From Straminergon stramineum (taxonomy: Eukaryota > Streptophyta > Bryopsida > Hypnales > Calliergonaceae), in NCBI GenBank assembly GCA_963920665.1, contig OY987269.1:12340501-12404500 (forward strand): 64,000 bases of DNA. The letters run 5' to 3'. The notes beneath the pieces were generated by a model. It saw only the letters and a program-made list of their open reading frames with translations, was not told the DNA's origin and did not search any database. The position numbers and the translations under genes are program-made. Below are positions 1 through 64,000 of the stretch, piece after piece. Positions within the stretch are counted from its first letter, which is position 1. Each line of letters starts with the position of its first letter.

Positions 1-435
1 AATTTTAAAAAAAAAGTGAAAGCTAAGTTTGACTCTATTAGACGGACAAGAGGGTCTATTTGACATGTTGGACATCGTATTCGTCGTGTTGTCGAACTAT
101 CCGCCAGAACAACCTTGATAGGATATGAAATAATGGAGTGCATTAGGAAAAAAATAGACTTAGGATACCCCTCTTTATAGTAATTTTGAGTGACAAAAGT
201 CTTAAATATGGTTGCCTTATGAGTTGGTGTATTAGTGAGGGTGATTCATTTTTAAACGTTGGACATGCTTTGCTAGTTGGGATTAATAGGGTATTTGTAA
301 CCGTCAAATGGAACTATGCCACGTCCACTTAAGCAACGTTTTTGTATTGTTGTTGGGGTTTAGGGGATGGTTTAGGGTTGGTTGTCTTCTAGTCTCAGTT
401 TTAAGTTCTCAATCTAGAGTTTTGGATTCTATATG
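1..435. other. No gene recognised
   Basis: AT-rich sequence with no convincing reading frame, RNA gene or repeat structure. The sequence leads into the tandem duplication that starts near 436. Confidence 0.5.
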
Positions 436-793
436 TTCATGGTTTTGTTGGCAATTTCTTGAGGGGCGATGTATCAGGGCTTCGTAGGGTCTGCTTGAGG
501 ATTAAGGTTGTATTCCGTTGGTGGTCTTAGAGTGCATATGGGTTGCTGCAAGGTTCAAGTTGTGCTTTGGGCCAATGAGATGACTTTGAATTTCAAAATA
601 AAGTTTTACACAATTCATGGTTTTATTGGCAATTTCTTGAAGGGCAATGTATCAAGGCTATGTAGGGTTTGCATGAGGATTAAGGTTGTATTCCGTTGGT
701 GGTCTCAGAGTGCATAGGGGTTGTCGGAGGGTTCAAGTTGTGCTTTGGGCCAATGAGATGACTTTGAATTTCAAAATAAAGTTGTACACAATT
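436..793 (+). repeat. Two-unit tandem duplication, period 178 bp
   Basis: The segment starting with TTCATGGTTTTGTTGGCAAT near 436 recurs 178 bp later near 614, and the segment starting ATTAAGGTTGTATTCCGTTG at 501 recurs at 679. Both copies carry the same order of words (GGGCCAATGAGATGACTTTG and onward) with few substitutions. Similarity stops near 793, where the second unit runs into different sequence. Short open frames beginning at 508 and 686 are just the two copies of the same stretch and I do not regard them as genes. Confidence 0.85.
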
Positions 794-1439
794 ATAGATG
801 AGAATGCACAGCTGGAGCTTTTGGGCCCATTTTTTTGCCAAAGTAGTGACACTTACGTAGAGTTGCGATTGCATTTGGAGAAAGGTGTGTGTGTGTGGAT
901 TGGCCATTTCAATTTTGGGACTTCGATGACCAATGTTGCATCTGAAAGAAGTTCGAGGTGATGACTTCTATTTGCGAGTGAGTATATGTGAATCCAGAGG
1001 AGGAGGATGGTGGAGGACCTCACAAGTGAATTCAGCTTCATCATGTGAACTACCATATTGGTTCACTATTTAAAAACTCGAAAATATAAACATTAGGCAT
1101 GAATTTACAAATCTGGAAGTGTTAGTACTCCAGATTAAGCCATAACCATCAATTAAGGAGTTTTCTGCTAACTAGCAATGGAAACTTCATGAGGTTAGGG
1201 CAAGATGCTAGAAAATGCAATTAGGAGGAAATTAGGGGAAATTTTAGGGAAAAAATGGGAAGTTAAAACTAAAAAGAGGTCAAGTAAGATTTGGTAGAGT
1301 AACCAAATTAGGCTAACGGTGAAATGATGAGAAAAGGAAAAAGAAAAGGAAAAAAAAAAGAAAAAAAAAGACTAAAAGTAGGAAATGAAACTAAAAGGAA
1401 ATTAAAAACCACAAAAATAATAAATAAGAAAAAACACAA
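794..1439. other. No gene recognised; purine-rich low-complexity stretch
   Basis: No supported gene. From about 1318 to 1440 the plus strand is almost entirely A and G (runs of GAAAAGGAAAAAG type), which is low-complexity sequence. Confidence 0.5.
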
Positions 1440-1675
1440 AAGAGGTTAGTTAAACTAAATCTATGACAAAAACACTAGTGTAGTGGGTAAAACACTAAAA
1501 TAGGATTTTACAGTAAGTTAGAGGGTTTTACAGTAATTTAGGGTGTGGAACACTAAAATAGAGCAATTTACACTAAATTAGCATATTTACAGTAACCTAG
1601 TGCAATTTGCACTAATTTGGCGCATTTTGCACCAAATTAGTGGATTAACAGTGAATTAGTGTAGGATGAAAGTAG
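1440..1675 (+). repeat. Degenerate short-period repeat (TTTACAGTAA-TTAG words)
   Basis: The words TTTACAGTAA, TTTACACTAAATTAG, TTGCACTAATTTGG and close variants recur about every 20-25 bp across this stretch, for example near 1510, 1532, 1568, 1588 and 1608. The units are too degenerate to set exact borders by eye. Such arrays occur near the ends of some DNA transposons, but no partner terminus was found. Confidence 0.6.
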
Positions 1676-2024
1676 TTTAGAAAATTAATCCGTTAGAAAG
1701 TTGGATATAGGCAAAATTAGGGTTTGGAGCTCTCTCTCTCTCAACTCTCTCAACTTTTGTGTGAACTTGGGATGTGTGTGTTTTTTTTGAGAGGAAGGTT
1801 GTGAATTGCGAGTTTTTGAAGCATGAATTGCAAAAGAGTAGGGTAGGGGAAGATTAGGACAATTTGTCAAGTAGGTTTCACCATTTTTTTTGAAAGAAAA
1901 TGGGTGAAAAATGAAGGGGTGTGAGGTCAGATGGGAAAGTGCTTGGGAAGGGGGAAAAATTGTGAGTTGAGATTGGAGGGTCAACTTTGAGGGGTGATTG
2001 CGGGAGCGTGGAGAATCTAATGAA
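1676..2024. other. No gene recognised; CT/GA-rich leader-like stretch
   Basis: Contains a (TC)n run near 1731-1745 and a purine-rich segment after it. The minus-strand open frame here is a by-product of base skew and has no recognisable protein features. Confidence 0.45.
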
Positions 2025-2256
2025 GCTGAAATTTGGAGGGATGGAGTGCATTGAAGTTAGCTTTCCGAAAAGCTATTGTTTGCCCAATTCAGAGCCAAAA
2101 CGCGACGGTGGTGGACGATTTCGTGCGGGGAGGTTGGCTGCCGCTACAATGGAGGACTGCCGACTTTGGAGGACAATGGCGGAAGAATGACATGGCGGAA
2201 TCAGCTGAAATTTGGAGGGCTGGTGCGCCTTGAAGTTGGCTTTCCAAAAAGTCTAA
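2025..2256 (+). repeat. Tandem duplication, period about 179 bp
   Basis: The segment starting CTGAAATTTGGAGGG near 2025, followed by GAAGTTAGCTTTCCGAAAAG, recurs near 2204 as CTGAAATTTGGAGGG with GAAGTTGGCTTTCCAAAAAG. The offset is 179 bp. Between the matching blocks the unit holds a GC-richer stretch (GTGGACGATTTCGTGCGGGG). No gene is supported here; overlapping short frames on both strands come from the repeat. Confidence 0.7.
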
Positions 2257-2851
2257 GATGAACCCATTTGGAGCAAGGACAAGAAAATGGCGGCTGTTGT
2301 TGTGGAAGAGAGTCTGCTGCCCCTTGGAGGAGGCAAAATTTGAGGTTTTTGTATAATCCTTCACAATTTTAATTGAATCATTGCAATTTTAATTGCATCT
2401 TGCTAAAAAGATGTTGTAAGTGTAATGGTTGTTGAGTGAGGATGGTTGGTGTGATTGCAATTGCATGAATGTGAATCTCAATTTTTAGGGTTTGGGTGAG
2501 ATGTGATGTGCTGTGATTAATACTTAGAATCACATTTAGGTCATTTGGAGCCCCAAATGGCACATTTGAGATAGATTTGGGCATACAAAGTGGCTATCAT
2601 CTATTTGACTACTTAATTGGATGGTAGTAGGTTGTTAGGGGGTGTATTTGGTGATGTGAGATGGGCTGCCCCCTTCTTACTTAGAATTACTTAGGTCAAA
2701 TTCACCCAAAAATCTCATTGTTGGAGTCCATTGTTTAGAAGGCAATCTAGGTAGGTGTCCCATACACTCCCCGCCGGCCAACTCTAGGGGGTTGCTTCAC
2801 CTTGCAGTGGAAAAGCCTCATACATCCCGTTGGAGAAACTGGGAGCAATGA
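2257..2851. other. No gene recognised; GC-richer segment at the end
   Basis: Mostly AT-rich intergenic sequence. From about 2765 to 2875 it becomes GC-rich (CCCCGCCGGCCAACTC and CCCTCCGGCCCTCCGG words) just before the pseudogene that opens at 2852. No splice or start signal could be assigned with confidence. Confidence 0.4.
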
Positions 2852-4171
2852 CTTCGTCGCCCCTCCGGCCCTCCGGAATTCAAGTTCCCTAGTGTTGATA
2901 TCAAGGAGTTTCAAGATGATGTGACCCTGACGTTGCAGTTTTCATTGCAGGAGACGAAAGTCAGTTTAGGATTTATGATGCCTAAAGTGGTGGAAGATGA
3001 ACTAATTTTTTTGCAATTGAAACTCATTGTAGATGACATCATGGAAAAATATGAGAGTGATGCCCTAAAGCTAATGAAGGAGCTACAATCCATGGACTTT
3101 ACAGATCATGTGTGGAACCTCAAAAGTTACTATCAACATGGTGTGGTAGTGGTCAAAATTCATTATGGAGAGTGCAACAAGAAAATTGGAGGTATTGGTG
3201 GTGAACACTCTCGATTAGATATTGAGAACTTATTTGCCAATTTTAAAAACTCTCATTTGCACTCCACATTGCATATCAAACAATGGTGCAAGAGAAAGGG
3301 CATCTTATACAGTGATCATCCAAAGGAGGGAAAGAAGGATAAACTCTTCATTTATACTCTGGCTGACCACAAGCGTCTAGTAGATGAGGGTATGAGCATT
3401 CTTCAAAGTGTGAATGACTCTGTCTCTCTACATGATCCTCCATTTGTACTAGTGGGAGATACAGATTTTTGTGAATTTATATCATTTTGGTACAAGGTGC
3501 ATTGCAAGATTGATGGAGAAATAATGTTTTTATGCCCACCCCCAAAAAATCTAAGAATAAACCTAGAGAATCACCTCTACGGACTCATTCACAAAAAATG
3601 CTAAGAGGATATGGCTTTGGCTGGGAAGTCTACAATGAGATTGAGTGCAATCAACATTGGAAAATGGGGTAGGCCAACGACATGGTCCAGATCCACAATT
3701 GGAAAGCAACTTGATTTGCATTCTTGGTTTACTAGTTCATCCATTGGAGATTCAAGAACTATAGAGGATTCCCAATTAGGTGTGAATTTAGACTTAATTT
3801 TGTCTTTACTGTGTTGGATTTTTTGGAAAAAATCCATTGAATACGGTGATAAGGTGTAGCGAGTGGATGTTATATTAGATGATGCAAAATCTGGAGTAGT
3901 ATGGATATTAGAGCCCAACATTGCTATAGATTTTCAATACAATAATGAAAAGGTTGTTGTCACAGGTTGCTTCCACGATATAGGTTGTAAACGGTTGTTT
4001 GTCATAGGAGAACCGTTTACCAATTTCATGTGTTCTAAGTGCTTAGAGATTGTGCATGCTACCAATTTTAGATTGAGAGTGTTTTGTGAGGGTCGTGCGC
4101 TTGTAAAAGATGGGGATGACAAAACTACAGGAAAGATGGGGCACAAAGGAGTTGAAGCTCTGTGTAGGTGA
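2852..4171 (+). pseudogene. N-terminal part of a large element-type protein, two in-frame stops
   Basis: One reading frame runs from about 2852 to the stop at 4169-4171, interrupted only by TAA at 3602-3604 and TAG at 3857-3859. About 440 codons stay in one frame with no indel. The product has an alpha/beta-looking start, a GGIGGEHSRLDIENLFANF stretch (about 3190-3245), a LHIKQWCKRKG stretch, a GKWGRPTTWSRS basic segment, and a late CSKC pair (near 4033) that may bind metal. From memory this resembles the N-terminal third of a very long, high-copy protein family of bryophyte genomes; function is unknown to me. The expected remainder is absent downstream, so this is a truncated and decayed copy. 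The start is unclear: no ATG sits at a convincing position, and the frame may begin after an intron. Confidence 0.6.
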
Positions 4172-5033
4172 ACAAATCCAATCCACAATGGGGATGTGGA
4201 CCACACCCTTACAACGAACCCTAACCTAAATCACAACCATGTGATGTTGCTTTAGGTGCTACTTCTCAACTTGTCCGTTTGTTGTGCTTCTCCCATGTTA
4301 CTTATTCTGTGGCTTCTTATGATGTTGCTCATGTTGTTTAGCCTTTTAGTTTTGTTACTATTGTTGTTGGTATTTTAGGTAGCATTCATTTAGCTTTATT
4401 TGTATACTATAGTTGATGGAACTGTTGCTCAAGCCTGTCTACTCCAACCTGTTTCTAATGCTTCTGCTCTTACTTTCGCTCCTACTAGAAAAGAAAGAAC
4501 TTGCTATAGTGTATGGACTTTTTTTTGGCAAATTTTTGGGAATTTTGGCTCTAGAAATGTTAAGACTATGCACTTTTGGTGCCTGTGTTTTGGCCTTACC
4601 ATTCTCTAGAGTTGCTATACTTATTGAACCCTGCACATGCAATTTTTTGTTTGGTACTGTGTTTGTGAACACATTGAATGCATTTGATTTTTCATTGTCA
4701 ATGATTGTAATTTTCTACGTGTTTTAGAAGTACATGATCTTTAAACACTAAACTTTACAATGTAATTATGAGTAGTGAATAGTGGGAAAAAAATGGAGTG
4801 TAAAAACAAATGAAGTAGGATTCTAAGTAGTGAGTAGTAGAAAAAAAATGGAATTAAAAAACAACATGAAGTAAAATAGCATTTGATATATTTGTGGAAA
4901 TTGAGAAGTATAATTAATGAATGCCCCCTTTTTAATGAGCCACATTAGAAAATTACACAATGATAGGGTGCAATATAAACAATAGACAAAAAAAATACCC
5001 CCCTTTAATACCCTATTTTTTGCACCAATATCC
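4172..5033. other. No gene recognised
   Basis: TG-rich then AT-rich sequence. Open frames at 4400-4727 overlap on both strands, are Leu/Phe rich and show no domain; I do not treat them as genes. A near-duplicate phrase (AGTAGTGAATAGTGGGAAAAA near 4770 and AGTAGTGAGTAGTAGAAAAAA near 4826) marks a small ~56-bp local repeat. Confidence 0.4.
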
Positions 5034-5296
5034 TTATTTTTTTCTTGGACTACACCACGTGAGAACCTTTCTAATGATTGGTGGATTCAAGGGTTCACAT
5101 TTAGACTTTGTTTCCTTTGAACTGTGACAGCTACTTCCGTCATTGTCATTAGATGCATCCACAACTTCCTTGTCTTTCTTTGCAAGTGGGTGTTCTTGAG
5201 GTTCTTCCTTTGCTTCTTCCCCATAGCTTGTAGGCTACTCCGTTGTGGGATCCTCTTCATCCTCTTCCATTTCTTGATGACGCTACATACATAGTT
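5034..5296 (-). pseudogene. Charged C-terminal tail exon remnant
   Basis: Reading the minus strand from about 5290 down to a TAA at 5036-5034 gives about 85 codons rich in Glu, Asp and Lys (EMEEDEEDP, then GEEAKEEPQEHPLAKKDKE, then KCEPLNPPIIRKVLTW), with one in-frame TAG near the start. This is not a globular domain. It resembles the acidic or mixed-charge tail that ends proteins of the methyltransferase-like type described at 6324-7049, which lies upstream on the same strand. I therefore infer that it may be the last exon of that gene. No homology search was possible, so this is low confidence. Confidence 0.3.
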
Positions 5297-6323
5297 CGTC
5301 CTAAATTTGAAATTTGTCACGCGATCATCACTACCTTCGACTATGTCTCAGAGTCATCAACAACTTTGAGTACCTTATTAGTAGTAGCTTGATAGATTTC
5401 AACAAGGATAGGTTAGTTGGTCAAACCACATTGAAAAGGTACCATTGGGATTACTTTTGTAGGACAAGACTTGAGTCCTTTTCAAAACTTTTGAAGCTCT
5501 TAATTACTTCATTTTTTAAATAAATTTATAAATAAATAGTACTGCAATGTATCTCTTTAATAAGTTGGAGAAAAAAAAATTTAGAAAAAATTCTCACAAG
5601 CACATAAATCACCAGCTAAATTTAGTGTCTATAGTACTAAATAGCACTTTAATAGGATATTTTTATCCAAATTTTTTATCCTTGTTGAATGTACAACTAT
5701 TAAGATGGATTTTTAGTGATGAAATCTTAGACAAAAAATAGTATAATTTTTTAATTCAGTAATTGAGTTTTGACGAATTCTTGATTTATTTTTAAAAAAA
5801 ATAAAAAAATTTAATTCCAAAAATATATTACATAAGGACCTTGATTTCAGTAATATATACATTTTTTGTTCTCATACAATCATCATTTGGAATAGTTTTT
5901 ATACTGAAAAGGACGTTCAGAAGTTTTTACTTCTGAATATTATAGAAAATGGAAAAATATTCAAATTGTAGAAAAAAGATTAATTTTATACTCTATTATA
6001 TGATTATATATACACGTAATTTTTTTTGGATTCAATCACATTATTATTCATTAGAAACTAGGCCTCTTTTCTAACATTGTAAAACTTGATAGGCTAGCAT
6101 CTAAACTTCAATTGGAACTTTAGTAAAGAATTTTTGATATTTTGATGAATAAAAAAATATTAGGGAAAACATGATTTGAATTACTATTCATAAAGGACTA
6201 ATTCATCTATAATTAGTAGATTAGATTCAAAAAATAATAGCTAAAAAGAAGTAACATTACAGATTTCACTCTATTGGACCCCTTTTTTGGTACCTTTGAG
6301 TGTGATTTGACCCTAGTGCAGTG
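5297..6323. other. AT-rich, no gene recognised
   Basis: Very AT-rich sequence, especially 5540-6260. If the remnants at 5034-5296 and 6324-7049 belong to one minus-strand gene, this stretch would be intron plus inserted sequence. No transposon ends were found. Confidence 0.4.
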
Positions 6324-7049
6324 TCAAGTGTCAAAAGAATACAAAGTCATACAAGAAGAATACAAATGAGGGCTTATCAATCTAAGAAATGTGAACTCTA
6401 GACCACTGTTCACATTAACGATAACCACATTCTTGAGGATGTGGCCAGAAAATATTTCAAGTGCCGCAAAGATTGAGAACCAAGGCATAATTAGGCACCT
6501 ATAAAAAGTATTGACTTCCTCCATGTCCCTAGATAAATATACGGCCAGAATCTTTTGTGTGCCTAGAAAGAAGCTGTTGAAGCTACTTGTTGAGCCCTAG
6601 TTTTGGTCATAGGTGAAGAGAAAGACGAGAAAGATGAGAAAGACATTGTAATTTGCTTCAGCAATTAGCTTGGGAAAGCCATCGGCCACATTTGGAATGT
6701 AATTAATTACATTCCAATTCCAAACTAGAACCTTACACTCTTGATGCTTTTTCCAGTGTGTAAGCATGTCTGAAATCCAACATCATTTGCTACAAGAACG
6801 GTCGGCAATCGTACTTTCACAATTTGCACGAGCTTCGCTAGATGTCTCCTCAAAGAGAAACTAGAAGTACATGTGGGTCTTCCCTTCACCATGCCATGCT
6901 TTGACGGAAGTATCCGTAAGAATCTTGGTAATGTCCCAATTTTTCTCCTCCATAACTTTGTAGAGGTAATCATTTGTGAAATCCTAGGACACGACGACCT
7001 CAGTTGTTTATTTGGCATGGTCATTTATGAACAACTCCTACATCTTTTT
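6324..7049 (-). pseudogene. Methyltransferase-like C-terminal half, decayed
   Basis: The minus-strand frame through the ATG at 6953-6951 can be followed from about 7049 to 6324, roughly 240 codons, with several stops and no obvious frameshift. Recognisable stretches are YLYKVMEEKNWDITKIL and KAWHGEGKTHMYF, then DMLTHWKKHQECKVLVWNWN (about 6780-6700), and near the end EEVNTFYRCLIMPW followed by ALEIFSGHILKNVVIVNVNSG (about 6500-6400). The last stretch has the layout of a methyltransferase motif I region (hydrophobic strand, FSG, helix, second strand), placed at the C-terminus as in beta-class amino-methyltransferases. From memory it resembles the C-terminal half of element-type proteins related to those at 22620-27230. 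The longer open frame at 6725-7024 in another frame is a shadow. Assignment is by eye only. Confidence 0.4.
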
Positions 7050-7084
7050 TACTAAGTCTGGACACTCGTCAGGGTCACATGTTT

Positions 7085-10060
7085 TGTTGAAGGCACTCTG
7101 TGAGTGTTTATTTACCCACCCATGGTAAACAACTTGCACAACAAGTTCTTTTTATTTTGTCTTAATTTATTTCCTAACAGGTGTTTAAGCATTGTCCATT
7201 GAGCCTTCCAAGCAATGGACTCTTTTCAAAAATCCTAAGTTCAAAGAAGTCATTGGAAACAAACATATTCACAAAGATTAGTCCTAAACAACATAGAGTT
7301 TTTCTACTAAATTTGTATTAATTGACCTACTTTGAAAATTAATATAATTTAGATTATTTAGTAACTTACCTCATTCTAGGAATTATTTTGCTCGTTGTTG
7401 TATAGATCATCGAGTTCTCCTTCATTTGCCATTTTTTGCTTATAGCTTGAAGAGTGGATTTTAATTACAAATTGGTGGAATATGGCTATCAGAGATTTTT
7501 TCTATTCCTTCTCACTATTTAAATTTACTTATTCTATTCTACAAGTTGACTTGGAAGGATATGGTTTTTGATAAGATTTTTACTAATTCAAGGCAACTTT
7601 TCTAATCTATCTTTTTTATCAATGGTTCTAATCGCTTCTCTAAGATTTCCTTGATTCTATCTAATTTCTATCTAAACTCAAATTTTTGTACTCCTTCATT
7701 CTCTCATTCAACTTTGAATTTGTAACCTCTAATCTTCTTTTGTGCAATTGCTATAACTTCTAAGAGAGAAAGAGTGGTGCGATTAGTGTTTGTTGCTACT
7801 TCTTTCCAAACTATGGTGATTTTCTTTTTCAACCTACTCCCATGGCTAACTATTCTAATTCTATTATAACTTATTTTATTTTTGTTTTTGTCTTTGCACC
7901 TCCTTATTCCTTCTCTCTTCTATTCTCCTTCTACAAGTACTCTTCTACCTTTAATTTGAAATCACAAAAAAAACAAAAACGGAAAAAAATCTAATTTTAT
8001 GTTGAGAGGAGAGGTGATGAAATCCTCTCCTAGCTCCCTGCTGTGGCTTGGCCTTGGTAGCGGGGTTCTGTTGACTGGCCAGGGCTCCCTAGCAGGACGA
8101 GCTTCCCTGCCTTAGCCGGCTGGCTGGGGTTTTGCCTCACAAGCGGGGGCTTCTTGCCTTAGTCGGGTTGGCCGGGGCTCCTCTTTGATGGCCGGGACTC
8201 TTGCTCTAGCTCTTGGTGGGGCTTTGGCCTGGCCGAGGCTTCTGTCCACTAGGGCTTGGCTCCCTCGCTGTTGCTGTATTTTTTGTGTTTTTATTTTCGT
8301 AATTTTAATTTTTTGTTATTTGTCAAACTTTCAAGGAAAACTTCTATGAAAATTAGTTCCTCTACCTTCCCATGGAACTAAAAAATTTGTGAGAAAGAGA
8401 ATGTAATGAGATTTTTTAATTTTTGATACTAACTTGATGAACTTTCTAACAATCTTGTTTTTGAGGAATTTGTTTTAGGACTCTAAAGTTCAAAGCTTCG
8501 CCATGGTTGAAAGCTTTTTGCAACTACTAGAGAACTTCTAAACTTTGAAGTCAAAGCTTTGTCATATTTCCCAAAACCCACTAAATTTCTATCTAATTCT
8601 AAAAATCAAAATCAAAGCTTTGTCGTGGAATGGTAAGCACAAAAAGTAACATCAAAATTGTGACAAAAGAAAATTAAAAGAGGATGAATCAAGAGTGTTA
8701 GTACAAAACTTAGTACAAAAATCATAAACATAACAAGCTAGAGGTTTTTCCCAAGAGGCATCGCCAGTCATAAGGGAAGAATCCTCTAAAGTTAGTATAC
8801 AATACTCAAGGCTTAAACAAGGACTTGAAAGAACAACAAATATACTATAGTAAAACTTAGTACAACAAAATATTACCAAATTTTTGCCAAAAACTTGAAA
8901 AAACCAATACAAGGACAACAAATAAGACTTGAAGGGACCCCAATGTCCTTCAAAGCTTACAAAATAGAAAAAAAAAAGAGCTTGAAATGCTCCCAAAACA
9001 CCACGTTTATAACTTTGGCTCAAAAATGGCCAAAAATTCACGTTTAATGGACCAACGTGTTTACAAAACCAAAATAATGACTAGAAAGGGTGATTTGAGA
9101 GAAGAATGAGTGCCCGTATATACTCTTTGAAGGGCACCCACCTCCTCTCATTTCAACATGGTAATCTTATCAATTAGGATTTTCATCCTAATTTACCAAT
9201 TTTGACTTTCTACGATGGTCCATTTCTTAACTTCTAGAGATTAACTCTAAATCACAAATGGATTGTGCCATTGGCTTCATAAGGTCATTTTTTGGTCGAA
9301 GGACCTCCCCATCCCTTATTTTAACTTCAAAATTTCAACAAAACCTAACGTCAACTTAACACCCAAAAGGGTTAAAAATCGAACTTTTGGAGTTTGACTT
9401 TTTTGAAAAAAATAACTAGCCTAGGCTCTTAAGTAGGTGTGGGGGAGTAAGAAAAGACCTATTTTTGAACCCATTCCACTTTTATATGCTCCCAATCCAT
9501 TGGTCAACTCCATCGTAATCTTTAAATTTTGTCGATTGTTGAGGAATCTTGCAAGTTCGAGTTCTTCTGACTATTGGAATGTCTTGAAACTTGTTGAAGC
9601 GTCTTATTAACATAAAAGAAGCTATTCTGATTTTTAGTGAGATTTTACCACCACCTAGAGAAATTTTAGGAATTTCCCATTGTAGGTTTAAGCAGTTGAC
9701 CATCCGGAAAGGCATCTTTTGACTATCAAAAAATTCCGAAACTTTTTGTGGAACCTCCTATGGAATCCCAAAACACATGTGTAGGCTCATATTTTTACTC
9801 TACACATCGGCCTAAGGGGAACAAAATCCACCCTCTTATTTAATTATCGGTGGCCAGGGAATCTTCCACACTAGAGGAAATCTTAGCAAACCGACTTCCT
9901 TGTTGTTTCCCGGGCATGATTTTAACCCTAAGTCACCTTCCTTGAACCAGAGATTCTTCCATGGTCCCGTCTTGGTATTTTTAACAACGACGCTAGCATG
10001 CGAGCTTGGAACGGCGAGCCTATGAGTTGCGAGCGTGGAGCTTGTGATCATGGAGCCTTG
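7085..10060 (+). repeat. Long non-coding repeat, copy A (most diverged)
   Basis: This stretch shares an ordered series of phrases with 34848-39510 (copy B) and 57001-61860 (copy C), all on the plus strand. Examples are CAAGCAATGGACTC near 7213 (CAAGAAATGGACAC in B, CAAGCAATGGACAC in C), GAAGGGACCCCAATGTCCTTCAAAG near 8931, a TGTGCCATTG phrase near 9266, GGGAGTAAGAAAAGACC near 9442, and TTTTTAGTGAGATTTTACC near 9630. No coding potential is seen. A GC-rich module at about 8020-8275, with repeated GGCCGGGGCT and GGCTTGG words, sits where B and C carry other GC-richer segments. It may be a very long LTR or a non-autonomous element; the ends are not defined. Confidence 0.65.
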
Positions 10061-10290
10061 AAAACCCTTTTTAGCAAAAAAATCCGAAAATAGAATTTTT
10101 TTCCTATTTATAGTAAATTTTGTGACCTATGACCGTTTCCCCTATAACCATGGATTGTGATATGAGTCATTTTCCATTGTCTTGAACTTGTTAATTACTA
10201 TGTGAAAAAACTTTATCACCTTGTTGAAAAGTTTGAACACTTGGTCTAATGACTAGAACAAAAAATATGGTAGATGTTCTAAGTATACTA
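10040..10290 (-). repeat. Module shared in inverse orientation with 34580-34850
   Basis: Read on the minus strand, this segment has a TCATAGGTCACAAAATTTACTATAAATAGGA phrase, matched at about 34730-34760 by TCTTAGGTCACAATATTCACTATAAATAGAA. Further matches flank it, including CTTTTCAACAAGG and CATAGTAATTAACAA. The CTATAAATAG core looks like a TATA box. In copy B the module precedes the long repeat in direct order, while here it follows copy A in inverse order. Confidence 0.6.
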
Positions 10291-11213
10291 AACAAATGTC
10301 GTTTGGGAGTTACTCTGTTGCAATGTTTTGACTAGGTAGATTGAATATATAGAATAAAGACTTATGAATATCCCATTACGATTAGGATTTCCAACATGTG
10401 TAGTATAAGTGGACATGTATTGGATGAGTTGCCAACCTAAAGGTTAGGGTGAGATGATGACCACAAGCCATTGTGGATTTAGGGTAGACATTTCATCCTA
10501 ATCTTGATTTTTCTTCATCATTGGAAGTACTGCCAAATGTTGACATCTTCAAACAAATATTAGAAAATGACCAACTAAAGGGGGAAAGCAAGAAGATGGG
10601 AAAAGAATAAGACATTGGGTAAAGAAAAAATATATGGAAAGAAAAAAAAAGGGAAAGAAAAAAAATGGGAAAAGGAAAAAAAAGAGGGAAAGGAAAAAAT
10701 AGGGAAAGGGTTTAGGAAAGGGAAAGGAAAAAAATGGGGAAAGAAACAAAATGGAAAAGGAAAAAGGTTGAGGGAAAGAAAAAGATTGGGGAAAGAAAAA
10801 AAATATATAAAGAAAAAAAATGGGCTTAGAAAAAAAATGGAAAAGAAATAACAAGAAAGAAAGGAGAATGAGAAAACCTAGAAAGAAATGGAAAAAAATA
10901 AGTGGAAAATGATGGAATTCAAAAGACAATGAAGAAGTTCAAAAACTAGATAAATTTGAGAAAAAAAAAGGAAGAATTTCGTTTAATATCATATATGCCT
11001 TACTTAAAATAGGATATAAGACTGTACATAATTATAGTCATTTCATTTACATGAATTAACTTCAAAAATTAGTGGACAATGAACTAATTAGATTTGCTTC
11101 CATATTCCAAGAATGCATTCACCAAAAAATTCCAGAAGCTTTGAATCATTTCAATCATAATATATATAAATGAATATAATATGAATGAAGTACATGGATA
11201 AATGTAGCTAAGC
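10291..11213. other. Intergenic with purine-rich low-complexity block
   Basis: From about 10575 to 10910 the plus strand is a near-pure purine tract of GGGAAAGAAAAAAAATGGG-type words. Its complement type appears at 34490-34560. Long open frames on both strands here (Phe/Leu rich on minus, Lys/Gly rich on plus) are artefacts of this composition. No gene is seen from 10920 to 11213. Confidence 0.6.
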
Positions 11214-14200
11214 CTATTCTGAAATTGTGATGATTCCCGCTCGAACTAGGAGTAGCTTCAACTCATTGAAGCTATAACTTGGAGTATGAATGAATTTGTC
11301 ATCATGGATGTCCGTTTTGCAGAAGTACCGATACAAGTAGTACAAGTGCTTGCAATTCACATATTGTTGTCAACCTCCAATGGCAGAAATAGCCATATTC
11401 ACAAAGTTTGTGCATGTGCATGTGGGAAACATTCCCATAGTAATTCGATAGACATTTCTATTAGCAGCTACCCCTGTTTCTAAGGAAACTATTGCACCTA
11501 GGCCTGGAAAAGGGAGCAAAGTTATTACCAATATTTGTCCTCGAATATTGCTAGCACTCTCCCACTTATTCCTTTGCTCTACTGTTGGTGCATTTGCAAT
11601 TTGGGGTATGGTTCGGTTGTTTCTCACTGTTGGATACGCATCTGCACTTGCTGGAGGCGGTTGATCGTAGAAGACGCTCCTGAATATATTAGACATGTTA
11701 AAGAGTCGACGTGGTGACAACGTTGGTCGCTCTTAGAGACGGAAGCTAGCATGTTGCAACAATAATGTCTCTTCTCGATTGAGGTTGGTTCTAGTCAAAA
11801 TAGGCCATACCTCTAGTACCTCGGGCCAATCTATTACCCACTTGCGCTTCGTTCCTTTCACACATCGTTCTATATCATCTCCACAGAACCAGAAGTTTGC
11901 TACAACCTCTCATTTACTACCATATTCTTCTTTCCTCCCACGATAGGTTGGAGTTGGGATTCCTTTCTTTCCCCTTGCAATTTTGGCAGTGCACTTGAGA
12001 TTTGATCCTCGTTGTTGAACAAAACACTTAGCATTTGATTTGTGGCTGATCCTTGCAATGTACCACTTCGATGTATCGCAATCGATTTCAAATGCAATCG
12101 TAACATGTCGTGAAGGGTCCACCTCGGTTTGCTTTCCTTTATCTTCAGATGACTCAGTAGAAGCCGTTGTAGACCTTATTCGAACACGTGGCTGAGAGAA
12201 ATTTACTTTGTCTGGTCTATGTGAGTCTCCAGCATCGCCAATAGGTACATCCAACTTCCTCTTAGTGCTTCCAAAGATTTCTTCTCCTTCTAAATGTGGT
12301 ATGCGAGTTCCAACACCTTTTGCTCCAGGTAATGTATTCATTGCCTTTGCTATCTTCTTAGGGTCTCCACTTCATCTTGCGGCTTTCAACTTCAACTCCC
12401 CCTTCGATGGACGAGATCCCGAGACATGTCCTCTCAAGTAAGCACGATAGTTTGTCATTTGCATCTATGCACGAATACTATCGTCGCAAGTAGCGTCAAA
12501 CAAGTTGTTCCCTCGGTTCCCAGACATTTGAAGCCACTTGTTATGAATTGTTTTTGACAAGTTGCACGAAGGCAGGTCCATCATCTCCTCCAAAGTCAAA
12601 CCCTAAAAATTCATCCATAGAAACATGACGTTAAAAATTCAATTTCATGCCTCATACCCATCAACATTTTTGAACTTAAACTTTGTCTATATGGATTTCA
12701 AATAAAATGACTAAATGAGGGATCTTCCAATACAATAAAAAGTACATTTTTGGGCATCCTATACAAACAAAAATTGTAATAATTAGGCAGGTTTACTTTG
12801 ATAGTGATAGGAGTGTATAACCCATTTGCATAATTATGATTTTTTGGAAAAAAATTAATTTTAATTTTTTCTTTCCAAAACCTAAAACGTGGGTACCACA
12901 AGGTAGTACAAAAACAACCGTCGGATGTGACGGATGTTTCCATGATACCTTCTAGTACCCACTTTTTGGAAAAAAATATATAATAAAAAAAATTAAAAGT
13001 CAAGGGTATTTGGAAATCTGTACTTAACTCACACATGCTTACTTGAAACCAAATATTATTAGATATCTCTCACATCTAACAATATTGACATGAAAATGTA
13101 AAAGAATAAATTAGAAAACACAGTTTACTTACCATGTCCATGCAAGCTCCCCATTGACGGTACCTGAAATGCCAAAATGCAAGCCAATGGTCCAAGTGAT
13201 GAAGACCATCCTCAGTAGCAGCTGTAGATGATAACCACCATGAACGAATTGCAAGGTAATGTGTCTCCGCCTCATCCATATTCTTTGACTCTTTGTATTG
13301 TTTACAGAGCCGTATGTGTTGTTGTTGGAATGCTTTCTTGATGTGCTTCTGTGTGTGTTTATGAAGAGAAGTGCTCCAATGCAATAAGCATGTCCTCTCA
13401 CGATTCTCCATTTTGTCATCAGATGAACCACTGCCATAGACAATACGAACCGCATTCCAATTTGCCATAGCGCTATTTGCCATGAATCCCTTGAAGTTTG
13501 GATGTTCCACTCCATGTCTAGCCATGACTGCATTCAATGACCTCTAGAATTGCACTTGGACCTCAGTATCTTCAGATTGCATGTCACATGTTGAAATGGT
13601 CATGACCTTCTTGTATCCAGAATCATACATGTGGCAAGCCATTGTGGTCCACTCCTTCACGCGCTTGACGTGGTCAAACATCATCCACGCATTTTGAAGA
13701 TCACCTCCAGGTTGCATGTGCCTCACCAAGTCTACTCTACTTCTTGGTCCCTCAGTGAGCATCTTGAAAATGTACACCTTCTCTTTGCCTTGACCAGGGA
13801 AGACACTATTGTGTATGAATTCGAACTTTGACTCTTTCTTCATAATCATAATATTGTCAATAACGCCTCCTTGGTGGTTCAAACGAAATGAAGAAATAAC
13901 ATTTCGTATGTTTGGACTGCTTAGATATTGGAAGCGATCCATGACCTCCTCCATTTCCTCCTCCTTCAACATCTCCTTTTCTCCCTCTTCGTTATGAAAT
14001 AGATAGCGTGTAAGAAAGTCCTTACTAGCAAAGAGAGCAATTGCGGAGTTGGTGGCTATTGGTGTCTTTGCCACTTGCTCTGCAATGAGCCTACAAATCT
14101 TTTCTATAGAATCTCTATACATACCCATTGTGACAGGATGAGCATGATTTCCTAAGTGGATTGCCGCCCTTGTCAATTTAGGATTGTCACTGTAGGAGTA

Positions 14201-15854
14201 GTACATCCTAGCATTGCAAGTGTCTAGACATGTAGGTGATATCTTGCAAACTTTGCAAACTAGAGTACAATCTTTGGAAGGACTGGCCCCTACTGCAAAA
14301 GGAAAGGTTGTGGACCTAGTCCATTCAGTTTCATTGCATTTAGAAGCCCTGTTCAGGTAATCAAAGTCGAAATTTTCACAAACAAGATAACCAGCACAAT
14401 ATGACTTATGAAACTTCAGATTGTCGGAGTTGTGAATGTTTGTCGTCACCAACTTGCACCAGGGGTGTCCATCGTATCGCTTGTCCGTTCCTTCTAAGTT
14501 CCTTGCTGATGATGTAGACAAAGATGAGCGACTTGGAGGCAATTCGAAGATGACATCCCCATTGAAGATAGGTGGAAGAAAGTTTACACGATGGTGCTTT
14601 ATGTTGTTGAAATCCATTGTTGACAATTCGTTCCTAGAGTAGTGCATAGTGGCTAGTCTCCTCAAACAATCCATTATGCTCACTAGGTCAAGTGTATTGG
14701 GATGCAACGAGGGACGGGACAATAGAGACTGTGCTGGACTACTTAGCAGAGTGCTTAGAACTAAGTTCAATGAATCCTTTTCTTCCGATATAGATTGTAT
14801 ACAACATGGTTGCTTTTGAATCGTTGAGTTGGACAACTCTCCTTCCAATTTGCTAGACAATTCTATAACATGATCAACCCTCTCAACTTTCACTGCTCAG
14901 AGAACTGTAGTATTGGGAAGGATAGGAAATATTTCACAAGGTGGAGTACATGATATAGGGTGACTGATATACGGCATATCCACAGTGGATGTAGTGGAAT
15001 GATGACTTAAGATCTTAGTTGACGCACTTAGCATAGATAGAGGAAGTCCGAAAGCTCTATAATTTCCACATGCAAGGTACCAGCATTGTTCATCTTCTTC
15101 CATACACCTAACAACAGGGACAAACTGTTTCACTCCTTCTAATTCTGACTTCCTCTCTTCTTCGACATAGATAGAGGATTCCACAAATCCAAAGCGAACA
15201 TGAAGTAGATGTCTCAGTACTCTAGCCCATCCTCCTTCGTCTATAGGAAATACAAGTGGAACGTCATGACCATCAACACGAATACAAGCCATGGTAGGAA
15301 GAAAAATGCTCAGAGAATGATGAAAATGAAAGAAGTTCGTCCTTGGTCAAGGATGCATACTATTGCATCTTCATTAAGTACTTTACACATCACAGTCCCT
15401 CTGTCGTCTAGGAAGCAATTGGTAATAAAGGAATAGGTAGTTCCACAATTATTCTCCATTAAGATAATAGTTGCAAAGCCGCCATTGAAGCAGACTTTTA
15501 ACACTACTATTTAGGAAAACATTAAGTGTGTGGAGGTGGTTGTGTCAGGGAAATTTCAAGTGCATGCACATAGCACACATATGTATTATTTCATAAGAGT
15601 TATCACGTCTTCATTAATTGGATACCAAAAGTAACAGAGCCGTCACTGTTAGGGCACTAAATACAACTACATTAGTGTAGAATCTCTACAATTGGCGACG
15701 CATTGAAGAAGTTGTCAGTCTTTATGGCTAAAAATTTGAAAATGGGGGCATCTGCATCAATCCATTCTAGGATGTAGACGTCTGAGGTACTTGGTGATGG
15801 CTTCTTTAGCACATATAAGTACTCTCCATTTCTCCAGACCACTGTGTTTTTCAT
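11214..15854 (-). pseudogene. MULE-like transposase with C-terminal SWIM zinc finger, decayed
   Basis: The main frame runs 15292-13133, then an intron with GT at 13132-13131 and AG at 12604-12603 (phase 0), then 12602-11214, ending at TAG 11216-11214: about 1180 codons. Seven in-frame stops interrupt it: TGA 14899, TAG 13546, TAG 12467, TGA 12374, TGA 11912, TAA 11735 and TGA 11372 (first bases). No indel is needed across 3.5 kb. Upstream, 15504-15310 and 15854-15672 (start ATG 15854) appear to be the N-terminus, offset by one frameshift near 15300. Domains in order: a CxxC...HxH cluster (about 14250 and 14140), a possible DDE core (TCDMQ near 13585; ANSAMANW near 13475, where a catalytic Asp may have become Asn; CLLHW near 13390), a KWLQMSGN segment (12540), and a SWIM finger with CTC at 11420-11412 and CKH at 11354-11346. 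SWIM fingers are typical of MULE transposases. From memory the whole protein matches a high-copy early-land-plant family. Confidence 0.75.
12887..12967. repeat. Long-hairpin element, copy 1 (in the transposase intron)
   Basis: Inverted repeat centred on GTCGGATGTGACGG near 12920. The left arm reads GTGGGTACCACAAGGTA and the right arm, reversed, reads GTGGGTACTAGAAGGTA. The arms are imperfect. Same family as the copies at 19829, 20338, 20873 and 24716. It lies inside the intron 12603-13132. Confidence 0.65.
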
Positions 15855-18593
15855 GTTGTGCAAGAGAGATAGTAGAGCCGATTTGTAGTGATAGTCTTTA
15901 TTTGCTTTGCTCTCACTTCATGCTCTTAGACAGCCATAGCTTTTCAGTTAATCAGGGGCAGACGAAGAAGCGTAAGAGGTAGATCACTCTATATTTCTCA
16001 TCTAGTAAGGTACTTAGAAGATCTAGGATGACTCATGGAAAGAAAGTTGTGTCAAAGACTAGTCAAGTGACACCCGGAAACCTTCGAAAGGTCCTTTCTT
16101 TTGGAGGAGGTGCGGGCAATGAAGAGGCGACTAGAGTGCAAAACAGTGATTTAGCAGATGTGATGACAAAAGATATATGTGCTGCACCAAATGTTGTAGG
16201 AGGAGATGGAGTCTCAAATGTGAGCATCTTTTGATCCCATATGTCTACTTTGAACTAGTTGGCAATCAATGGAGTTTTACTGTTGAGGGTTTAGGATGTC
16301 CATTATGAGATTTTGTTTTCATTTTGCACTTTTAGGCGTGTAATGCATTTGTACTTTAGGGACATGTTTATTGACATTACAATTCTAGGAATAACTTACA
16401 AACAATAGGCTAGGAAGTTTAAGGTGACGCACATGCAAAAATGGCATTTTGACACATTAGAAAATTGTTTATCCATGACCTACTATCAAGGTCATAGTAT
16501 ACACCACAAACATAAATACATAATACTTTAAGCACTTCGATTGGTGACTTTACTAACTTCTGCGTTTGAAGTATGTTATATTCTAGAATGAAAACTCGAA
16601 TCTGGAATCGTTTTTCGTTTAGTTATTCAGTCACTCAGTCCGCTCATTTAAAAAATTTATCAAGTTATATTTTTGTATAGACTAATCCCATTTCATCCTA
16701 ATGGAAAGTATTCAAACTCTATTTTCTACCTTCTTTAAGAAAACCTTCTTTGCTAAAACTACATAATGTCTTGAAGTGCTTGGAATTGTATGTTTCCTGC
16801 TAAAAATTGTTAAATCAATTCAAGAAATTCCTTGGTGAATTTAATGTATGTTTTGGGCCAGAGGTTAAAGTATTTGTTAGGCAAAGCTAATGATGCAGAA
16901 AACATTAGACAAAGAAATTTAGTAAAAACAAGTATACATGTAATACACAATTCTGTAAATGGATTTAAGATTTAGTAAAAAGCAAGCTCAATTGAATGAA
17001 TACTTCTTTAGCCTAATTAGAAAATTTACATGAAATTACTTAAGGAATGATTCATTGTGACCAATCCAATTCTAAGATTGTGAATTGTGAATTCTACAAG
17101 CTACCAAAGGGTATTAATAAGCTTATAAAAAAACCCTCAAGGGTTCAGTTGCTCTTCTCTATTGATAGAGGTTACGGAAATGGTTGTAGTCGTTTAATAT
17201 TTTAGGACTTGTAGTTTTTTTAAATACAAGGGTTTAGGGTGTACTTCACAATGAATCCAAGAGACCAAGAATAGTCTACTCGATGAACATTTGTATTCTT
17301 GGACATCTTCAATCTTAGTAGACAAGTCCACACCTAATTTAGTGATATAATAATAAGGTAGAATTCTACAGCAAAGCATTTAACACTACAAAGAACAGAA
17401 CTAGAACTTTAATATCATTTGCTTGATAAAGTTCTTATAAGCAATAGGTATGATATCCAAATTCGAATTGGCATCCATTTCATTCTCAAATGGGGGAGGA
17501 TAGGTAAATTAAATGAAGATAGTTGATTACAAGGATGAGCTACTATGACGGAGGTCGTTCCAATAATGAAAGACAAATATAAATAGTTCTAAAAATCCAA
17601 TAAGAGTTGCTCACTTATAATTATATTAAGTTTAGAAAAACTTAGGAGCTAAGACACTCCTAAAATAGATCCTAATGCCACTAATAGCAATTGTAAAGTA
17701 GCTTTATGTATCTCATGGAATTAAAAAATCCAACATTCCATAGTTTCCTCTCAAGAACAGCTAATACATTAGATACCATGAAACAATGCAGTTGACCTCA
17801 AGCCTTACAATAACGTCATGAGCCAGTCCTCATTTGGGCTTTACGAAACAAACAATGAGCGATTTAAACAACATGAGGTAGTCTTCATTTGAGCTTGAGC
17901 TAGTCTTCATCTGCGCTATACTAAGCAAATAGAGAGCGGTCAATGCTGGAGCACATTCAGGAGTATAATTAGTCACCAACCGCCACTTTCCTCGCAACAG
18001 TAACTGCAAAGTCTATGTTGGAGAAATTCACTGGTTCAGCGGAAACCAAGGCACAGGAATCTCAATTCCACCTGCTGCACTAACTTTATCCTCCACTGCA
18101 CTACTGTCGTTGCAAAGTCCAACCTATACTCAATATGATTGCCATTTCATTGCATTTGACCAATACCTCACCTCCTCACAAGAAGAAGAACCTCGAGGCG
18201 CCATGAAGAGGAACACAAGAAGTAAGGCTCGTGTGGATGGGATAGTACCGCGCAATGCACAAGTGAAGGAAATGCAACTTCATGGAGAACAACAACAAGA
18301 GGTTCGCTTTCATCACCTTCTTGTATCGTCTTTGTCTTCAATGGACTTCTTTCTCTTCAGTATTTCAATCAACTGCGTACTCCCTGAGTAGGTGAGTGCT
18401 ACGAAATAGACAGATATGAGAAATTGTGAGCATCACCGCTTGAAGTTCATGACAAGGATAAACTTAGTGTTCAATTTCTCACTTGTCCTTTCTGTCTTGG
18501 GCCTCTCCTCTCTGTCTCAAGGCTCTCCTTGATGTCTCGCGCCTGTCCTCTTTGTCTTTTGAAAATGCATGTCAATCTTTTCTCTTTCAACGT
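15855..18593. other. Intergenic; no firm gene
   Basis: Mostly AT-rich. Two short plus-strand frames are worth recording but are not called as genes: 16028-16234, with a basic start (THGKKVVSK), and an ATG at 18203 that opens a basic segment (MKRNTRSKARVDG) followed by Gln-rich residues and a possible splice donor after CAAGAG near 18301. The latter could be a first exon of an element gene. From 18470 to 18560 there are short CTCTCCTCTCTGTCT repeats leading into the tandem array. Confidence 0.35.
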
Positions 18594-19516
18594 AGGATTT
18601 GGCTTGTGTATTGGAATCACAAAGACTACTCATTCGATTTTTACTGAGTCTTAGCTTAACTCCAAAATATGTAGGATCTGAAGTGCGAATATGGGAGGGT
18701 TCAGTGCTCCGAAATCAAAAAAATTTAAAGGATAAGAGCCACCTTACCTGAGCGGGATTTGAGTGGAGATGTTTGGGGTGTCCCCCGCGAGATCCCTGTC
18801 GAGACATCGTTGAAGTAGGAGTCCACTGCGACCTCACTGTCGGGACATCGCTGAAGCAAGAGTCTACGTCTCAGTGGAGATTTTTAATTCAGTCCACCGA
18901 GGGATCAGTCTTCTCTCTGTCCACATAGGATTTGCGTTGTGTAGGAATCACAAAGACTATTCATTCTATTTTCACATAGTCTTAGCTAAACTTCATAATT
19001 TGTAGGATCTAAAATGCAAATATGGGAGGGTTCAGTGCTCCGAAATCAAAAAAATTTAAAGGATAAGAGCCACCTTACTTGAGTGGGATTTGAGTGGAGA
19101 TGTTTGGGGTGTCCACCGCGAGATCCCTGTCGAGACATCGCCAAAGCAAGAGTCTACCGCGATTTCACTCTTGGGACATCGCTAAAGCAAGAGTTTGCGT
19201 CTTAGTGGAGCTTTTTAATTCAGTCCACCTAGGGATCAGTGTTTTCTCTGTGAACATAGGATTTGTCTTGTGTAGGAATCACAAAGACTACTCATTCGAT
19301 TTTCACTGAGTCTTAGCTTAACTCCAGAATATGTAGGATCTGAAGTCCGAATATGGGAGGGTTCAGTGCTCCGAAATTAAAAAAAATTTAAAGGATAAGA
19401 GCCACCTTACCTAAGCGGGATCTCAGTGGAGATGTTTGGGGTGTCCACCACGAGATCCCTGTCAAGACATCACCGAAGCAGGAGTCCACCGCGAGCTCAC
19501 TATCGGGACATCACTG
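18594..19516 (+). repeat. Tandem repeat, ~332 bp unit, two full and one partial copy
   Basis: Units start with AGGATTT at 18594, 18927 and 19258 (periods 333 and 331). Each holds CACAAAGACTA, GTAGGATCTGAAGTGCGAAT or a close variant, GGGAGGGTTCAGTGCTCCG, AGCCACCTTAC and a pair of GGGACATCGC-type words with a CGAGATCCCTGTC phrase. The third unit breaks off near 19516. Within each unit the words GACATCG...GAAGCA and GGGACATCGCT...AAGCAAGAGT suggest an internal duplication. Short frames starting MEMFGVST are repeat-derived. Confidence 0.9.
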
Positions 19517-19828
19517 GCTCCAATTTCGAATTTGGAGCTCAAATCCTTTGCAACTGCAACGTTAGGCTCCTCTTGAGCTACAATTTTGGCTCCTCTCTGA
19601 GAGTGTGCATTTGTGGGTTTTGGGGGGATTTAGTCCATCTCTCTCGTGAGATGCACTACGAAGCTCTACCGCAACTGAACCCTTAATCTGATCCACTACA
19701 AACCCTCCGACGCTCTACCACAACTCCTCCAATGCTCCAATTCTCCAACATTGAATCTGTGCAACTACGGCGATTTAGAAAAAGAGTACCCGCGTGTGAT
19801 TTGAACTGTCTCCCCAACAGGCCAAGAC

Positions 19829-19916
19829 CAATTATGTGGGTATTGCCAGAGACCTACCGAACCACTGTCAGATCCGACAGTAGTTTGGAGGGGACCTTGC
19901 AGTACCTACAGAATCA
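19829..19916. repeat. Long-hairpin element, copy 2
   Basis: Centre CTGTCAGATCCGACAG at 19865-19880. Left arm TATGTGGGTATTGCCAGAGACCT pairs imperfectly with the right arm (reversed: TCTGTAGGTACTGCAAGGTCCCC). Arm sequence differs from the other family members while the core is shared. Confidence 0.7.
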
Positions 19917-20337
19917 GTGTTCTTTCTAAAACCCTAATTGAAATTGAATAGAGAGGAAGATTAGAATCTCACCTTCTTGAGTTCGCGGTAGTAAAGCTAA
20001 CAATCTTGGATTCCGTAGTGAGCAACCGACTCCCTCATGTGGCAAGATCAACAGCTCCAGATTCGGTGAGATTACATCATTTCTAATTGCGGAATTCGTC
20101 ATCACGCTAACAATTTTGGGTTCCACATACAACCACTAGCTCTATCATGGTGCTGTCTCACTAGCTCAAGAACCCATACAATTGAATAAACTTCATTTGA
20201 GAAACCCAGCATGAAGCCTTCACGCGACTATTAGAACAAAAATTTGAGGTTCTCCTAGAAAGTGCCGAAAGCAAGGGCATTGTTCTTCCCTGCGTGTGTG
20301 ATTGGAATTGAAAAACAGGTAGATTCCTCAATTATCC

Positions 20338-20450
20338 TTTGGAAATGACCAATTTCTGGGGTAGCATGAGCTACCTTCCAAACCACCATCGGATCTAACG
20401 GTGTTTTGGGGGGGAGCTCACACTACTCCAAAAATTGGTCATTTCCAAAA
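20338..20450. repeat. Long-hairpin element, copy 3
   Basis: Arms of about 50 bp: TTTGGAAATGACCAATTTCT on the left and the complementary AAAAATTGGTCATTTCCAAA on the right, around a centre ACCATCGGATCTAACGGTGT near 20385-20404. The outer 20 bp are nearly perfectly paired. Confidence 0.85.
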
Positions 20451-20872
20451 GAAACTTCATCCCAAAATTTGAGCAACAAGCGGGAATGAGATCTAGAAAG
20501 CGTGTACCTTGTAGATCTCTCATAGTGTTGACATGATGCTTGAGAATTCTCTTCCTACGACAGCACCCAGTTCCCGAATCGCCATACCCTAAACCCTCCT
20601 CAGCGCTTACGGAGTATGTCAACGCTTACCGCATTTCTCCTCTTCCAGCTCTCTGATTTGCAACCCCCGTTCAAGCTTATAGTCTTCTTGAGTTTCCAGT
20701 CTCAGTGCATTCAGTAACTGTGGGGAGAGAGTCACTCATTGTCAGAGATAGAGAGTTTGAACTTGAAGAGCTTGCTGGAAATTTCAAATTCTGCTTTGTC
20801 AACTATTGTTCTTACACTACTACTTCAAGATAAAGTGGTCAAAAGTCTCTCACCTTGAAAACCCTAAGAGAA

Positions 20873-20967
20873 AACTGTTTTGGTAGGTACTGGGAGGTAC
20901 CCCCCAAACCATCGTCGGATCCGACGGTGGTTTTGGGGGGTATTTCTTAGTACCCACCAAAACGGTA
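20873..20967. repeat. Long-hairpin element, copy 4
   Basis: Left arm CTGTTTTGGTAGGTACTGGG and CCCCCCAAACCATC; right arm GGTGGTTTTGGGGGG and AGTACCCACCAAAACGG; exact palindromic core CGTCGGATCCGACG at 20913-20926. The best preserved core of the family. Confidence 0.85.
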
Positions 20968-21995
20968 TTTTGTTTCTTAAAATATTGACTGCAGGTTCTA
21001 GATGTTTTATTCCAACTCTATATTTTAGGAATTTCTTTGTGCATTGCAATGGACATGTGCTTGGCTAGATCTTGGTTGTTCACTAATTGACACTAAAAAA
21101 TATTTGAATATGTAGACATTTATGTTTTTTTATATGGATCTTAGACACACACAACAAGATTAGACTAAAATTGTCTTACCCTAATTGTTTTCATAGTTAA
21201 AGTGACATAGTTTAGAAGTGTTTTGTTTTCCAATGTCATGTTTGTGGAAATGAATATTAAAGATACAAGATCATTGAATTCAAGGGCTAGCCAAAGGTAT
21301 TGAGAGAACAAAAAATCTTCTTTTGTCTTTTAGGAAAGGGAATAATGGTCCATTTTGAATCTCTTAGTTTTGATTGAATCTTTCTTGAAGGACTTGAAAA
21401 TATTGAGACTAATAACTTAGTAATGCACATGTGTAGTTTTTGGAAAATGATTGGGATATTGGTTTTGATGTGCATTCTGGAATAATTGTCTAGAATATGA
21501 TGTCACCATATTTTCTCAATGATATTCACATGTAAGTCTTCACCAAATTAGACTAAATGTAGCATGCTAACTAACTTGTGAAATAGGTGAGTTACCACAA
21601 TGTTATTTATTCTATAACTTTAGTTTTGATGCCACAAGAATAGATGTTGGTGGTATTGTAGATAAAATGACTTATGTTTCATGGTCATTAACAAAAAAAT
21701 GCGTTGGAATGTCATCAATGTGTTTTATGATTTTTAGCCCTCGTAGTTTGACTTGAAAATTGGGTAACTTTAATTTGGCTTCATTTTGTCTAGCATCCAA
21801 TGAAAGTTAGGGTTTTGTGGTTTCGATCTTCTTTTTTAAAGAGTAATTATATTTTCATCTTATTATCAGTTGATGTATATTCATTGATGCTTATTGTATT
21901 GAGATACATATATTTGAAGTTCAATGTTTAATATAATTCATTTACACATGACATTTGAAATGCTTACATCTTAGTTCTAGCATGTGTAGATTGTA

Positions 21996-22430
21996 ATGAC
22001 TAATCAGCACATTGGACAAGCTTCATCATCAAAGGTGCCAAGTGTGATGGCAAAGGTTCAACATGTTCCAAAGGAAACAGTGCCATTGACTCCCATGCCT
22101 ACAAATGACAAATTGACCATGGAGGTTCTACCAGAGGAGAAAGAGCTGGTAAGCTTCAACGACATTATGGACGCTTGTGACCGTGCTACTGATAATTATG
22201 AGCAGCCACACCTCAGTCACTATAGTGGCCAACGGAAAAGAAAAAAACATGTATTTTCACAAGAGAGATCTAGCACACACTATAGCTCTAAATGCCATTC
22301 TTCAGTGTCTGTTTCTAGCCCTCAAGTTGAGGAGTATTGTGATTGTGCATGTAGTGCACAATTGAAAAAGCACAAGGTGGTTTTCATCCATTTGAGTTCA
22401 GACTCACATGAAAGTGTTGATATTGATTGA
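21996..22430 (+). CDS. Hypothetical 144-residue protein or upstream exon
   Basis: Open frame of 144 codons from ATG 21996 to TGA 22428-22430. No family recognised. It is rich in Ser, His and Lys, with a basic cluster (GQRKRKKHV) that could be a nuclear localisation signal and a CDCAC cysteine group near the end. It lies 190 bp upstream of the ParB-methyltransferase pseudogene on the same strand. It may be an upstream exon or companion frame of that element, or a chance open frame in low-stop sequence. No intron or promoter could be assigned. Confidence 0.3.
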   Translation: MTNQHIGQASSSKVPSVMAKVQHVPKETVPLTPMPTNDKLTMEVLPEEKELVSFNDIMDACDRATDNYEQPHLSHYSGQRKRKKHVFSQERSSTHYSSKCHSSVSVSSPQVEEYCDCACSAQLKKHKVVFIHLSSDSHESVDID

Positions 22431-22619
22431 AACTTAATTAAATCTCTACTTTAGGAGAGTTTCAACTCTCACATCAATGATTGTGCCATCTTGTTTACTA
22501 GGGTGTTTTTGGTATTAATGTGAAATGAATGCTTCTAACTCAAGAATATGCATCTAGTATTTTATTCACTCTTTTCCTTTAAGTTACACTAAATGTGAAG
22601 TTCGTGATTGTGTTTGAAG

Positions 22620-25600
22620 ATGGAGGATTGTACTATTGCCTGTACACAAGAAAATGAGCCTTCATAGACACCAGGTATTGATGACATGATGCAACCTGAG
22701 ATTCGCGGGGAAGAAGAAGAAAACTTTGAGATAGAGGACATTGATGATGGCAAAGAGGAGAAAGAGTTATTGGAAGATGAGCTTCGCCGTTTACAGAAGG
22801 TGGACTCTGTGGCAACCATTGCAAGTTTAAGGATGAAGCCCAAACAGTATTCTCGATTGAATATTCCATTGTACAGGCTAGTAGCAATGCCAATGGTCAG
22901 ACCCACTCTTTCTTCTGACGTCGACAAATTGAAGAGGGAATTTGCTATCGGATGTCGTGAAGGAGCATTGGTCTTCTATGTTTCAACAACAAATGAATCT
23001 GGTGAGAGTTTTACATTCACCAAAGAGGAGAGCAACACGTGGGATCCACTATGGAAGCAAAAAAACGACAGTTTCAATGCCTATGTTGATTTGGTGCCTG
23101 AATTGAAGTTCATAAAGAACTTGAAGTTTTTTGTGTGTGACGGAAATCACCGGCTTCAAGCATGGATGAATCACATCGAAAGGCTATACATGTCTCACCC
23201 AAAGTGGCACATACTAGTTGATTGCATCATTTTGGAGACAAAAGGGAAAATTGAGTTGGTCATGCAAATGATGCATGACATCAACAAGTGAGTAACCTTA
23301 AAGGCTTTGATTAGTGTTTCATTTTGGATTTCTTTCTCCATTAAGTTTTGAAATTAATTTTTTATCCAAGATTTGCGTTACTAACCTTCATTACAAAAGT
23401 TTAGATCTACAAAGGACTCTCATGTAAAGACCAACTTGGTACACACTCTATACCGCGTGCAAAAGTATGGGCTTCTTCCACTAGAGTGATTTATTGACAT
23501 GTTGAGGCCCTTAGAGAGGAAACATTGTATTGTCCAATCAGGAAGAAAGCATTGGTATTCAATGCCGATTGAGGTGTTCACAGCTTTTGTTTTCCGGGTG
23601 AGAATTATAGTTTTACAACCTTATTTTTTTATTGTTTCATGTGATTTTGGTGTATACTTCACTCTTTCTTGGTTGTTGAGGTAATTTAAATGTTGTTGGA
23701 CTTTTATAGTAAGAGATTGCACAAACAACTGATGCTGCTATATGTGTCTACATTGAGGTGACACCTTTTGATGAAAACAACGACCAAGGGCTTGCAAATG
23801 CTATGAGAGTTGGAGCAAAAGATAGGGCCACGAAGTTGATTGTAGAAATGGGGAAGTTGCTTGCAGTGGCAAATCCAACACATGGTCCAACATTTCTTCA
23901 AGAGGTACATTATGTTTTCTATTTATTTATATATGTATTTTTTTCAAATGGCCTTTTCATTTTATAATAGCTAAAAACAACATTGAATTGCATTATGCAG
24001 ATTGAAAAGCATTGGACTACAAATGAGGTGCCGGAGATGACCCTTGAAAAACTACAACTCATTGCCACATGCAACATGTCAGCCTTGCAGAAGACGAAGT
24101 TTTTGAAGTGGTGGAACTCCTCCATGCCTTCCTGAGATGCTAGGCGGTTTCCACCCAAGCCTGTTTCTGAAGAAAAGTTGTTGCCCTTCCTCAACAAGTG
24201 TGTTTGGTGGGCAAGGATGAGTAATTTTTACACTTATTAATCTTATGAAAATTATATGTGTTTCTAGTTTTCAATTGCCACAATATATGGTTTTGAAATC
24301 TGTTGGCTTTCTAACACTATAGAAGTGAACTAATGAGATCTTTGTGTAGATTGAAGAAGCTGCTATGGAATACTTTGACAATGTGACAAAAAAAGACAAC
24401 ATCAATATTAACATGGCCGCCCCACTGGAGCTGGAGACTCTACTAGAATACATTGAAGGGTGGAAGAGGAAGATTTGGGAGCAAGGTTTTGGCCCTTTTC
24501 TCAAAGGAGCCAATGCTTTCAAAAAATCAAACTCTTTTATGAGCTACGAAAGATTAGACCTAGCAATGAAAAGGGTTATTTTTCGGTGAGTGTTTGATTT
24601 CTTTTAATTTTCTTCATTTTTAGAGATGATTTGTATGTAAAATGAGCACTACAAAAATTGTAAATCATCACTCTTATAATTCATCAAAGCATAGAGTACT
24701 TTTGTAATTTTCTACCCTAAGCCAAAAGTTGGGGTAACGTAAGGTACTCCAAAAAGAATCGTCGGATCCGACGGCTCTTTTGGAGGTACTTCTTACTACC
24801 CCAACTATTGGTTATACCATCTATTTCAAAATTGATTAATATGTGGTGTTCAGGATCTTTTTTGGAGTCATTCTACAATGACACTTCTCATTGTTAGAAG
24901 GTCCTTTATGAATGTTTACTTTTGTAGCACTACATCTTCATTTGATATATTTTGAAATGCAAATATATTTATATTGTACTTTGTAATTTAAGACTTTCTT
25001 TTTTTTTTGTAATTGGCAGTTACTTCAAGCATGAGCTTGTAGCAAAAAACGCTATTGCTCAGGAGGATCTTCCTCCATTCTTGTCCACCTGGTTGGACTG
25101 GAGTGCATTAGAGTGTATGTACACTTCGAGTCAACTTCGAACATTTACCACAACCCATTTGGCTGGTGGAGGGTGGTACTTGGATTGTTCGTAGAAATTC
25201 ACCCATCCTTCAGAGGCAAAGTTTTGAAAGTCCTTTGATGGTCTTGGTGTTATTGATTTAGATGTACCAGAGTTTGCTGACCTCACAGACACTCAAAAGA
25301 AGAGGGCTATTGCGAGGAGGATTGTTGCTAACAAGAAAAAAGAGGGCAAAGAACAGGAAGTTTGGGCGAACAAGGAAAAGAAAGAAGCAGAGCGCTTGGC
25401 AAAATTGGCGGAGAAGGAGAAGGAGAAGGAGAAGGAGGGGAAGGGCAAGGGGAAGGGCAAAAAGAAGGTTGAAGCCATGGACCAAGTTCCAGCATCTTCT
25501 ACAGTGGACCAAAGTTCTCAAATGCAAGCCGGAACTCAAAGTGGGTTGAAGAGGAAGGCAGTTCTTGCAGAGTTCACAGAAGACATTGTCACTCAAGGTA

Positions 25601-27230
25601 CCTAAATAATAGTCCTTGACAACAGTGAGGAGGTGAATTCGGAGGAGTTGGTCCTCAACATCTCCATCATGGACATCATGAACAATGAGAAAATTGACGA
25701 ACCAAATTATTATACAAAGGTTGTGGACTTCCTTAAGAAGGTAAAAGAATTTTGTTCATAATACTCAAATTGATTATACTATGAAATAACATGAATATTT
25801 TCTTTCTCAAGTATTTATTATTTGGAAAAAAATGTTTTTGTAGATGTCAACAGGGAAGGCTCGTGTGTATGACAATAAAGTCACCCATCATCCATCAGTG
25901 GACCTCATTCTCTTTGATTGTCAAGAAAATCTACCTGTACCAAGGGTGTCTTTTCCGGTGACTCACGTGCCTACATGGAACTTAGACATAGAGTATGAGG
26001 CCATAGCAATGGCATTTTTTTGGCTGAGAAGCATGTGCAAGACCATGGTTGCATAGTTATTTTTCATTCGTGGAGCGCCGATGCGAAGGGCGTCATTGCT
26101 AGATTATGTGAGTCGTACCCCACATTTGTGAAGAAGAAGGAGTGGATGGGTATGAATCGTGTGCACTTGACCTCGGCTTTAGACAAGACCACTATGGTAA
26201 ATTTTTTTGCACTTATTCACAATTTATTGGGCATTTGACATTGTTTGCTTCTGTTCAATTATATCTAATGTGTATATGGTTCCCATTCTTACAGACTTTA
26301 AAGTTTGGCATCACCCTCTTAGTGAAAGACCTTGGCAAAAGAGGAAAATCAAATTTCACTTTCAAGCGGTCGCCATCAATGCTGAAGGCAAAAGTGGACA
26401 TTAGACGAGATGACATTTTGATCAACTACACCACAGAGGAGACCATGTTGATGAATGAGGCAACATCATTGCTGTGGCGAGGGGCTCGAGAGAAAGATGC
26501 AAGATTTTACCAATTCATCATTGAGGGGACAACTGAAGAAGGGGATTTGGTTCTAGATTGTACAGCATCTACAGATATGTTTTGAATCCAAGAATCGCGA
26601 GATTAAATTCAAATATGTATTGTAAAATCATTCAAGTAATAAATTGTTTGTTATTCATCACAGGTGCTTCTATTACGGCATGTCGTGGGATGGGGTGCCA
26701 CATCGTGGCTTTGGAAGAGGATGAAGAAATTTTTGAAGCCCTTCTTTTGCCCATGCAAAAGCCAACTCCTATTGTGGTGGCAATTGAAGTCAATGATCCA
26801 CCAACTATGGTTACGAAATCGCAAGATCCAGATGCCATGAACGTGGTACCTTGGAAGTTTATTCGGCGGGATAGACCTAGTAAGTAAATTTAAAGATTTG
26901 TGAAAGCTTTGTGTGTATGGTATTTCTAATCTTTAATGAATCTAACAATGAATCATTTTTGTTTGTAGTGCCAAGGGGTTGATGTCAACAGATGCAGTGA
27001 TGAAGAAGCGAAGACTTCTCTTGAGTCCAAAGAAGTCATTTGATCTTCCGGTGTATACCAAGCAAATGGCATCGGCATTTGCAGAGTTCAGTTGCTCTAA
27101 ACCTAAACCCCATAAACAAACATATGCTTTCAATGTTTTAGAGTTCATAGATGAATCGGCATCCGAGGGTAGAGAGACATCAGATTCCTCTATCAATGAG
27201 GATTCTACGACAGAGTCCAATGTGCCCTAA
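22620..27230 (+). pseudogene. ParB-like domain fused to beta-class amino-methyltransferase, ten-exon decayed gene
   Basis: Exons fitted by frame and GT-AG sites: 22620-23287, 23405-23597, 23716-23904, 24001-24220, 24357 (or 24350)-24585, 25020-25740, 25844-26196, 26295-26574, 26664-26879 and 26969-27230, about 1100 codons. Exon 1 has an acidic start, then a CDGNHRLQAW motif (23137-23166) as in ParB/sulfiredoxin-like folds. Exon 6 has a Lys/Glu coiled coil (about 25280-25480). Exon 7 has a VDLILFDCQENLP strand (25898-25936) where amino-methyltransferases carry the [DNS]PP[YF] motif IV. Exons 8 and 9 join to give the motif I signature VLDCTAST-GASITA, then GCHIVALEEDEE. Motif IV before motif I is the permuted beta-class order. 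Breaks: TAG 22665, TGA 23487, TGA 24133, TAG 25192, TGA 25225, TAA 25603, a one-base loss in a T-run at 26015-26021, exon 8 donor reading AT instead of GT at 26575, and an uncertain frame in exon 10. From memory, relatives occur in early land plants. The motif IV change argues against catalysis. Confidence 0.72.
24716..24812. repeat. Long-hairpin element, copy 5 (in an intron of the ParB-methyltransferase pseudogene)
   Basis: Left arm CCAAAAGTTGGGGTAACGTA and AGGTACTCC; right arm GGAGGTACTTCTTACTACC and CCAACTATTGG; perfect palindromic core CGTCGGATCCGACG at 24760-24773. Inserted between exons 5 and 6. Confidence 0.85.
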
Positions 27231-27395
27231 ACTTATGAGATTGACATATCTCATGAGTCAAACTATTATGTGTTCGTTTCCATTATGATTAGATTTGTGT
27301 GTTTTATGGCTACATCTTGGATAGTTGGATGGATGATATTTATTTCTCTTTCCATTCTTCCATTGCTTGAGATTCCTTTAACTGTATGCAAATCA

Positions 27396-27985
27396 AAGTG
27401 TCCCAACTTAAAAAATATAGGGTGTACCCTAAACCCTAAACCCTAACCCAACCAAAGTGTCTTCATAAAAATAATAGGGTGTGGAAAATAGTATGTTCAC
27501 ACCAACCAAACTGTCTATCCAAAAAAATAGGGTGTGAAAATGAAAAATAAGTTCACACCCATAGAAATGTCTTTTAAATATTATAAGATGTTAAAAAGAA
27601 AGGTCCACATTAATGAAATTGTTTTAACAAAAAAAATAGGGTGTGAAAAACTCCTTCATGCAAAGTAAAAAAGCTTAGGTGTTGGAATCCTTGCATACCA
27701 AAAAACATTAACACACCAAAGTGCCTTAACAAAAAAAATAGGGTGTAAAAAACAAAAAATAAATCACACTACCCAAAGTTTCTTCATAAAAACAATAGGG
27801 TGTCAAAAATAGTATATTCCCACCACCCAAAATATCTAAATATTCACAAAAATTGGGTGTGAACCAAAAAAATATATTCACACCACCAAAAGTGTCTTAC
27901 CCAAAAAATAGGGTGTAAAAAGGAGAAATTGATTCACACCCACCAAACCCTTAACTAAAAAAATTGGGTGTCTTATTGTAAATAA
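27396..27985 (+). repeat. Minisatellite, unit about 56 bp, ~10 degenerate copies
   Basis: The phrase AAAAAATAGGGTGTGAAAA recurs with GGGTGT near 27419, 27476, 27530, 27638, 27740, 27797, 27853, 27909 and 27964 (one unit near 27585 reads AAGATGTT). Between them lie TTCACACCACCAAAGTGTCTT variants. Spacing is 53-57 bp, with one gap of about two units. The array starts about 165 bp after the end of the ParB-methyltransferase pseudogene. Confidence 0.85.
27426..27450 (+). repeat. Short plant telomere-type run (CCCTAAA)n
   Basis: Two full CCCTAAA units followed by CCCTAACCC inside the first unit of the minisatellite. This is the plant-type telomere sequence. The run is too short to be a chromosome end. 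Confidence 0.8.
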
Positions 27986-28642
27986 AAGTGTGTGAAATAT
28001 GCGGCATGTGGAGGGGGGCTATAAAACATATAAACTGTGACTCCAAAATTTCAAATGTTGGTCCATATTTTTTTTAATATGTAAGTCACTTAAAATTTGG
28101 ACAAAATTAACTAATGTTTTCCAAAATTTAAAATTTTGTACACCCATAGTCATAGGTTGATCACACTTTTTTTCTTCAAATTTTTTCCCACTCACAGGCT
28201 CATAGGCTCACAAGCTCACGCTCTCAGGCTCGCGTGCTAGCAACCCTGGTATTTTTAACATTTGCAAGTCAATAATTGGGGTTTTGCTATTTCGTCGATG
28301 AAATGGAGAAATTGGAACCTATCTCTGGGAACTGACTTATGTGCCTCACTAGGGTTCCCTCAACCAATATTAGCCAAGCGATGTCCTTTCTATGTGGGAT
28401 TTTGAGCCTAATATGCTCATAACTCGTAATTACCACGATTGGTTAGGTTATAACCTATTTACAAGTGAAATTTGAATCTAATTAGTAAAAACTCTCAAAA
28501 TATGAACAAATACTATATTGGCATGTAACACACCTATTTTGGTTTTACACTCTTTTTGGGTTTTTTGTACTATTTTCTACACTTATTTTCGCAAAAAAAA
28601 TAAAAAAAAAGATAAGTGAGTCCCCCATAATGAAATAGGGGC
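27986..28642. other. Intergenic; fragment shared with 39570 and 9970
   Basis: At about 28195-28262 a phrase rich in GGCTCACAAGCTC and CTCGCGTGCTAGCA followed by TTGGTATTTTTAACA-like sequence recurs in degenerate form at 39570-39660 and, inverted, at 9968-10040. It therefore belongs to the dispersed long-repeat family. A GCAAAAAAAATAAAAAAAA low-complexity run lies near 28590. No gene is seen. Confidence 0.45.
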
Positions 28643-30893
28643 TCACACCCTCATTTGTTTTTCCAACCACACCTTCCCTAATTCCGTGGCCATGCTCTTA
28701 TCCACCCACCATTCAACTTGCTCTCGGGTGATTATTTTCTCAGCCCCAAATTCATTCCATTATGTTGGAGTGTATAGAATGTACTCTAGCCTCTTGCTTG
28801 GAAGAGGGTACTGCCTATAATAGCATATGAGCTCGTTCTTCATGGACTTGACCTTCTTCTCTCAAGTTGCTACAACAACAAGAGGCATCAATGGCTGCCC
28901 TAGATCATCCACATTAAGCACCGTTTTCTTCATACACACAATTCCCTTCTCCACTTCATCCACCAAGTAGTTGATGTCCTCATTGCGGAGACCATACAAG
29001 GGCTTGTAGTCGGTATAGTTCAATGGTTTCCTTCTGCCCTTTGATTTGGGACCACTCTCGTCTGAAAGCTTTAATGTGAGGAAATCTCTATCAATCTGGA
29101 TCCAGCGTTGCACATCTTCTTCATTCTCCATAAAGACAAGTGGGATTCTTAAGTCCCGGTTAGGATTCTTGAATCCAGTGAAAATTGTAGACATCACCAA
29201 ATAGAAATCTTGCAAATGAAGGATTCAACTATTAACAATCAAGGTATTAGGCAACCCCATGAGTAAGTAAATCTCCACATCATCAGGAGATCTCCCGTTG
29301 GTTTTCAATTTTGGGGACTACATACTAACTAGTGCTATATCTCCCAATAGCGTCATTGTAAGCGTTGCCCTTAAACCATCAGAAGACATTTCATTGATCA
29401 TCTAGTTCAAGTCCACATTGAGACCAATTAGAGGTACCTCGCCTTGAACAAGGGTTATTGGAAATGTGGAGGCATCCCGAGATCTCTCAATGCTTAAGAC
29501 ATCGGGAGATCTCCCGATGGCTTAGTACAAACAACAAAAAAAGGAAGTACAAACATTTCGACATTTCATGAGTTATACTTACATTGTACTATGCTGAGTG
29601 GGTTCAACCTCTATATGTTGGCATCGGGCTACCCATGTCCTTCCACTTCATTTGAGTGTATGCAAGTTGCTTTGAGAAACTTTGCTACTTTTGTTCTCTA
29701 GCAATGTTTTGATTTAGCGCCTTGGAGAGATGCATGATATCGTTCTTCCTTGTGGAGTATGGTTCCCATATCAAAATTATGTTGAACATTGAGGCTACCT
29801 CCTTATCAACTTCAGGGATATGGCATGACTCAATCAACTCTTAGTGCGCTTATACTATGTGCTGACCACCAATAATATAGTAATGGGATTTAGTATTCAA
29901 ACTTTCCTTCTTTGGACATGAATCCTAGAAGGCCACTACATTGTCCACCCCGTATGGTCCTTGCTTGAGAGGTAGAACGGTAATGTATTGGTTCTTGGAA
30001 TGATAGTTGGCATCAACGAGAATTTGATTCTTAATTCCCTTGAGCCATTGAGGCTCAATTCCTTCGTACACTAGTACACCTAGAGGAGCCTTGTGAAGGT
30101 TCTTGTAGTGCACCAGCAAGAGTTCACCTTTTGCATTGGCTAGTGGCTTCTTATCCCATCTGTACATTGGCATGAATACTTGGTTGTAAAACTTGTTTAT
30201 TTCTTTAATCTCATCAAGCTCGAGCTCACCAACCTTAGCATCCATCATGTTCACGGCGTGGTGCAGTGTCAGCTTTACAACCTTGGTCTTCTTTTTGCCC
30301 TTGGGATCCTCTACTACTTCATCTCTTAGTCCTCCCGTAATGGCTTTCCGCTTCTTTCCCTTCTTGCTAAGAGATGGCTTTAGAGGTGTTGGTGCAGCAG
30401 ACAACTTCAGTTGTTGCTTGGTCTTGTCTAGAATGTCCCACTCATTTTTCATCTTTTGAAGAGTCTAGAAGTGGGATCCTTTAAGTTTCTCTAATATCCC
30501 CTTTTGTGTAATGGTCTTGCACATATCAAGTTCCATAGTGGCATAATCTAGGATCAACTCGTATTTCCTTGTCTCCTCAATTTTGGGAACCATTTCTTCG
30601 ATAATGATGAGGATTGTGGCGTTATCCAAACCCTGGAGCTCTAATACAGCTAAGCCCCTCATCATGTGACCTTTGTCATTGAAAGTTAGCTTTGGACATA
30701 TGATTGCCATTCCCTCTGTTTCTTCCATCCACTCAAGGCCCCACGTTGAGACTTTTTTATCACATTGGAACATTGTTGCTCGAAATTTATCACCATTGTA
30801 CCAATACAAATGCACCCAGCTATCGTAGAACTTGTAAAGCTTTATAGGTGATAGGTTTATAAGGAGATCCTTTTTTATATTTGCTCTATACAA
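28643..30893 (-). pseudogene. Second ParB-like element protein, N-terminal half, decayed
   Basis: A frame runs on the minus strand from about 30890 (probable acceptor TATAGAG just upstream) to a GTAAGT donor at 29582. It is broken by TAG 30467, TAG 29927, TAA 29852, TAA 29843 and a few later stops, without indels. It reads DSWVHLYWYNGDKFRATMF, a Lys-rich linker (KKGKKRK), then KFYNQVFMPMYRW (about 30195-30155), a IKNQILVDANYHSKNQYITVLP stretch and YYIIGGQHIV (about 29880-29853). A strand ending GGQH or DGxHR with a preceding helix is the ParB/DGQHR-type arrangement. A further segment follows from about 29442 to a TGA at 28645, again with several stops (first near 29404), containing RIPLVFMENEEDVQRWIQID and REQVEWWVDKSM. 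The splice joining the two segments is not resolved. From memory, similar proteins are multicopy in early land plants. Palindrome copies lie inside it. Confidence 0.55.
29277..29519. repeat. 20-bp palindrome cluster 1
   Basis: Copies of the palindrome CATCGGGAGATCTCCCGATG: an exact one at 29500-29519, and variants near 29280-29300 (ATCAGGAGATCTCCCGTTGG) and 29472-29490 (GCATCCCGAGATCTCTCAATG), with a half-like copy near 29327. The variant near 29290 lies in the open frame of the flanking pseudogene. Confidence 0.85.
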
Positions 30894-30932
30894 TAAGAAG
30901 AAAATTTGTTAGATGGTCACTAAGAAATCATC

Positions 30933-31395
30933 ACTTGTCATCAAGAGATCTCTCAATGAATATTTCTCGATCTAGTCTTTTAGGGTATTTACAACCATAA
31001 ATTTGTTTCCTAGTTTTTATCATCTCGTTTGCATAAGGAGTCTTTTTTACTTGTAGCGTTTTTTTTTAATTGGGAGATCTCTTGACGTTTTTTTTAATTG
31101 GGTTCTTGTCAAAACTATTTTACTTTGTTTTTTGTACGATTTTTCCTCATTACAGAAGTCCAACTGCATTATATCAGGAGATCTCCCAATAATATTCAAT
31201 TTCAGCTAGTTTTGTTACTTACTCTTGCTTTTGTTTTTATCGGGAGATCTCATGATGGGCTACTTTACGAGCATCTAGTGGCCTAGTTAATACTAGTTTT
31301 ATAATTAGGGTTTACTATTATTTCTAGACTTAGAGATCTCGCAGTGATAATGTACTACATATTTCTAGTCCACTTTCATCAGGAGTTCTCCTAAT
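30933..31395. repeat. 20-bp palindrome cluster 2
   Basis: Variants centred near 30949, 31077, 31180, 31247, 31336 and 31386 (for example ATCAAGAGATCTCTCAATG, ATTGGGAGATCTCTTGACG, ATCGGGAGATCTCATGATG). The AGATCT centre is nearly invariant; arms vary. The cluster lies just upstream (on the minus strand) of the first exon of the ParB-like pseudogene, probably in its intron. Confidence 0.85.
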
Positions 31396-31510
31396 ATATA
31401 GTTTTAGGGGAACATTCACAATTTCTAATTGGGTTGTATGAGTAGGCACCTTTTGATTCGGTATTCGAGAGCACAATAAAGGGCATGCGAGCGTTCCAAC
31501 GTGTACTTCT

Positions 31511-31642
31511 CACTAGAAGAAATTGTTGTTAATTGAGTTGATGTGTTTTTGTTAGAAAACTTGAAACTGTGTTGGGAAAAACACAGTTTCAAGTTTTCTA
31601 ACAAAAACACATCAACTCAATTAATAACAATTTCTTCTAGTG
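31511..31642. mobile_element. CACTA-type miniature element, near-perfect hairpin, 132 bp
   Basis: Starts CACTAGAAGAAATTGTTGTT and ends with the complement, AACAATTTCTTCTAGTG. The arms pair almost perfectly for about 63 bp around a short GGGAAA loop near 31575. It is flanked by a 3-bp direct repeat TCT (31508-31510 and 31643-31645), as expected for CACTA superfamily insertions. No coding capacity. The near-identity of the arms suggests a recent insertion or inversion event. Confidence 0.9.
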
Positions 31643-33056
31643 TCTGTTCTTAAACCGCACCATACGAAGTCCTACCTACTATATGAGCTTTGTTTTAATG
31701 CAAATCTCCAATTGAGGGATCATATTGTGAAGAAAAATCTTGAAGTCATTTGCTAGCCAATACATGTCTTCTTCACATTTTACAATTACAAATACTATGA
31801 GGGAGGTAGAAACTTACGGGCTGGTCCAATCATCTAGGTTTTTGGCTGGTTGTGAGGATGTTGACATGATTATGCACACTTCATGTTCATGCTCCAAATT
31901 TGGTGCGAATGGCTGACTCCCTCTTTTCCTAGAATCAAACTTTAAAGTGAAACAATGAATCATGTAGAGTACAAATCCATTTCATGGCACAATTAGGAAG
32001 AACCTATGGAATTATAGTTAACCAAGATAGTGTGCTTAGTTACTCCAACAAAAACAATTGTACTCTTCTGTTCAAATTTCTTATATACTATATGATAGCA
32101 CCCGTTGAATGGAATAAAAATCGATGGAGATGAAATGGCACCTGATGGAATGAAACTTGAGGGAGATCTTTGGCACATAAGCCTTGCATCCTCTACTAGC
32201 ACAAAAAGGATGTTCTCTTTCAATTTGCAATGCTAGAGCAAAATACCACTGCTCACCCTAACTTCTCTTCCTACAATCAACATGACAACACTATCATATC
32301 ATTGTTGCTATTTAGGGAAGTGCAATTGAAGACAATGCAACGTAGTATTCATGAATACTCTACAACAATTAAGTAGGTCTAAGAGAGCAAACACATTCAA
32401 CTTCTAATTTTCCTAGTGTGATTGAATCCATTTCACAACTACGCCTTAGCTCCTTCCATATCCGGTTACTAGCCGAAGGACCTCGCCCTACTTGGAAGTC
32501 CTTGAATGTAGACCAAAAACACATTGAAACTTGTTGCAACATAAGCTAGAAAGATTGAAAATACTAACTTACAGTGTTTGTGCGTCTTGACTCCAACATC
32601 CTCCATGCGCGAACTTCCTCCAAATTGTGCAGCTCTTCCCATGAAGGCGCCTCCAATTGTCACACTACTACTCAAATCTACCGACTCTCTCGATAAAGGC
32701 ACGCTGCGACTCAAATCCGCATCAATGAAGGCGCCGCAACTCCAACTCTCTCAATGAAGGCGCGGACAACTGCAATTGTCAAAGGTGCCACAACTCCCAA
32801 CTCTGAAATGCGCAAAGGAACCACTTATGCATAGTGTAGAAAAAAACTAGAGGAAGACCAAGACTCCTAAAATCAGCCAGACGAAAACAAAAGTAGAAGC
32901 CAAAGGTAGAGACCATGGACGCCAACACTAGTGGGAGAAACGCAGATTGCACTAGAGTGTAAAATCAACATGGAGCCATGCACTCATGGCACCATTGATT
33001 GGGAGGGTGGTTTGACAGTCCATCAAGACGACTAGACCCCCACTGAATGGGGCATG
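31643..33056. other. Intergenic; no firm gene
   Basis: No supported gene. Between about 32635 and 32800 a degenerate short repeat recurs (GAAGGCGCCTCCAAT, GAAGGCGCCGCAACT, GAAGGCGCGGACAACT) at irregular spacing. Other short frames show no domain. Confidence 0.4.
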
Positions 33057-33171
33057 ATGAGTTACCCCATGGTAAGAATGAGTAGGGGGGGGGATTAATG
33101 AGATACCCCTTCTTTACAATTAGTAGGGGGGTCATTAGTGAGTTATCCCTTGCTTACAATTAGGAGGGGGG
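33057..33171 (+). repeat. Tandem repeat, three units of about 40 bp
   Basis: Units begin near 33060 (GAGTTACCCC), 33100 (GAGATACCCC) and 33140 (GAGTTATCCC), each followed by a TTACAATTAGTAGGGGGG-type end. G-runs of six to nine bases end the units. Confidence 0.75.
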
Positions 33172-34847
33172 ATTACTTTGCTTAAAATTCAATATTCATT
33201 GATCATTTCCTTAGTTATGAAGGAATTGGTCACGGCTTTGAAATTACTAGACACTACCACATAAAATGATCAAAAGAATTTGGGTACTTATAAGATGAAG
33301 TACTCACTTGTGCAACAAGTGGGAGCAAGGTTGGCCCATTACGGCCCAAATTATGATGATTGTGTATGTGCATTCAAGTTCAAAAATGTACACATGCATT
33401 ACAATTTTGTGCACGAAGGCCTTGCTCCTATGTTGTTGATAATGGTGTACTTCACTTGATTTTGAAATTCATGAGAGCCACTTGATTATGTAATGACTTG
33501 TATATGAAGTTTTTGCAAGGGTGAATTACCAAGAGTTTAGGGTGATCTATATATAATTTGTTTAGGGTGATTGAGTTCTTAGACAATGAACTATAAACAA
33601 ACCCATGTATGTACAAGAAACTTCTTACTATATGAAATGCTATTGTAAATGACACATTATAATTTCTTATACAAAAATACCATAACTATGTTTAATGAAT
33701 TTCAAAATCACTTCTTTTTGATAGGGAAGATATATGAACACAAAAAATGTACTTGTAGGAGATGTACCAACTTAATATGACCCTAAACCCTTAGAAAACA
33801 AATAGAAGAAGTACTACCCAATATCTAGAATTGAAGAAAACAAAGAAGGTTCACCCTAAAACTTCCTACAATCTTGAACTATTGTCTTCAAATGAAGTGG
33901 GTTTGATAAGAAATACAAAGCTTGAGGGGGGGGGGGGGGGGATATAGATCATGAAAAAATAAAAAGAAGGGTACAAAATGGAAAATAGGATTGAGGATAA
34001 TATAGGGTTTAGGTATAAAACTCAAGCATGAAGAAAAAATATTTAAAAAAATATAGAGTATTCCAAAAATACATAAATTTAGAGTGAAAGAAAAAGGTGG
34101 AAAAATACAAGGGGGTAAAACTAATATGGTTTAGGGGAAAAACAATAGGGGGGAATTAAATAGAGAGGATTCAATATAAAATAGTAGATGGAAAATTATA
34201 TAGTGGGTGGGAAAAAAAAGAAACATTGGTAAAAATGTAGATGGTGGAATACAAAAATATAGAATGTGGGAAGAAATTAGAACTTAGTTACTTACATGAA
34301 TTGTACCTCATTGAAATTTACCACCTTTATCTTTATTTTAGTAAGGCCTACAAAAATATGTAATTTTTTTCCTCTCCTTTTCTTCCCCTGAGTTTTTCCA
34401 GTTTTTTTACTTCTTCATATTCTTTTTAATTCCATTTTTTGCTCCTTAATTTTCTTATTTGCTTGTAGGTTCTTTTAATTATACTTTCATTTTTGTTTCC
34501 CTTTCCCCATTTTTTCCCTTTCCCTTTTTTTTTCTTTCCCCATTTTTTTCCTTCCTCTGTTTTAATGACATCTATGTAGCATACTTGCAACATTTGGCAT
34601 ATTTTCTATTCTACTTATTGAAGTAAGTGCTAAAACTTTTCAACAAAGTTTCAAGTTCTTTTCCCATAGCAATTAACAATTTTACAACAATTAAAAAGTC
34701 TAGCACAATTCGTGATTATAGGGACATGGTCTTAGGTCACAATATTCACTATAAATAGAAAGTTTTTCTCTACTTTTGGAAAAAAAAATGAAGGAAAAAG
34801 ATTAGGGTGCAAAAAATTCCCTCAAAAAAGTTTTCGGGGCTTGTGAG
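33172..34847. other. Intergenic, low complexity, leading into copy B
   Basis: Contains a 16-base G run at 33926-33941, purine-rich AT sequence to about 34270, and a pyrimidine block at 34490-34560 that mirrors the purine block at 10.6 kb. From 34580 to 34847 lies the TATA-containing module also found inverted at 10040-10290. No gene recognised. Confidence 0.5.
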
Positions 34848-37800
34848 TGTTTTAAACTCCACCCTTCGAGTTAAAACGTGCACATGGGTTCTAATGGCTG
34901 GTTAAATCAATTTCTTTAGGGTGTTCTTAATTTAAGTTCAATTTGCGCCTTCCAAGAAATGGACACTTTGTTTTTAAATATCCAAATTGAACTTAAATTG
35001 TTTAAATCCTAATTTTTAAACTATGGTTAACTAAATCAAATAACTAATCGAATAACTAATCAAAAGATGAATTCAAACTAAAATCAATCTAACCAAAATT
35101 GTAGAATGTAATTTGCCCTTTCTAGAATGATAAAGCAAGTTAAATTCTGACTTTCCTAATAAAAGAAATGAATGGATGAAATATTGATCCCTAGACTACA
35201 TCACAACCTTCATCCACAAATTAAAAATAGTAAAACTAATTGAAATAAATCTAAATTTTAGGGTTAAGTTTTTAGTTATGTTAGTTACCTAATTCTAAGA
35301 CTAAACCTAATTTGACCACTAATTAAAGAACTTCATCCAAATTAAGATCAAACTTCATCCAACCTTTTCTCACTTAAAATCAAAGTATTTTTTTAAATGA
35401 AAATAGGTTCTGGAATCTTTAAAAGATTCCCTAATTGATTCCTAATTTAAATGATTCCTTAAAGATTCCTTAGAAATTCTTTTTAATTATCTTCTATTCT
35501 AATTTAAATCAAACTTCCTATTCTAAAATGATGGTTTTTTAGGGTTTTATGAAAATTCAGAAATTACCTTCCCAACAAGGTAAGACACTAAAAAACGAAA
35601 TTCTTAAAAAATTATTAATGAATGAAATTTGTTTTAAAAGCCTAACAAGTTAAATTTCATTCATTAATTACTTCTTAGTTTAAACGAACAATTGTAATTT
35701 TTAATCTTTTTAAATGTTAATTTTCTTTTCTAATTTTCCTAAAGTTTTCAATGGTTTATTCTATTAAGTGAAATTGAAATTAAATTTTAAAAAAATGAAA
35801 TATGAAGAATTTTAACGTACCTTTCCCATGAAGTGATCAATCGTACCGTCCTCGAGGATCACGAGGTGAATGGTTTCGTAATAACCCGCTCCATCCTCCA
35901 TTTTGCTAATTCATCACGGGATTCGACATTAATCCGTGTTCTAGGTTGTACTTCAATTCCAATTTTTCTTTTCCTACTAATGGTTATGGGATTTTAGTAA
36001 TTTTGGTTGTAGTTAAAACAATTCCTAATTAATTAGAAATTATTTTAATACCTCAAAACCTTTTAAATCTACTAAATCAAATCAAATCTAATAATTCCTA
36101 ATTATCTTGTAATTTCCTAATCATCCAAAAGATATTAGTTGACGTTTTGTCTTTATCTATTTGTCTTATTAAGCCTAATAAAACAAAACCTAACGAAAGC
36201 CTAGCCTTCTAATTCCTAAAAGAATCCTAATTAATGACTAAGTAACAATTCAATGAATAGTAATGAGAATAAAATTTCAAAATAAAATCAAAAGGATTCT
36301 TACCTTATTAATTGTTTAGATTCCTTTTATTCTTCTTCTTCCTTTCGTCTCCAACCTTTCTCTTCAACTCTCAACTCTTTCATTTGTTGAATTGCGTTTT
36401 ATGTTTTCAGATGAGAGTGATATGAGTTGATGATGTTTAATGAGTACTTAAACTAGTTGTTAAGAGTGTTAGCAAATTAAAAACAAACAACTCACCTTAC
36501 ATTCTTGTATTTGAGCCGTCCTTTTTCACAGCATCAGTTTGGTGATTTCTCTTCATAGCGTTCTGTGGAGTTAGCCTTCCCTCTCAGCATTCAGTCACCA
36601 GTCCCTTTTTCAGTCTTCAAGTTCAACTGGCTCTCTCTAGCAAACTCACCAGCTTCTTCCGCTCCTTGGTCGAGCTGGCTTCTACCCTCCCTGGTTTCTC
36701 CCCGTTCAGTATCTGGATCGGTTGGTTCCTTGTTTAGTATCGGTCCCCGCACAAACACGTGTTAGCTCATGACTGGCCGGAAGTTTGGCACCTCACCTTA
36801 CTCAGCACCTCGCCCTGATTCGACACCTCGCTTTGGCCTAGCCACTCACTGACCCCTTGAGCTGGTCCTTGGTTTTCTCCTTTCTCAGTTGAATTTCATA
36901 TTTTTACTAATAAAATTAATTTTCAGATTTTAAGGTTTAACTAATTTTCTAACTAAACTAATCTATTTTTTCCTCTGGATTTTTTGGAAGTTTTTAAGCA
37001 AAATTCCACTAACTATGACTATAATATGGAGGTTTTTTGGAAGTTTGGGAGAAATCTTCCAACTTCTCAATTTCTAAACTATCAATCTAATTTTTGGGGA
37101 TTTTTGGAATAAGTTTTAAACTAAGTATTCTAAACTAATTAAAAATCTCTTTCTAGGATAATTTTAATGACTCTAACTAAAGGGAAACTAATCTAAATTT
37201 TGGGTTTTCTCTAACTACTACTAAGGGTTTTATCAAGAGTTCATGCTAAGGAATTTTGACTACTTTTCTCTAATCTTTCTCACTAAATCAAATGTTCCTA
37301 ATTAGTACACCTGCAAAGCATTTTTCCAAGCATGCAAATAAGGAAATTTTCCCAAGTGTCAATTTCAAATCTTCCAAAGTCAAAGCTTCGCCGTGCAGGG
37401 GCGATCCTAGGCATACACTGTGTTAATGATCAAATTTTAGTATTTTGAAAATCAATCTTTAAAGGAGGTACACATGACAGTGTTTAAACCGGATTTAAAA
37501 GATTAATTCTTAAAATTTCAAAGTATCTGAGTTTAATCACTAAAGGAGGTACGCATGACAGCATTTAAACCGAACTTTAGCAATTAAAGTTCCAATCTCC
37601 ATTATACAACAAATTTTGGACAAGTGTTGGTTTAATAAACTTTTGGCAAAGTCAAGCTTCGCCGCCTTAAGTCTATTAACGCCAAATTTTGTTGTAATGA
37701 GCACAATTTGTTAGTATTCCAGTAATCTTAAACGAAATTAGAGTTTGGAGGTCTATCCCTTCCAAAACTCTCACAATTCAAAGAAAATGGAGGCTTAGCC

Positions 37801-39510
37801 CCAAGAATTTAAAGAAATCAAATAGAAATCACTTTGAAGGGACCCTCTTGTCCTTCAAAGTGTGCAAATCAAGAATTAGAATGAAACTCAGGTCAGATCT
37901 CGACTTGGATCAGTGCTCCGACCACGCCGGTAGCACAAAAGCAAAGGTTAGATATAAGAATGAGGGTACCGACAACCTCGAGGGAAGGGCCTTTTATACT
38001 TGTCCCAGGCCCCTTCCTGATAAGTTGTCGGTGGAAAAACATTTACTTTTGATCCCGAGATATTTCCTAAACTACCCTAACGTACTTCCAAAATAATCTT
38101 TGTTTAATGGAAGAATTCTCTAGAACCCTCTCCATTTAGCTAATAAATCTTGGCTAAATCAAATCCAAGATCTTTTCCCAAAGATATTTTGAAAATAACC
38201 CTAATTAACCTAGATATTTTGCTAATTAACCCAAAGTATTTCTAAATTGTCTTTCTTTAAACAAAAGATTGGATTGTTACGCAAGAAAAGAGGTCTTACC
38301 CAAATCCAATCTTCAATTTTCCAAAAGATATTTGCGAAATTAACTTTGAATTACCACTAATTACTTTAAAAAAGTCAAACCTACTGCTGGACCCCTCCTA
38401 TCTTTTAGGGAACAACTCCAAATTGAAAAATGATTGCGCCATTGTGTTTCGAAGATCCAAATTAGCCTATAGAACCCCTAACCCCCTACTTCCCAGCCCT
38501 TCGTAAGTGTAAAATCAACTTACGGTAACTCCAAAGAAAGGTGAAAACTCTAACTTTTGGAATTTGTTTCCTTTGAGGAAACCATCTAGCTAGGGTTACT
38601 TAGAAGGTTTGTGGGAGTAAGAAAAGACCCCTTATCCACGTCATTTGGACACTGCCATCTCCTAGTACGCCGGTCAACCCGTCGTAAAGTCGTAAATTCT
38701 TCAAAAGTCCAATGTCATTGCCGATTCTGGTACCTAGGAATGTCAGAATGTCTTTAAACTTTGTGGAACGCTTTATTAGCACACAACACACTATCCTAAT
38801 TTTTAGTGAGATTTTACCGCAACATGGTTAATTCCTAGGAATTTACGACCATGTTCAAAGGCAATTGACTTCCCATGGAGTCATTGTAATTGTTTCAAAA
38901 AAATCGGAAACTTTTTGGGTAGCTTCTAAGAAACTCCCAAAACCAAAGTGCAACATTTACATTTCACTTTGCACTATTCATAGGGAAGCTAAAATTAGCA
39001 ATTCCCTTTTAATTTCCGCCCAAGGGGGAAATTATTCTTGTATCGGGGAATCTTCAAACAATCGGCTCCAATGTTGGCTCCTAGCATGCTTTTAGAGTAA
39101 AAGCACCTTTCTTCATACTCCGGTCGCTTTCCCATCACTTTATTTGCAGATTGGATAATTCTTCTATAAGTTACTTGCAAATAAGAACTTACCAATCCAA
39201 ATTCATTACGAATTGGATGGTGATCTATACTAGACTCTCTAGACTTAAAATGGACTTAACCAGCTTGTCACATGCAATTATTAGACCTAGTTTAACATGG
39301 ACAACTACTAGGACAGGCTAACACTCAAACCCTTAATTCTCTCCGAAATACTTAATCAACCTCTCAGACTCTCAACTAGGCATTAGAAGTATGAAATTTG
39401 AGTATTTTATATACTCTACACTTCTAGGATGACCCCTCACTATATTGGTAGGGACTTCTACCAAATACCACTCAAATATTCTTTTTATGCATTCTTGCAT
39501 ATAATTACGC
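34848..39510 (+). repeat. Long non-coding repeat, copy B, ~4.7 kb
   Basis: Aligns in order with 57001-61860 over its whole length. Shared phrases include AATGTGCACATGGGTTCTAG (near 57043; one change in B), AATCCTAATTTTTAAAC, a doubled AAAGGAGGTACACATGACAG/AAACCG phrase at 37461 and 37541, TCACTTTGAAGGGACCCTC, GACAACCTCGAGGG, GGGAGTAAGAAAAGACCCC (38612) and CCTCACTATATTGGTAGGGA (39436). No protein-coding frame. A GC-richer module lies at 36550-36880. A hairpin (TTAATGAATGAAATTT and its complement) lies at 35615-35667. Possibly a solo very long LTR or a large non-autonomous element. Confidence 0.8.
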
Positions 39511-42043
39511 TAAAATACTAACAAAACCAAAAAAAAGAAAACCCTAAGTTCCAAGTGCCAACTTGAGGGCTCACAGGGCTTTAGGCTCACAAGTTCCACA
39601 CTTACAACTCACAGGCTCATGGCTCTAAGCTCGCACACTAGCATTGTTGGTAGTAGCGTTCATTTAAGACACAAACTTTGGTGAAGAGTGACTCACTTCT
39701 GTATTTTGCATACACTTGCAAGAATGAACTATTTGAAGGGAGATTGTTCGACTTCTAAAATTCATTAAGAGACACGGTATTCCTTCAAAATCAAGGAAAG
39801 AGGTGGTGATTAACAACATTATATTGACACTTATAATATTTTGGGGGCACATTTTCAAATGGGGTATATTACTTAGTTTACATTAGAAAAGTTCCATTCT
39901 ATGTTTTTGGAATATCTTGTAGTTAATTCATCCTAAATACTTATCCCATTCATAAACACTATTTTCTTGTTGGAATGTACTAGGATACAATTCATATGCT
40001 TTGATTTTAAATATCTCATGGACAAATTCTTGAAGTATATTGGGCTTCAATAATTGAGTATTAGACATTCAATACCCATGATTCTAATTAAGCATAATCA
40101 AAAAAGTCATCTCTTTCAAAAAACCTAAACATTTATCATATTAAATAGAAATTATATGATTGGTCATTTATTTACATACAACTTTTGGATCTATAGATTT
40201 AAAAAAAAACAAGAGAATGTGATGAAAATTAGAAGGAAAACCCTAAAGGTTTTCGAAAATACTCACATTGTAGATTAAAAAAAGGAGGTGAACATCCCTC
40301 CCTCTGTCCCTCAATGCTATAGAAGTACTACACACACATAGATAGGTTATGATATAATTGATCATGACATAACATTCTTTAGTCTACAAATATGTGTTCA
40401 TTAAAAACCAAGAGAATGTGATAAATGACAACATGAAACAATTAGAATACATTCCCAAACAATCCACTTTATATTGTAAGAAAGATTTCAGACAGTCGAA
40501 TCAATACTTCCAATCTATAAAATTGCACCAGAACTTTCTAAATATACTAGTGAAAAAAGAAAAATATATCTTCAAAAAGGATCTAGACCATAGAGAGATC
40601 TTTACCAATATACATTGAAGAAAATAACTTCAAAGAAATTAAATCATGACCCTAAATTCAAAACCATAGAGTTACACAACGCACTCCAAAATGAATGTAT
40701 GCATAAGCCCTAAACCCTTAACCCTTGACCATATTTCTTTTTTTGTTTTCTAATTTTCCTTTTTCCTTGAACCCTAAACCCCAAACCCCTAAGCCGTGGA
40801 CCCTAAAGTAACTCTTAAAATGTGTGACAAAGTAATTGAAAGTATGCATTATGGGGACTAGTATTCTAATCTTTATGAATATGACTTTGTCATAACATGG
40901 CAGTGCACGAGTGTGGATGTCATTTAAACAACATGGACCCCTCTCCTAGATTGCATGCACTAATAGTGGCACAAACTTAATAAAGTTTAAAAGCTAGATC
41001 CGGAATCCAAGAGTAGTTGTATAGGGAGACTTCATGGAGCAAGAGCAACACAGTAAAAGTAGTCAATTTGAAGAATTAGTGGAAGATTCAACTTCAAAAC
41101 CCACACATACACCATTAGACTTTGGATATTTGTGCCATTATCCCAAGTCTACACCTGCAACAAATGAACTCAATTGTGGCATTTATGCGGCTAGGCTTGC
41201 ATGCCCTCCAAGACTCTAGTCCACATTCTAAGAGAAGACCGCATGCAAACAGTCACACACGACCTTTAAGAGTGCATAGAGAATTCAAAATGCAGGGACA
41301 TCACACCCCAAATAAATTTTGGTGGGAAGTACGAATTCCGGATTTGAAGTATTGTCATGACCCCCATCAATTGCGCTCTTTCTCTCTTTCACAGATGTGA
41401 ACGGAGTAGTGGAAGGTGAAAAGAGTACAAAATTGTAATTTCAAGTGACTTTGGCATGGAAGGTTTGAATTGAATGAATTTCCCAGCTCCTAGACAACTA
41501 GCTTTGGAGGTATGATATTTTTTTTGTAGTGGTTGAGGAAGGTGCAGAATTCCAAAATGAGGTCAATGTTCCCAATAGATGATAGTGATGGACTGTTGCC
41601 GTAGGTAGTGACAATGCAATGGAGTTTGAAAGTGAGTAGGTTATAATCAGTGACAAGTTAGTCTTCGTCGCAACGGGAAACGTGTGCATGTTTGTGGGGT
41701 GCCAATGGTTTTTTAATCGATTTATGCATGAGTTTATATTGACGAAGTAGAATGATTGCGTGCATTTGTGAACGATTACGAAGTAAACCGATTCCATTTT
41801 TCTTGTGTGGCCTATTTTAGAAAATGGGATTATAGATCTAAAACTCATTATCCATGAAGAAAATAATTTTTCTCAAGTGAAACCTTGATCCAAGTGTCTA
41901 AACCACATAATAGAGAAACAATGTCATAGGTTGTAAGTAGTGCAACCTTCGCCTAGCAGAAGTTATGTACAATCATACATTATACGTATGGACATTCCTA
42001 TGAATCGTAGTCAATATTATACAAAAGTTTTAGATCCACACCA
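39511..42043. other. Intergenic; no firm gene
   Basis: Begins with the GGCTCACAAG-type fragment (39570-39660) shared with 28.2 and 10.0 kb. Around 40705-40800 several CCCTAAACCC-like words occur without forming a clean telomere array. Open frames at 41034-41400 and 41498-41848 have no recognisable domain and no support from composition. Confidence 0.4.
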
Positions 42044-42865
42044 TTGGGTGATCTCCCATTGATTCATCCATGGACTTCATTACATTATTTTTCTATCGGG
42101 AGATCTCTTGATAACTTCTATAAACGCAAATTTTGCATTATCAACGCGAGTTCTCCACTTCTCCCGATGATCTTAGTAATCCGAAATTCTACCTTATCAT
42201 TAAGAGATCTCCAAATGATTGTAGTCTACTCGAATTCTGCATTATCATGGGGAGATCTCCCATTGATAATGCAAAATTTTCGCTTACAGAAATCATTGAG
42301 ACATATCCCAATGAATTCTGCAAACGCAAATTTTGCGTTATCAATAGGAGATCTCCTAATGAAATCAATAAATGGTAATATTGCAATATCATCGGGAGAT
42401 CTCCCGGTGACTTAAGTATATTCATATCTGATAAGATCATTAGGAGATCTTTCAATGAGATGAATCTATAAGCAATCCGGTAGGCTATTGGGAGATCTCT
42501 TGATGATTTTAGTCAAGAACCTATCCGGTTTGGGATGGGGAGGTTTTCCACTATCTGTGTCTAGAGATCTCGCAATGAATTGTTTGTGAGTTTGGGCATT
42601 GTGTCTATTGGGAGATCTCCCAATGAATTGTTTTCTAGTCCAACCACTGGGGCTATTGGGAGATCTCTTGATGTTTATATTTTTTGAGGTATCAAGACAT
42701 TTGTCAATATCAATTTTATGTGGGATTTTGATTATTCCATCAATTGATGCCTTGATTGCATTATTATTGGGGGCATTCCATATCTTTAATTAATCATCTT
42801 AATGCTTTCTTCGAGTGCTAGTATTTTTTGATGTATAGTTATTTCATCTGGAGATCTCCTGATGG
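42044..42865 (+). repeat. 20-bp palindrome cluster 3, 48-bp register
   Basis: Palindromes (consensus ATCGGGAGATCTCCCGAT) are centred near 42051, 42103, 42208, 42255, 42351, 42400, 42448, 42495, 42568, 42615, 42663 and 42854, with degraded ones near 42151 and 42303. Most steps are 47-49 bp. The spacers also share words such as CGCAAATTTTGCATTATCA (42125, 42324). A multiple of three keeps a frame open, so the plus strand translates to a 16-residue repeat (SxGDLPMI type) from 42044 to 42415. I read this as repeat-derived, not as a gene. It directly precedes the pseudogene at 42963. Confidence 0.9.
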
Positions 42866-42962
42866 ATTCATAATAGTTGACCCTAACATATTTTGGAAGA
42901 TGTTATATGTAATTCAACTTTGCTGACTTCATGGTTGGTTCCTTTATTTTGTAGATATAAAA

Positions 42963-44381
42963 ATTAAATACTTACTCCAAGATATGGTTTCTAGAGATAG
43001 TGGAGCAAAGTCAATGGATTCATACTCAAAGTCCATAGATAATGCAATTACGCCTTACATTGGCAATGGCAATGATGAGGCTAAGTCACAAGAGTCTTGT
43101 GCACAGACCATACTGTTGAATGTCAGTGACGTGGTTAAGCTTTACCATCGTAGATTAGGTCAAGTTGGAGTAGGGTCTATTTGGAGGCTAGACCTAAGGG
43201 CAAGTGACTTGGAGTTCCTATTCTGTTCGAGCCGTGGATATTTGTTCTCATATGCCCATCATCCTTTGTTGATGAAGCTTAGCATTTTAGGGTTGCACCT
43301 TGCCAAAGGGGTTTTAGAACACTCATAGATGTCTTGAATTGGACGGTGCTGTGGAGGGCCACGAACATCATCAAATGTACTAAAGATCCTCATGTGGATG
43401 TGAGTCCATTTATTCGACAGGAGGAATGGACTAGGTTAGAGGTTCATTGGAAGGATGTAGTAGGTGTATTACTATCGTTTGGATGAATAAATTGGAGGCC
43501 AGATGATTTTTTCCAGAATACTACCCTCGGTGAGGAACATGTAGGTATGACTATCCTTAACGTTTTCATGGGTGATCATGATGTGATCATGATCCATGCT
43601 CGCTGGCCCATTTCAGACTACTAGTTCTCTGATGGTCAATGTTTGAAGGAAACAATAGAGCACTTTGATGCCTTTCCTCATGTACGTGATCGCTTAGTTT
43701 ATCTAGGTGGAAGAGAGAAGGCGCCCTATTGATTTATAGTTAGTCAATCCTCCCTTTGTCATACAAAGACACAATTCACACACAAAACTAGTGACAATGA
43801 AATTTGAAAGGTTAATTCGGAGAAATGCGGTGACAATCATTACTGCTAGTTTTTCCCCTAGGCAAAATTGCTAAAGGTTACACAGTGTGGATTGGACAAG
43901 GAAGCGGAAATACATTTTTTTGGAAGGAGCAAAAGTTTGTGCCACTACATGGTACATTATTCACGGAGTCCCAAAGTCCACCTACCACAATTCCATGGAT
44001 TTATACAAGCAAGGTGTGGTTTCCTTGAACTATAGAAATAAAGGATTCAAGCGTCCTTGACTTCAAATTGTGCAGGTCACTAGTACAATCACTATAAGAA
44101 AACAATTTTTTTTTGGTGTCCGACCCAAAACATAGGATATCCAAAACAAAACATATTCTATCCAGAGGGACATCTAGACTTCTGGAATATGGATTGCAAT
44201 CTAGGGTACCTTTCAATGGATGTTGCAGATGATGGTGGAAAATTGCATTCATAACACATTAGTCTTCCCATTAACATCTTCTATTTTCGATGACATAGAT
44301 GAGGACACGATTGTATCAAACCCAAATGTCCTCAAAAACTTTGTTTGTCACATCAGCTTCGTTGACCCCTTTTTACTACAA
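42963..44381 (+). pseudogene. Element protein, C-terminal half, related to the ParB-like family
   Basis: First block 42963-43312 contains VSDVVKLYHRRLGQVGVGSI. The frame then shifts by one near 43313-43316 and continues to 43729, broken by TGA 43484 and TAG 43622 and ended by TGA 43730. It contains LIDVLNWTVLWRATNI, INWRPDDFFQ, LNVFMGDHDVIMIHARWPI (about 43555-43611) and FPHVRDRLVYLGG (about 43672-43710). A last exon follows a CTAG acceptor at 44204 and runs to a GTAAGT donor at 44382, with LKNFVCHISFVDPFLLQ. From memory these phrases, including the GDH...ARWP and HVRDRLVY motifs, belong to the C-terminal half of the same early-land-plant family whose ParB-like half is at 28643-30893 on the other strand. 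Both halves are next to palindrome clusters, which supports the link. Enzymatic role unknown. Confidence 0.5.
44092..44165 (+). mobile_element. Possible CACTA-type terminus inside the pseudogene
   Basis: CACTATAAGAAAACAATT at 44092 matches the inverted end of the 159-bp element at 60560-60718 for about 17 bases. It lies between two exons of the pseudogene. No matching right end or target duplication was found nearby, so this may be a truncated insertion or a one-sided chance match. Confidence 0.35.
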
Positions 44382-45071
44382 GTAAGTTCTAGAAAATTAC
44401 TTTGATTTTGGATAAAACATTTGTCCGAGCTAAAAAGAAGGGGACGGGTAGTGAAGGGGCAGTCTAAACCTTTTCAGACAATGACATGGCATTCCTATGT
44501 GGCTTGCCACATGGAATTGGATGATGTGGCTTAGACTAATACTAACATAGCATGCCACGTCATCATAGAGGGTCCACACCATGCTCATTCAATGTTTATT
44601 TAGTAGATGTCTACAAAAACATGAAGATGTTTTCAGGGACATCTTCTCAAACACTAAGACGTTGACGTTGTGCGAGAGTGATGACGTTTTTGCAGATGTG
44701 CTTTTAGACTAAAAGACATTCTCGGAGATACCTCTCGAGACATAATAACATTTCAGTAGACGTTTCTTGAATAGGGAGTTTGACAACACTTCCTTCCAAT
44801 GACACATTTCATCTCAGTCATTGGCAGACATGCTTTGTTTAGGGATTTTTATGATGCCAATTTTTTACTTTTGTTGGCAATGTCTAGTCCAAGAAAGTAA
44901 AAAAAACAAAAAAACTTCTCTATGCCTACAAGGTGACAACCTGAGTAGCATACAATCATCAACATTGAGTACGTGGTGTTCACATGGGCATGTATAGATA
45001 GACATGTGGATGTCAGAAATAGATTTTATGTGTCTTCATTGACATTTACAGGGACATGCTTTCAACAACAA
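44382..45071. other. Intergenic; ACATC/GACGTT-rich
   Basis: Words such as GGGACATCTTCTCAAACAC, AAGACGTTGACGTTG, GAGACATAATAACATTT recur irregularly from about 44600 to 45060. No gene recognised. Confidence 0.4.
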
Positions 45072-45830
45072 CATTATTGGTGCTTGTGAAGCAGACCTCC
45101 ATCATGGGCAATGGATAGTGTCAGCATATATGAAGTATAGTATGAAGCATTGTATTTTCTGTGCACAATGCTACCAACCACACAAAGTACCCATTCCAAA
45201 TCTATATTACGAATGTGAAAATGGTATTTTAATGTTCTGAGATATAGGTCAAAGCCTTGAAGCACATTGCTTTTGGGATCCCAATTTAGAGGCACACAAT
45301 TACTTTGTTATCCTCTTTTTTGGAGAGCGAAGAAAACTTTGCAAGGACACTCTACTCTTCTTTGGTGGAATACCAGTATACCACTAGTAGCCCCAAACCG
45401 CTCTTTGTCTTTGATGACTCCAATGACTTCTTCACTGCTTTGGCAACAACGTTCTATGCACTCACGCATCTCCTTTAGAGCTTTGTCAACTCTAGCTTTG
45501 TAACTGACTTTCCTTTTTGGATGGGCCAATGGAACCTCTTCAGTGGACAATGGGTGCAAGTTTGTGTCCCTCTTTGACTTCTCGGATACCACTGAATGCA
45601 CTATGCGCTGACTACTAAGAACATCAAAAGCTCCAATGTCCCTTGCATCTTTCCTAGTAATCTTCCTCCAATTCCTAATTATAGAAGCTACTTTGCAGGA
45701 ACAAGTGTTCGTAATGTCCTCCATGGAAATGAATCTGGAAGGAGCATATCCTCAGGAAGGTTGTATTCAAACACTATAGCATGAGTAGCACGAACTGAGT
45801 GCATGTCCTCTACCTAAGAAACTTTATATA
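45072..45830 (-). pseudogene. Unrecognised protein remnant, about 240 codons
   Basis: The minus strand reads MHSVRATHAIVFEYNLPED then LLPDSFPWRTLRTLVPAK (about 45810-45690), shifts frame, and continues as RNWRKITRKDARDIGAFDVLSSQ, VSYKARVDKALKEMRECIERCCQ and VIGVIKDKERFGATSGILVFHQRRV to a TAA at 45310-45308. It stays in frame beyond this stop (VPLNWDPKSNVLQGFDLYLRTLKYHF) to 45072. Balanced, structured composition, one frameshift and one to two stops indicate a decayed real gene rather than a chance frame. I do not recognise the family. It is probably another element protein; it could be the C-terminal part of a family represented elsewhere. Confidence 0.45.
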
Positions 45831-48523
45831 AAGTTCTATGCGACACTACTCCTACATTACACAATGACATCTACATTGACATCTCCAAAGACACATAGAA
45901 TGTCCATAGCTATGTTCCTTTAGACATCTACATGTCCTCTATGTCACTAACCCCAATGCATGCATGTTTTGTGAAGCATCCTTGGAGATAAAGTAGCACG
46001 CTATAAGGTAAGGTCAAGTTGGCTTCATGAATGGAACGCCTTCATGGAATGTCTTACATCATTGTTTCTCGAATTTGACTTCAAATATGAAACCCTAAGT
46101 TTAAGAGTCTACCCTTGAGGTTTAGGCCACACATGTATTAGCCAAAATGATGTATTTGGTAGACCATCATTGCCTGCATATTCCATGTTGGTTTCTTGGG
46201 TTTTTTTGATGGGGAAAAAAAAGAACTAAAATAATTAGGAGTACATGTGCTATGTTTTTTTATCCATCTTTACAAAGCAGATCATGTAGGAGAACTACCA
46301 CCCTAATTTGCGTGGCAAATTGACATTTCTCTTATTGATGTATTATACAGAGTTAGGAAATTGAGCTCTGGTTGGCACTCCAAACACTCAATGCATTCAT
46401 GCCTGGAATGATGTCATATATGGCGTCATTGTACACGTTTAAATGTTTTCTATAGCATTGTGTTGCTATAGAAAACATCTTAATGTCCCCCCAAACAGCA
46501 ATGCAGACACATATGTGAATGAAAAGTATAAAATACATAGGACCTCAAATTGAAATGTTTGTTAATGCCCTTTGGAAGAAGTTGAATAGGATGCTTACCT
46601 TCCTTTTTCTTCTAGAACTTTGGAAAACTAAGAATAAATTGTACATTCCCTTTTAGCCTACACAACAAAAATATAGATAGAGTTGTAGCTCCACTATCTT
46701 GCAACACAAAAGACATGTGTTGTAAGTATTTACTTGTACTAGTTTGTCACCATGAACTTTGTAGCTTCAATCCTACCATCACTTCTTTTGGGAGAAAAAA
46801 CAATATGGTGTGACTTACAAAGTATCCCCCTTCTCTCTAACATGACAAAAATGTCAATCACTTTCTTTTCACTACTTAGAAGCCTAGAAATGAATGATAC
46901 AATCCTAGCTCCACTTGCCCCCCAAAATACACATTTCATGGTTCCTAAATCTAAGAATCTTGGTTCCATATGAAGTCCAAATTACAATATAGCCTACAAA
47001 AAATTGAAGGATGTGCATGTAGCAAACAAAAGATAATGTGAAGGTTCTTCAAACATAAAGTGAAAGCCCAAGAACTACAAAGTTGCAAAGGAACATGGTC
47101 ATGGACTAAAAGGTAGTTGAACTTGAAGCCACCTTCTTCGGAATTATGAGACTAACTATTTCATTTCTTGTGAATGTTGTTTATAGAGCGCCATGCTTTA
47201 TGAGACACTTCTTCAAACAAAAGGTGCATGCAAGGGAACATCCAAGGGGACATTTCAATGTCTACAAGAACATCACAATGTCATTGAAGATGTCTACAAA
47301 AACACCACAATATCATTGAAGATGTTTTTTGAGACATCAATGTGTTTGAAGACACAGAAGTGCCTTATTGTCACATTTCTCAGCGCTAAGTACACATGTG
47401 TTCCGAGTCTATTTCATGGCCATAGCACAAAACCCTAAGTCCTTTTCTTCCTTCCACTACAGAGAGCTTCACTTCTATTCATCTATCACATTAATTTCTC
47501 TTCATGTTCGCATCATGCAATTTCCTTTAGGAGTGCAAGCAGTGAACATGTTGGCTATTGCCGACAAAGGTTTAATGCGGCAAGTGAATCAAGATTTCCA
47601 GAGAGAAGGAGTAGATTGGAGCATTTATGAGAATTTTGTAGAGGAAATAGTGGCCGCTTCACCGATCTCATTGATGGGCACAACTGGAGTCCGAACATGG
47701 AAAATAATGCATTGTAACAATGCGCTAAATTGCATATTAACATGGGAACCCATGAAACAATGATAACCACATGATAACTATTGACAAACCGTAGGTTCTA
47801 AACTTTGTGATGAATGACATCAAGGAGAAGCCTTTGCTGAAGCAATCACCTACAAAAAAGTAGCAAAGTAGTTAACAAAATTGCTATTGTCATAGTTGAA
47901 GAAGTAGAAGCAAAGAAGGTATGAGAATTTAGGGTTGTTTCACATACATCTTTTGCCCTGGACTTCTCTTTGCAAATGTTGCAAGTCATGCTCCTACGCT
48001 TAGAAGACCAGGCACTCTATAATTGGTGGCTAGGGGGGGGGGGGTAGCTGACTGGGATTTGTAGGGACACTTCTCACACCAAGCACCTTCATCAAGTACA
48101 CTGTCCCAACAAAGTTCACTCCCTACAACTGCCCCTCGATTTGCAAGCACCGTAGAGGCACAACCTTCCTCCATGCACCACCGCCGCATCTCCTCCCCAC
48201 ATAGAAGCTGCCAAAAAATCCAAATTTGAATTGCAGTCATCAATCATAGTGAATGTGCGGACCTCAACCCCAATTAATTGATTTCATTTCTTGTTGGTGG
48301 CGACGGAGACGTCCATCTTCATCCAAAAGAATCCGTTTGTTTTGGGTCGCTCTCTTGAGGCGTCTAAGAAAACATTGCGGCGTTGCTTTCTTCCTTTTCT
48401 TGTGGCTATTCATTTCGTAGCGTCCTTCAACTATCTTCCCACTCGGGCAAGTTTGATTTGTACACATGTGGTGTCAATTGACAACGTCTAGATTGTTTAG
48501 AATATACGGAGAGACAAAAGAAA
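45831..48523. other. Intergenic; hairpin and short repeats, no firm gene
   Basis: Short repeats of ACATC words continue to about 47350, including a 32-bp tandem duplication starting TCTACAAGAACATC at 47261 and TCTACAAAAACACC at 47293. A G-run of 10 lies near 48033. A plus-strand open frame at 47368-47763 (VQAVNMLAIADKGLMRQVNQ, then VDWSIYENFVEEIVA) has protein-like composition but no family I recognise. The frames at 47986-48491 show no domain. Confidence 0.4.
46443..46478. repeat. Perfect 15-bp hairpin
   Basis: ATGTTTTCTATAGCA at 46443-46457 pairs perfectly with TGCTATAGAAAACAT at 46464-46478 around a six-base loop. It is isolated, with no obvious terminal duplication. Confidence 0.8.
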
Positions 48524-49907
48524 ATGTTAGTATATAAAACTAGCCCTTACACCTTAATTGCTAGAACTCTCTACAAAAAAGGAAAGAATGAGATTTTGAG
48601 ACGTTGTATTACCCTTGGTGAGGTACCCTTTATCCTACAAGGATGCCACAGTGATGTTTGTAGAGGTCACTTTGCAAGATTAGTCACTACCCAAAAAGAT
48701 TTACAAGCTAGTTATTGGTGGCCCACTATGTTTGCTGATGCTACAACATTTGCACAAAAATGTGAACCGTGTCAAAGAGTAGGAAAACCTACTCCATCAA
48801 CCTCTATGCCTTTAACACCTATTCTCGCCCAAATTCCTTTTGAAAAATGGGGCATAGATTTTGTAGGTCTGATTAATCTACTAAGTAGAGAAGGAAGAAA
48901 AAGATATATACTAGTTGCCACAAAATATGTTACAAAATGGATTGAAGCCCGAGCCACAAGTAATGATGATGCTAATATTGTGGCTAAATTTCTATATGAG
49001 ACACTACTAGAAAAAGGAGTATTTTAAGTATAGTCCTAGACATATAGTTGTACAAGTAACGACCTTAAAGGGGTGTTTTCAGTAAAAATTTACTAGAAAT
49101 ACATGTGTATTTAGTAGATTTTTACTAAAAACACCATTTTAAGATTGTTACTTATAGGACTATATGTCTAGGACTGTACTTAAAACACCCCTTTCTCTTG
49201 TAGTGAGAATATTATCACAAGATTTGGATGCCTTAAGGAATTAGTTTGTGATACTATGATAGGGGTACCCATTTTATTAATGATACTATTGCCAAACTAA
49301 CCGAGAAATATTTTATCAAACATAAGAAGACTAGTCCTTATCATCCCAAAGAAAGTGGTCAAACTGAAAAGACTAACGTAATTTTATGTAAGATAATTAC
49401 TAAAACAATCCAAGGTTCTAACATAGATTGGGATGCCAGAGTATTTGATGCCTTGTGGGCTTATAGGACAGCCTCTAAAGTCACTACTAAAAGTACACCT
49501 TTCCAATTAGTCTATGGTCAAGGAGCAATCTTACCTATAGAATTGGAAGTACAATCTTTGTGGATTGCACTTGAAAATCAACTAGGAGATGAGGAATCCC
49601 TAAAAGAAAGATATTTTATGTTAGAAAAATTAGATGAAACTTGGAGACAAGCTTTATTAAATATGCAAGCTATGCAAATTAGAAGAAAGTCCTACTATGA
49701 TAGTAAATTAAGACCAAAGAAATTACAACCCAATGATTTGGTACTTTTGTTTGATAGTAGATTTCAAAAATTTCTTGGAAAATTTAAAATGAGATGGTTT
49801 GGACCCTACAAAGTTTAAAATTCATATCCTAATGGATCAATTGAAATTCAAGACTTTGCCAGAAACAAGCATGAAACCCGCTATGATGGCTACCACCTTA
49901 AACCATA
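48524..49907 (+). pseudogene. Ty3-type retrotransposon integrase, 5' truncated and interrupted
   Basis: From ATG 48524 the frame gives an H2C2 zinc finger (GCHSDVCRGH ... KCEPCQRVG, about 48640-48785), then the integrase core: FEKWGIDFVG (first catalytic Asp, about 48840-48868) and KYVTKWIEA. A 204-bp element interrupts it at 49002-49205. The frame resumes with ITRFGCLKELVCD (second Asp, 49250), then a one-step frame change caused by an apparent 8-bp insertion near 49253-49260. It continues through YHPKESGQTEKTN (catalytic Glu), VFDALWAYRTA, STPFQLVYGQGAILPIELE and DLVLLFDSRF, with a TAA at 49816-49818 and an end at about 49907. This is the usual Ty3 order and wording. Gag, protease, reverse transcriptase and RNase H are missing upstream, so only the 3' part remains. 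Not functional. Confidence 0.88.
49002..49205. mobile_element. CACTA-type miniature element inserted in the integrase, 204 bp
   Basis: Begins CACTACTAGAAAAAGGAG and ends CCCTTTCTCTTGTAGTG. Long subterminal arms pair (AGTATAGTCCTAGACATATAG with CTATATGTCTAGGACTGTACT, and GGTGTTTTCAGTAAAAATTT with its partner). It is flanked by the 3-bp duplication AGA (48999-49001 and 49206-49208). Insert plus duplication is 207 bp, a multiple of three, so the integrase frame matches on both sides. No coding capacity. Confidence 0.92.
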
Positions 49908-51628
49908 AATAACTTGAGGACTAGTTATGATTTAAGTAGGGGGTAGGCTTAAAAATTGTTTATTTATTTTATTGAAAAATAAATAAATAAAAATCATCAT
50001 TGCATTGGTTGAGAGTTAGAAAAAGAAAAAGTCAAGTTATAAAAGTCTAAGTCTAGAAAATTCTCTTCCATATATTAGACACTAGTTATGGTTAAGTGTA
50101 AAAGTATGCATGTGTTAACAAATAATGTGCATAGTATTTTTACAACCTATTGATGAGGCATAGCAAAATAGGAAGTGCATTGGAGAAAAGACATTCAATT
50201 GTTCTAGTCATCTAGAGCATTCAAGTGTAGTCTTCATTCCATATAAATATCATCTTGTCTATAAGTCTTAGAAATATCATCAATCATAAAACTAATTTCA
50301 CTAACATTATAATTTACACTGAAATGCTGAGTGCTAAAAGGATGAAAATAAAATAAATAATAAAAATAAATAAATAATAATAATCATGTTTCATGAGTAT
50401 TAGTAATAATGTAACATAAGAGAGAACATGATAATTATGAGAGCCTCACAACTTGATTATTCTTTGTACCTCTTAAAGAAAACCTTCTAAATTCTTCTTT
50501 GCCTAAAAACATGATAAATATGAAGTTGAGTGTAAAACGAATTAAGAAAGGTAACCTTAGTCCATAACTAAGAATGAATTGCTAAAATAAAAATGAAGAG
50601 AAAAAGATAAAAGTAAAAAAACAAAATCTTGAGAAAAGAAAAAGAAATGGGAATGTTGAGAGAAAATGAGTGTTAAAGTAAGGTGACTTATGAGAAAGGA
50701 ATTTCTCGAATGAAAAAAAATAAAAATAAAGTTTTTCTCTAAAGTGTCTATTCTCTAAAAACATGATAAATAACCACTTCTTTAAGTCTATGTATTGTAA
50801 GTTAAGTTAAACTCTAGACTATATCGATGTTCATGTCTTAAGTCTTGGAATTATCTATGTCATAAATAGTTTTCCAAGAAAGGTGTCTATTATTGAGTTG
50901 ATTATTGAGGCATGAAGCAAAATAAAGCCCAATAATCAGGTAAGATTGTAGATTCAGACTCTAGTTGGAAATTGGAATTATTGTTTGTATAATTGCCGAG
51001 TACTGTCAAACAAATGGGTTAAGTCCATAGAAACTAAAAAGAAAAGACATAACTTGAACCAGCTTCAACTCAACATAATGAAATAGTATAGGGAATAATT
51101 GTTGATTGTGTTGAGAGAAAACTGAGAAATTGAGCGATCTTCCTGTAAAAAGTGAGAATTGACTAAATGTGAGATGAAGGAAAACCATATTGAGAGAAAA
51201 TGCGTGGAAAGAGAAAATGAGCATGATGGTAAGTTTGAGAGTCTACTAGTCTATTCACTAGTAAGGATTTGAAGTGCGAAAGGAAGAAAGAAAATAAAGA
51301 CAACAAATTTGGGAAGATGATAAAAATCTAAATAAATCACATTTGTTTAAAGTGAAGTCTCAAAGTCAAAATCATATGGTCAACTCAAGTCTAAACCTTT
51401 GAGTCAAAATTCCATTTAGGTCATATAAAAGAAAAGAACAATTAGGCAGATCCCATTTCTAAACTTATCCAAGAAAAAAAATTGGATCTACTCTAATTAG
51501 GTCAAAAAGTCAAAAGAACAACTAGATCCTTTCCCTATACCAAAATCATTTGTTATATAGTCTAAATCACTCCGTCCTTGTGTTAAGTCTAAATAGTCAA
51601 CATTTTACAGATCATTGAGATTGCATCA
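49908..51628 (+). other. Retrotransposon internal spacer
   Basis: Sequence between the integrase and the next retrotransposon frame. It starts with a polypurine-like AAGTAGGGGGTAGG at 49934-49947, then AT-rich low complexity (AATAAATAAATAA words near 49975 and 50355). No gene is seen. Confidence 0.5.
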
Positions 51629-54266
51629 ATGGGAAAAAAGAAGCAATTGAAAGTTATACCAATGCCATTACATGAGTTTCCATCCTCCCTTATTGAAGGA
51701 TTTGATGAAACCGAATAAAATTATTCAAAAAAGCAGGAATCTTGGAATATCTTCATTTTATATGGCCTCCTCTAGATATGCAGTTGGTCAAAGGTTTCAT
51801 TGTTACTGGTGATTATGGCAAGATGATAGAAGTCATAATCTAAGGCAGAATAGTGAAGCTCACACCAAAAGGGATAGGTGTAATCTTGAAAATACCATCA
51901 AAGGGAGACAAATGTATTCTATTTACCCATCTCACCATTGAAGAAAAGAGTGAAGTCTTTAAAGAAAATCTTGCTAAATCAAAAGTAGCTGATGGATGGG
52001 ATCTCTATTGAATTCCACATCAAACTTTATCAATATTTATGATATTGATCAATCCACACTTTTTCTGGGCTCTTCAATTTGTGATTAGGATAGATGAAGT
52101 AATACATATTGAACTTAAGGCATGGAAGAGAGGAAGAATTGATTGGGCCTATTTAGCCTATGAACATATGATGCAAGAGATGGTTGCCAAGAAAAATCGA
52201 AGTTCCATATTTTTGATATCAGCCCATCTTCTTTTAGCAATCTGTCAATATAGTTTCAATTATTTGGAGAAGGAGCCATTACTAGAGATTCAGATAGACA
52301 ATAATACTTCTGCACCAATCTCAAAAACTAGAAAGGAGAAAGGACCATTCGTATCAAATTCAATACCAAATGAATCAAACCTTAGAACTAATGAAGGGAA
52401 GTCAAGTTCCTATGTTGAGCTATTTAAGGTTATTGAAGAATATAAAGAAAACCAACGGCTTATGAATCTAGAAGTAGATTCTTATAAAACTAGAGAGATT
52501 GCATGGCAAGACTAAGTCAAGAAGCTAGAAGTTACAAGAATCAAACTCTGAGATATGCATCGAGCAACTAAGTTTGCCCTAAAAGCAAAAACAAAAGACT
52601 ATCAAGTTTTAAAATTACAATGTGAAGAACTTCAAATTCAAAGGAACAAAATAGATGAGACTTCTAGGCTCATGGAGACACAAATAGAAGAAATGCTGGA
52701 TGAAATTCAGACCCTTAAAAGTCAATTGGAGGAAGTTAAAAGTTAACCTAAAGTCCAAGAGCCAAAGAAAATGATTACTACCCCAAAAATAAATGAACTA
52801 GAGCAGACCATACGACTCTTGGTTAGTACCAATGATGAGCTGCACCAAGAGTTAGACACTACAATGGATCTGGTCAATAATATGTACCAATGTATGTAGT
52901 AGCATCATCGAGATTCTACACCTACTTTTTTCCTATATCGAGTTGATGAATTACAAAGTAACTATGCTTTAGCCTACTTACTTTGGAACAAGGTTAGAAA
53001 TTATGAGACGACCAATTTGAAGATGCATGGGAGACTATGGCTAAGTTTGATAATATGTAAAATCTACTCTATGAGATGATAGTACAAGGAGACCTCATAC
53101 TCACTGACTGGTCAACCCTTTTCTATCCAATTGGTGACCTAGGAGCAAGAGCTTTGATGTATTATGTAAATTTGGAAAAAGAATTGAATCAAAGACGATG
53201 TGAAGATTTATTGACTAAACCTAAAATAAATTTACAAGTTGTCGATTAGCACACTCTAATTAACCTGGATTTCTTAGCTCAAGAGGAAATCCAAAATAAG
53301 TGGAGATTAGAATTGTCTCAGCTACGAGAGCATATGAAGAACCATGATGATATCAATTCTTTATTAACTGCAGTGATTAAATGTGAAGCTATTGCACTAA
53401 GAGGTGAGTTGACTATAGGTCACTATTTATATAATCTTCAAAATTGATATATCAGACTTACTAAGACTTTGGATGCTCTTGGTAAAGGAAATCTGCTCAT
53501 CAATAGCATTAAAGAAACCTCTATGTTTCAGTTACCACCAACTACCTATAAACCTCCAACATGGATTACTTTAAAGACTCCAGTGCAAGGTTCACTACTT
53601 ACTTGCCTTTATTTGGATTAATACTGCCATATTTTTGACAATATTGCAGTAGAAAGACTCATTCCTTCTTGGAAAGCCTTGAAATGGCTTGTTAAAGACT
53701 ATGGGTTATTTGTTACAGAAGACAAACCATATGATAGAAGATATCAAGGCATATCAACAAAATGGCAGCAAGAACCACTAGTCTCAGTGGTATCTAATAA
53801 CCACTATTGTCCATGTGAGAGGCAACATAAGTGGAATCCTAAAGCAACCCTTGATTCTATAGACTATAACTTGCCAAAGATTCCAAGATCTTTTAATAGC
53901 CCAGATTCCTGTGCAATTGCTTATGAAGAGTTTTAGAGATCCAATGTATTTTCAAGTTGCAATATTTTGTGATTTCTTACAGATAATGTGTAAAGACCTT
54001 GGTGTAATGATCAATGTCAATGAGTTTGACATTTTGCAACCAGAATTCCAAATGCAGATAAAGTTGTAGTACCAAAATACCCGTTGGCAACACATGTTAG
54101 AGATTGTGGCTATTACCCATTTCCTTTGGGGAGCACATTTATGTTTTATAAATGAGTTTTCTAAGACTAGGCATGAACCTATGACAAGATGGTTGGAGTA
54201 TCAATGCACCTACAACCAAAGACTTTTAGACTAGGATGATGATATACGGAAGGCATGTGATTGAGT
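51629..54266 (+). pseudogene. Additional open frame of the retrotransposon, decayed
   Basis: From ATG 51629 a degenerate frame can be followed for about 870 codons with several stops and at least three frame changes (near 51717, 53040 and 53930). Recognisable stretches: ILEYLHFIWPPLD, WALQFVIRIDEVIHIELKAW (52069-52128), GRIDWAYLAYEHMMQEMVA, a long coiled-coil region (about 52560-52900) with LQCEELQIQRNKIDE, WSTLFYPIGDLGARALMYYV (about 53110-53170), RLELSQLREHMKNHDD, SWKALKWLVKDYGLFVTED and LWGAHLCFINEFSKTRHEPM. No enzyme motif is visible. Its place after the integrase and before the 3' polypurine tract is that of the additional frames of some plant Ty3 elements; it could also be a structural, gag-like protein. 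From memory, similar proteins are repeated in other plant genomes. Role unknown. Confidence 0.6.
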
Positions 54267-54340
54267 CTACTAAAAGAGAGTGTGGGACCAAGACAAAGGC
54301 CAAAATAAAAGACCTAAGTATCATTGATGAGAACATCAAT

Positions 54341-54357
54341 GGGCAAAGTAGGGGGGT
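54341..54357 (+). other. Probable 3' polypurine tract and LTR start
   Basis: GGGCAAAGTAGGGGGGT followed by ATG and TGTAGACGAAATTTTT is the expected pattern of a polypurine tract directly before a 3' LTR starting with TG (about 54359). The 5' LTR is missing, so the LTR end cannot be set by comparison within this window. Confidence 0.6.
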
Positions 54358-54360
54358 ATG

Positions 54361-57000
54361 TAGACGAAATTTTTAGCTAAAAATTATTAAAATTTAGAAA
54401 ATAGGACCATCAGGAGCCCCTTATCCATAGAAAAGTAGAAAGAACCTTAAAAATAAAGTTAATTTATATATTATAGTGTGAATAGGTTTATTGATAATTA
54501 GAATAAAAAAAATTCTTTGGATGAATGGGGTGCATCCCACGCACCTTTTCGGGAATAAGATATACCTTTTCATTTTTCAAAAATAAAATGCTAAAATAAA
54601 ATAATAATGATGGTATTGTAAGACCCACGAATTTTAAATTTATTATTTATTATTTTTATTGTATTTTTTTTGTTAACAATTACATTGTGTTATAAGTTGT
54701 GAAATTATGAGAATGTGGTGCTAGTATTGTTGAGAGATTTTGCAAATAAAAGTGGGAGAATTATAAAAAAATCAATGAAAAAGAAAATGAAATAAATTAT
54801 AAAATTAGCAAAGAGAATATTCTACCAAACACTATAAGTGGGAAGAAGAATTGGATTGACAAAGGAGAAGAGGCGATTGGCACAGAGGTTGCCAATTCAA
54901 AGTGATTTCGAGTAGTGGCGGCAGAGTAATGGGGGTGGGTGAGATTGTGTGATCTCAAGTCCAAGTTTGGCAATGATCTTGTATCAAGCCTTCGAATTAC
55001 AAAGTGTTGAATTGTGAGATATCCTACTCCATATTAAAGATGAGCAATGTGATTAACAAATTTACGGCTGCAGCACTAAGGACAACAAGGCAATGGATAT
55101 TCTCTCTCATTGCCTTTCCTAGGGAAGAATCTTTGAATACAACCATTCTAGCAACCAACTTGAGCGAGAGTAATTGTTGGAGAGAACCATGTAAACAATG
55201 GAGAAGGGTGAGATCAACAATCAATGAATTTTGAAGAAGTTTGGTGCGGCATGGCTTGAAAACTTGCTGCACAGGTTTGAGATTTTACAGAAATTGAAGT
55301 GCTCGGTTGTTGGATTTTGATTCGTGATTGTTTGTATTATTGTCTATGACAAAGCATTGCAAAGACAAGAAATTGAAAACCAAAATCTAAAACAATTCAG
55401 GAAGATCAAAGTGTCTTGGCTTTGCAGCCACCTTGTTGAATTGCAATCCTTTGAATCACTTTGAATTTGTGATTGTGAAATCATAATCCTGCAATTGAAA
55501 CCAACAATGGAGAGGTGCATGATTGAAAAAACGGGAAATTGAATTGAATTAGGTGAAGAAATTTGGTCATATGCAATCATCGAAGCTCGTAGCAGCTTGT
55601 TCTATAGTTAGGGATTCAACCCACGGCAATGGGGCGCGACACACGGCCATAGGCTAGATTGCATGGTCATAGGGCCAAATCTCTAAAATCATTGTTTTTG
55701 AGGCTCATCACAGCCATAGGGTCAAATCATGTGGTTTGGGGCTTTGGACCATGGCCTTAGGGCTAATTTTCTTGGTTATAGGCTAATTTGCTCGGTCTTA
55801 GGGACTATAGCCCAGTTTTAGGTCCCTTGGTTATTCTTTGTAAAATTTTAGTGTTTGGTCTTTGGATTTACATGTTTGGTCAATTTATGAACTATCTCCA
55901 TGTTTTGCGTGTTTGAAATTTAGGGAATTGACCAATGTTGGTTTGGACTATTTGACCTGAACAATTGACTTGAAAGCACTGGAGCAAAGCTTACAAGAAA
56001 AAGATAAAATCTTGGTATAACACCTAAATTCACCATGATCTACATTAATTGGACCATTTGACCTATAGTGATAGACATAAGCATTTTGCATTAGGATTTG
56101 TTCATGGCGAGCACCTATTGGACAATTGACCTAAACACCTTAAAATTAATAATTAATGAATTATGTGTATGATTTATACAAGTATTACCTTGTGTGATTA
56201 GTTCTAGAGCATTCATTGCATAAGATAATTTTCCCAACCTAACTTATTGCCCAGACTATTTGTCCTCCTTGTAAAACACTGTATAGGATTGGGACTTCAT
56301 TGTGTTTGCACTGGTAAAGGACTATCCACCAAATTATTACCCCTAGGTATAAGAGTGTTTATGAATCATAAAAGTAATTATAGGTATTTTCAAAGTTTTA
56401 AGTATTATTCTCTTTGAAAAGTGACATTAGTCAAATATAGGATAGACTGAGTAACCCTTTTCCATGAAGAACCCCTATACTTGGGTTTTCTTGGGTTTTC
56501 AGGAATACACCAAAATTCTAGATTACAATTGACATAAAAGGAGGCCTCAAGAATGTTAGAATCAATATATTAGCACTAATCAATTGTGGTTTAGAAGTGG
56601 CTTATACGTAACAATATGATACTAAAATTCTACTATAAAGTAAATATATTTCAATTAGACATTTTACATTTCAAAATACTATTAATAAGTAATAACCAAT
56701 ACAAGTCATATGTGTACATTTATCCAATCACTATTTTTGGTTTGGTTAGAGGTCTTTGAAATTCATAATTTCAATCAATATCTTCTCACATGCTACCTTA
56801 AGAGAGTCTTCCAAACTAGAATGATTTTATTACCAATAAAATTGATGTTACATTTTCTACGAAGTCACCACATCTACACTTCTCCATTACATTTTGCATC
56901 CATGTATTGTTGAAAAATTGTTAACTTGCTTATAGTGGTTAACTAAATAACCCCTAAAGGACCAAGCTTGCAAAAAACTATGTTGTAGAAGCCATTTGGT
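54361..57000. other. Probable LTR remnant and intergenic sequence
   Basis: The first part (to perhaps 55.3 kb) is likely the 3' LTR of the retrotransposon; its right border is not identified. From about 55620 to 55840 the words GGCCATAGGCTAG, GGTCATAGGGCC, GCCATAGGGTC, GGCCTTAGGGCTA recur, a degenerate 20-30-bp repeat. No gene recognised; the overlapping frames at 55004-55580 are shadows. Confidence 0.4.
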
Positions 57001-60000
57001 GGCCTTGTGTGAGTATTTTAAATTCCACCTTGTGAATTAAAATGTGCACATGGGTTCTAGTGACTTGTTTAATCAATAATTTGAGGGTGTTTTTAAACTA
57101 AATTCAATTTTCTTCTTTCAAGCAATGGACACTTTGTTTGTAATATCCTATTTGAACTTAAAGCACTTAAATCCTAAAAATATTGTACTTTCGTTAACTA
57201 AGTCAAATATCTAATGAAAAGATGAATTCAAACTAAAAATCAATTTGGCCTAACTTGTAGAATGTAAACTTTCCTTCTCAAAATGATAAAGCAAATAAAA
57301 TTCCAACCTTCCTAGTGAACAAAATAAGTGGATGAAATATTGACTCCTAAACTACCTTATAAACTTCATCCACCAAATAAAAATAATCAAAATAATCAAA
57401 ACAAATCCAAATTTTAGGATTGAGTTTTTAGTTATGTTAATTGGCTAATTCTAAGACTAAACCTAATTTGACTGACAATCAAAGAACTTCATTTGAATTA
57501 GGACCGAAATTCATCTGACCTTTTCTCACTCAAAATTGAAGTATTTTTAAAATAAAAATAGGTCCTAGAATCCTCAAAAGATTCTTTAACTAATACCTAT
57601 TTTAAATGATTCCTTAGAGATTCTTTGAAGATTTTTTTTAATTATCTTCTAATCTAATTTTCTTAATTTCATCAAAGTAATTTCCTATTCTAAAATTATT
57701 ATTTTTAGGATTTTTATATTTTTAAGATGAAAATTAAGAAATTATCTTTCCAACAAGGTAAAACACTTAAACACTAGATTCCTAATGAAAAATTATTAAT
57801 AGATGAAATTTATTAAAAGTTTAGTAAATGAAACTTCCTCCATCAATTACTTTTGATTTTAGAAAGAAAATTGACTTTTGATTTTACCTAAATATCCTAA
57901 ATTCTAACTAGATTTTTAGATTCTCTTTTGGATTACTTTGGATGGAATTTGGTCTTTTCATACAAATTAACACACAAAGTTCATCCACTTATAACTTTCT
58001 TGTTTATGAGCTATTTTTTAATTGGAAGATATTTTTGGAATCATCTAATAAACACCTCAAATATTTTAAATCTTAAATTTAATTCTAACACTCTAATTTA
58101 AGGAATAAATTTAAATATTGAAATGGAAATAAATAAATAAAAGAGTTATTTGACATACCTAGCCCTTAGAAGATGCTATTGTGTCGTCGTCGCATATCAT
58201 GAGCTGTATAGTCTTGTAGTATCCCGCTCCTTCAATGTTTGTCTATCTATTGCAAATTTCCAATTTTAAGCCTCTTTTGTTGATTTATTTTCCTTTCACT
58301 AACTAATTTCCTACTAATTTGTTATGAGATTTTATCAAATTTTGTAGTATTTTAGACAATTCCTAATTATTTAGGAATTATTTTAAGACACAAAGTCTTT
58401 AAATCCACTAGATCAAATCAAATCTCATAAATTCCAAATGTTTTTTAATTTTCCTAATCATCCAAAAGATATTAGTTGACGTTTTGTTTTATCTATTTGG
58501 CTTATTAGGCCTAATAAAACAAAATTTAGCCAAAGTCTAACCTACTAACCCCTATAGGAATCTTAATTAATGACTAACTAACAATTCAATGAATAGTAAA
58601 AGAATAAAATTTCAAATCAAATCCAAAAGATTCATACCTTCTTAATTGCGCTTGGATTTGTTCCCTTTCGTCTCTTTCTTTTCTCTTCAATTCTCTTCAA
58701 TTCTCCAACTTCAAAATATTAAACTCCTAGCTAACTCCTCTTCTTTCAATTGCATGTTGTTTTCTCAAAATTGTGGTATGTTTGGGAGAATTTGAACTTG
58801 TCTCTTTGGTTCATGGTGTTTATTTTTATTTTTATTTTTATTATTAAACACCCCTTCCTATCTCAAATTTTCAAATTCTTTGCTTTGTTCATTTAAAATC
58901 TTGGGAATGCTCAATTTTCCATTAAATTTTAGCTTCCCAACACTCAGGACTTTCCTCTCTACTCCCTCGAATTGGAGACCACCCCTAACAATCCTCACAA
59001 GCTCCTAGTATGCCCTAGTCAAGCATCAATACAACACTACAATCAGGCCTCCGATATAATATACCAATTAGCACTCCGATTGACATCTCGACAAAGCCCT
59101 TCAATAGTTCAATTGGTGGTTTACCCAGTTCTTCCTTTCAAGATACCTGGTCTTGTATTTTGGTCCTTGGTTCCTTCTACTGGACCTCTAGTTTTGTTTT
59201 ATATAATAGAACAATCAAAGTCAAAACAAAATAAAGTAAAGATGTAAATACTATTCTACTTTGTATGACTTTTAGGGGAATTTTATCAAAATATTTAAAG
59301 CTAAGGGAACTTGTTCTCCACTATTTTGGTACCCAAGAAAATATCTTTAACTTAAATGACTTCTCACACAATATTATAACTACTCAATTTTTAGTGGATT
59401 TTGGGGAATTCTTTTTATCACTAAGGTATTTTATCAAAGTCTAATTTTCACGTAAAACAACTAAGCATACTAAGATAGCAATAATGGAAATAAAGAATGT
59501 GAATGAATGGAAAAAGTATATTTTTGGTTTCAAGGTTCCAAAGTCAAAGTTCCGCTATGAAGAGGTGACTCTAGGCTTAAACTTTGTCTAAGATACAATA
59601 TAGTATTTATGAAATCTTAATTTCTAAAGGAAGTACACATGATAGCACTTAAACCGAACATTAGAAACTAATTCTCCAAAATTCTAAAGTATCCAAAGTT
59701 TAATCACTAAAGGAAGTACGTATGATTGTTTAAACCGAACTTTAGCAATTAAAGTCCCAATTTCTATTATACAACAAATTTTGGCAAAGATTGGTTTAAC
59801 AAATTTTGGGCAAAGTCAAGTTTTTCCACCTTAAGCCTATTAACACCAAATTCTATTACAATGAGAACAAATTGTTAGTATTTTAAGAAATATGAAGTGA
59901 AATTAGAGTCTAAGGGCCTATCCCTCCCAAAACTCTCACAAATCAAAGGAAATGGAGGCTTAGCCTCTAAAATTCAAACAATCAAATAGAAATCACTTTG

Positions 60001-61860
60001 AAGGGACTCTTTTAACCTTCAAAGTGCATAAACAAAACGTAGAATGAAATTGGACTAAATCTCAACCTCAATTAGTGCTCTAACCACGATGATAGCATGA
60101 AAACAAAAGAAGTGAACAAAGTTTGGGTATGAAAATGAGGATATTGACAACCTCGAGGGGGGGCTTTTTACACTTGTCCAGGTCCCCTTCCTAGTAAGTT
60201 GTCGGTAGAAAACATTCTACTTATAATCTCTAGATATTTGCTAAACTATCCTAAAATATTTTCTAAATAATCTTTATTTAATAGAAGAAATCTCTAAAAT
60301 CCTCTCTATTTAGCTAATAAATCTTGGCCAAATCAAATCCAAAATCTTTTTCCAAAGTTATTTTGAAAACAACCCTAATTAATCTAGAGCTATTTTGTAA
60401 ATAACCCAAAGATAATTTCAAAATAATTTTTTTAATCAAAGATGGTTTTTTAATGTAAGATTTGAGATCTTGATCAAAACCAATCTTCAATTTTTCCAAA
60501 GATATTTTGAAAATTAAATTTTGAATTACCACTAATTACTCTAAAAAGTCAAACCTACACTATAGGAAGCAGTGTCAATTTGAACATTTTGAGTTAATTT
60601 GGAGGGGTGATTCAAACTTTTTTTGTCAATTTTCTGTCATTTCGAACATTTTTTTTGTCAATTCGGACATTGTCAGTCAATTCGGATATGTCATTTCGGA
60701 CATTGTTTTCTTATAGTGCTATTACTAGACCCTCTCTATCTCTTAGGGAACAACTCCAAATTGAAAACCAATTGAGCCATAGTATTTAAAAGACCCAAAT
60801 TAGTCAAGGCACTTAGCTACCCCCTACTCCCAAGCCATTGCAGCTCATAAAAACACTAATACTAATTTCAAAGAAAAGTCAAAAACTCCAACTATTGAAA
60901 TTTTCATTTTTCAAAGAAACTAACTTACTAGAGTTCTTTGGATGGTTCATAGGAGTAAGAAAAGACCCCTCATTTGTAATATTTGGACACCATAAGCTCC
61001 TCATATGTCAGTCAACCCGCCACTAGCTTATAAATTCTTTTTGAATTCAATGTTGTTGTTGATTCTGGTACCTTCCAATATCAAAATGTCTTCAAAATTG
61101 ATGGGGTGCTTTATTAGCATATACACACCTATCCAAATTTTTAGTGGGATTTTACCACAACATGGGTAATTTCTAGGAATTTACGACCATATTTAAAGGT
61201 GATTGACTTTCTATGGAGTCATCATGAATATTTCGAAAAAATTCGAATTTTTTTGGATAGCTTCTCAAAAAATCCCCAAAACAAAGCGCAACATTACATT
61301 TTACTTTGCGCTACTGAGAAGGAGGCTAAAATTAACAATTTTCTTTTAATTTCCACTTGAGGGAGAAATCATTCTTGTATCAGGGATTTTTGAAACAATT
61401 GGCTTTAGTGTCGGCTCTTAGCATACTTTTAAATTAAAAGCACCTTTTTTCATGCTCCGGTCTCTCTCCCTTCAACTTATTTGCATTTTGGTTCAACATT
61501 TTATAAGTTACTTACAAATAAGAAATTACCAATCCAAATTCTTCACGAATTGGATGGTGACCTTTAACTAGACTCTCTAGACCTAAAATAGACTTAGCCA
61601 ATTTGCCACATGTACTTTGCAAGACTAGTTTAGCATGGAACAAGATACTAGGACTGGCTAACATTTTAGTCCTTAACTCTCTCGGAATCACTTAAATAAC
61701 CTTTCAAACTCTTACCTAGACACTAGAAGTAGGAAAATTGTATATTTTAGATATTTTATTTCTCGGATGATCCCTCACTATATTGATAGGGACTTCTATC
61801 AAATACCACTCAAACACTTTTTTTATGTCTCTTTTGACATAAATATGCTCAAAAGTTAGT
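57001..61860 (+). repeat. Long non-coding repeat, copy C, ~4.8 kb
   Basis: Aligns in order with copy B at 34848-39510, from GGCCTTGTGTGAGTATTTTA near 57001 to CTATATTGATAGGGACTTCT and CAAATACCACTCAAA near 61815. Contains the doubled AAAGGAAGTACACATGATAG/AAACCG phrase at 59625 and 59709. It differs from B by many substitutions and small indels, by the GC-richer module near 58960-59190, and by a 159-bp insertion at 60560. No coding potential. Confidence 0.8.
60560..60718. mobile_element. CACTA-type miniature element in copy C, 159 bp
   Basis: Starts CACTATAGGAAGCAG, ends GTTTTCTTATAGTG, and is flanked by the 3-bp duplication CTA (60557-60559 and 60719-60721). The empty site is visible in copy B near 38386. 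Inside, GTCAATTCGGACATT and GTCATTTCGAACATT-type words recur four to five times, as in CACTA subterminal repeats. Confidence 0.92.
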
Positions 61861-61924
61861 GTAGAATTGTATATTGCAAAATGATTTGTCTAGGATATGT
61901 TCAACATTTCTGGTGAGATTCTTA

Positions 61925-62393
61925 GGTAAAATAGCCCATTATAGACCAAATTGGGGATTTTCTCTCTTCTCATTTTTGAAATTTTTTACTTTTTTTCTAG
62001 AAAAAGTCAAGTGATAGAAATGGTAAGAGCATTTGAAACTATATTTTTTTGACACAAGTGTGAATTTGTTATGAAGTTTTGAAGTGTTGAGTCCATTACC
62101 ACCTAGAAGAGTTTGTAGACTACCCCAAAACCAACCAAAACTGATCCATAACACTCATCTTACTCACCTATTGCGGTCACAATATCTTCTAACATAGAAG
62201 ACTCGAAAAAGGCACTTCCTACAATGAACTAACACTAAAAACCTGAAAGTTCCTATTGTAGTCATTAATTACTCCATTCCAATTAGCTAAGACATTGAAT
62301 GTAGCCCAAATCTCAATCACTAAAAGAAAAGCATGATGGGCTCATTCTTAGGAGTCCACAATTGGTAAAAGGTTTGTAATGGGCTATTTTACC
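61925..62393. mobile_element. PIF/Harbinger-like miniature element, 469 bp
   Basis: Terminal inverted repeats GGTAAAATAGCCCATTATAG (left) and its near-complement TGTAATGGGCTATTTTACC (right), flanked by a TTA direct repeat (61922-61924 and 62394-62396). A TTA/TAA target duplication is typical of PIF/Harbinger-type elements. The inside has no coding frame of note. Confidence 0.8.
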
Positions 62394-62396
62394 TTA

Positions 62397-64000
62397 CTAC
62401 CTCATCAACAAATGAATGAAAAGTGGAAATTTTTTTACATATAAGTAATATAGGATACCTTTAAATTCCTCTTGCAAAAAATAATTATAATTACAAATAG
62501 GGTGCCCCAATACACAAATATTTACCTTTATTTTTAAAAATACCATGTCTTATAATCCATTCTACAGGGGAAATAAACCCCCATTATGTAGGACGTTATT
62601 GCATGTGTATGCCAATTCTAAAAGGGATTTCCCCCCTCAAGTGGTTGCATTCTTTGTACTATTGGAAAATGCTTTGTGAAGAGGGGTGAACAAACTTTGT
62701 TTTGTGGTGTTTGGACCTACAATGTGAAAGTTATTGAATTTTGAAATTATTATGAATTAAAAAATTAGAATAGAAATTTTACTTTTATTTGGTTGTGGCA
62801 ACAACACAAGGCACACTAGTGTCTTTGGTCTTAAGAATCTAAAGTGAAAACAATTTGTATGGTTGCTTGGGTTTAAATCACATAAAAGAAATTGTAAATT
62901 TGTAATTCATGGATTTGTTTGACTACAAAATGCTCAAATGAAAACTGCAAGAAGTTTTTTAAATGGACACATTCCTCTCAAACTACATTATTTGCAATCT
63001 CCAAACATATAGATGTGTGTTTTGAAACCCATTGTTCCTATGCTTCAAAGCATGGTGGTGTAACCTTAGAACACCTTCTTCCTCTTACCCCTGCATTCTA
63101 ATCCTTACCCACCCACCCACATCCTTCGGCACTAATTCCTTGACGTTTTTTACAAAACGCCAAGGACCCACATGCTACCCGTTGCCAACCACCCAATGCT
63201 ACCAAAATAATTGTAGGTGCCATTCAAAACTCCCAAAAAATTCAACTACTGTTTGAGGCCCGCTCAAGCCCAGTTTTTTAACAAGCATGACTTCTTTAAG
63301 GCTCCTCATTCCTTTGGTGTCATCTCAATCTTCGACTTCTTTGGCACTCCTCAAGGCTCCCATTTCGTGGCCATACACTATTGCTCACAAATTATGTCTT
63401 TCACTACTGTGGCCATGCATTGTGAGCATCTAAGTGTATAGCCACTACTCATGTATGGTTGCTAGGGCTTGTTAAAAAAAATTATGACATGCCAAAGCGA
63501 CAACATAAAATGTTACAGTGGTGCTCCAAATTTCAACATTCATCCACATATTGAATAGAAAATATTACATTAGCACATATCACATGTTCATTATTATGTT
63601 TTCATCCACAATTTGCTGATTTCATCAAAGATTTTTTTTGCATTTGAAGTTTTTCGGCAAAAAACTTCACATTTTGTTGCCATTTTCAAGGTAAATTATT
63701 TTATTTTGGTACAATCTAGAACAAGAAAGCTAAAAAAAGCCCTAAAAGTTGCCACCCACATACACAAAGAGAGTTTCTTTTCTTTTATTTCTATATTTTA
63801 GTTTTCACTTCTAAGACATGAATGTATCAACTTTAAACATGTTACATTAGGAAATTTGCCACAATGTGAATATGTGTCATACGTACGGGGTACCTCAAAA
63901 CTCACAATTTGGGCAAGCATGTCATATGTCAATAATTATAACATAGTTTCATCTCATCAATTAGTTTTTCTTACCTCTAAAAATGGCCCTTCAATATTAT
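62397..64000. other. Intergenic; no gene recognised
   Basis: AT-rich to about 62900, then mixed sequence with overlapping short frames (62919-63441) that have no domain. Nothing else could be supported to the end of the window. Confidence 0.45.

Follow-up and report, generated by a model that had tools for sequence, protein, structure and literature searches.

A decayed intron-bearing gene of Straminergon stramineum joining a predicted ParB-like fold to a methyltransferase-derived domain

Introduction

The window analysed here is a stretch of 64,000 nucleotides from contig OY987269.1 of the Straminergon stramineum assembly GCA_963920665.1, in which a first-pass annotation had described a pseudogene fusing a ParB-like domain to a permuted DNA amino-methyltransferase. 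The locus raises the question of what such a fusion is doing in a plant nuclear genome: whether its two halves form one gene, whether that gene has multiplied, whether it travels with a mobile element and whether its product methylates DNA. The answer that we prefer, with about as much confidence as doubt, is that the locus holds a degenerate member of a eukaryotic family of intron-bearing genes that has been amplified, that the gene most likely serves a DNA-type mobile element as an accessory, and that the methyltransferase part of its product is non-catalytic.

Results and discussion

Gene structure and decay of the window copy

The gene was modelled as ten exons at 22620-27230 on the forward strand (Table 1), with exon borders set by eye to preserve the reading frame, giving a spliced product of 1,114 positions. 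All nine introns of the model end with AG and seven start with GT; the other two, introns 4 and 8, have AT instead, which was read as loss of the donor site. The strings on which the first-pass annotation relied, namely CDGNHRLQAW, a Lys/Glu-rich stretch, VDLILFDCQENLP, and VLDCTAST joined to GASITACRGMGCHIVALEEDEE, were all recovered on this strand where it had placed them.

Table 1. Exons of the modelled gene and features in and next to it.
Feature	Position	Strand	Remarks
Exon 1	22620..23287	+	Predicted ParB-fold domain; CDGNHR; C-terminal MHDINK; stop at 22665
Exon 2	23405..23597	+	Stop at 23487
Exon 3	23710..23904	+	Opens with stop TAA (23710)
Exon 4	24001..24216	+	Stop at 24133; AT donor, exon end therefore inferred
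Exon 5	24350..24585	+	
Palindromic MITE-like insert	24718..24814	.	Inserted in intron 5; does not belong to the gene
Exon 6	25020..25740	+	Lys/Glu-rich stretch; stops at 25192, 25225 and 25603
Exon 7	25844..26196	+	VDLILFDCQENLP; probable motif IV region, DCQENL for DPPY; frame change near 26013-26019
Exon 8	26295..26574	+	Region ahead of motif I and first half of motif I (GDLVLDCTAST); AT donor
Exon 9	26664..26883	+	Second half of motif I (GASITACRGMGCHIVALEEDEE)
Exon 10	26969..27230	+	Runs to the terminal stop
Repeat array	27417..27990	+ (gene's strand)	About 11 degenerate units of about 56 bp with a ATAGGGTGT-like motif

Seven in-frame stops and a single frame change in a run of T mean that the window copy is dead, and its description as a pseudogene therefore holds. 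The exon-7 relative P0121, 94% identical to the window copy, has an open reading frame across the site of the frame change. The end of exon 1 is supported by the fact that 104 of the 120 listed exon-1 relatives stop exactly at MH[DN][IV]N[KS], 7 continuing beyond it and 9 lacking the motif. Its start is less certain: several relatives extend beyond it on the upstream side, and exon 1 is perhaps not the true first coding exon; if the latter lies further upstream, the stop at 22665 may have no bearing on the gene. An open frame of 146 residues at 21990-22430 (+), just upstream on the same strand and without a Pfam match, may belong to this gene as a 5' exon or be a gene of its own.

Relatives and copy number

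A search with exon 1 retrieved 210 relatives at E <= 0.01 out of 272 candidates, the best at 6.4e-91, and identity to exon 1 among the 120 listed was 50-90%. The search with exons 7 and 8 gave 15 relatives out of 61 candidates; ten of these span the site in exon 7, and five lie over exon 8. These E-values and numbers place the gene far beyond chance. No match at E <= 0.001 was found when the full spliced protein was compared with 5.8 billion proteins (7,983 scored candidates), probably because the relatives are stored as single exons.

A phylogenetic tree was built from the window sequence and 110 of the 120 listed relatives, the ten shorter than 190 residues being left out. Its 111 rows fall into two deep clades of 47 and 64, and 24 long-contig rows with short tips form a clade on a stem of 0.39 with a support of 100/100. 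The window sequence itself sits on a long terminal branch (0.35), which a pseudogene would be expected to have. At 80% identity with single linkage, 29 of the 38 long-contig rows are linked, representing 131 member sequences, and clusters of exon-1 relatives hold up to 48 members; such copy counts may include orthologues of several related species, and repeated sampling may also account for the cluster sizes. Relatives P0017 and P0107 are each listed on a contig of 460,842 bases and are 88% identical to each other, pointing to a pair of copies within a single genome. Taken with the number of exon-1 relatives, the clusters and the tree, this pair strongly suggests that the gene family has been amplified, in agreement with the multi-copy spread that had been proposed for it.

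A predicted ParB-like fold in exon 1

The assignment of the N-terminal part to ParB comes from structure prediction, which bears out the earlier proposal: the region encoded by exon 1 is predicted to have the ParB/sulfiredoxin fold. A first model (exon 1, 39 rows, mean pLDDT 63.5) gave no ParB among the rows listed and was replaced by a model from 101 rows. The latter contains a translated intron at about residues 217-256, and matches in that part are meaningless. Foldseek comparison with PDB gave no E-value reaching 0.001; the ParB/sulfiredoxin rows had TM-scores of 0.17-0.23 by query length, and the first row had an rmsd of 15.7. CDGNHR, present in 104 of the 120 listed relatives, may be equated with the GERR motif of ParB, a GxxR-type motif with a phosphate-binding arginine.

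Sequence profiles of the exon 1 family found no match to Pfam ParB and no ParB chain among PDB sequences, and hhalign of the exon-1 profile with 14 ParB rows scored 12.4, under the best shuffles (up to 15.6). A ParB-like PHROG family was matched weakly by 15 of 39 exon-1 members (best E 0.068), the next family by 3 of 39. Weak matches to DUF1015 were seen in 5 of 39 members, to DGQHR in 1 and to DndB in 1, the unrelated KMP11 also being matched in 5. No exon 1 relatives were found in viral contigs or prokaryote genomes, or in phages by tblastn.

For model m9a85302318c4, made from relative P0060, the top viral structure match was an uncharacterised Faunusvirus protein (E 3.0e-4). A giant-virus origin of the gene was considered on this ground and is kept as a lead only, the two structures superposing poorly (rmsd 25.8 over 342 columns).

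A methyltransferase-derived C-terminal domain

Exons 7-9 matched DNA methyltransferase families of PHROG (best 8.5e-6), the CcrM model (0.0016) and Pfam N6_N4_Mtase (E 0.0012), the last with 19.3 bits against a gathering cut-off of 26.7. The top matches in these three comparisons fall within exons 8-9, on motif I or close to it. A sequence comparison with solved structures listed five, each of them an amino-methyltransferase (E 0.26-1.2). Scanned singly, relatives P0134 and P0132 matched a methyltransferase PHROG at 2.3e-4 and 0.083, while the exon-7 relatives P0121 and P0124 and relative P0133 gave no such match.

When compared with five phage enzymes, the exons 7-9 profile scored 65.4 (E 3.1e-9), against a maximum of 13.9 in ten column shuffles, in a match that spans exons 8-9 and stops short of exon 7; the exon 8 profile scored 47, with shuffles reaching at most 16.6. 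A tblastn search of phages with exons 8-9 gave 368 records at E <= 10; the 15 listed have E-values of 0.3-1, 13 of them being annotated as DNA methyltransferase and 2 having no annotation. No exon 8 relatives were found in viral contigs, and no exon 7 relatives in viral contigs or prokaryote genomes. To judge from the PHROG and profile comparisons, exons 8-9 descend from an amino-methyltransferase, as had been supposed, and the C-terminal domain is probably of the beta class (PF01555 type).

The first-pass annotation also placed motif IV ahead of motif I. The motif I region stands: DCTA[GS]TG is kept in four of the five exon-8 rows, the fifth, P0130, having DCTASIRNF. A permuted order, in which exon 7 supplies motif IV, is suggested by the exon 7 profile, whose alignment puts DLILFDCQENL over the motif IV region with a score of 22.7 (maximum of ten shuffles 16.7); it is likely and unproven, because this match has an E-value of 0.01 and an hhalign probability of only 4%.

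In [DNS]PP[YFW], both prolines and the aromatic residue take part in amino-methyltransferase catalysis. At the exon 7 site this motif occurs in none of the ten rows, nine of which read DCQENL and one DCPENL, with D, C, E, N and L unchanged in all ten. The residues replacing DPPY are conserved, and the replacement therefore characterises the sampled family rather than reflecting decay of the window copy; the intact copies with a DPPY-type motif IV that the earlier annotation had anticipated did not appear among these relatives. In the spliced window copy a search for [DNS]PP[YFW] found none. The only similar string, DPPT, lies in exon 9, 50 residues past motif I; it ends in a non-aromatic residue, and P0134, the sole relative read at that site, does not contain it. 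Motif IV located outside exon 7, for instance at this DPPT, is possible.

Surroundings of the gene

The repeat array begins 187 bases beyond the stop of the gene. All nine matches of the window to AWWGGGTGT are inside it and on the gene's strand, compared with a mean of 2.7 and a maximum of 8 in 100 shuffles, the pattern having been picked only after the array had been seen. The array may be a candidate binding-site array for the product of the gene. The flanking terminal repeats suggested by the earlier annotation found no convincing counterpart: among the 25 listed of 37 inverted pairs at 19500-32500, none frames the gene convincingly. No transposase was tied to this copy, and Rfam gave no match at gathering score.

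Several other repeats and open frames lie in the window. The MITE-like insert of intron 5 has a common centre, CGTCGGATCCGACG, with another MITE-like palindrome at 20866-20974. A tandem repeat of 331 bp (2.8 copies) occupies 18572-19512, and a palindrome at 31511-31642 has arms of 63 bases that are 98% complementary. Two long open frames of 450 and 155 residues at 13076-14896 (-) have no credible Pfam match; by eye we take them to be transposase-like. A second pseudogene at 28680-30850 (-), convergent with the first, reads ...HYYIIGGQHIV.AH...ALNQNI...; its GGQH resembles the DGQHR/ParB type by eye, and it has no Pfam match.

Direct repeats at 34842-39489 and 57008-61827, 22.2-22.3 kb apart and 78-85% identical, enclose an integrase (Integrase_H2C2, E 4.6e-11) and are likely an old, very long LTR retrotransposon. 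Palindromic ATCGGGAGATCTCCCGAT-like sites, counted with up to 5 mismatches, occur 22 times in the window, five shuffles giving 0-4, and cluster at 29282-31378 and 42043-42846, much of the latter cluster being at 48 bp spacing. The palindromic GGGAGATCTCCC was rejected as the binding site of the gene described here, because its clusters lie elsewhere, over the pseudogene of the minus strand and in the interval that the long direct repeats enclose.

Alternative explanations

The locus could belong to an expanded host gene family, perhaps a long-ago domesticated element, that is immobile today and leaves pseudogenes by ordinary duplication. The strong conservation of the exons over a deep tree and the failure to find convincing element ends around the window copy would fit such a family, whereas the short-tipped clade, whose 24 rows come from many contigs, the clusters of up to 48 members (perhaps partly repeated sampling) and the precedent of an algal transposon speak against it, and we consider it rather unlikely. 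Far less probable is a misreading in which two unrelated adjacent pseudogenes, one ParB-like and one methyltransferase-like, were taken for one gene. It would explain why no retrieved relative carries both halves and why the full spliced query has no match at E <= 0.001, but nine introns ending with AG join the exons in frame, save for the stops and one frame change, and the algal protein, as described in the available part of PMC12477816, has both domains and is about as long as the spliced product modelled here. In addition, P0071 (exon 1) and P0130 (exon 8) are each listed on a contig of 9,146 bases, which is suggestive only; P0078 and P0135 likewise share a contig value, of 2,160 bases, a length that could not hold both exons at the spacing seen here.

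The remaining alternative concerns activity: intact copies may encode a working methyltransferase that modifies its own element, with an unusual motif IV that is either DCQENL in place of DPPYNL or the DPPT of exon 9. The residues D, C, E, N and L, which all ten rows keep at the exon 7 site, the DCTA[GS]TG in four of the five exon-8 rows, the presence of DPPT itself and a published proposal on algal relatives (available part of PMC12477816) are consistent with an enzyme. However, nine of the ten rows have neither the catalytic prolines nor the aromatic residue at the exon 7 site, only one proline is present in the tenth, and the DPPT of exon 9 is without an aromatic residue and missing from P0134, which leaves an active enzyme quite unlikely in our judgement.

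Proposed function of intact copies

Under the preferred reading, of an amplified mobile-element accessory gene with a non-catalytic methyltransferase part, the product joins an N-terminal domain of predicted ParB/sulfiredoxin fold to a C-terminal amino-methyltransferase-derived domain. The former would act in intact copies as a nucleotide-gated DNA grip, and may load on short repeats that belong to the element, possibly in arrays such as that at 27417-27990. The latter, having a motif I-like SAM site and no standard motif IV, would serve as a non-catalytic DNA- or SAM-binding module. By analogy with VANC proteins, both parts together may mark the element or shield it from host silencing rather than methylate it. 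The absence of the usual catalytic motif from the related copies that span the exon 7 site suggests a selfish-element protein that grips DNA without methylating it.

A more specific version, which is unlikely as it stands, holds that a phage-type ParB–DNA-methyltransferase fusion lost its catalytic motif family-wide and was turned to non-enzymatic, ParB-gated self-recognition on element-borne arrays, with an anti-silencing role. If true, it would mean that a parS-like partition mechanism has been reused for transposon anti-silencing.

Comparison with known systems

The two-domain architecture is of a known kind, from which the window gene differs in its introns, its missing catalytic motif and an association with an element that is unproven. 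The available part of PMC12477816 describes Sola1-1_Ec32, a 21.5-kb transposon of the brown alga Ectocarpus, which encodes, opposite its transposase, an accessory protein of 1,104 residues with a ParB-like and an N4/N6-methyltransferase domain, and it cites similar proteins in green and red algae. The suggestion that the window gene represents an undescribed class is thereby overtaken, ParB and N4/N6-methyltransferase accessory genes of algal transposons having already been reported there. The titles and abstracts of the literature searched contain no land-plant ParB–methyltransferase family, and an earlier mention is still possible.

As in Sola1-1_Ec32, both domains are in one protein (1,104 residues there, 1,114 spliced positions here), an agreement in length and domains that depends on the splice model and on comparison with the published description rather than with the sequence. 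Unlike it, the window gene has nine introns, and neither convincing element ends nor a transposase were found with it; a further difference from the algal protein is that none of the ten relatives has DPPY at the exon 7 site. The algal proteins have been suggested to epigenetically modify their own element (available part of PMC12477816). The amplified, intron-rich ParB fusion described here bears on this idea, since an accessory protein without the usual catalytic motif may grip DNA instead of methylating it.

Fusions of ParB with N6_N4_Mtase are also found in phages and prophages, those of phages being reported in the part of PMC12704722 that was available. The protein of Streptococcus phage Javan492, for example, has the same two domains with ParB first, and it retains DPPY, unlike the exon 7 site of the window family. 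The searches tie the window gene to phages only through exons 8-9, which match phage methyltransferases distantly. Sulfiredoxin, whose signature is FGGCHR, has a fold in common with the predicted ParB-like part of the window gene; this signature is absent from the window family, in which 104 of the 120 listed rows have CDGNHR. According to the available part of PMC12704722, a 2025 survey of the ParB fold, sulfiredoxin is the commonest eukaryotic form. VANC proteins, as portrayed in the available part of PMC5735166, bind arrays of motifs in the same orientation in the non-coding DNA of their own elements. The likeness of the window gene to VANC of Arabidopsis VANDAL is functional only, with no homology claimed, and consists in an element-borne protein, as the window gene is proposed to encode, accompanied by arrays of a short motif in one orientation.
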